Shown piece after piece: positions 1 to 33,498 of a stretch of 33,498 bases of DNA. Location: the NCBI GenBank assembly GCA_947474815.1, contig CANJJU010000012.1:1-33498 (forward strand), given 5' to 3'. Numbering within the stretch: position 1 is the first letter of the stretch; every line of letters begins with the position of its first letter. Source of the stretch: Chitinophagaceae bacterium (GTDB lineage: Bacteria > Bacteroidota > Bacteroidia > Chitinophagales > Chitinophagaceae). The notes under the pieces are model-generated. The model saw only the letters and a list, made by a program, of their open reading frames with translations, searched no databases and was not told the origin of the DNA. The position numbers were made by a program, and so were the translations under genes.

Positions 1-16
1 GGCTTGTCTAGTTGGG

Positions 17-90
17 CTCCCCCTGTTGGACTTGAACCAACGACCCTCTGATTAACAGTCAGATGCTCTAACCAACTGAGCTAAGGAGGA
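17..90 (-). tRNA. tRNA-Asn (anticodon GTT)
   Basis: The minus strand folds into a complete cloverleaf of 74 nt. The 7-bp acceptor stem pairs TCCTCCT with AGGGGGA and has one T-G wobble. The D arm contains AGCTCAGTTGGTTAGAG, the anticodon stem is TCTGA/TCAGA around loop CTGTTAA (anticodon GTT), and the T arm contains GGTTCAAGTCC. The discriminator base is G, as expected for tRNA-Asn. The CCA tail is not encoded (CCC follows), so it would be added after transcription. It lies downstream of the Rieske gene on the same strand but has its own strong promoter at 149-179. Confidence 0.95.
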
Positions 91-148
91 ATATGCTTTT
101 CCTGTTTACACTGAGCTTCCTTTTGGGGAAGACAAGTAATTAGGGATG

Positions 149-179
149 CAAAAATACTGATTTTCAGTTTTTAAACAAA
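149..179 (-). promoter_or_regulatory. Bacteroidota-type promoter for tRNA-Asn
   Basis: On the minus strand TTTG (176-179) is followed by exactly 19 bases and then TATTTTTG (149-156). This matches the Bacteroidota sigma-ABfr consensus TTTG-N19-21-TAnnTTTG. Transcription would begin near position 142-145, about 50 bases before the mature tRNA 5' end. The spacer contains the small hairpin listed at 156-168. Confidence 0.75.
156..168 (-). terminator. Small hairpin with T run after the Rieske gene
   Basis: On the minus strand a 5-bp stem ACTGA/TCAGT with a 3-base loop is followed by ATTTTT. It lies 26 bases after the Rieske stop codon and could act as a weak intrinsic terminator. The T run is also part of the TATTTTTG box of the tRNA promoter, so the two signals overlap. 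The stem is short, so termination is tentative. Confidence 0.35.
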
Positions 180-193
180 TTGATTTTAGGGTT

Positions 194-547
194 TCATAGC
201 CCAAAAAGACCTTTTTTTTCTTCAATACCCACAAATACTCCTTCTTTTCGCTCTTCTATCAAAAAAGTCTTTAAAAAATAACCCTCCCCACTTGTATTTC
301 GTCCATTTTCTACACTAAACTTATATCGATGCAGCGGACAAACAATATTACCCAATGGATCTACGTACCCCTCTGCCATTCTTCCCCCCGCATGCGGACA
401 TTTTGCAGCACAAGCATATAGCTTTTCATTAATAACGCTGATACAAATTTCTCTTCCGTTTACAGCAACTTCAGTTAATCCCTGGCTATCTGAGAATAAT
501 TCATGTCTGCTTTCGGAGATTTTATGCCAAACAATCTTTTCGTTCAA
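194..547 (-). CDS. Rieske [2Fe-2S] ferredoxin-like protein
   Basis: This 117-residue protein is a single Rieske domain of the small ferredoxin/NirD type. The cluster ligands are visible as C50-x-H52 and C70-x2-H73, with the conserved GG after the first histidine and an aromatic pattern after the second. It should be a soluble one-electron carrier, but the partner oxygenase or reductase is not in the window. The predicted start is TTG: the first codons TTG-AAC form the last unit of repeat array A, and no ATG precedes the conserved W7 in frame. It follows hflX on the same strand with 87 bases between them, so it is probably the last protein gene of the rimP-to-hflX unit. The domain call is firm; the physiological role is unknown. 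Confidence 0.85.
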   Translation of the reverse strand: MNEKIVWHKISESRHELFSDSQGLTEVAVNGREICISVINEKLYACAAKCPHAGGRMAEGYVDPLGNIVCPLHRYKFSVENGRNTSGEGYFLKTFLIEERKEGVFVGIEEKKGLFGL

Positions 548-548
548 T

Positions 549-632
549 GGTTCAAGGTTTAAGGTTTAACGTAAGCGTCCATAAATATTTATTAAGTAAA
601 CGTTGAACATTGAGCGTTAAACGTTGAACGTC
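549..632. repeat. Inverted array A of 7-bp GTTYAA units
   Basis: The left half reads GTTCAA-GGTTTAA-GGTTTAACG (about 550-572). The right half, about 599-630, has units CGTTGAA, CATTGAG, CGTTAAA, CGTTGAA. The two halves are approximate reverse complements around a roughly 27-base AT-rich centre, so the transcript could fold into a long imperfect hairpin. The unit period is 7 bases. The array fills the hflX/Rieske gap: it ends just before the hflX stop codon and runs into the Rieske TTG start. Function unknown. Confidence 0.75.
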
Positions 633-634
633 TA

Positions 635-1828
635 CTAGTAGAAAAATTCCGCCTTATACGGATATCTAATTTGATAAATATCTCTAACCTTATTTAAAAT
701 CGTTTGACGCAGCCCATCTAAATTAGTTCTTTCTGTTGCGGATACAAATACACAATTCCCTTTTGTTTCTTCTACCCAACGTTCTTTGAGTTCGCGTAAA
801 ATATCTTTTTTTACGTCTTCCTCCAGCCACTGATCAAAAGTTTGTTGTTCGTATTTATCCATCTTATTAAAAATAGTGATGGTAGGTTTTTCTGCCGATC
901 CCAATTCTGCTAAGGTTTTATTTACCACCGCCAATTGTTCTTCGTATTTGGCATGTGAAATGTCAACTACATGCAACAAGATATCTGCTTCTCTTACTTC
1001 ATCTAATGTACTCTTAAAGCTTTCTACCAAGTGGTGGGGCAATTTTCTAATAAACCCTACCGTATCGCTTAATAAAAAGGGAGTTTGTTCAAACACCACT
1101 TTTCGCGTAGTAGTATCGAGCGTAGCAAATAATTTATTTTCTGCAAACACTTCGCTCTTGCTCAATACATTCATAATGGTAGATTTACCAACATTGGTAT
1201 ACCCCACCAGGGCCACCCTGATAAATTCTCCCCGTTCTTTTCGCTGAGTGAAAGATTGTTTGTCTATTTCGGCTAATCGTTTGCGTAATAAAGTGATTTT
1301 ATCTTTTACTATACGGCGATCTGTTTCAATTTCTGTTTCACCCGGACCTCTCGTACCTACCCCGCCGCCCTGGCGCTCAAGATGTTTCCACATTCCTTTC
1401 AATCGGGGTAAAATATATTGATATTGTGCAAGCTCTACCTGCGTTTTAGCCTGTGCGGTTTTAGCTCTGCTCGCAAAAATATCTAGAATGAGATCGCTGC
1501 GATCAATTATTTTAATTTCTAGAATCTTTTCAATATTGATAATCTGAGAACCGGTTAATTCATCATCGAATATAACCATGGAAATATTCGCCTTTAATGC
1601 AATATAATTTTTGATTTCTTCCAGCTTACCCTTCCCCAGAAACGTTTTACTGTCGGGGTGTTTCATTTTTTGGGTGTAGCGCTTTATAGTAATAGCCCCG
1701 GCTGTTTCTGCAAGAAAAGATAACTCATCAAGATATTCGTTTATCTGCTGCTCCGTTTGATCTTTCTGAACAAGCCCTACGAGAATCGCATTCTCCTCTT
1801 TTCCTACTACTTTCTTTTTTTCAATCAC
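635..1828 (-). CDS. hflX: Ribosome-associated GTPase HflX
   Basis: HflX is a GTPase that binds the 50S ribosomal subunit and helps split or rescue stalled ribosomes. The 397-residue protein has the N-terminal HflX domain (about 15-150) and the signature GGGVGTRGPGETE at 154-166. Its G domain has Walker A GYTNVGKS (209-216), DTVGF (255-259) and NKMD (321-324). Length and motif order are normal for the family. The start codon is GTG at 1828; no better ATG lies just upstream, where repeat array B begins. It lies between surA and the Rieske gene, all on the minus strand, and both flanking gaps hold inverted repeat arrays. Confidence 0.95.
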   Translation of the reverse strand: MIEKKKVVGKEENAILVGLVQKDQTEQQINEYLDELSFLAETAGAITIKRYTQKMKHPDSKTFLGKGKLEEIKNYIALKANISMVIFDDELTGSQIINIEKILEIKIIDRSDLILDIFASRAKTAQAKTQVELAQYQYILPRLKGMWKHLERQGGGVGTRGPGETEIETDRRIVKDKITLLRKRLAEIDKQSFTQRKERGEFIRVALVGYTNVGKSTIMNVLSKSEVFAENKLFATLDTTTRKVVFEQTPFLLSDTVGFIRKLPHHLVESFKSTLDEVREADILLHVVDISHAKYEEQLAVVNKTLAELGSAEKPTITIFNKMDKYEQQTFDQWLEEDVKKDILRELKERWVEETKGNCVFVSATERTNLDGLRQTILNKVRDIYQIRYPYKAEFFY

Positions 1829-1837
1829 TTATTCTGT

Positions 1838-1911
1838 AAGTTTAAGAGTTTAAGAAGTTTAAGTCGTTTAACACGTTGACCGTTAAACCTTGAACATTAA
1901 ACCTCAAACAT
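1838..1911. repeat. Inverted array B of 8-9-bp GTTTAA units
   Basis: The left half (about 1838-1872) has AGTTTAAG, AGTTTAAG, AAGTTTAAG, TCGTTTAAC. The right half (about 1875-1910) has GTTGACC, GTTAAACC, TTGAACA, TTAAACC, TCAAAC, roughly the reverse complement. It fills nearly all of the surA/hflX gap, ending two bases from the surA stop codon. Same family as arrays A, C and D, with a longer unit period. Confidence 0.7.
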
Positions 1912-1912
1912 T

Positions 1913-3268
1913 CTACCTGCCCGCTGCAATCTCTACCCACAACTTCAAAGCAGCACAGGTTTTATATTCATCATCCAGCATAATATAGTAGTTCTTTACT
2001 TTGCTATCAAACCAAGTCTCTAACGCATTTTCCTTTTTTTGTTCCAATGCACGTTGAGATACTTTATTATAATCGTCTTTTAAGTTTTCGCGGTGGGGGG
2101 TTGTTTTGTTTTTTAAATAAATGATTCGCACACCTCTTTTTCCGCGTTCATCAGTATATTCTACCGGTTGAGAATACTCGCCTACTGCCAATTCTTTCCA
2201 CATCAGTACGATGTCTTTGTCCAACTGATCGATGGTTAAAAACGACCCGTCTCTTCCTTGTAACATACCACCTGTAAATTTACTGGCATCATCATCACTA
2301 TAGCGAGAAACCGCTGCACCAAAATCCATAGTGCCAGCAATTAGTTTTGCTCTTACAGAATCAAGTTTTTGAAATCCTTCTTTCATTTCCACTTGTGTAA
2401 CCTGTGGCACTTTTAATATATGCCTCACCACTGCATCGTCTCCTGCCCTGCTTACCAATTGAATGATATGGTAACCAAATTTTGTTTTAAATGGATTGGA
2501 TACTTGTCCGGGTTTTAACGTAAACGCTTTTGCAAGCCACACTGGATCTAAGTCTTTTTGATTTCTATTTACTTCGTACATCCCTCCCCGGTCTTTACTT
2601 CCCGGATCTTCCGAATAAATAGAGGCAAGCGTACCAAACTCTTTTTTGCCTGTTTGAATTTGATTTTTATAATCAAGCAGTTGCTCTTTGCAATACTCTT
2701 CTGCATCTCTGCTTGCTTTCGGATAAATAAGTACTTGTCCTATTTCCACTTCTGTTTCATAATAAGACAAACTATCCGTTGGAATCAAATCAAAATAAGA
2801 TTTTACTTCATTGGGAGTAATCTTAATGCCTTCAACAATTTTATTGCGCATTGCCGTTGCAAGCTTTTGATCTCTGATCCCATCTTTAAAATCTTCTTTT
2901 AATTGATACAGAGATTTTCCGGCCATTCTTTCTACTTCATCCTTTGAGCCATACTGTGAAATAAAATAACGAATGCGGTTATCAATATCAGCATCCACTT
3001 CTTCATCGGTTACAATGAGTGAATCTTTCTCGGCCTGTAATACCAATGCTTTAATACTCATGGCTTGTTGTAAACTCATGCATCTTGCATCGGGAGGCAA
3101 TTCTATTCCCTGGCGCTGCATATCCAGCAATGCATTATCAATATCACTTTTTAAAATAATTTTATTTCCTACAATGGCTATGATCTTATCCGCCACTATT
3201 TTTTTAGGCTGGGCGATTGCATTGAAGCATGCGATCAGAGAAAGTATTACTAAGGTATATTTTTTCAT
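1913..3268 (-). CDS. surA: SurA-like periplasmic peptidyl-prolyl isomerase/chaperone
   Basis: SurA-type proteins chaperone outer-membrane proteins through the periplasm. The 451-residue product starts with a signal peptide (residues 1-19, cut after AIA). A SurA N-terminal chaperone region follows (about 23-160, beginning DKIIAIVGNKIILKSDI). Then come two parvulin rotamase domains: one at about 174-275 ending FGYHIIQLVSR, and a more divergent one at about 282-388. ATG start at 3268. It lies between infB and hflX on the same strand, and the unusual arrays B and C flank it. AACCTTTG at 3290-3297 (minus strand, one mismatch to TAnnTTTG) may be an internal promoter. Assignment to the SurA/parvulin family is strong; orthology to E. 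coli SurA is inferred. Confidence 0.88.
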   Translation of the reverse strand: MKKYTLVILSLIACFNAIAQPKKIVADKIIAIVGNKIILKSDIDNALLDMQRQGIELPPDARCMSLQQAMSIKALVLQAEKDSLIVTDEEVDADIDNRIRYFISQYGSKDEVERMAGKSLYQLKEDFKDGIRDQKLATAMRNKIVEGIKITPNEVKSYFDLIPTDSLSYYETEVEIGQVLIYPKASRDAEEYCKEQLLDYKNQIQTGKKEFGTLASIYSEDPGSKDRGGMYEVNRNQKDLDPVWLAKAFTLKPGQVSNPFKTKFGYHIIQLVSRAGDDAVVRHILKVPQVTQVEMKEGFQKLDSVRAKLIAGTMDFGAAVSRYSDDDASKFTGGMLQGRDGSFLTIDQLDKDIVLMWKELAVGEYSQPVEYTDERGKRGVRIIYLKNKTTPHRENLKDDYNKVSQRALEQKKENALETWFDSKVKNYYIMLDDEYKTCAALKLWVEIAAGR

Positions 3269-3293
3269 AAATGTTATTTATTGCCGTTGCAAA

Positions 3294-3373
3294 GGTTTCA
3301 AGTGTTTCAACAGTTGAACAAGTTGGAAAATTAACCCATTAAACGTTTTAAACTTGTTAAACCTTTTAAACAT
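3294..3373. repeat. Inverted array C of about 9-bp GTTTCAA/TTTTAAAC units
   Basis: The left half (about 3294-3327) runs GTTTCAAGT, GTTTCAACA, GTTGAACAA, GTTGG. The right half (about 3331-3371) runs CATTAAACG, TTTTAAAC, TTGTTAAAC, CTTTTAAAC. The halves are degenerate reverse complements. It occupies the infB/surA gap. This is the most degenerate of the four arrays, and the call rests on its similarity to the others. Confidence 0.65.
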
Positions 3374-3380
3374 TGATTGT

Positions 3381-6152
3381 TTACAACGTTCTCTTCACTT
3401 CTACTTCCTCAAACGCTTCTACAATATCTCCTGCTTTTACATCATTGTAATTTCTGATAACCAATCCGCACTCCATTCCTGAAGTAACTTCTTTGGCATC
3501 ATCGCGGAAACGTTTCAAGCTAGCCAGTTCACCTGTAAAGATTACGATGCCATCGCGTACCAATCTGATACGGTTGTTTCTTGCAATCTTACCATCAAGT
3601 ACCTGACAACCAGCAACGGTTGCTTTATCAAAACGATAGGTTTCTCTAATTTCCACATTGGCCAATACTTTGTCTTCCACGGTGGGTTCAAGCATTCCTT
3701 CCATCGCACTTCTAATCTCTTCGATGGCGTTATAGATAATAGAGTACATTTTGATTTCGATAGATTCGCTTTCAGCCAATCTTGCTGCTTGCAAAGATGG
3801 GCGAACGTTGAATCCGATGATGATTGCATCAGACGCATTGGCAAGTGTAACATCACTTTCAGTAATAGCACCTACTGCTTTGTGAATCACTTTTACTACG
3901 ATTTCTTCTGTACTTAATTTTTGTAATGAATCACTCAATGCTTCTACCGATCCATCCACATCTCCTTTGATGATTACATTCAATTCTTTAAAGTTTCCTA
4001 ATGCCAAACGACGACCAATTTCATCGAGTGTAATATGTTTCTTCGCACGCATTCCTTGCTCACGCAAAATTTGTCCACGCTTATACGCAGTTTCTCTTGC
4101 GTCTGCTTCGTTTTCAAAAACCTTAAATGTTTCACCCGCCTGAGGCGCTCCGCTCAAACCGAGTAACAATACCGGTGTGGAAGGAGGTGCAACTTCAACG
4201 CGTTGATTACGCTCATTGTACATCGCTTTTACTTTACCAAAGTACTGACCAGATACGATCATGTCTCCCTGGCGAAGGGTGCCGTTTTGTACAAGAATGG
4301 TGGCTACATAACCACGGCCTTTATCCAACGATGCTTCAATAATGGTTCCCGAAGCTTGTTTGTTAGGATTGGCTTTTAATTCCAAAATGTCTGTTTCGAG
4401 TAATATTTTTTCCATCAGCAAATCAATGTTCATTCCTTTTCTTGCACTGATTTCTTGGCTTTGAAATTTACCCCCCCAGCTTTCCACCAAAATATTCATG
4501 GTAGACAACTGTTCTTTTATTTTTTCGGGATTCGCTCCGTCTTTATCAATTTTGTTGATGGCAAAAATCATTGGTACGCTAGCTGCTTGAGCATGCGAGA
4601 TGGCTTCTTTTGTTTGAGGCATTACTGCATCATCCGCTGCTACCACAATTACGGCAATATCAGTTACTTTGGCACCACGTGCACGCATAGCTGTAAAGGC
4701 TTCGTGACCTGGTGTATCTAAGAAAGTGATGGCACGGCCATCTTTTAAGGTTACCTCATAGGCCCCTATATGCTGTGTGATTCCACCTGCTTCTCCTGCA
4801 ATTACATTGGTATTTCTAATATAATCGAGCAAAGATGTTTTACCATGATCTACGTGACCCATGATCGTAACAATCGGTGGTCTTGGCACAAGATCTTCCG
4901 GATTGTCTTCTTCTTCATCAACTTCTAATTCTGCAGCATCGTCTACCCCTATAAATTCAACTTCATAATTAAATTCACTTGCTACCAATTCAATTACATC
5001 TGCCTCGAGGCGTTGGTTAATGGAAACCATGATGCCTAAATTCATACACTTGCTGATAATATCTGCAAAGCTCACATCCATCAAACCAGCCAATTCACTT
5101 ACAGAAATAAATTCTGTTACTTGTAATTTATTGCTTTCTACTCCAGCTTCCCCTAATTGGTCGGCCATTTCTTCGCGCTTCGCTTTACGATATTTCGCTT
5201 TCAAGCTTTTCCCACGACCACCTGCACCTGCAAGCTTGGCTTGTGTTTGCTTTAATTTTTCCTGAATTTCTTTTGCGTCAATTATTTTATCTTCTCTGCG
5301 TACAGGCGTTCCTGTTGAGGGGCGTTGAAAACGATTGCCTCCTTGCTGTCCTGGACGAGAGGGTCCACCAGGAGCTGTTTTATTGCCTCTTTGAGCAGGA
5401 TCTTGTTGGGCAGGCGTTCCTGCTTTTTTCTGAATAGGAATACGCTTGCGCTTTTGTCTGTCTTCGTTAGATTCTTTTTTAGGTCTGGTATCACTGTCAA
5501 CAGGAAGCGTAATTTTTCCAAGAATTTTTGGACCAGTAAGTTTTTCTGCCTGAATATTTTCAATGGTTGCAGGAACATCTTCTGCTACAGGCGGTTGAGG
5601 GGTTGCAATAACTTCTGCATCAGGAACCGCCTTCTTTTTAGTGTCGATTTCCTTTACTGGTTCAGCAGGTTCTTCTTTCTTTTTACCTTTTTTAGGTCTT
5701 GTAGAAGATTCGATAGAATCTAAATCAATTTTATCTAGCACTTTAGGTGCTTCTAATTCGGGTGCATCAATCTTAGTAATAGACGAAGCTTTTTTCTTCG
5801 CGGTGGCAGTTGTTTTTTCTTCTTCTGTTTCTGCTGGAGTGGCTGGCTTTTCTTCCGCCTTCTTAGGTTTTTCTTCTTTCTTCTTTATAGAAAGATCTTC
5901 CTCATCTCTTTTCTTTTTGCCTTCTCCGCCTGCATTTTTTGGAAGATCTAGCTGCGCAGCCTTTTGCTTATTGGCTTTGTCTTGCTGAAACTCCGACTGC
6001 AACACACGATACATTGATTCTGTGAGTTTAGACGTTGGCTTAAGATCGTCGACATTGAAACTTTTAGACACAAGGAACTCTATCAAGGTATGGGTACCTA
6101 TGTTAAACTCCTTGGCCGCAGCCATCAACCTTGGTGTATTTGCTTCTGACAT
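3381..6152 (-). CDS. infB: Translation initiation factor IF-2
   Basis: IF-2 is the GTPase that brings initiator tRNA to the 30S subunit and promotes subunit joining. The 923-residue protein has an N-terminal IF2_N helix-turn-helix-like segment (1-55). A long low-complexity region rich in K, E, P and A follows (about 58-330). A second IF2_N-type segment lies at about 345-400. The G domain has GHVDHGKT (432-439), DTPGH (479-483) and NKID (533-536), and is followed by the usual beta-barrel and IF2 C-terminal domains. ATG start at 6152. It is the third gene of a rimP-nusA-infB order that is widely conserved in bacteria. Confidence 0.97.
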
Positions 6153-6169
6153 TCTGTTTTTTTAGTGTT

Positions 6170-6184
6170 GCACCAAATTGGTGC
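6170..6184 (-). other. Short hairpin in the nusA-infB gap
   Basis: GCACC/GGTGC arms around AAATT (or 7 bp with a 1-base loop) lie 17 bases before the infB start codon. No T run follows on the minus strand, so it is not a plausible intrinsic terminator. It could affect infB translation, but this is weak evidence. Confidence 0.3.
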
Positions 6185-6219
6185 GGGAATATTTTATTTA
6201 ATTATTGCATTCAGAATAC

Positions 6220-7470
6220 TTATTCTTTTTCGAATTCTTCTTGCAATATTCTTCTGATATCGGTGATGGTTTCTTTTTCAAGATCTGTTCTGCGTTCTAA
6301 TTCTTCTGCAGTAAGATCTAATACAGAACGTGCTGTATCACAACCAACTCTTTTTAATTCATCAATAATCCATGCTTCAATTTCATCGCTAAATTCTTCC
6401 AAGTCAATATCAAATGAATCTTCTTCACCTTCATTGTCGCGGAATACATCTATTTCATATCCTGTCAATTCGCATGCTAATTTAATATTCGCCCCACGAC
6501 GACCAATGGCCAATGAAATTTGATCTGGTTTTAAATAAACCTTCGCATGAAGTTTTTCTGTATCCATGTCGATGCTGGTAATCTTCGCAGGTGTTAATGA
6601 ACGCTGAATCAACAATTGTGTGTTAGCCGTCCAGTTAATTACATCAATGTTTTCATTTTTAAGTTCTCTAACGATGCCATGTATACGACTTCCTTTCATC
6701 CCTACACAAGCTCCTACGGGATCAATTCTGTCATCATAGCTTTCTACTGCTACTTTGGCTCTTTCTCCTGGATCTCTTACTATTTTCTTCACCACGATTA
6801 ATCCGTCAAATATTTCAGGAACTTCAATCTCTAATAGTTTTTCAAGGAATGAAGGGCTGGTACGTGACAATATAATAATCGCTTGATTGTTTTTTAACTC
6901 AACTTTTCTTACCACCGCGCGAATGGTTTCTCCCTTTTTGAAATAATCGCTGGGAATTTGTTCAGATTTTGGAAGCAACATTTCATTGCCATCTTCATCA
7001 AGAATCAATACTTCTTTTTTCCATACCTGATATACTTCACCACTCACGATTTCGCCAATGCGCTCTTCGTATTTCTTAATAAGAATATTCTTTTTAAGAT
7101 CATTGATACGTGCAGCCAATGTTTGCTTTCCAGCCAATATAGCCCTGCGTCCAAACTCTTTTTGAATATCAACTTCTTCATACAATTCTTCTCCCACCTG
7201 ATAATCAGGCTCAATTTTAATTGCATTTTTATATTCAATCTCTGTAAGGGTATTGTACAAATCATCGTCATCAACGATGGTACGTCTTCTAAAGATTTCT
7301 AAATCACCTTTCTGGTCATTTACGATAACGTCGAAGTTTTCATCACTGCCGTATTTTTTACGAATCAATGTTTTAAAAACATCTTCCATTACTTTCATCA
7401 GGGTTGGACGATCAATGTTTTCTGCGTCTTTGAACTCCTGAAACGATTCAATCAAGTTAATGCTTGCCAT
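6220..7470 (-). CDS. nusA: Transcription elongation/termination factor NusA
   Basis: NusA binds RNA polymerase and modulates pausing, termination and antitermination. With the ATG at 7470 the protein has 416 residues and begins MASINLIESF, a typical Bacteroidota NusA N-terminus. A TTG eight codons upstream is open but not needed. The order is: N-terminal polymerase-binding domain (1-125), S1 domain (about 138-200), KH1 with GACVGMKGSRI (about 252-262), KH2 with AIGRRGANIKLA (about 321-332), and an acidic C-terminal helical tail (about 352-416). It sits between rimP and infB. NusA is a candidate regulator of the hairpin in the rimP leader. Confidence 0.96.
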   Translation of the reverse strand: MASINLIESFQEFKDAENIDRPTLMKVMEDVFKTLIRKKYGSDENFDVIVNDQKGDLEIFRRRTIVDDDDLYNTLTEIEYKNAIKIEPDYQVGEELYEEVDIQKEFGRRAILAGKQTLAARINDLKKNILIKKYEERIGEIVSGEVYQVWKKEVLILDEDGNEMLLPKSEQIPSDYFKKGETIRAVVRKVELKNNQAIIILSRTSPSFLEKLLEIEVPEIFDGLIVVKKIVRDPGERAKVAVESYDDRIDPVGACVGMKGSRIHGIVRELKNENIDVINWTANTQLLIQRSLTPAKITSIDMDTEKLHAKVYLKPDQISLAIGRRGANIKLACELTGYEIDVFRDNEGEEDSFDIDLEEFSDEIEAWIIDELKRVGCDTARSVLDLTAEELERRTDLEKETITDIRRILQEEFEKE

Positions 7471-7530
7471 ATTCCACTTCGGCTTTTCTCCCAAATTTTG
7501 GGACCCTGCCGACAGGGGGGTTTGTGTTAA

Positions 7531-7995
7531 TTAAAATTTTATCAGAACTTTTGTTTGTTTTATATCTGTAAAAGGAATTGACAATTGGTGCAATACTGCT
7601 TTTTTGCCTTTCCCTTCAGTAAACTCAATGGTAATGTTGTATTCATCAGCAGCAATCAACTTGCCTTCTTTTTTAGTGCTATCATTCATCGTTACTTCTA
7701 CATTCCGGTCAATATTCTTAATGTATTGTCTGTGTAATTTGAATGGCTCTTCGGTACCCGGACTAGACACCTCCAAAGAAAAATCTCCATCGGGATACAT
7801 GCCCATTTCCTCCATTTGCTTATAAAGCGCCCTGTTTATTTTAATGCACTTCTCAATTCCCAGGCCACCATCCGCATCCAAGTAAATTTTGAAATTATTG
7901 ATGGGTTTTACCTTGATTTCCACCAAAAAAATATCCCCTTCCAGCAAAGGAGTCAATAATTTTTTTACGATTTCTATTTGTGTTTCGTTGCTCAT
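7531..7995 (-). CDS. rimP: Ribosome maturation factor RimP
   Basis: RimP assists maturation of the 30S ribosomal subunit. The reading frame is open further upstream to 8124, but the ATG at 7995 gives a 154-residue protein beginning MSNETQIEIV. That is the normal family length, and the upstream part would run through the promoter and leader hairpin. An N-terminal domain with SLEVSSPGTEEPF (the family's conserved S-P-G region) is followed by a C-terminal SH3-like barrel (about 75-150). It heads the minus-strand block and is followed by nusA after 60 bases. Confidence 0.92.
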   Translation of the reverse strand: MSNETQIEIVKKLLTPLLEGDIFLVEIKVKPINNFKIYLDADGGLGIEKCIKINRALYKQMEEMGMYPDGDFSLEVSSPGTEEPFKLHRQYIKNIDRNVEVTMNDSTKKEGKLIAADEYNITIEFTEGKGKKAVLHQLSIPFTDIKQTKVLIKF

Positions 7996-8010
7996 GGTAT
8001 TAAAAAAGAA

Positions 8011-8034
8011 GAAGGGAACGATTTCGTTCCCTTC
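8011..8034 (-). terminator. Perfect hairpin plus T-rich run in the rimP leader (candidate attenuator)
   Basis: GAAGGGAACGA pairs perfectly with TCGTTCCCTTC over 11 bp; realistically this is 10 bp with a 4-base loop. On the minus strand it is followed immediately by TTCTTTTTT, then the rimP ATG 16 bases after the stem. Stem, GC-rich half and T-rich run fit an intrinsic terminator. Because it lies between the rimP promoter and the rimP start, it would act as an attenuator rather than an operon end. No alternative antiterminator fold was identified by eye. Confidence 0.6.
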
Positions 8035-8056
8035 CATTTCACTCTTATTTCGAATA

Positions 8057-8088
8057 CAAAGATATGAAAACTTGCGCAATAAGCGAAA
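8057..8088 (-). promoter_or_regulatory. Candidate promoter for the rimP-nusA-infB unit
   Basis: On the minus strand TATCTTTG (8057-8064) is a perfect TAnnTTTG box. TTTC lies 20 bases upstream (8085-8088), one mismatch from TTTG. Transcription would begin about 55-60 bases before the rimP ATG and would include the leader hairpin at 8011-8034. Confidence 0.6.
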
Positions 8089-8140
8089 AGATCTCTTTGG
8101 GTTGACACAAAATTTAACAATCAAATTATACGGGCAGTAC

Positions 8141-8148
8141 TACCTTTG
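8141..8148 (+). promoter_or_regulatory. TACCTTTG promoter box, 4 bases before a start codon
   Basis: A perfect TAnnTTTG element ends at 8148 and the ATG of the next gene begins at 8153. The upstream element is poor: no TTTG at 19-21 bases. If the box is used, the mRNA would have essentially no 5' leader. Confidence 0.45.
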
Positions 8149-8152
8149 CCTT

Positions 8153-8389
8153 ATGTTTAAATTCATTCTAGAGCTCATTCTTTTTTATTTTCTATACAAA
8201 TTTGTGTTTGAATTCATCATACCTATATATAATGCTACCAAGCATGTGAAGCAAAAAATGGGTGAAATGCAAGAAAAAATGGAGAAAAAAAGCCCCCAAA
8301 AGACCCACACACCCAATAAATCTGCTGAAAAAACAGGTTTTTCAGATCAATTGAGTAGCGAATACATTGATTTTGAAGAAGTTAAGTAA
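8153..8389 (+). CDS. Small membrane-anchored protein (DUF4834-like)
   Basis: The 78-residue protein has one hydrophobic segment at residues 2-24 (FKFILELILFYFLYKFVFEF). A charged, lysine-rich stretch KQKMGEMQEKMEKK and an acidic tail ending EYIDFEEVK follow. The frame is open back to 7889, but that part would be antisense to rimP; the ATG at 8153 lies just after a TACCTTTG box. The layout (N-terminal anchor, KxxMxEMQxK helix, acidic end) resembles the small Bacteroidota DUF4834 proteins. That assignment is from memory and not verified. It is divergent from rimP. Function unknown. Confidence 0.65.
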   Translation: MFKFILELILFYFLYKFVFEFIIPIYNATKHVKQKMGEMQEKMEKKSPQKTHTPNKSAEKTGFSDQLSSEYIDFEEVK

Positions 8390-8456
8390 TTTTTCTTCCT
8401 GCACCTTCCAAAAACCCCTTTTTCTGCCTATAATTTTTTCTGAAAAATATACAACA

Positions 8457-8478
8457 AAAACTAATAAGCGTTAGTTTT
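8457..8478. promoter_or_regulatory. Perfect inverted repeat over the tetR promoter (candidate operator)
   Basis: AAAACTAA (8457-8464) and TTAGTTTT (8471-8478) are perfect reverse complements separated by 6 bases. The right arm overlaps the promoter box TAGTTTTG (8472-8479) and lies 9 bases before the tetR ATG. A dyad in this position is the expected design for autorepression by a TetR-family protein. No second copy was seen before paaE. Confidence 0.6.
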
Positions 8479-8479
8479 G
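8472..8479 (+). promoter_or_regulatory. TAGTTTTG promoter box of tetR/paa
   Basis: A perfect TAnnTTTG element ends 8 bases before the ATG at 8488. No TTTG is found 19-21 bases upstream. It may serve the tetR gene and, by readthrough, the paa genes, because no other clear promoter precedes paaE. Confidence 0.5.
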
Positions 8480-8487
8480 TGGTCTGT

Positions 8488-9078
8488 ATGTCTAAAATTG
8501 TAGTTTCAGCTAACGGCTCCAAAAAAGAAGCCATCATCAAAAAAGCCGCAGGCCTTTTTCGTCAAAAGGGATTTGCCGGAACGTCTATGCGAGAGCTTGC
8601 CGAAAGCATAGGGGTAGAAGCACCCAGTTTATACAATCATATCGGATCTAAAATTGAATTGCTGCAGAACATTTGCTTTAAGGTAGCCAATGAATTTATG
8701 CTGCACCTACATGAAACCGAACAACAATCAAATAGCACGATTGGTAAATTAAAACAGATCATTCAGTTTCATATTCAAATGATGGTGAATGAATACGATG
8801 AAGTGTTTGTAGCTAACCATGAATGGAAACAACTGAAGGACCCCTACTTAACAGATTTTCTGCTTCAGCGAAAAGCTTATGAAAAAAAATTAATTGATAT
8901 CGTGAAGGAAGGAATAAAAACTAACACCATTAAAAATATTCATCCGCAAATTGCGGTGCTTACTATTTTATCAGCCGTGAGAGGATTGGAATTCTGGCAA
9001 GGGCAGAAAAATCAGATGGAGGTACTGGAATTAGAAAAAAATATGATTGACCACCTGTTAAACGGACTGGTGAAATAA
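8488..9078 (+). CDS. TetR-family regulator, probably of the paa cluster
   Basis: The 196-residue protein has an N-terminal TetR helix-turn-helix (about residues 12-58). It contains GTSMRELAESIGVEAPSLYN and then HIGSKIELL, the usual end of the DNA-binding domain. The C-terminal ligand-binding half is helical and not diagnostic. The ATG at 8488 is preferred over a GTG three codons earlier because the GTG overlaps the promoter box. It is the first gene of the plus-strand paa cluster, 31 bases before paaE. By analogy with PaaR of other bacteria it may respond to phenylacetyl-CoA; this is inference from position. The inverted repeat at 8457-8478 is its likely operator. Confidence 0.85.
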   Translation: MSKIVVSANGSKKEAIIKKAAGLFRQKGFAGTSMRELAESIGVEAPSLYNHIGSKIELLQNICFKVANEFMLHLHETEQQSNSTIGKLKQIIQFHIQMMVNEYDEVFVANHEWKQLKDPYLTDFLLQRKAYEKKLIDIVKEGIKTNTIKNIHPQIAVLTILSAVRGLEFWQGQKNQMEVLELEKNMIDHLLNGLVK

Positions 9079-9109
9079 TTTCTACATTTAAAATATACAA
9101 TCAAATAAT

Positions 9110-10189
9110 ATGTCGATTCATTTTCATTCTTTAAAAATAAAAAGCATTCAAAAGGAAACAACTGATTGCGTATCGGTTTGTTTTGACATACCCTCTTCTT
9201 TGCAGAAAGATTTTACATTTAAAGAAGGACAAAATATCACCATAAAAAAATCAATCAATGGCGAAGAAGTAAGAAGATCGTATTCAATTTGCAACGCGCC
9301 ACATGAAAAAGAATTAAAAGTGGCTATTAAAAAAGTGGAAGGGGGATTGTTTTCACAATTCGCGAATGATATTTTAACCACTGCCGACATTCTTGAAGTA
9401 ATGCCTCCTTCTGGAAAATTCAATGCGCATTTGTCAAAAAATGGAAAAGGAAATTACCTCGCTATTGCAGCAGGAAGTGGCATTACACCTATCTTATCTA
9501 TTATTAAACACACATTAACTACAGAGCCCGATAGCGAGTTTACATTAGTATATGGAAATAAAAATCGTAGCTCAATTATATTTTTTGATGAACTAGAAGG
9601 ATTGAAAAATAAATTCATTGAGCGATTTACATTTATCAATGTATTGAGTAAAGAAAAAACAGACACCCCTGTTTTTTATGGAAGAATCGATGAACAAAAA
9701 CTAGCAGACCTTACAAAAATAATTGATTACTCAAAAATTGATGCAGCCTATCTGTGCGGACCCGAATCAATGATATTTGCTGGTAAAGATTTTTTAGAGA
9801 AAAATGGAGTGGCGCAAACAAACATACATTTTGAATTGTTTAATACTCCCGGTTATAAACAAACGAAGAAAGTAGAAAACAAAAAAATAGACAATATTAC
9901 TGGTCCAAAAAGCAACGTCACCATTAAGCTGGATGGAAGATCTTTTTCATTTGAGCTCGCATATGGTGGACAAAATATTTTAGACGCTGCATTGCAGCAA
10001 GGAGCAGATTTACCTTACGCATGTAAAGGGGGTGTTTGTTGTACCTGTAGAGCCAAAATAACCGAAGGGGAAGTATCAATGGATGTAAATTATGCTTTGG
10101 AACCCGAAGAGATTGCACAAGGCTTTGTGCTGACTTGTCAGTCTCATCCCACCACAGAAAAAGTAATGATTGATTTTGATGTAAAATAA
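9110..10189 (+). CDS. paaE: Phenylacetyl-CoA epoxidase reductase subunit PaaE
   Basis: PaaE passes electrons from NADPH through FAD and a [2Fe-2S] cluster to the PaaA di-iron site. The 359 residues show the ferredoxin-NADP reductase fold: FAD motif RRSYSICN (55-62), nucleotide site AAGSGITPI (120-128) and CGPESM (216-221). A C-terminal plant-type ferredoxin domain (about 268-357) has cluster cysteines C305, C310, C313 and C343. Length and domain order match PaaE. It lies first among the structural genes, ahead of paaA, instead of after paaD as in E. coli. Confidence 0.94.
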
Positions 10190-10212
10190 AATTACCTATT
10201 AAAAATAAACAA

Positions 10213-11160
10213 ATGGAAATATATAATCTAGAGAAAGCCTTTCAGGAAAAGATAGACAAAGAAATTAAAATTGAACCAAAGGATTGGATGCCTGAAGCTT
10301 ATCGTAAAACCAACCTTCGACAAATCAGTCAGCATGCTCACAGCGAAATTGTAGGCATGTTACCAGAAGGAAACTGGATAAGCAGAGCGCCCTCGCTAAA
10401 AAGAAAAGCCATTCTTATTGCAAAAGTGCAGGATGAAGCTGGGCATGGATTGTATTTGTATTCTTCTGCAGAAACCTTGGGCACGAGCAGAGAACAAATG
10501 ATTGATGATTTGCACAGTGGCAAAGCAAAATATTCTTCGATTTTTAATTATCCCACATTAACCTGGGCTGATATGGGCGCCGTAGGCTGGTTGGTAGATG
10601 GGGCGGCTATTTTAAATCAAGTGATGCTTTGCAGAACTTCTTATGGCCCCTACGCTAGAGCGATGGTGCGCATATGCAAGGAAGAAAGTTTCCATCAGCG
10701 TCAAGGTTTTGATGCATTGTTGGTGTTGAGCAAAGGAACCGAAGAACAAAAAGCAATGTGCCAAGATGCCATCAACAGATGGTGGTGGCCAAGCTTAATG
10801 ATGTTTGGACCAAAAGACAGCGAAAGCACGAACAGCGACCAAAGCATGAAATGGAAAATTAAACGAAAAACAAATGATGAGCTGCGTCAAAATTTTGTAG
10901 ACATGATTGCTGAGCAAATAAAATTATTGGGGATGACATTGCCAGATCCTGATTTAAAATGGAACGAAGCAAAAAAGCAATATGATTTTGGCGAAATAAA
11001 CTGGGATGAATTTTGGAATGTAGTAAAAGGAAATGGTCCTTGCAATAAACAAAGAATAGCAGCAAGACGCAAAGCCCACGAAGAAGGAGAATGGGTAAGA
11101 GCTGCCGCGTTGGCGTATGCCGAAAAGAAACAATTAAGAACAAAAGCTAAGGTAGCTTAG
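10213..11160 (+). CDS. paaA: Phenylacetyl-CoA epoxidase catalytic subunit PaaA
   Basis: PaaA holds the di-iron centre that epoxidises the aromatic ring of phenylacetyl-CoA. The 315-residue protein is all-helical, with the expected ligands: E45, E75 and H78 in DEAGH, D129, and E158 with H161 in EESFH. The [11 protein letters not shown] stretch at 190-200 is typical of PaaA. It starts 23 bases after paaE and ends 29 bases before paaB. It needs PaaC for stability and PaaB and PaaE for activity. Confidence 0.96.
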
Positions 11161-11189
11161 CTAATTTATAATTATTAATACACGCAATC

Positions 11190-11555
11190 ATGAATACTCC
11201 AATCAGAAAATTTTATTACGGCGATATCCCCGAAGAAAATACAGGCGGATCAATCAATGCTATTTCATCCAATGAAAAAGCCTGGCCGCTATGGGAAGTT
11301 TTTATTCGCAGCAAACAAGGACTAGACCACAAACATGTAGGAAGCCTACATGCGGCAGATGCTACCATGGCAATTGAAAATGCAAGAGATGTTTACACCC
11401 GACGTCAGGAAGGCATAAGTATCTGGGTAGTAGAAAGTAAATTTATTCACGCGAGCGACCCCGCAGATGCAGAAAGCCTCTACGAACCAGCAGCAGATAA
11501 AATTTATCGTCATCCAACTTTTTATGATTTACCCGATGCGGTGAAGCATATGTAA
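11190..11555 (+). CDS. paaB: Phenylacetyl-CoA epoxidase subunit PaaB
   Basis: PaaB is a small structural subunit that bridges the PaaA-PaaC core and is needed for activity. The 121-residue protein contains the family core WEVFIRSKQGLDHKHVGSLH (about 32-51), followed by ARDVYTRRQEGISIWVV. It is longer than the E. coli protein at its N-terminus (about 25 extra residues). It is followed by the unusual 107-base gap that contains repeat array D, whereas the other gaps in the cluster are about 10-35 bases. Confidence 0.94.
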   Translation: MNTPIRKFYYGDIPEENTGGSINAISSNEKAWPLWEVFIRSKQGLDHKHVGSLHAADATMAIENARDVYTRRQEGISIWVVESKFIHASDPADAESLYEPAADKIYRHPTFYDLPDAVKHM

Positions 11556-11560
11556 AAAAG

Positions 11561-11662
11561 GCTCAACGTTTAAGGTTCAACGTTTAAAGTGGATGTACTT
11601 ATATGAGTATCCATTTTTGTTGAGTGTTAAACGTTACACCTTAAACCTTAAACATATTAAAC
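11561..11662. repeat. Inverted array D between paaB and paaC (long hairpin)
   Basis: This is the best preserved array. Left units: CGTTTAA, GGTTCAA, CGTTTAA (period 7). The 20 bases at 11568-11587 are complementary to 11627-11646 at 18 of 20 positions. At the apex, GGAT..ACT (11591-11599) can pair with AGTATCC (11606-11612). The right half continues TTAAACC, TTAAACA, TATTAAAC up to the paaC ATG. The transcript should form a long stem-loop within the paa operon. Confidence 0.8.
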
Positions 11663-12406
11663 ATGCCCCATACAAAAAACGCTCTCTCCTTCACCCTGCA
11701 CCTAGCAGACACCGCACTTATCCTTGCTCAACGCAATGGAGAATGGTGTGCTCATGGGCCTATATTAGAACAAGATATTGCCATTACTAATATTACATTA
11801 GACCTTATTGGTCAAGCACGAAATTTTTATCAATATGCTGCTAGGTTACACGAAGCGAATGAGAATGCTGTTACGGAAGATAGCCTTGCCTATCTGCGCA
11901 CGGAAGGACAATTTAAAAATTTATTGATTTGCGAATTACCTAATGGAGACTGGGCACAAACTATATTGAGACAATTTTTCTTCAGTACATTTCAAATGTT
12001 ATTGTTTGAAAAAATGAAACAATCCAATAATACTCAGTGGGTAGCTATTGCAGAAAAATCAATTAAAGAGACGCACTATCACGTAAAATGGAGCAGCGAA
12101 TGGGTAATACGATTGGGTGATGGAACAACAGAAAGCCATGATCGAATTACAAAAGCCCTGGATACCCTTTGGATGTACACGGGAGAATTTTTTATTCCTG
12201 CCTCTTATGAAATGATAGAGGTTACTGCTCTTAAAAATGAATGGATGAATAAGGTGAAGGAAGTTTTTGATGAAGCCACACTCACTATACCAGAAAATGT
12301 TTTTATGCAAACGGGAGGAAAAAATGGAGTGCATACAGAAAACCTGGGTTTTGTATTAACAGAGTTACAATATTTACAAAGAGTGTTTCCGGGTGCTGAA
12401 TGGTAA
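11663..12406 (+). CDS. paaC: Phenylacetyl-CoA epoxidase structural subunit PaaC
   Basis: PaaC is the non-catalytic ferritin-like partner of PaaA. The 247 residues include the family features LHLADTALILAQRNGEW (about 12-28), LDLIGQARNFYQYA (about 46-59) and the helix KETHYHVKWSSEWVIRLGDG near the middle. Length is normal. The ATG lies directly at the end of repeat array D (TTAAACATG), so translation begins at the foot of a predicted stem-loop. It is followed by paaD after 12 bases. Confidence 0.94.
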   Translation: MPHTKNALSFTLHLADTALILAQRNGEWCAHGPILEQDIAITNITLDLIGQARNFYQYAARLHEANENAVTEDSLAYLRTEGQFKNLLICELPNGDWAQTILRQFFFSTFQMLLFEKMKQSNNTQWVAIAEKSIKETHYHVKWSSEWVIRLGDGTTESHDRITKALDTLWMYTGEFFIPASYEMIEVTALKNEWMNKVKEVFDEATLTIPENVFMQTGGKNGVHTENLGFVLTELQYLQRVFPGAEW

Positions 12407-12418
12407 AATAATAAATCA

Positions 12419-12916
12419 TTGAACAACAATAAAGACCATATCTACTCAATTCTTCAAGAAGTCTGCGATCCAGAGGTGCCCGTATTAACGATACTGGATC
12501 TTGGCATTGTAAGAGATATTCAATTTCATGAAGAGGAAGTAGAAATAATCATCACTCCTACTTATTCGGGATGCCCCGCAATGGATGCGATTAGTGTGGA
12601 TATTAAATTGAAATTAATAGAACAGGGTTTTAAAAAAGTTAAAGTAAGTTATGTATTGTCGCCCGCCTGGACAACCGATTGGATGAGTGAAGAAGGAAAA
12701 AAGAAATTGCAAGCATATGGAATTGCTCCACCACAAAAAATTACAAACAATACAAGACTTCATAAAATGTTGTTTGAAGAAGAAGGTCATATTGAATGTC
12801 CCCAATGTCATTCCCTGAATACCAAAATGCTAAGTCAATTTGGATCTACGGCATGCAAAGCACTCTACCAATGCAACGATTGTAAAGAGCCTTTCGATTA
12901 TTTTAAATGCCATTAA
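12419..12916 (+). CDS. paaD: PaaD, assembly factor of phenylacetyl-CoA epoxidase
   Basis: PaaD is a DUF59/MIP18-type protein thought to help assemble the iron centre of the epoxidase. The 165-residue protein has an N-terminal MIP18 domain (about 7-85) with VCDPEVPVLTILDLGIVRDI and TPTYSGCPAMD. A C-terminal zinc ribbon follows with CPQC (about 124-127) and CNDC (about 150-153). The start codon is TTG at 12419; no ATG lies before the conserved domain, and the spacing to paaC (12 bases) fits. It is the last gene of the epoxidase set, followed by the mgtC-like gene. Confidence 0.92.
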   Translation: MNNNKDHIYSILQEVCDPEVPVLTILDLGIVRDIQFHEEEVEIIITPTYSGCPAMDAISVDIKLKLIEQGFKKVKVSYVLSPAWTTDWMSEEGKKKLQAYGIAPPQKITNNTRLHKMLFEEEGHIECPQCHSLNTKMLSQFGSTACKALYQCNDCKEPFDYFKCH

Positions 12917-12922
12917 TATTGT

Positions 12923-12930
12923 TAACTTTA
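12923..12930 (+). promoter_or_regulatory. Possible promoter box before the mgtC-like gene
   Basis: TAACTTTA matches TAnnTTTG at all but the last base and ends 20 bases before the ATG at 12951. No clear TTTG is found upstream. If real, the mgtC-like gene could be expressed separately from the paa genes. Confidence 0.25.
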
Positions 12931-12950
12931 TTCCCATTCAACTTATACGC

Positions 12951-13595
12951 ATGAACATATCCATTTATTTCGAAGAAGCTGCGCAGATTTCAGTAGCATT
13001 TGTTATTGGTGCTATTATTGGATTAGAAAGAGAATTTAGAAGCAAGCCTGCCGGTTTTAGAACAATGATTTTAATATCTGTTGGCTCTTGTCTATACACT
13101 ATTTTATCAAAAGAAATTTCGGGAGGCGGTGCCGCAGATCGTATTGCTAGCAATATTGTTACAGGAATAGGTTTTATTGGTGCGGGAGTAATTTTTAAAG
13201 AAGGAATATCTGTAAACGGATTAACTACCGCCGCGCTGATATGGGTTACAGCTGCGTTGGGAATGGCAATTGGTTATCATAATTATCCAATAGCAATCGT
13301 AGTGAGCACCATTGTGGTTATTACATTATTTGTATTAGAACCCGTTCAGCGATTTATAAATAAGTTTCACAAAGTGAAAGATTATAAAATCCGTACCATT
13401 CAATTGGGAAATAATTTTAAAACTGAACTGGAACATTTTTTTAACTCACATGAGCTGTCATACAGGTGCATGAAAATGGTAAAAGAAAACAATGATGCAG
13501 TATACATGTATCGAATCAGCTCACCCGACAGAAACTATGATCTAGTAAATCAATTTTTACTGGCACACCAAGAAGTGAAAAGTTTTGATGTATAA
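12951..13595 (+). CDS. MgtC/SapB-family membrane protein
   Basis: The 214-residue protein has the MgtC/SapB membrane domain (about 10-130). Transmembrane segments lie near 10-25, 38-53, 65-83, 92-107 and 112-130, and the signature motifs are GAIIGLEREFRSKPAGFRT (20-38) and GIGFIGAGVIFKEG. A C-terminal cytoplasmic domain (about 145-214) follows. The frame is open back to 12840, but this would overlap paaD; the ATG at 12951 starts just before the first membrane helix. MgtC relatives are linked to magnesium limitation, membrane potential or acid stress. A role in phenylacetate breakdown is not known, so its place inside the paa cluster is odd. Confidence 0.85.
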   Translation: MNISIYFEEAAQISVAFVIGAIIGLEREFRSKPAGFRTMILISVGSCLYTILSKEISGGGAADRIASNIVTGIGFIGAGVIFKEGISVNGLTTAALIWVTAALGMAIGYHNYPIAIVVSTIVVITLFVLEPVQRFINKFHKVKDYKIRTIQLGNNFKTELEHFFNSHELSYRCMKMVKENNDAVYMYRISSPDRNYDLVNQFLLAHQEVKSFDV

Positions 13596-13628
13596 TCATT
13601 AGTTAATAGCAATTAAAAAACATTTACC

Positions 13629-14405
13629 ATGGCTCCTATATTATTTGAAATAAAAAATGGTGTTGCACATCTTACACTCAACAGACCAGAAAAATACAAT
13701 GCATTTAATAGAGAAATGGCATTGTTACTTCAAATACTATTAGATAATTGTGCTACCGAAAATTCTGTACGCGCGATTTATATCACCGGAAATGGAAAAG
13801 CATTTAGTGCGGGACAAGATCTAGCAGAAGTAACAGGAGAAAACCCCGTTGGATTTGAAAAAATATTATCTGAACACTACAACCCAATCGTCACTAAAAT
13901 CAGGTCATTAAACAAGCCCGTAGTTTGTGCCGTAAACGGGGTAGCCGCAGGCGCTGGAGCAAACATCGCATTGTGCTGTGATATTGTGGTAGCAAGTGAA
14001 GCAGCTTCGTTTATTCAAGCATTTTCTAAAATTGGACTGATCCCCGATAGTGGCGGTACCTATTTTTTACCTCGACTTATCGGATTTCAAAAAGCATCTG
14101 CCTTGATGATGCTGGGAGATAAAGTGGAGGCCATTGAAGCAGAAAGAATAGGAATGATTTACAAGTATTTTAATACAGATGTTTTTATACAAGAATCTAT
14201 TGCCATTGCTGAAACACTTGCTCAAATGCCAACAAAAGCGTTTGCGCTGACTAAAAAAGCACTCAATGAATCTTTACAAAACAATCTGCAAGCACAATTA
14301 CAAATAGAAGACATATTACAATACGAATCGGCCCATACGGAAGATTATACTGAAGGCGTAAATGCTTTTATAGAAAAAAGAAAACCTGTTTTTAAAGGAC
14401 TATAA
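13629..14405 (+). CDS. paaG: 1,2-epoxyphenylacetyl-CoA isomerase PaaG (crotonase family)
   Basis: PaaG converts the ring epoxide to the seven-membered oxepin-CoA and also isomerises later double bonds. The 258-residue crotonase-fold protein has the oxyanion-hole segments AFSAGQDL (58-65) and NGVAAGAGANIAL (103-115). GLIPDSGGTYFLPR (136-149) holds the aspartate D140, the PaaG-type catalytic residue, where hydratases such as PaaF carry glutamate. This supports PaaG over PaaF. It is 33 bases after the mgtC-like gene and 13 bases before paaI. Confidence 0.9.
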   Translation: MAPILFEIKNGVAHLTLNRPEKYNAFNREMALLLQILLDNCATENSVRAIYITGNGKAFSAGQDLAEVTGENPVGFEKILSEHYNPIVTKIRSLNKPVVCAVNGVAAGAGANIALCCDIVVASEAASFIQAFSKIGLIPDSGGTYFLPRLIGFQKASALMMLGDKVEAIEAERIGMIYKYFNTDVFIQESIAIAETLAQMPTKAFALTKKALNESLQNNLQAQLQIEDILQYESAHTEDYTEGVNAFIEKRKPVFKGL

Positions 14406-14418
14406 AAATAAATAGTAC

Positions 14419-14844
14419 ATGAACACTGAAAAAAATACAGAACCCATTCAGGTAGTCAATCACATGATGTTGCACGACACATTTAGCCAGTGGCTTGGGA
14501 TTGAAGTCATAGAAGTAAGAGAAGGATACAGCAAAATAAAAATGACCATCAGAAAAGAAATGATGAATGGATTGGGCATCGTTCACGGCGGCATTACTTT
14601 TTCTTTAGCCGATAGCGCCTTTGCTTTTGCATGCAATAATAGAAATGTATTTTCTGTTGCACTGGATACTGCTATCAACTTTTTAAAACCAGCTCATTTA
14701 GACGATGTCCTTTTTGCTGAAGCAAAAGAACTGCACAATGGAAAATCAACAGGTTTGTATCATATTTATATTACCAACCAACACCATCATGAAGTAGCTG
14801 TTTTTAAAGGCACTTGTTTTAGAACCCATAAATCTGTGATTTAA
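14419..14844 (+). CDS. paaI: Hotdog-fold acyl-CoA thioesterase PaaI
   Basis: PaaI hydrolyses ring-hydroxylated phenylacetyl-CoA esters and is thought to release CoA from dead-end intermediates. The 141 residues form one hotdog domain. N50, the HGG motif (H56-G57-G58) and D65 in TFSLADSAF match the PaaI active site. Length equals that of E. coli PaaI. It lies between paaG and paaY with 13- and 10-base gaps. Confidence 0.92.
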   Translation: MNTEKNTEPIQVVNHMMLHDTFSQWLGIEVIEVREGYSKIKMTIRKEMMNGLGIVHGGITFSLADSAFAFACNNRNVFSVALDTAINFLKPAHLDDVLFAEAKELHNGKSTGLYHIYITNQHHHEVAVFKGTCFRTHKSVI

Positions 14845-14854
14845 TTAATACTGT

Positions 14855-15460
14855 ATGATTTATCAATTCAATAATATTATTCCTGTCATTCATCCCTCTT
14901 CTTTTATTCATCCGCAGGCATGCGTAACCGGTAATGTTATTATTGGTAAAAATGTATATGTTGGGCCGGGTGCTGCATTGCGCGGCGATTGGGGACAAAT
15001 CATTATTGAAGATGGTTGCAATATCCAAGAAAATTGTACCATACATATGTTTCCTGGCACGACTGTATTGTTAAAAGAAGCAGCACATATTGGCCACGGG
15101 GCTATTATTCATGGGGCCACGATTGGGAGAAATTGTTTGATAGGTATGAATGCCGTAATTATGGACAATGTTGTTTTAGAGGAGGAATGTATTGTGGGAG
15201 CCTTGGCATATATTAAATCTGATACTGTTTTTGAAAAAAGAAGTGTGATTGTAGGGAATCCTGCCCAAAAAATAAAGAACGCTTCAGATGAAATGATTCA
15301 ATGGAAAACCGAAGGCACCGCATTGTATCAACAATTGCCTAATGAAATGCGCCAGCATTGGAAACCCTGCGAAGCTTTGACAGAACTTCCCGCAAATCGA
15401 ACCATATCAACGCCAAATTATCAACCTTGGAAGCAAACCAAAGAAAAAGGCAATAGTTGA
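14855..15460 (+). CDS. paaY: PaaY, gamma-carbonic-anhydrase-like hexapeptide protein
   Basis: PaaY proteins are left-handed beta-helix trimers reported to act as thioesterases that protect against dead-end CoA esters in this pathway. The 201-residue protein shows hexapeptide repeats across about 13-135. Zinc-ligand histidines are in the gamma-carbonic-anhydrase pattern (H64, then H81 and H86). It is the last gene of the paa cluster. A specific substrate cannot be read from the sequence. Confidence 0.88.
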
Positions 15461-15492
15461 ATTTTTCGACAATCTGCTGCTTTTCAAAACAA

Positions 15493-15520
15493 CTCATCAA
15501 CTCAACAACTCAACAACTAA
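15493..15520. repeat. 8-bp tandem repeat upstream of obgE
   Basis: CTCATCAA, CTCAACAA, CTCAACAA, CTAA: three full units with period 8, ending three bases before the TACCTTTG promoter box. It resembles the other short-period intergenic arrays in style but has no inverted half. Confidence 0.7.
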
Positions 15521-15523
15521 CCG

Positions 15524-15531
15524 TACCTTTG
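15524..15531 (+). promoter_or_regulatory. TACCTTTG promoter box of obgE
   Basis: A perfect TAnnTTTG element ends 5 bases before the obgE ATG at 15537. The region 19-21 bases upstream is the tandem repeat and has no TTTG. It predicts a leaderless or near-leaderless obgE mRNA. Confidence 0.5.
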
Positions 15532-15536
15532 CACCA

Positions 15537-16541
15537 ATGGACAAATCAAATTTTGTAGATCAGATAAAAATATTTTGCAGGAGCGGGCATGGCGGCGCAG
15601 GCAGCAAACATTTTCTTAGAAACAAGTTGACTGCTAAAGGTGGTCCAGATGGGGGCGATGGCGGACGTGGCGCGCATATTATCTTAAGAGGGAATTCACA
15701 ATTATGGACCTTGCTTCATCTTAGGTACTTTAAAAATGTGTTGGCAGAAGATGGAGAAAATGGTAGCGGAAACACTTCTACAGGAAGAAACGGAAAAGAC
15801 ATTATTATAGAAGTTCCACTGGGTACCATAGCAAAGAATGAAGAAACAGGTTTGTTAGAAGGCGAAATACTAGAAGATGGACAGGAGTTTATTTTAATGA
15901 AAGGCGGACGAGGAGGATTGGGTAATAGTAATTTTAAAACCTCTACCAATCAAGCTCCAGAATACGCACAGCCAGGTGAAGAAGGACAAGAAGGAATTAA
16001 GGTATTAGAATTAAAAGTATTGGCTGATGTTGGACTCGTAGGTTTTCCTAATGCAGGTAAATCAACTTTACTCTCTAGTATTACAGCAGCAAAACCAAAA
16101 ATTGCAGATTACGCCTTTACGACATTGGTTCCACAACTCGGCATGGTGGAATACAGAGATTCAAAAAGTTTTTGTATGGCAGACTTACCCGGTATTATTG
16201 AGGGCGCTGCAGAAGGAAAAGGATTGGGACATCGGTTCCTTAGGCATATTGAAAGGAATGCGGTACTGTTGTTTTTAATCCCAGCCGATAGCAAAGATCA
16301 TCGCAATGAATTTGAGATACTAAAATTAGAATTAGAAAAATACAATCCGGAAATGCTACAAAAAGATTTTGTAATTGCTATCAGCAAGTCGGATATGTTA
16401 GACGAAGAATTGAAAGAAGCCATTGAAAAAGAATTACCGAAAAACATTCCACATGTTTTTATTTCATCCGTTACTGGATTGAATTTAACTCAACTTAAAG
16501 ATTTATTGTGGAGCACATTGAATACGTCCGTTGTCTCTTAA
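15537..16541 (+). CDS. obgE: GTPase Obg/CgtA
   Basis: Obg is an essential GTPase that acts in late 50S subunit assembly and stress signalling. The 334-residue protein has the glycine-rich Obg fold (1-158), with [11 protein letters not shown] and [12 protein letters not shown]. The G domain has GFPNAGKST (about 167-175), switch and [20 protein letters not shown] (from about 211), and SKSD near 281. The variable C-terminal domain seen in some Obg proteins is absent, as is usual for short forms. ATG at 15537 lies right after the promoter box. Confidence 0.96.
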
Positions 16542-16562
16542 TGTGGAGATAAAAAATAGCAG

Positions 16563-17462
16563 ATGAACAGAAAATTTATTTATCTAATCAACCCTATCTC
16601 CGGAACTAAAAACAAGGGTCCGCTGATAAACCATATTTTCAGCAAAACAAGTGAACGAAACATTCCCTTTGAAATAATTGACACAAAAAAAGACGGTGAC
16701 TATTCATTTCTAAAAGAAAAAATTGCTGCCGAACAAATTACAGATGTTATTATTTGTGGCGGAGATGGAACAATTAATCAGGTAGTTAAAGCCCTATTAA
16801 CTGTAAAAGTAACTATTGGGATCATTCCAATGGGATCGGGTAATGGACTGGCCTTGGCTGCACGCATTAGTAAAAATTATCGCAAAGCATTGGAGATAAT
16901 TTTTAACGGGAAAACTTCTTTGGTAGATGGTTTTTATGTCAACAATCAATTCAGTTGCATGTTATCTGGACTTGGCTTTGATGCACAAGTTGCGCACGAC
17001 TTTTCGCTGCAAAAATCAAGAGGACTATTTACTTATATCAAACAATCACTTAAGAATTTTTTTAATTATAAAACATATGAATTCATTATTCATATCAATG
17101 GAGAAAGAATAAACACTGATGCCTTTTTTGTCAGCATTGCCAATAGCAATCAGTTTGGAAATTATATAACCATTGCTCCTCAAGCAAGTTTACATGATGG
17201 ACTGCTTGATATCATCATTGTAAATAAAAAAAATAAAGTCTTTACCGCCTTTTCTTTACTACAACATATTAAATTAGGAAAAGTAAAAGCTGATATAAGT
17301 AATCAAACGAAAAAGAAGAGTATTACTTATCTTCAATCCACTCGATTAACAATTGAAAATCTTTCATTAGCCCCATTGCATATTGATGGAGAGCCTTATC
17401 CTACAGCAGCAAACATTGAAGTAAAAGTCATTCCCAGCGCATTCAATCTTTTACAGCCTTAG
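16563..17462 (+). CDS. Diacylglycerol kinase-family lipid kinase (YegS/DagK type)
   Basis: The 299-residue protein has the DAGK catalytic domain with NPISG (10-14), the nucleotide-binding GGDGT (66-70) and GSGNGLA (91-97). A C-terminal beta-rich domain ends LSLAPLHIDGEPY. These proteins phosphorylate a lipid hydroxyl using ATP. Substrate could be diacylglycerol, a sphingoid base or another lipid and cannot be decided here. It follows obgE by 21 bases. Its last 20 bases overlap the 3' end of the convergent patatin gene. Confidence 0.87.
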   Translation: MNRKFIYLINPISGTKNKGPLINHIFSKTSERNIPFEIIDTKKDGDYSFLKEKIAAEQITDVIICGGDGTINQVVKALLTVKVTIGIIPMGSGNGLALAARISKNYRKALEIIFNGKTSLVDGFYVNNQFSCMLSGLGFDAQVAHDFSLQKSRGLFTYIKQSLKNFFNYKTYEFIIHINGERINTDAFFVSIANSNQFGNYITIAPQASLHDGLLDIIIVNKKNKVFTAFSLLQHIKLGKVKADISNQTKKKSITYLQSTRLTIENLSLAPLHIDGEPYPTAANIEVKVIPSAFNLLQP

Positions 17463-19647
17463 CATTAAGAAGATTTTTTATTTGTTGTAACGCCTTTTGA
17501 TTTATAGGAGAGTTAAATGATTCTATGACATCAATTTTTTCTCTGGTAGATAAATGAAAATTCATAGCTGCTCCTTTGTCAGCTTTTTCGGGCTGATACA
17601 TTAAAGAAATCCTATCAATAGTACTATCCGTTTTTTTATAATAACTATATTGATCTGTTTGAAAGTAATCTTGTAGTTTAAACCAATTGTGTTGAAGCAT
17701 AGTAGCAGGGGTAATTACCATGTCTGCAATAGATTGGGATTCGAATGCCTGTTGCCAATTTTCGTTTGACCGATCACGCAATTGGATAATTAATACACCC
17801 CCGGTATTTTGCTGAATCCACTCTTTAAAATAATCGATGAATCGCAGCGTTGTTTCTTGTCCATAATTATCTCTCAGCCCTGCATCCATTACATCTATTA
17901 CAGGAGTAGTGGGAAGCCATACATTGGGTAATACATAAGGAAAGGTGGCATTCATTCTTAAGGCAGTAAGGATCCTCAAATTATATGGACCAAGGTCTTT
18001 AAAAAATGTAGCAAAATCGATCGCATCGGGTATCAATGAAGAATCAGCAGCAAGGGCTGTAGGCTTCATCATAAAACTCATGGGTTGGGTGCCAATCATT
18101 AATTTTCTACCATCGCTTTTTACAACAGAATTATAAATAATTAACGGGATGCGTGCATTGGTTTCATCTTCTAGCACATCTTTTAATTGAATATTTAAAA
18201 GACCGTTGGTATTATCGGAAAGTTTCTTTTCAAATGCATACCCCCTATCTTTCACGAATTTCAAATCTTCAACATTAAATTTTTGAATAGGAGCCACCAC
18301 ATCTCGAGTTATCATCGACGTAAAAACAGGATTCAATAAATCGCAAGCAATATTTTTGGTATAGATGGGATTATTAATATCAATTTCTTTATTCGTTAAG
18401 GCGGATCGATACAATTCACGATAGTACGTTGCGGCTAACATTCCCCCACTAGCACCACTTATTAAAAAAGTTTGGTTCATGACGGCACCCTTTGTTGCAC
18501 TATCTAATTTTTGTAAAGCATTCATTACAAAAGCTGCGCTCCTCAATCCTCCTCCACTCACATTAATAAAAACCATTACAGGTTTCTCGTTTTTTTGACG
18601 AGCCTTCCACTTGTTTAACACCCTTATCATATTAGCCTTGTCGGCTTGCAATTTATCATCAGTACACATCAACTCAAGAGAAGTCTTATTGTAAGCAGGC
18701 CGATGAGTCTTATCAATATAATTTAAGCCATATGCCTTGTTTCTTGGGTCGATGATTTCGTTCTGATATAATATATTCATTGCAAACAATGCAAGCATAA
18801 CAATAGGAATACTCCAAGCTTGAAGAAAATAAGTTAAAGCCCCAATCACCGCTACCATCACCGAAAAAAATATTAAAACACTTGAAGCAGCAGGCATTTC
18901 AAAGAATTTGTTTTCTAAAAAAAATCCTACCACAACTAAAAATATAAAGGCCATCACCATGCTTATGATAGCAGATAAATGATGACGGGTAAATACCATA
19001 TCTAAAAACGCCTGGCGATAATGAGTGGTTGTTCTTGCTTTTTTTAGTTTAAGTCCTCCTGTGAAATAATAACTAATTTTTAAATCGCCTTCTATTGCTT
19101 CTTTGTCTTGATTAGACTCAATTGGATTGGCTGTTCGAAGAATTGTTTTATCAGCTCCAAAAAAATAAATAACAGATATTGAAATTACAGTAGTAAAGCC
19201 TACAAGAATACCCAACATCAATTTAATAATATCAATGCTACTCATTAATTCGCGATAGCTATCATATTGATATAGTTTAATAAAATAAAAAATCAAAAAA
19301 AACAATGGAAGAAGGGCATTGTTAATACAATATTTTAAAAACGGGTTTGTACTAGTTGCTAGAAATCTAACTCGTTTACTGTGAAGAATAAAAGTGGTAA
19401 TATTCCAACTGATAACATAAAAGCCTAATGCCGCTCCAGTAATGAAAGCCCCCATGAAATTTACAACTCCCCTGTATTCGGGAATAAAAAAAAGAGCATC
19501 GGCACCAAACATTTTAAAGAATACACTGTCAATGGTGCTAAAAAGTATAAACCAAAATATCAATAAGACTTGGAACTTTTTAAAATGAAGAATAAAAAGC
19601 TGAATGGGAAAAGAATAATAAATGTCTTTAGACAATTTAGTCAACAT
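17443..19647 (-). CDS. Polytopic membrane protein with patatin-type hydrolase domain
   Basis: The 734-residue protein has an N-terminal membrane region with about seven predicted helices (near 26-44, 60-85, 110-127, 140-163, 222-245, 255-275, 277-294). A patatin-like phospholipase domain follows (about 355-600). The oxyanion-hole motif GGGLRS is at 365-370. The nucleophile is S400 in GASGG (398-402). The catalytic aspartate would be D588 in DAG, in place of the usual DGG/DGA. The Ser-Asp dyad appears intact, so lipid acyl hydrolysis is likely. Start is ATG at 19647, 42 bases after ctaA on the same strand. Substrate and side of the membrane are unknown. Confidence 0.82.
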   Translation of the reverse strand: MLTKLSKDIYYSFPIQLFILHFKKFQVLLIFWFILFSTIDSVFFKMFGADALFFIPEYRGVVNFMGAFITGAALGFYVISWNITTFILHSKRVRFLATSTNPFLKYCINNALLPLFFLIFYFIKLYQYDSYRELMSSIDIIKLMLGILVGFTTVISISVIYFFGADKTILRTANPIESNQDKEAIEGDLKISYYFTGGLKLKKARTTTHYRQAFLDMVFTRHHLSAIISMVMAFIFLVVVGFFLENKFFEMPAASSVLIFFSVMVAVIGALTYFLQAWSIPIVMLALFAMNILYQNEIIDPRNKAYGLNYIDKTHRPAYNKTSLELMCTDDKLQADKANMIRVLNKWKARQKNEKPVMVFINVSGGGLRSAAFVMNALQKLDSATKGAVMNQTFLISGASGGMLAATYYRELYRSALTNKEIDINNPIYTKNIACDLLNPVFTSMITRDVVAPIQKFNVEDLKFVKDRGYAFEKKLSDNTNGLLNIQLKDVLEDETNARIPLIIYNSVVKSDGRKLMIGTQPMSFMMKPTALAADSSLIPDAIDFATFFKDLGPYNLRILTALRMNATFPYVLPNVWLPTTPVIDVMDAGLRDNYGQETTLRFIDYFKEWIQQNTGGVLIIQLRDRSNENWQQAFESQSIADMVITPATMLQHNWFKLQDYFQTDQYSYYKKTDSTIDRISLMYQPEKADKGAAMNFHLSTREKIDVIESFNSPINQKALQQIKNLLNAKAVKD

Positions 19648-19689
19648 ACGAGGAGGGGTAGATTAAGTATAAATTTAATTTATATTAGC

Positions 19690-20751
19690 TTACCTCGTGC
19701 TGATTTTAACTTTTTGAACGAGAAATAATAGCGCTACTACCGAAACGACCACCAACATAGCCGTAAATTGATGCAATACTCCTAGCCAGACAAACACTTT
19801 TGTATGGGTGGCATTGATCAAAGCGAAAATACCCAACAACACCTGTATACTTATTAAAACGAGCAAGCTGTTTCTTAGTTTTACAAACAGTCTATTCTCT
19901 ACTATATTTCTGGAGCGAATAAAAAATACCAATACAATTATTGAAAGCAAATATCCCATACCACGATGTATAAAATGAATGGCCAATTTATTATTCCAAA
20001 GATTATTGACCCAGGGATGTAATTCATTGAAAGAGGAAGGAAAAGCTTCTCCATTGATAGATGGCCATGTGGGTGCGCTGGTTGCCGCTTTTAATCCAGC
20101 CATAAAACCACCATACATTAATTGAATAAGAAGCAACGAAAGAATGAACATCAATAAATTTTTCAGCGCATTACTAACCACTTTTGTTTGGAAACTTGGA
20201 AGCAGGCTTAATGCAAACCACCATGTATAACTCAATAGTATTAATGCTGCAATAAAATGGGTGGTTAATTCAATATGGCCTACAAAATATTTTTCAGGCA
20301 CCAACCCGCTTTTAACCATTAGCCATCCAATAGCTCCCTGTAGAGCACCTAAAAAAAACAATATTACCATAGGTAATATCATTCGTTGATTAAACTTTCT
20401 ACGAACTAAAAAATAGGCAAACCCAAACAAAAAGACAAGGCCCATGCCTCTTGCCCACAAACGATGAGCCCATTCCCAGAAAAAAATGAATTTAAAATCC
20501 TGCAAGGAAAAATATTGATGCACATATTTAAATTGATCTGTGCCGCGATATTTGTCAAATTCTACTTGCCAGGCTACTTCATTCAACGGGGGCAAAGCAC
20601 CTGTAATTGGCTTCCATTCGGTAATAGATAAACCAGATTCAGTTAATCTAGTAATACCACCCAATAAGACTTGTACTACAATCATCCCTACTCCAATCAG
20701 TAACCATATAGCCACCTGTTTGTTATTTCGCTGTTGTATAACTCCGTCCAT
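19690..20751 (-). CDS. ctaA: Heme A synthase (COX15/CtaA)
   Basis: The enzyme oxidises the methyl group of heme O to make heme A for aa3-type oxidases. The 353-residue protein has about eight membrane helices in two similar halves. Conserved histidines are H96 (WEWAHRLWAR), H165, H262 (HFIHRGMG) and H327 (GVLHQF), and the signature GGITRLTESGLSITEW is at 31-46. The ATG at 20751 is chosen over an upstream ATG at 20775 because the latter lies inside the promoter. The gene implies aerobic respiration with a heme A oxidase. Confidence 0.94.
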   Translation of the reverse strand: MDGVIQQRNNKQVAIWLLIGVGMIVVQVLLGGITRLTESGLSITEWKPITGALPPLNEVAWQVEFDKYRGTDQFKYVHQYFSLQDFKFIFFWEWAHRLWARGMGLVFLFGFAYFLVRRKFNQRMILPMVILFFLGALQGAIGWLMVKSGLVPEKYFVGHIELTTHFIAALILLSYTWWFALSLLPSFQTKVVSNALKNLLMFILSLLLIQLMYGGFMAGLKAATSAPTWPSINGEAFPSSFNELHPWVNNLWNNKLAIHFIHRGMGYLLSIIVLVFFIRSRNIVENRLFVKLRNSLLVLISIQVLLGIFALINATHTKVFVWLGVLHQFTAMLVVVSVVALLFLVQKVKISTR

Positions 20752-20758
20752 AGTAACA

Positions 20759-20789
20759 CAAAGGTAGTACACCAAAAATTGTTATCAAA
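20759..20789 (-). promoter_or_regulatory. Bacteroidota-type promoter of ctaA
   Basis: On the minus strand TTTG (20786-20789), a 19-base spacer and TACCTTTG (20759-20766) match the consensus exactly. The box ends 7 bases before the ctaA ATG at 20751, so the mRNA should be leaderless or nearly so. This element also decides the ctaA start. Confidence 0.75.
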
Positions 20790-20837
20790 CATTGAATAAT
20801 GATTCCTTATCTTTTACTGATATTTGTTATACAGAAA

Positions 20838-21434
20838 ATGCTAGAATCATATTACCATCCCAAAAAGATAGAAGCAGGCTTAGATGAAGCCGGTAGAGGA
20901 TGCTATGCAGGTCCTGTATTTGCTGCAGCAGTTATTTTACCCAAAGACTTTGAGCATCCCTTTTTAAATGATAGCAAAAAGCTATCGGAAAAACAACGTG
21001 AAATACTTCGACCTATCATTGAAAAGGAAAGCATCGCTTTTGCGGTAGCAATGGTGGATAATAAAGAGATTGATCAAATCAATATTCTGCAGGCATCATT
21101 TAAAGCGATGCATCTTTCTATAGAAAAATTACAAAAAAAACCTGCTTTGTTATTAATTGATGGCAATCGATTTAAGCCTTACGAAAAAATCCCCCATCAT
21201 TGTATTGTAAAGGGCGATGGTAAATACGCCTCTATTGCAGCGGCAAGTGTACTAGCAAAAACATACAGAGACGAATACATGCTGACCTTGCATAAAAAAT
21301 TTCCGCATTATTGTTGGAATAAAAACAAGGGTTATGGCACAGCAGATCACCGAGAAGCAATAGCAGCCTTTGGTCTATGCAAGTATCACCGTAAAAGTTT
21401 TAATATTCTTCCAAAGCAAATCAACCTGTTTTAA
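20838..21434 (+). CDS. rnhB: Ribonuclease HII
   Basis: RNase HII removes ribonucleotides from DNA and RNA primers. From the ATG at 20838 the protein has 198 residues and begins [21 protein letters not shown], with spacing before the DEAGRG motif normal for Bacteroidota. An ATG at 20799 would add 13 hydrophobic residues and overlap the likely promoter. Catalytic acids are D16 and E17 (DEAGRG), D108 (LLIDGN) and D145 (YRDEY). It is divergent from ctaA and convergent with the YciO-type gene, with only 3 bases between stop codons. Confidence 0.92.
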
Positions 21435-21437
21435 TCC

Positions 21438-22046
21438 TTAAATATCCAAATTCCCCAAGCCCTGTCTTATAATCTGCCAGTCATCTGTTAAGCAATCTAC
21501 AACAGTAGAGGGAATCATTCCACCAATCCCGCCATCAATAACCATATCAACTGTGTTGCCAAATTTTTCATGTATAATTTCCGGATCGGTATACTCTTCT
21601 ACCATTTCACCCGGTAAAGAAGCGCTGATCAAAGGATGGTCTAGTAGTTCTAAAATATGCTGACAAATCACATTATCGGGAATACGAAGGCCAATAGTGG
21701 ATTTTTTGCTCTGTAAAATTTTAGGCACCTGTTTGCTTGCAGGCAGAATAAAGGTAAAAGGACCTGGCAAGTGTTGTTTGAGCATTCTATATAAGGGAGT
21801 ATCAATGCCCTTTGTAAAATCGCTCAGATGACTGAGATCCTTACAAATAAAAGACAATTGAGCTTTTAGCGGATTTAATTGCTTGATTTGACAGATTTTT
21901 TCAATTGCCTTGGTTTGATAAATATCGCAACCCAACCCGTATATAGTATCGGTGGGATAAATAATGACCCCGCCAGCTTTTAAGCATTCTATCACTTGGG
22001 CAATGAGCCTAGGAGGAGGATTTTGTGGATGAATTTTTAATAACAT
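21438..22046 (-). CDS. YciO/Sua5/YrdC-family protein
   Basis: The 202-residue protein belongs to the YrdC-like fold that makes threonylcarbamoyl-AMP for tRNA t6A modification. GGVIIYPTDTIYGLGCD lies near 25-41. From AQLSFICKDLSHLSDFT through TIGLRIPDN to DMVIDGGIGG, the pattern is closer to YciO than to TsaC: the usual KxR-x(n)-P stretch is replaced by KQLNPLKA. It may therefore be a paralogue with uncertain activity. The ATG at 22046 is preferred over a start at 22142, which would add 32 residues not typical of the family. It is divergent from the PfkB kinase. Confidence 0.8.
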   Translation of the reverse strand: MLLKIHPQNPPPRLIAQVIECLKAGGVIIYPTDTIYGLGCDIYQTKAIEKICQIKQLNPLKAQLSFICKDLSHLSDFTKGIDTPLYRMLKQHLPGPFTFILPASKQVPKILQSKKSTIGLRIPDNVICQHILELLDHPLISASLPGEMVEEYTDPEIIHEKFGNTVDMVIDGGIGGMIPSTVVDCLTDDWQIIRQGLGNLDI

Positions 22047-22102
22047 ATCATACAATTTAGCATAAAATTGCCCGGAAGAATTAAAATAAAGATTTAATAC
22101 GC

Positions 22103-22110
22103 TACTTTTG
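22103..22110 (+). promoter_or_regulatory. TACTTTTG box upstream of the PfkB-family gene
   Basis: A perfect TAnnTTTG element lies 37 bases before the ATG at 22148. No TTTG is seen 19-21 bases upstream, so this is a moderate call. Confidence 0.4.
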
Positions 22111-22147
22111 GTCGATTTTTTTAAATTATATCTAAACAACAAATTCT

Positions 22148-23071
22148 ATGTCTCTGATTACAGTTGGCACCATGGCTTTTGATGCTATTGAAACTCCCTT
22201 TGGCAAAGTTGATAAAATTGTGGGCGGATCTGCTACATACGTAGCTTATGCTGCAAGCAATTTTGTAAAACCTGTTCAGCAAATCTCTATCATTGGATAT
22301 GATTTTCCTGAAGAAGAAATTGCTGAATTAAAGAAAAGGGGCGTTGTCATTGACGGAGTAGAAGTGGTGCCTGATAAAAAATCTTTTTTTTGGAGTGGGC
22401 GCTATCACATAGATATGAATTCGAGAGATACATTGATTACAGACCTCAATGTGTTAGAAGATTTTAATCCAATCGTTCCAGATAGTTATCAAGGAAGTGA
22501 ATTTTTAATGTTGGGTAATTTAATGCCCAAATTACAATTGAGTGTAATCAATCAATTAAAAGTTCGACCGAAACTAATTGTAATGGACACTATGAATTTT
22601 TGGATGGACATCGCTTTAGATGATTTGAAAGAGGTATTGAAGAAAGTAGATGTACTATTGGTAAACGATGGAGAAGCAAGACAATTGAGTGGAGAAGTTT
22701 CGTTGGTAAAAGCTGCTCGTAAAATAATAGCCATGGGGCCGAAGTTCTTAATTATTAAGAAGGGAGAACATGGAGCATTGTTGTTTCATGAAAATCATGT
22801 TTTTTTCGCACCTGCTTTACCGCTAGAAGAAGTGTTTGATCCAACCGGAGCCGGAGATACTTTTGCTGGAGGATTTATTGGGCACTTAGCAAAAACAAAA
22901 GACATCAGTTTCGAAAACATGAAGACTGCAATTATTGTTGGAAGTGCAATGGCAAGTTTCTGTGTAGAAAAATTTGGTCCAGAAAGAATGAAAGAAATTA
23001 CAAAAGAAGATATCAATGAGCGTATTAGTGAATTTGTACGATTGGTAAATTTTGATATTGATCTGGTATAA
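22148..23071 (+). CDS. PfkB/ribokinase-family kinase
   Basis: The 307-residue protein has the PfkB fold. The N-terminal substrate-binding GG (GGSATYVAYAASN, from residue 26) and the C-terminal signature DPTGAGDTFAGGF (231-243), with catalytic base D237, are intact. NDGEARQLSG lies at 173-182. Members phosphorylate sugars or nucleosides with ATP; the substrate is not evident. Start ATG at 22148. The next gene begins 8 bases downstream, so the two are probably co-transcribed. Confidence 0.87.
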   Translation: MSLITVGTMAFDAIETPFGKVDKIVGGSATYVAYAASNFVKPVQQISIIGYDFPEEEIAELKKRGVVIDGVEVVPDKKSFFWSGRYHIDMNSRDTLITDLNVLEDFNPIVPDSYQGSEFLMLGNLMPKLQLSVINQLKVRPKLIVMDTMNFWMDIALDDLKEVLKKVDVLLVNDGEARQLSGEVSLVKAARKIIAMGPKFLIIKKGEHGALLFHENHVFFAPALPLEEVFDPTGAGDTFAGGFIGHLAKTKDISFENMKTAIIVGSAMASFCVEKFGPERMKEITKEDINERISEFVRLVNFDIDLV

Positions 23072-23079
23072 TTAATTAT

Positions 23080-23352
23080 ATGATAGAAATTATTGTTCTA
23101 TATTTTCTTTGTAAACAAATGGGCGCTGCTGCTCTTCAAAAAGGATTAAAGCCTTCCAAATGGAAGATTTTAACGGTGGTAGCATGGATTACCGGCGAGT
23201 TTGCCGGGTTAATAATGGGCGTAATGCTTTTTGGATTTGATCAAAATAATTTATTAGGTCTAATGGCATTTGCAGTAGCCTGCGCATTTGGAGGCTACCT
23301 TTTAGTAAGAGCTAGTCTTGAAAAAATGCCCTCCATCCCACAAGACAATTAA
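23080..23352 (+). CDS. Small multi-pass membrane protein, function unknown
   Basis: The 90-residue protein has three hydrophobic segments: about 2-18, 29-52 (WKILTVVAWITGEFAGLIMGVMLFG) and 58-77. A short polar tail follows. It is not recognised as a named family. Position directly after the PfkB gene suggests one transcript. Its stop codon is 4 bases from that of the convergent lamin-tail gene. Confidence 0.75.
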   Translation: MIEIIVLYFLCKQMGAAALQKGLKPSKWKILTVVAWITGEFAGLIMGVMLFGFDQNNLLGLMAFAVACAFGGYLLVRASLEKMPSIPQDN

Positions 23353-23356
23353 TATT

Positions 23357-25960
23357 TTATTGACGTCTCGCTAACACAACTACATTCTTATATTTTTTAG
23401 TTTCTCCTTTGAGATTGAAAATTTCGGTATAAATAATATATATCCCCATCCCTATTTGTTGATGCGTTTCATTTAACCCATCCCATTTAAAAAATCCTTT
23501 CATTCCACACAAGATGCTTTTTTCTAAATAACGAACAGGTCTTCCTACGGCATCGTAAATGGTAATGTTGGCTACATATCCTGGTTGATTAAATTTATAT
23601 TGAATCATTACATAGTCATCGTGTCCGTCATTATCTGGACTAAAAGTTTTAGGCAATATGGTTATTTCATTGCTTGAAGTAGTAATAATATTACTTTGTG
23701 AATTTAGATATGAGGGTGTACCATACCCAACATCACTTGCAGCACTCTGCCAATTTTGTTCATTTTGAGTAATCTCATTGCAATCAATTCTTTCCAATGC
23801 AACCCCTTCTTTATTATTCAATAATTTAAAATGCCAGTTATCATTATAGGTAAGTTTATCAAGGATTAAACCTTGTTCATTTAATAACACTACGGTTCCT
23901 TCGTCATCATTGTAAGAGGGCATGTTGTCGATATTGGCTATAGCGGTAGGATTGTTTACAACATAATCTCGTTGTAAAATAAATCCATCCGAAGTTACTA
24001 CAGCATACTCTTTAGGAAACCACGCATGATTGTCTTTTTTGATGGTGGTTATATTATCAATTGTACCCAATGTATTTAGGTTGGCAATAGAAATGTTTTT
24101 TAAGTTTATAATTTTATTACTTCGGTTAAATAATTCTACATAATCAACACCATCGGATCTTGGATTAAATAATATTTCATTCACTACTACATCGAAACTA
24201 TCCGTGGGCTCGCAAAGTCCCACAATAACTTTGTTGCTTATTCCAATTGGATTAGCAATGCAATCCGTCAAACCATTTACCGATAGGGTGTATATTTTAT
24301 TACGCAATAACGGGTTTTGTAATACAATATTTATTTTGTCAAATATGGGCGCAACGGGGAACACTGATATGGGGTCGCCTATTCCATCGCTCATATTATA
24401 AAAATGTACATCACTCGCTTGCAAGCTATCTAATGGCTCATTGAAATACAATGTGACATGCAAACTGTCTGTTGCAAATGCGCGAATCAATGCAGGAGAA
24501 ACAATATCGATATTAACAGCATCATTGCTATTTATTTTTCCGGGAGTTGCTCCTGCCAATGATTTGCTTGCTACCCAGTTATCGAAGCCGGTACAGGGAT
24601 TATTTAAATCAATCATCTCGAGACTCCAGCCTCCATTTTTTTTCATTTCATTTTTATACCATGAATCGGTATAATGAATCGCATGAATATTTTTACCTTC
24701 AGGTGATAGTAAATAAATTTCATCCTCCACATTTGATAAGCTGGGAAAATTCGTAACAGATATTGCAGTGCCAAATAAAGAAAGATTAGATAGCGCTCCG
24801 GTACTGCAAACAACAATCATGCTATCGGGTTGTAAAATAAAATCTGGTAAAGCACCACTTTGCGTATTTGATTTACAAATCTTCCATCCTTTTAAATTGA
24901 TAGAAAACTGTGTATTGTTTCTCAGTTCAATCCATTCTTCATCTGGTAAGCCCACCGCTGGACTTGGATCAGCCATTATTTCATCAATCAACACATCGAA
25001 TGCCAATGGGGTATAAATAAAAAAATGATTGGTTTCATTAACTATACTATTTCCCATTAAATCCTTTACTCCATTGATTGTTATGTTTAAATGAGTGCGA
25101 ATAGGAAAATCAGTAGGGAATGTTAAATGAACAATTGCATGATTGATTGCGTCTCTAATAACATAAGTGGGAGTGTTTACATTATTGTTTACAACGTAAT
25201 TATCAGTTAACTCACTGCTGATTTGCTCTACAGGCTCATCGAAAACTACATCAACCATATTAGGTCCAGTAATGTTAACTGCTCGAACAATGGGGGCAAT
25301 AATATCAGGTACATACTCCTTAACAATAATTTTGTTGAAGATGTGTTTTTTAAAAAAAGAGGATGTGCTTTGTTTAATTAGTAATCCAATGTAAGCAGAC
25401 GTAGTGTACGCCGAATCAATGGCTATGCCTTCGATAAAATTTCCTGTCATATTAAGATCTCTTGTAAGCTCCCATTGATTTAAATTATTTCTAATCACTT
25501 TTATAGCAACAGTATTGTTAGATGTATTCAGTACTCCATTGATTCCATCAATTAATTTTATAATTGCGCCATTGTCTTTTCTATATAAAGAAATTTCATC
25601 GTCAGTATTGCCTATTCTTACAAAATATCCAACATTGGAAGATTGGGTGATATCGCTTAGTGAAGCTGTCAGGTATATATCAATGTAGTTTGCAGAAGAG
25701 GGATTGAATTGCATTTGCACAGAAAATTCCCATTGTGCACTCAGGGCTTTGGTTGATTGAGTAGACAAATAAAAACTGCTATTAACAAGAGTAGCATTAC
25801 TTTGAAGTTGCTGGCTAGTATTAATTATCCAAGAAGATGTATCACCAATCCAACTAGGATTGCTCCTAAAGTCTCCATCCGAAAAATCTTCAGACAATTG
25901 ACTAAATACAGGGCTTGAAAAAAAGAAGAACATCAAAAAATAATAAATAGCTTTTTTCAT
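23357..25960 (-). CDS. Large secreted protein with two lamin-tail domains and FlgD-like C-terminus
   Basis: The 867-residue protein has a signal peptide (1-20, ending PVFS). A beta-rich region that may be a jelly-roll or LamG-like module follows (about 24-212). An Ig-like module starts at APIVRAVNITGPNMVDVVFDEPV (about 222-310). The first lamin-tail domain is at about 322-430 (VLIDEIMADPSP), then a second Ig-like module (about 487-580). The second lamin-tail domain is at about 591-706 (VVVNEILFNPRSDGVDYVELFN). The C-terminal FlgD/gliding-type module (768-867) contains KTFSPDNDGHDDYV. Such tails are common on Bacteroidota exported surface proteins, often with type IX secretion, but the exact sorting signal is uncertain. 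It stands alone. Confidence 0.82.
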   Translation of the reverse strand: MKKAIYYFLMFFFFSSPVFSQLSEDFSDGDFRSNPSWIGDTSSWIINTSQQLQSNATLVNSSFYLSTQSTKALSAQWEFSVQMQFNPSSANYIDIYLTASLSDITQSSNVGYFVRIGNTDDEISLYRKDNGAIIKLIDGINGVLNTSNNTVAIKVIRNNLNQWELTRDLNMTGNFIEGIAIDSAYTTSAYIGLLIKQSTSSFFKKHIFNKIIVKEYVPDIIAPIVRAVNITGPNMVDVVFDEPVEQISSELTDNYVVNNNVNTPTYVIRDAINHAIVHLTFPTDFPIRTHLNITINGVKDLMGNSIVNETNHFFIYTPLAFDVLIDEIMADPSPAVGLPDEEWIELRNNTQFSINLKGWKICKSNTQSGALPDFILQPDSMIVVCSTGALSNLSLFGTAISVTNFPSLSNVEDEIYLLSPEGKNIHAIHYTDSWYKNEMKKNGGWSLEMIDLNNPCTGFDNWVASKSLAGATPGKINSNDAVNIDIVSPALIRAFATDSLHVTLYFNEPLDSLQASDVHFYNMSDGIGDPISVFPVAPIFDKINIVLQNPLLRNKIYTLSVNGLTDCIANPIGISNKVIVGLCEPTDSFDVVVNEILFNPRSDGVDYVELFNRSNKIINLKNISIANLNTLGTIDNITTIKKDNHAWFPKEYAVVTSDGFILQRDYVVNNPTAIANIDNMPSYNDDEGTVVLLNEQGLILDKLTYNDNWHFKLLNNKEGVALERIDCNEITQNEQNWQSAASDVGYGTPSYLNSQSNIITTSSNEITILPKTFSPDNDGHDDYVMIQYKFNQPGYVANITIYDAVGRPVRYLEKSILCGMKGFFKWDGLNETHQQIGMGIYIIYTEIFNLKGETKKYKNVVVLARRQ

Positions 25961-26133
25961 ATTAATGAGTTTTGCTAAAAATAACCCGAAAGAGAACCGT
26001 TGTATTAAGAAGCGCTTATATAGGCGCAGTTAACTGTTTACAAACGACCACCCTTATGATAAGTAAAAAGACGTCTTACATGCAATACAAATGAGAACGA
26101 AAGCATATTTTTGCTATCATTAAATAGTAAGAC
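25961..26133. promoter_or_regulatory. Divergent control region with two 10-bp palindromes
   Basis: This 173-base region separates the lamin-tail gene (minus) from asd (plus). It holds the palindromes CAGTTAACTG (26027-26036) and AAGACGTCTT (26068-26077), and a GCGC-N8-GCGC element (about 26012-26027). A perfect TAnnTTTG box TATTTTTG (26106-26113) lies 20 bases before the asd ATG. For the minus strand only TATTTTTA (25976-25983) is seen. No gene fits here. Confidence 0.45.
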
Positions 26134-27126
26134 ATGAAAGTTGCAGTAGTAGGCGCCACAGGATTGGTAGGCACAAAAATGTTGGAAGTATTAGCTGAAA
26201 GAGGATTTCCTGTTACAGAACTTATTCCTGTAGCATCTGAAAAATCAATTGGAAAATCAATTGTGTTTAACGGAACCTCATTCCCAATAGTTGGAATGCA
26301 AGAAGCCATCAATAAAAATCCTGCTGTCGCAATCTTTTCTGCAGGAAGTGCTGTTTCATTAGAATGGGCTCCTCAATTTGCAGAAGCAGGAATTACGGTT
26401 ATTGACAATTCAAGTGCATGGCGCATGGATGCTACTAAAAAACTAGTAGTGCCAGAAGTAAACGGAGATGTTCTCACCGCTGCAGATAAAATTATTGCCA
26501 ATCCAAATTGTTCTACCATTCAAATGGTGGTGGTATTGAAACCGCTACATGATCGTTATAAAATCAAAAGAGTAGTAGTAAGCACCTATCAAAGCGTAAC
26601 CGGTACCGGCATTAAAGCAGTTACTCAGCTCATGAACGAAAGAATTGGAAAAGAAGGAGACATGGCTTATAAATATCCTATTGATCTTAATGCAATTCCT
26701 CACATTGATTCTTTTTTAGACAATGGCTATACAAAAGAAGAAATGAAGATGACGAATGAAACAAAAAAAATAATGTCTGACGATTCAATTAAAGTAACAG
26801 CCACCTGTGTACGCATTCCAACGGTGGGTGGACATAGCGAATCGGTAAATATTGAATTTGAGAAAGACTTTGATCTTACTGATGTAAGAAAGTTACTTGC
26901 CGAATCTCCCGGCATTGTTTTAAAAGACGATGTAGCGAATTTCATTTATCCAATGCCATTAACGGCACACGACAAAGATGATACTTTTGTAGGTAGACTT
27001 AGAAGAGATGAGACACAACCCAATACGCTCAACTGCTGGATTGTAAGCGATAATTTACGTAAAGGAGCTGCTACCAATGCTATACAGATTGCTGAAACAT
27101 TGATAAAACAAGGATTTATACAATAA
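26134..27126 (+). CDS. asd: Aspartate-semialdehyde dehydrogenase
   Basis: Asd reduces aspartyl phosphate to aspartate semialdehyde with NADPH, for lysine/diaminopimelate, threonine and methionine synthesis. The 330-residue protein has GATGLVG (7-13) for NADP. The catalytic cysteine C126 is in NPNCSTIQ. RIPTVGGHSESVNIEF follows, with the active-site H234. Length is normal. It has its own promoter box at 26106-26113 and is convergent with korB with 13 bases between stops. Confidence 0.96.
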   Translation: MKVAVVGATGLVGTKMLEVLAERGFPVTELIPVASEKSIGKSIVFNGTSFPIVGMQEAINKNPAVAIFSAGSAVSLEWAPQFAEAGITVIDNSSAWRMDATKKLVVPEVNGDVLTAADKIIANPNCSTIQMVVVLKPLHDRYKIKRVVVSTYQSVTGTGIKAVTQLMNERIGKEGDMAYKYPIDLNAIPHIDSFLDNGYTKEEMKMTNETKKIMSDDSIKVTATCVRIPTVGGHSESVNIEFEKDFDLTDVRKLLAESPGIVLKDDVANFIYPMPLTAHDKDDTFVGRLRRDETQPNTLNCWIVSDNLRKGAATNAIQIAETLIKQGFIQ

Positions 27127-27139
27127 TCGGAGGGATCAA

Positions 27140-28171
27140 TTACGAAATCGTCCAAGTTTCATTTCCGCGTAATAATTTATCTAGAGAGCCCTTGCCCTTT
27201 TTTGCAATGACTTCTTCTATTTGCATAGCCATCATGTCTTCGTAACAAGCTCTTTCTTTTTGATAAAAAACACCAAATGGTCTGGGTAAATGATCTTGTA
27301 AAGCGGGATCATCAAACATTCTTACCAATATTTGTGCTTTATAAAAATCTGTTTCATCATGAATCCAGCAATCGTCTTTGCTAGCACCTTCTTGTAAATC
27401 AACTACTACAGGCTTAAATCCATCGAGCTTGATTCCTTTATTTTGAGAAGGGCCAAATACTAATGGCTGGCCCTGTTCAAGAAAAATAGCCTCCGCTGCT
27501 TTAGAGCTTTTTTCTGTAAACACTTCAAAAGCGCCGTCATTGAAAATATTGCAATTCTGATATATTTCAAGAAAAGAAGTGCCTTTGTGTGCATTAGATC
27601 GGAGTAGCATAGCTTGCAAATGCTTGGGGTCTCTATCCATTGACCTAGCTATAAAACTTGCATCTGCTCCCATTGCCAATGCCAAGGGGTTGAAAGGATG
27701 ATCAATACTACCAAAAGGAGTGCTCTTGGTGATTTTATGTTCTTCTGAAGTAGGTGAATATTGCCCTTTGGTAAGGCCGTAAATCTGATTGTTGAATAAT
27801 AAAATATTGACATCAAAATTTCTGCGCAATAAATGTATGGTATGATTTCCGCCAATACTCAATCCATCTCCATCTCCTGTAACAATCCATACGCTCAATT
27901 CGGGGCGAGCAGCTTTTAATCCACTGGCTACTGCAGTTGCTCTTCCATGAATGCTGTGCATGCCATAAGTGTTCATATAATAAGGAAAGCGACTACTACA
28001 CCCAATACCAGAAACAATGACAATATTTTCCCTTGGAATACCAAGCGTTGGCATTACTTTTTGCACCTGAGCCAATATTGAATAATCTCCACATCCAGGA
28101 CACCAGCGCACTTCCTGATCTGTAGCAAAGTCTTTTGATGTTAAAGGAGAGGCTGTGGAAATATCGCTCAT
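27140..28171 (-). CDS. korB: 2-oxoacid:ferredoxin oxidoreductase beta subunit (KorB type)
   Basis: The beta subunit binds thiamine diphosphate and a [4Fe-4S] cluster and works with an alpha (or alpha-gamma) subunit in CoA-dependent oxidative decarboxylation of a 2-oxoacid, often 2-oxoglutarate. The 343-residue protein has WCPGCGDY (C24, C27), then C58 and C207, which fit the four cluster cysteines. GDGDGLSIGGNH (99-110) with NNQIYGLTKGQYSP (127-140) forms the TPP site. The ATG at 28171 follows a TAACTTTA box at 28194-28201. The alpha subunit gene, normally just upstream, is absent: the neighbour is a divergent transporter. Substrate assignment is by similarity only. Confidence 0.88.
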   Translation of the reverse strand: MSDISTASPLTSKDFATDQEVRWCPGCGDYSILAQVQKVMPTLGIPRENIVIVSGIGCSSRFPYYMNTYGMHSIHGRATAVASGLKAARPELSVWIVTGDGDGLSIGGNHTIHLLRRNFDVNILLFNNQIYGLTKGQYSPTSEEHKITKSTPFGSIDHPFNPLALAMGADASFIARSMDRDPKHLQAMLLRSNAHKGTSFLEIYQNCNIFNDGAFEVFTEKSSKAAEAIFLEQGQPLVFGPSQNKGIKLDGFKPVVVDLQEGASKDDCWIHDETDFYKAQILVRMFDDPALQDHLPRPFGVFYQKERACYEDMMAMQIEEVIAKKGKGSLDKLLRGNETWTIS

Positions 28172-28193
28172 ATTGTAAATACTTTAGGTGGTG

Positions 28194-28201
28194 TAAAGTT
28201 A
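28194..28201 (-). promoter_or_regulatory. Possible korB promoter box
   Basis: TAACTTTA on the minus strand has one mismatch to TAnnTTTG and lies 22 bases before the korB ATG. No convincing TTTG element is seen upstream. Confidence 0.25.
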
Positions 28202-28307
28202 GTATATAATAGATATTTTATAAGAAATTTCAAATTTATATTATTAATCCAACTATCATAGAAAGTAAAGAGAAGAGGTAAGCTTTTTGTAATAAAAAGG
28301 AGTTAAA

Positions 28308-29792
28308 TTGAAAAAAATGAACAGCCGATTATTTAAAGATATTTTAATCAAGTACAAAAAGGAATGGTCCATTCTTATTGGATTGCTATTATGTAGCTTT
28401 TTTGTTACAACAAATCCTTTATCGCTTGAGCATAAGGCTAGTATAGTTTTATCTATTGCAATATTGATGATTAGCTGGTGGATTCTTGAGGCGCTGCCAC
28501 TTGCGGTAGTTGCACTGATTCCTATTGTTGCTTTTCCCCTTTTAGGTGTAAGTACAATTAATAACGTTACCAAATCTTACTCCGATTCGATTGTGTTTCT
28601 GTTTATGGGTGGGTTTTTAATAGGAATTGCAATTGAAAAATGGAATGTACATAAACGCATAGCACTTAGCATTATTAATATTACCGGTACAAATGGAAAT
28701 AAAATTATATTAGGATTTATTATTGCCACAGGATTTTTAAGCATGTGGCTTAGCAACACCGCCACCACAATGATGATGTTTCCAATTGCAATGTCTGTTA
28801 TTCATGTAATTGGCAATCAAGATACCGCAGGTACGAATGTGAAAAATTTCCAATTGGTACTCATGCTTTCAATAGCCTATGCTTCTAACGTAGCACTGGG
28901 AACGATTATTGGCACACCACCTAACGTAGCGTATGTTAATTATATATCTGAGAAGTTTAATTATAACATTGGCTTTACCGATTGGATGATTTTATTCACT
29001 CCGCTAACCATTGTGCTTCTTTTTGTATTGTATTGGGTAATGGTAAAATGGCTGTATCCAAATGGAATTAAACACAGTGAAAATGGAAGAGCCTATATCA
29101 ATGAGGAATTAAAAAAGCTAGGAAAATTAACCATCCCAGAAAAAAGAGTTTTAGGAGTTTTCGTCTTAACAGTATTTTCTTGGATTTTTAAAAATTCAAT
29201 AAATAATATTCAAAAATTCATAGAGTTAGATGATACCATTATTGCAATGATAGGAGCAATATCCTTATTTATTATTCCTGCTGGAAACGATAAAACAAAT
29301 AAAGAAGAACGATTGCTTACATGGGAGGACACAAAAAAAATGGCATGGGGGATTTTGATTTTATTTGGTGGAGGCATTGCGCTGGCAAAAGCATTAGAGG
29401 AAGTAAAACTCATGGATCAGCTGGGGGTTTTTATTGCTTCTTATTCAACAGAGAACGTTTTTATAATGATTGTAATTATTACTACTATTTCAGTTTTTTT
29501 AAGTGAAGTAATGAGTAATGTTGCACAGGTAATTGTAATGGCACCCGTTATTTCATCTGTGGCTATAGCGCTTCATATGGACCCGCTATTACTAGGTATC
29601 CCCATGACGCTTGGAGCAAGTTGTGCAAGCATGCTTCCAATGGGTACACCGCCAAATGCAATTGCATTTGCAAGTGGTTATATTAGGATTAAAGACATGA
29701 TAAAAACAGGCTTTGTGCTAAACGTGATTTGTATTATCATCATCAGCCTTTTTTGTTATTTTTTACAGCCGATGATTATGCATCTTAAGTAG
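28308..29792 (+). CDS. DASS/SLC13-family anion:Na+ symporter
   Basis: The 494-residue protein is polytopic with internal two-fold symmetry. The first half has SNTATTMMMFP (149-159) and GTPPN (202-206). The second half has SNVAQVIVMAP (403-413) and GTPPNAIAFA (446-455). These are the DASS substrate/sodium-site motifs, so import of dicarboxylates such as succinate or malate, or of sulfate, is likely. The start is TTG at 28308, supported by AAGGAG at 28297-28302, a 5-base spacing and a rare clear Shine-Dalgarno sequence here; an ATG three codons later is possible. It is divergent from korB and 15 bases from the convergent amidase gene. Confidence 0.87.
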   Translation: MKKMNSRLFKDILIKYKKEWSILIGLLLCSFFVTTNPLSLEHKASIVLSIAILMISWWILEALPLAVVALIPIVAFPLLGVSTINNVTKSYSDSIVFLFMGGFLIGIAIEKWNVHKRIALSIINITGTNGNKIILGFIIATGFLSMWLSNTATTMMMFPIAMSVIHVIGNQDTAGTNVKNFQLVLMLSIAYASNVALGTIIGTPPNVAYVNYISEKFNYNIGFTDWMILFTPLTIVLLFVLYWVMVKWLYPNGIKHSENGRAYINEELKKLGKLTIPEKRVLGVFVLTVFSWIFKNSINNIQKFIELDDTIIAMIGAISLFIIPAGNDKTNKEERLLTWEDTKKMAWGILILFGGGIALAKALEEVKLMDQLGVFIASYSTENVFIMIVIITTISVFLSEVMSNVAQVIVMAPVISSVAIALHMDPLLLGIPMTLGASCASMLPMGTPPNAIAFASGYIRIKDMIKTGFVLNVICIIIISLFCYFLQPMIMHLK

Positions 29793-29807
29793 TGGTAGCC
29801 AAATAGC

Positions 29808-31568
29808 TTACTTACAACCTTCCAAGAAATCCTTCACTCCTTCTACAATTTTTTCGGCCATTTTTTGCTGGAATGATTCATTGAGCATTTTCATTTCTTC
29901 TTCAGGATTACTTAGGAACAGGGTTTCAATTAATGCATTGGGATATTCTGTAGGGCTATTCAACATAAAATTAAAAGAACCATTGTTGCCATATTCTTGT
30001 AAGCCAAGTTCTAGCATACGCTGATAAATAGCATTACTCAGCGGCCTAAATCCAATGTAGCGATAAAACGTACTGGTTCCTTGAATGTGTATTGGATCCG
30101 CAGAAGAATTTAAATGTATGCTCAACAGTAAATCAGGTAGAGTGTCTCTATAAAAAAGAATACGTTCTTTGTTATCAAAAAAAACTTCTTCTTCTCTAGT
30201 CATGATTACTTTCGCTCCAGCATGTTCAAGTAATTTTTTAAGTTTAAGCGAAAGGGCCAACGCAAGGTTTTTTTCGGCCACTCCTGTTGGTCCACCTGCA
30301 CCCGTGTTAGTTCCACCATGACCCGCATCTATTGCAATGGTTAGTTTTTTTAAAGATAATTCTGCGGGCTGTTGTTTTAATTTAACAACCAACACATTTC
30401 CTTTATAATAAATTTGATGTCCCCAATGTTGATGATGTTTAAGTTGAATGGTGATTCTAAAAATATCATCTGCTATTTGTTCGTATTGAACATTTTTTAT
30501 TTCTTTAATTGAATTCAATTGATTGATCCAATTCGTGTTATTGGTAGCTCCGAAAATATCTACAATTATTTTGGAGGGATCTGTTAATTGAAAAGACTGA
30601 TAAGGCAATTTGTTTGTCAATTCAATATTAACATAATCATAAGCAGAGTCGCCATAAATCCTCCATTTACCCGTTAGTGCCGAAGGGGTAAAGGTTCCCT
30701 TAGGCATTAGGTTGACATGTTCATCTGGGATATAGGCGGTTCTGTTTCTTGTTAATTGTACTTTATAATGAGTACCTACCTTCCCTATTATTTTCAGTGG
30801 AATCAAACTATCTAGATAACCAATTTTAGCACCTCCTAGCCTATCATCTCCTAAGCCATATTCTAAATGAGCCAAGCGCCCTTTCGTGATTACAATATCA
30901 GAATCACTTTCTCTCATCACTGAAAACAGATTGCGGGTTTCTTTTGTAATCTTTTTACCTAGACTATCTATAATGGTAATAGGTATTTTAAATTTTTGAA
31001 AAGTATCTATTTTCTGTATTTCATAAGTTCCCTGATATATTCCTGCCATTCCATTGGTAGAGGAAATAGGCATTTCATATAACGGTATATTATTAAACAA
31101 AACCGCAGTTATCCCTGGATAAGCTTTTACTTTAAATTTTACTTTATCGCCCGTCCTTAATAAAAGATTTCCATCTGGAAAGGTTTGTATGCTTTCAATG
31201 CCAAACTGCTTTACGGGTTCGGCTGGTGAGGGAATTGAATAATTGTATTCAATTTTTTTTGATACAGAATTACTATCATTTAAACTGGCAACAATTGTAA
31301 AAGAAGTGTCTCCTTCTAACAAGCTTAACTCATAGGCAAAGGCGCCTGTTGGATAGACTTTTACAATTTGATCATTAATTAAAAGTAAACAAGATTTACA
31401 AGTACTTCCAATAATAAACTGCTGAGTGCCATTGGTATTGTTAAGTGCCTTAAGTGGTTCAACAAGTTTTATAAAAGGTTTTTCTTGCTGTTGAGAATAG
31501 GCTGAAGAACAAGAAAAAAGAATCCCAATTAAAATATATAGTAGTATGCGATTGGAGGTCCCTTTCAT
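29808..31568 (-). CDS. N-acetylmuramoyl-L-alanine amidase with N-terminal AMIN/SH3-like region
   Basis: The enzyme cleaves peptide side chains from peptidoglycan during cell separation. The 586-residue protein has an N-terminal export signal (about 1-25). LFSC at 17-20 could be a loose lipobox, or cleavage may follow AYS. Beta modules fill 30-220, an SH3-like segment is at about 225-290 and an AMIN-like module at about 300-398. The C-terminal Amidase_3 domain (408-583) has zinc ligands H417 (AGHGG), E432 and H485 (SIHLNS), and catalytic E548 (IETLFLSN). All key residues are present. It starts 24 bases after the acyl-CoA dehydrogenase on the same strand, although the functions differ. Confidence 0.88.
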   Translation of the reverse strand: MKGTSNRILLYILIGILFSCSSAYSQQQEKPFIKLVEPLKALNNTNGTQQFIIGSTCKSCLLLINDQIVKVYPTGAFAYELSLLEGDTSFTIVASLNDSNSVSKKIEYNYSIPSPAEPVKQFGIESIQTFPDGNLLLRTGDKVKFKVKAYPGITAVLFNNIPLYEMPISSTNGMAGIYQGTYEIQKIDTFQKFKIPITIIDSLGKKITKETRNLFSVMRESDSDIVITKGRLAHLEYGLGDDRLGGAKIGYLDSLIPLKIIGKVGTHYKVQLTRNRTAYIPDEHVNLMPKGTFTPSALTGKWRIYGDSAYDYVNIELTNKLPYQSFQLTDPSKIIVDIFGATNNTNWINQLNSIKEIKNVQYEQIADDIFRITIQLKHHQHWGHQIYYKGNVLVVKLKQQPAELSLKKLTIAIDAGHGGTNTGAGGPTGVAEKNLALALSLKLKKLLEHAGAKVIMTREEEVFFDNKERILFYRDTLPDLLLSIHLNSSADPIHIQGTSTFYRYIGFRPLSNAIYQRMLELGLQEYGNNGSFNFMLNSPTEYPNALIETLFLSNPEEEMKMLNESFQQKMAEKIVEGVKDFLEGCK

Positions 31569-31592
31569 TTAATAAAAATAACATTATAAATT

Positions 31593-33389
31593 CTATGATA
31601 AAGAATATTTATTATCTGAAATTAATTTATCGGCAATTCTCCTTCTTGCCTCTTTGCTATTAAACGAAGGGGTTTTAGTGAATCTTTTTAATCCTAATAA
31701 AAGCATTCTTTGTTCATCGCCCTCTGTAAAAGAGTTGATAGCTTCTTTTCCTGCCTTGTTTAATTTATCAATCGCATCGTATAAATAACAATGCATCATA
31801 TCTGTATAAATAGCAATAGAAGCATGTGTATTTTTTTGGGTCATTTTCATTACTCTCAACAATGCGCTCTCTGCTGTGAAAGTTACAATAGCCATGTCTG
31901 CAATGTTCATTAATATTTCTTGTTCATTTTGGAGGTTCATCATTAATTTTTGCACTGCTGTTCCGGCTACCATTAAAATCCCTTTTTTCATATCAATGAT
32001 ACTTTTTTTCTCAGCCGCAAATGCGCTATCATCTTCCTTAGCAAAATCAGGTATACTCATCAACTCTTTTGAAACAGCCATGGCAGCAGTCATTAAATCT
32101 AACTTTCCTTTCATGGCACGCTTTAGCATCATGTCCACCGTGAGCAATCGATTGATTTCATTGGTTCCTTCAAAAATTCTATTAATCCGACTGTCTCTGT
32201 AAGAGCGACTGATTGAATATTCATCACTAAAGCCGTTGCCTCCATGAATTTGCACTCCTTCATCTACCACAAAGTCTAGTACTTCACTGCCTTCTACTTT
32301 TAGAATAGCACATTCAATAGCATATTCTTCTGCTGCTCCTAATAAGCCTTCGTTAAATGGTTTTCCAGCAGCAATTAATTCCTTTTCTTTATCCTCAATC
32401 CATTTAGCTGTTCTATATAAAGCACTTTCAGATGACCATATGCGAATAGCCATTTCAGCGAGCTTATGTTTGATGGCTCCAAAAGTAGCAATCGGCTTAT
32501 TGAATTGTTCCCTTGTGTTAGCATATACTACACTGTCCGTTAATGCAAGCTTAGCGCCTCCCAATACAGCTGCACATAATTTTAATCGGCCAATATTTAA
32601 AATATTAAATGCGATGATATGGCCTTTGCCTATTTCGCCTAAAACGTTTTCTACAGGAACTTTACAATCTTGAAAATAAAGCTGTACGGTAGAAGATCCT
32701 TTGATACCCATCTTGTGTTCTTCTGAGCCTTGAGTAAAACCCTCCATTCCACGTTCAATAATAAACGCAGTAAATTTATCTCCATCAATTTTAGCAAAAA
32801 CAGTAAATACGTCTGCAAAGCCACCGTTTGTAATCCAGCACTTTTGTCCATTTAAAATATACTGTTTCCCATCAGTTGAAAGCGTTGCAGTTGTTTTAGC
32901 GCCCAATGCATCACTACCACTATTCGGTTCGGTTAGTCCATACGAACCTTTCCATTCTCCACTAGCAAGTTTGGGTATATACTTGTTTTTTTGTTCCGGT
33001 GTTCCAAAGTATAAAATCGGTAAAGTGCCAATACCGGTATGTGCAGCCAATGCAACACTAAATGAAAATCCGCCGCCCAACGCTTCGTTCACCAAGGTTC
33101 CAGTAACAAAATCTTTTCCTAATCCACCCAGCTCTTCTGGGATAGCCGTTCCTAATAATCCTTGTTCACCGGCTTTTTCCATCAGAGAAGGCATTAATCC
33201 TTTTTCTAACGAATCGATGCGATCCATAACTGGCAAGATTTCTGTTTGAAGAAATTGCACACACATTTCTTTCACCATTTCTTGTTCTTCATTGAAATCT
33301 TCTGGAGTAAAAGTATCAGTGGGATTGCTTTCTTTGATTAGCCACTCTCCTCCTTTTAATAAGCTGGATGTAATTGTTGAGGTACTCAT
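31593..33389 (-). CDS. Long-form acyl-CoA dehydrogenase
   Basis: The flavoenzyme introduces the 2,3-double bond into acyl-CoA in beta-oxidation. The 598-residue protein has the N-terminal helical domain (about 30-145), the FAD/substrate segment GLTEPNSGSD (151-160), and the C-terminal helical domain with QIHGGNGF and RIFEGTNEINR, whose E407 is at the catalytic position. An extra C-terminal region of about 170 residues follows, as in very-long-chain enzymes (ACADVL/ACAD9 type). This suggests long-chain substrates, though the preference is inferred. It is preceded by the end of another minus-strand gene 43 bases upstream. Confidence 0.92.
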   Translation of the reverse strand: MSTSTITSSLLKGGEWLIKESNPTDTFTPEDFNEEQEMVKEMCVQFLQTEILPVMDRIDSLEKGLMPSLMEKAGEQGLLGTAIPEELGGLGKDFVTGTLVNEALGGGFSFSVALAAHTGIGTLPILYFGTPEQKNKYIPKLASGEWKGSYGLTEPNSGSDALGAKTTATLSTDGKQYILNGQKCWITNGGFADVFTVFAKIDGDKFTAFIIERGMEGFTQGSEEHKMGIKGSSTVQLYFQDCKVPVENVLGEIGKGHIIAFNILNIGRLKLCAAVLGGAKLALTDSVVYANTREQFNKPIATFGAIKHKLAEMAIRIWSSESALYRTAKWIEDKEKELIAAGKPFNEGLLGAAEEYAIECAILKVEGSEVLDFVVDEGVQIHGGNGFSDEYSISRSYRDSRINRIFEGTNEINRLLTVDMMLKRAMKGKLDLMTAAMAVSKELMSIPDFAKEDDSAFAAEKKSIIDMKKGILMVAGTAVQKLMMNLQNEQEILMNIADMAIVTFTAESALLRVMKMTQKNTHASIAIYTDMMHCYLYDAIDKLNKAGKEAINSFTEGDEQRMLLLGLKRFTKTPSFNSKEARRRIADKLISDNKYSLS

Positions 33390-33432
33390 TGCGGTAGGTT
33401 TAAATTATTATAATAGAAATACGCAGTTTTGC

Positions 33433-33498
33433 TTATTTCAAGTTTTCATATACCTTTTGTAACACTTCTTTTGCAATTTCAATTTGCCCATGGGTAAC
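33433..33498 (-). CDS. 3' end of a minus-strand gene cut by the window edge
   Basis: One frame is open from the window edge to TAA at 33433, encoding VTHGQIEIAKEVLQKVYENLK. Only 21 codons are visible, so family and function cannot be stated. Its position 43 bases before the acyl-CoA dehydrogenase start suggests a shared transcript. Confidence 0.35.
   Translation of the reverse strand, partial: VTHGQIEIAKEVLQKVYENLK

What the first reader, a model, noticed from the sequence alone, without database searches (positions are those of the whole stretch)
549..11662. A family of intra-operonic inverted arrays made of 7-9-bp GTTNAA units
Four intergenic gaps (549-632, 1838-1911, 3294-3373, 11561-11662) hold the same kind of non-coding structure. 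Degenerate short-period units (CGTTTAA, GGTTCAA, GTTTAAG and variants) fill the left half, and their reverse complements fill the right half. Every copy lies between co-directional genes, three in consecutive gaps, and each nearly fills its gap. The period is constant within an array (7 in A and D, 8-9 in B and C) while the sequence drifts, so these are not simple copies of one element. They could be a REP/MITE-like selfish repeat, slippage-generated hairpins kept for mRNA processing or stability, or protein-binding arrays. I know no named family with this architecture.
Basis: partly seen in the sequence, partly recalled or inferred. Interest (0 to 1): 0.8.

Follow-up and report, generated by a model that had tools for sequence, protein, structure and literature searches.

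The report
Short-repeat hairpin elements between operon genes
Facing rows of 7-9-letter repeats that fill gaps between bacterial genes look like the arms of a widespread hairpin element that often carries a small gene (S23) of unknown role, which offers one testable explanation for two unsolved features of bacterial genomes.

Summary
Four gaps hold facing arrays of degenerate 7-9-bp units (GTTNAA type). The genome has 34 exact period-7 triplets against 0 in the reversed-pattern control. Paired arms keep one order, GTTNAA first. A sister genome has one 7-bp unit fewer in gaps A and B.

The likely identity came from relatives. At the paaB-paaC gap (array D) two close kin have ORF-less arms, and four other relatives have an S23/23S_rRNA_IVP gene (PF05635) between facing arms. 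In the genus, IVP genes have arrays on both sides in 26 of 58 loci, against 1 of 202 control genes. Left and right arms of a locus match, with a different unit per locus (6 of 6 testable loci in one genome). Similar arms flank IVP genes in 8 of 16 plasmid loci from other phyla, one inside a 23S rRNA gene. One array of this genome is an IVP element that lost most of its gene.

Best reading: ORF-less, mRNA-borne relatives of rRNA intervening sequences. RNase III excision and spread by S23 are inferred. Facing heptamer pairs are published for Xanthomonas (PMC4692102).

The parts
542..569 (+). array A, left arm (GTTCAAT GGTTCAAG GTTTAAG GTTTAA)
596..629 (-). array A, right arm (period 7, reads GTTNAA on the - strand); one 7-bp unit more than in sister genome G058
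1840..1877 (+). array B, left arm, period 8-9
1883..1912 (-). array B, right arm, period 7; gap B has 7 bp more than in G058
3286..3327 (+). array C, left arm, period mostly 9
3331..3371 (-). array C, right arm, period 8-9; the middle of this gap keeps TTAATTTT, which I read as the remains of a surA promoter (recalled Bacteroidota -7 motif)
11561..11587 (+). array D, left arm, period 7
11588..11619 (.). array D, loop; by eye alike in G058 and G066 (GTGGATRYACTTAT..GTAT)
11620..11662 (-). array D, right arm, ends at the paaC start codon
194..547 (-). Rieske-domain protein gene, flanks array A (TTG start uncertain)
635..1828 (-). hflX-like GTPase gene, between arrays A and B
1913..3268 (-). surA-like peptidyl-prolyl isomerase gene, between arrays B and C
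3381..6152 (-). infB (translation initiation factor IF2), upstream of array C; named from the translated sequence, not from a family scan
11190..11555 (+). paaB, upstream of array D
11663..12406 (+). paaC, downstream of array D
15488..15518 (-). single-arm 8-bp array (GTTGAGTT family, C-rich strand next to the right-hand gene)

Best explanation
The four arrays are ORF-less members of a family of intercistronic intervening-sequence (IVS-like) elements. An element has a G-rich arm of degenerate 7-9-bp units just after one gene, a loop, and a complementary C-rich arm just before the next gene. Complete members carry an S23/IVP four-helix-bundle gene in the loop, usually in the sense direction of the operon; short members, as in this window, have lost it or never had it. 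In the message the arms can pair in many registers into a double-stranded stem (supported by predicted folds and by arm matching). By analogy with the 23S rRNA IVS, I infer that an RNase III-type nuclease cuts this stem, so that the element is tolerated inside operons. Arms grow and shrink by unit slippage (7-bp steps seen in two arrays). S23 binding to the arms and its role in spread are inferred.
For: (1) IVP genes in the genus: arrays on both sides in 26 of 58 loci and on either side in 49 of 58, against 1 and 30 of 202 control genes (p 1e-18 and 5e-23). (2) Left arm matches the reverse complement of the right arm of the same locus: own score 33.3 against 16.9 swapped (43 of 52 loci testable, 25 with rank under 0.05, p 2e-8); in G130 6 of 6 testable loci rank under 0.05, each with its own unit; G061 3 of 4, G018 2 of 4. 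(3) IVP ORFs are co-directional with both neighbours in 64 of 74 loci, against 140 of 372 control genes. (4) Arm-to-arm pairs in the predicted fold: median 23 against 4 in controls (61 and 80 loci). (5) At the gap of array D, four relatives hold IVP plus arms (arms judged by eye) and own, G058 and G066 hold arms only, while 14 of 28 measured relatives have 17-50 nt. (6) Own contig C56: IVP 7349-7660 lies between arms 7263-7289 and 7799-7832 of the same GTTTAA unit. (7) In the same contig, gap 9289-9476 is an element that lacks 357 nt, about 320 of them IVP gene, relative to G058; flanks are 98-99% identical. (8) In Azospirillum the same kind of arms lie inside 23S rRNA around an S23 ORF. (9) Coxiella 23S IVS: strain-variable heptamers upstream of S23, with an RNase III cut at the first repeat (PMC4990558, passages).
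Against: A PF05635 search of this genome finds nothing in the window, and tblastn finds no IVP in the 109 infB/surA-neighbourhood loci L110-L218. Within a genome, native arms pair no better than arms swapped between GTTNAA arrays (38 arm pairs, p 0.34-0.97). No compensatory double change in D between the two sisters: 23 pairs same, 5 changed on one side, 6 broken. Hairpins A and B are weaker in the sister and C is unchanged; only D keeps its stability despite 28 substitutions (1 of 500 random mutants as stable). ORF-less arrays also occur in convergent and divergent gaps. 5 of 12 other gaps in the first 32 IVP loci also held an array, and the control genes come mostly from other genomes or regions. 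8 of 16 plasmid IVP loci show no arm match. Genomes rich in GTTNAA arrays have an IVP with a GTTNAA flank in 8 of 9 cases against 4 of 8 for poor genomes, p 0.13. No RNA data. Mobility was not observed.
Confidence: 0.57

Rival explanations
1. Neutral slippage products: short units arise by polymerase slippage and template switching in non-coding gaps and persist because nothing selects against them; the facing order comes from hairpin-templated copying.
For: 7-bp unit differences between sisters in two arrays; period 7-9 is the general rule in intergenic DNA of the family, with nothing at 4, 5, 6, 10 or 13; arms of one array can differ in period (8 of 46 pairs); native arms pair no better than swapped ones.
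Against: One arm order: 63 overlapping matches in 10 of 93 genomes against 1 match in 1 of 93. Strong link to IVP genes and sense orientation. Similar arms in four phyla around the same gene, including one rRNA case. One shared unit across a genome is hard to get from independent local slippage.
Confidence: 0.2
2. RNA processing or stability hairpins with a host function (3'-end protection, differential expression within operons), independent of any element.
For: Arrays lie close to gene edges (median 11 nt); they are commoner in co-directional and convergent than in divergent gaps, though not significantly (41 of 632, 7 of 89, 6 of 184; p 0.11 and 0.13); D keeps its folding energy under heavy substitution.
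Against: Not conserved at one orthologous operon: the paaB-paaC gap is 17-50 nt in 14 of 28 measured relatives. Present in divergent gaps too. No U-tract after the arms of A-D.
Confidence: 0.12
3. Binding arrays for a sequence-specific DNA- or RNA-binding host protein.
For: Tandem short units of one kind within a genome; strict facing order.
Against: The unit differs between genomes and between elements of one genome while the architecture stays; the unit is not enriched outside arrays; neighbours in the window are unrelated housekeeping and catabolic genes.
Confidence: 0.06
4. REP/BIME- or MITE-like elements moved by a transposase.
For: Dispersed, mostly intergenic, palindromic, many copies.
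Against: Copies share no fixed palindrome or terminal sequence; loops and arm lengths differ between copies. A REP-associated or other transposase was not searched for.
Confidence: 0.05

Closest known systems
23S rRNA intervening sequences (IVS) with S23/IVP ORF (Coxiella, Leptospira, Alphaproteobacteria; PMC4990558, abstract and passages seen)
   Same: Complementary arms around a loop; S23/IVP ORF in the sense direction in complete members; heptamer units of variable number in the Coxiella IVS; same kind of arms around S23 in an Azospirillum 23S gene found here.
   Different: Here the elements lie between protein genes, not in rRNA; the arms are long degenerate 7-9-bp arrays; most array loci seen in this genome lack the ORF (two IVP genes); RNase III cutting is not shown.
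Xanthomonas GGGAATC and Nostoc GGGGAYT heptamer arrays (Rehm et al. 2015, PMC4692102; abstract, passages and sections 10, 13, 14 and 16 read)
   Same: Degenerate heptamers, intergenic, facing pairs in fixed order (70 in Xcc), next to ORF ends and mostly between co-directional genes, unit number varies while position is kept.
   Different: Units there have GGG runs and were studied as G-quadruplexes; GTTTAAG units have at most GG at unit junctions, so GGG-type quadruplexes cannot be the general cause. No link to S23/IVP was made in the parts read. X. campestris does encode a homologue (PDB 2gsc).
TAACTGA direct repeats of Beggiatoaceae, Cyanobacteria and Bacteroidetes (PMC4679880, abstract, passages and sections 12 and 24 read)
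   Same: Intergenic heptamers near gene ends, patchy across phyla including Bacteroidetes.
   Different: Direct repeats of one exact unit, one inverted case in the main genome; no arms or loop.
REP/BIME elements (recalled, plus search listing only)
   Same: Intergenic palindromes in many copies.
   Different: No conserved palindrome; arms are tandem arrays.

Membership tests
23S rRNA IVS / S23-IVP element | complementary terminal arms enclosing a loop | tested here: met
   A-D arms; IVP loci arm match
23S rRNA IVS / S23-IVP element | S23/IVP ORF in the loop (ORF-less members exist in rRNA, recalled) | tested here: not met
   absent from A-D; present between arms in C56 of the same genome and at the D gap in four relatives
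23S rRNA IVS / S23-IVP element | location inside 23S rRNA | tested here: not met
   A-D lie between protein genes; only a tRNA reaches an Rfam threshold in the window. So they are called IVS-like, not 23S IVS
23S rRNA IVS / S23-IVP element | excision by RNase III | not testable with these tools
   no RNA data
Rehm-type convergent heptamer arrays | heptamer unit, intergenic, facing pairs in one order near ORF ends | tested here: met
Rehm-type convergent heptamer arrays | G-quadruplex-forming unit with GGG runs | tested here: not met
   read from the sequence: units of A-D have no GGG run, only GG at some junctions; no quadruplex prediction was run
REP/BIME | conserved short palindrome shared by copies | tested here: not met
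   copies share a unit only
REP/BIME | REP-associated tyrosine transposase in the genome | not tested
MITE | fixed terminal inverted repeats across copies | tested here: not met
MITE | target-site duplication | not tested
   no empty/filled pair was examined for it
intrinsic terminator | stem followed by a U-tract | tested here: not met
   read from the sequence after the A-D arms

The most novel reading that the evidence does not exclude
S23/IVP elements are a cross-phylum class of RNA-level intercistronic elements. Their arms are degenerate 7-9-bp arrays (G-rich 5', C-rich 3'), the S23 pentamer acts on those arms, and most unexplained convergent heptamer arrays of bacteria (Bacteroidota, Xanthomonas, Nostoc) are their ORF-less offspring, moved or maintained in trans. 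The G-rich 5' arm may double as the ribosome-binding leader of S23, which would explain the fixed arm order.
Probability: 0.33. Interest if true: 0.9.

Novelty: new variant of a known kind. Interest (0 to 1): 0.76.

Why it matters
The papers seen here leave the role of S23/IVP proteins and the reason for intergenic heptamer arrays open. Tying the two together makes both testable: the arms predict where S23 should bind and where the message should be cut. It also shows that the facing heptamer architecture does not need GGG-type quadruplexes, and it gives a likely identity to many unannotated hairpins between operon genes in Bacteroidota.

Tried and rejected
Uptake-sequence idea (dispersed single motifs): rejected, the unit is not enriched outside arrays.

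Arm order as a mere constraint of 5' leaders: not enough, because convergent array gaps show it too (left half 16 G-rich to 6 C-rich, right half 4 to 13, p 0.004), while non-array convergent gaps do not (p 0.68). But part of the bias in co-directional gaps may be a leader effect, since non-array co-directional gaps are C-rich on the right as well (118 G-rich to 261 C-rich; left 181 to 202), and non-array divergent gaps are skewed; the few divergent array gaps show no order.

Arms as exact copies of each other: no, native arms pair no better than swapped arms of the same genome. The first version of this script merged arms and was replaced.

Terminators: no U-tract. Rfam: only a tRNA in the window.

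Own-genome match of the abundant unit with a cognate IVP: suggestive only (p 0.13 by genome, 0.05 by locus).

A paper on a 16S intervening sequence (PMC5041132, abstract and passages) proved unrelated.
Full report
WHAT IS THERE. The window is contig C12 of a 1.9-Mb draft genome. The nearest named relative by IF2 protein (98%) is a Chitinophagaceae MAG, isolate Jr-16oct17-140. Four gaps hold facing arrays of degenerate 7-9-bp units: a GTTNAA-type arm on the left and its reverse complement on the right. The flanking genes are Rieske-like/hflX (A), hflX/surA (B), surA/infB (C) and paaB/paaC (D). In 637,477 bases of this genome 45 arrays reach 20 bits, against a mean of 0 in two dinucleotide shuffles. 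The exact triplet pattern occurs 34 times against 0 for the reversed pattern, and the period-9 pattern 13 times against 0. Of 40 resolved arrays one overlaps a predicted ORF, which is doubtful; in relative G061 two of the array clusters examined lie inside a predicted ORF. The unit is not enriched outside arrays. A and D are period 7, C is mostly 9, and B has an 8-9-bp left arm and a 7-bp right arm, so the claim of a constant period within an array fails for B.

ORDER AND PERIOD. Across 93 genomes of the genus, the order GTT-first/AAC-last gives 63 overlapping matches in 10 genomes; the opposite order gives 1 match in 1 genome. The strict pattern misses this genome's own arrays. In own-genome DNA held, neighbouring arms are 14 facing, 3 same-way, 0 opposite; in G058 7, 6 and 0. 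In the window and 80 named relatives, intergenic periodic segments occur at periods 7, 8, 9 and 14 (13, 10, 16, 23), with 0 at 4, 5, 6, 10 and 13, 3 at 11 and 5 at 12; the shuffled control gave 0 or 1 per period, and coding DNA, scaled, 0.1, 0.1, 2.2 and 0.8 at 7, 8, 9 and 14 but 7.6 at 12. Many of these arrays have other units (GTTGAGTC, GGTTTGT, CTATGAG, CTGGATA). For these too the left part of the gap is G-rich and the right part C-rich (32 to 13 and 7 to 27, p 1e-5, exact duplicates removed, orthologues not). After removing similar gaps the rule holds in co-directional (p 8e-8) and convergent gaps (p 0.004), not in the few divergent ones; non-array co-directional gaps have a weaker bias of the same sense. 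So the architecture is kept while the letters are not.

EVOLUTION. In a sister genome (G058; SurA 96%, HflX 99%), 11 of 30 array clusters had an orthologue in the DNA held. Gap A and gap B are each 7 bp shorter there (with 1 and 7 substitutions); one array is 63 bp shorter, two differ by 2 and 9 bp, and six (C and D among them) have the same length. In D, 28 substitutions leave the folding energy at -31.3 (own -31.8), against -18.2 +/- 3.3 for random mutants (1 of 500 as stable). A (0.93), B (0.73) and C (0.61) show no such effect. There are no compensatory double changes in D. Arms of one array pair no better than arms swapped between arrays of the same genome. A precise hairpin is therefore not what is kept; at most the general ability of the arms to pair.

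THE LINK. The gap of array D was measured in 28 relatives (29 best PaaC loci fetched, of 71 genomes with a match). In 14 of 28 it is 17-50 nt. Own, G058 and G066 have arms plus a similar loop; a few others have array-like pieces. G012 and G068 have about 520 nt with an IVP ORF (PF05635; for G012, tblastn for G068). With G054 and G009 there are four relatives with an IVP gene between facing arms, judged by eye, in exactly this gap; in G014 an IVP lies in front of paaB instead. The own genome has two IVP genes. One sits in contig C56 between arms 7263-7289 and 7799-7832 with the same GTTTAA unit as the ORF-less arrays. In the next gap of that contig, G058 has a complete IVP element, while this genome lacks 357 nt of it (about 320 of the 393-nt ORF) and keeps the end of the gene, the 3' arm and part of the 5' arm, with flanks 98-99% identical. 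So an ORF-less form can arise by loss of the gene; this is shown for one locus and not for A-D.

CONTROLS. 86 of 90 genus genomes have IVP, and 0 of 14 control genomes. In 32 loci picked by IVP score alone, arrays were found left in 17, right in 16 and on both sides in 9; left arrays are G-rich 17 to 1, right ones C-rich 16 to 1; 5 of 12 other gaps in those loci also held an array. With a larger set (86 loci fetched, from array-rich and array-poor genomes; 74 usable, 58 with both flanks long enough; several per genome), arrays lie on both sides in 26 of 58 against 1 of 202 control genes; IVP is co-directional with both neighbours in 64 of 74 against 140 of 372. Left against reverse-complement right: 22 of 58 exceed the 99th percentile of swapped pairs, against 5 of 150 controls. 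Within G130 each of 6 testable IVP loci (of 8 fetched; one of the other two shows no clear arms) has its own unit and its own matching arms; G061 3 of 4 and G018 2 of 4. Predicted folds pair arm with arm (median 23 against 4 pairs, 61 and 80 loci). Control genes come from a simple ORF caller run on the own genome, G058, G061 and named relatives, so some are not real genes and most are not from the IVP genomes.

OTHER PHYLA. tblastn against plasmids finds 29 records, 27 of them cyanobacteria by name. I read 16 of the 29. Left and right match in 8 of 16 (rank at or below 0.03: Pseudanabaena, Picosynechococcus between cas10 and cmr3, Geminocystis, two Nostoc, Stanieria, Azospirillum, Gemmatirosa); the other 8 do not stand out (0.23-0.57); over all, 30.8 against 14.9 swapped, p 0.0005; two of the 16 are close copies. 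The Azospirillum copy lies inside a 23S rRNA gene (Rfam LSU match 286-3333 spanning it), so the intercistronic elements and a true 23S IVS share arms of one kind. IVP genes in cas operons are in print (PMC3936711, passages). PDB relatives are 2gsc (Xanthomonas campestris) and 2rld. A weak match to the retroelement protein Avd (5.9e-5, below its cut-off) agrees with published structural likeness (PMC10053308, passages).

PRINT. Rehm et al. (PMC4692102; sections 10, 13, 14, 16) describe the same facing architecture with GGGAATC in Xanthomonas and study it as G-quadruplexes; units here lack the GGG runs. The Coxiella IVS paper (PMC4990558, abstract and passages) reports strain-variable heptamers before S23 and RNase III cutting at the first repeat. 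I found no paper that joins facing heptamer arrays to S23/IVP elements between protein genes. The searches were made, open-access full text only.

MECHANISM, MARKED. Shown: arrays, order, 7-bp length steps in two arrays, IVP-arm association, arm matching, sense orientation, one gene-loss form, one rRNA case. Inferred: the stem forms in the message; RNase III or a similar enzyme cuts it; the cut makes insertion in operons tolerable; S23 acts on the arms; the ORF-less copies that share one unit spread in trans. The last point has only weak support.

VERDICT. A real, unusual feature. It is most likely an ORF-less, mRNA-borne variant of the IVS kind, with heptamer arms as the shared signature.

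Noticed in passing
window 15488-15518: Single C-rich arm of an 8-bp family (AACAACTC) directly before the gene at 15537, also present in G058 (L255); no left arm seen in that gap.
   Followed up: partly
window, L050 (G000:C56), and the 35 stretches L031-L065: Arrays are clustered: four loci in 11 kb of the window and six in 7 kb of C56, while 19 of 35 stretches of this genome have none. No cause found.
   Followed up: no
L051 (G000:C67) 9524-9740 and L054 (G000:C110) 3789-3962: Two contig ends carry the same locus with different left arms (about 10 units against about 3), which suggests two versions of one array in the population or an assembly break at the array.
   Followed up: partly
L289 (G061:C5) 6422-13964: Four consecutive gaps between similar-sized (788-814 aa) co-directional genes hold similar array elements, which looks like gene plus element duplicated in tandem.
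   Followed up: no
L428, L432, L436: S23/IVP genes between cas genes (cas6/cas4, cas10/cmr3) on cyanobacterial plasmids, with matching arms in L428 and L432 but not in L436.
   Followed up: partly
gap C in relatives (L117, L119, L124, L148): A conserved TTTTGTTAAAT-N-TTAATTTTGG stretch, probably the surA promoter, sits beside the arms; arms change while it stays.
   Followed up: no
L325/L446 (G066:C116 about 2866-3443): The only opposite-order match of the genus lies next to an IVP gene in a complex multi-arm array.
   Followed up: no
L174: A record titled Streptomyces griseus holds an IF2 83% identical to the window's and the same infB-surA-hflX order; probably a mislabelled MAG.
   Followed up: no
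window 17-90: tRNA gene on the - strand (Rfam RF00005).
   Followed up: no
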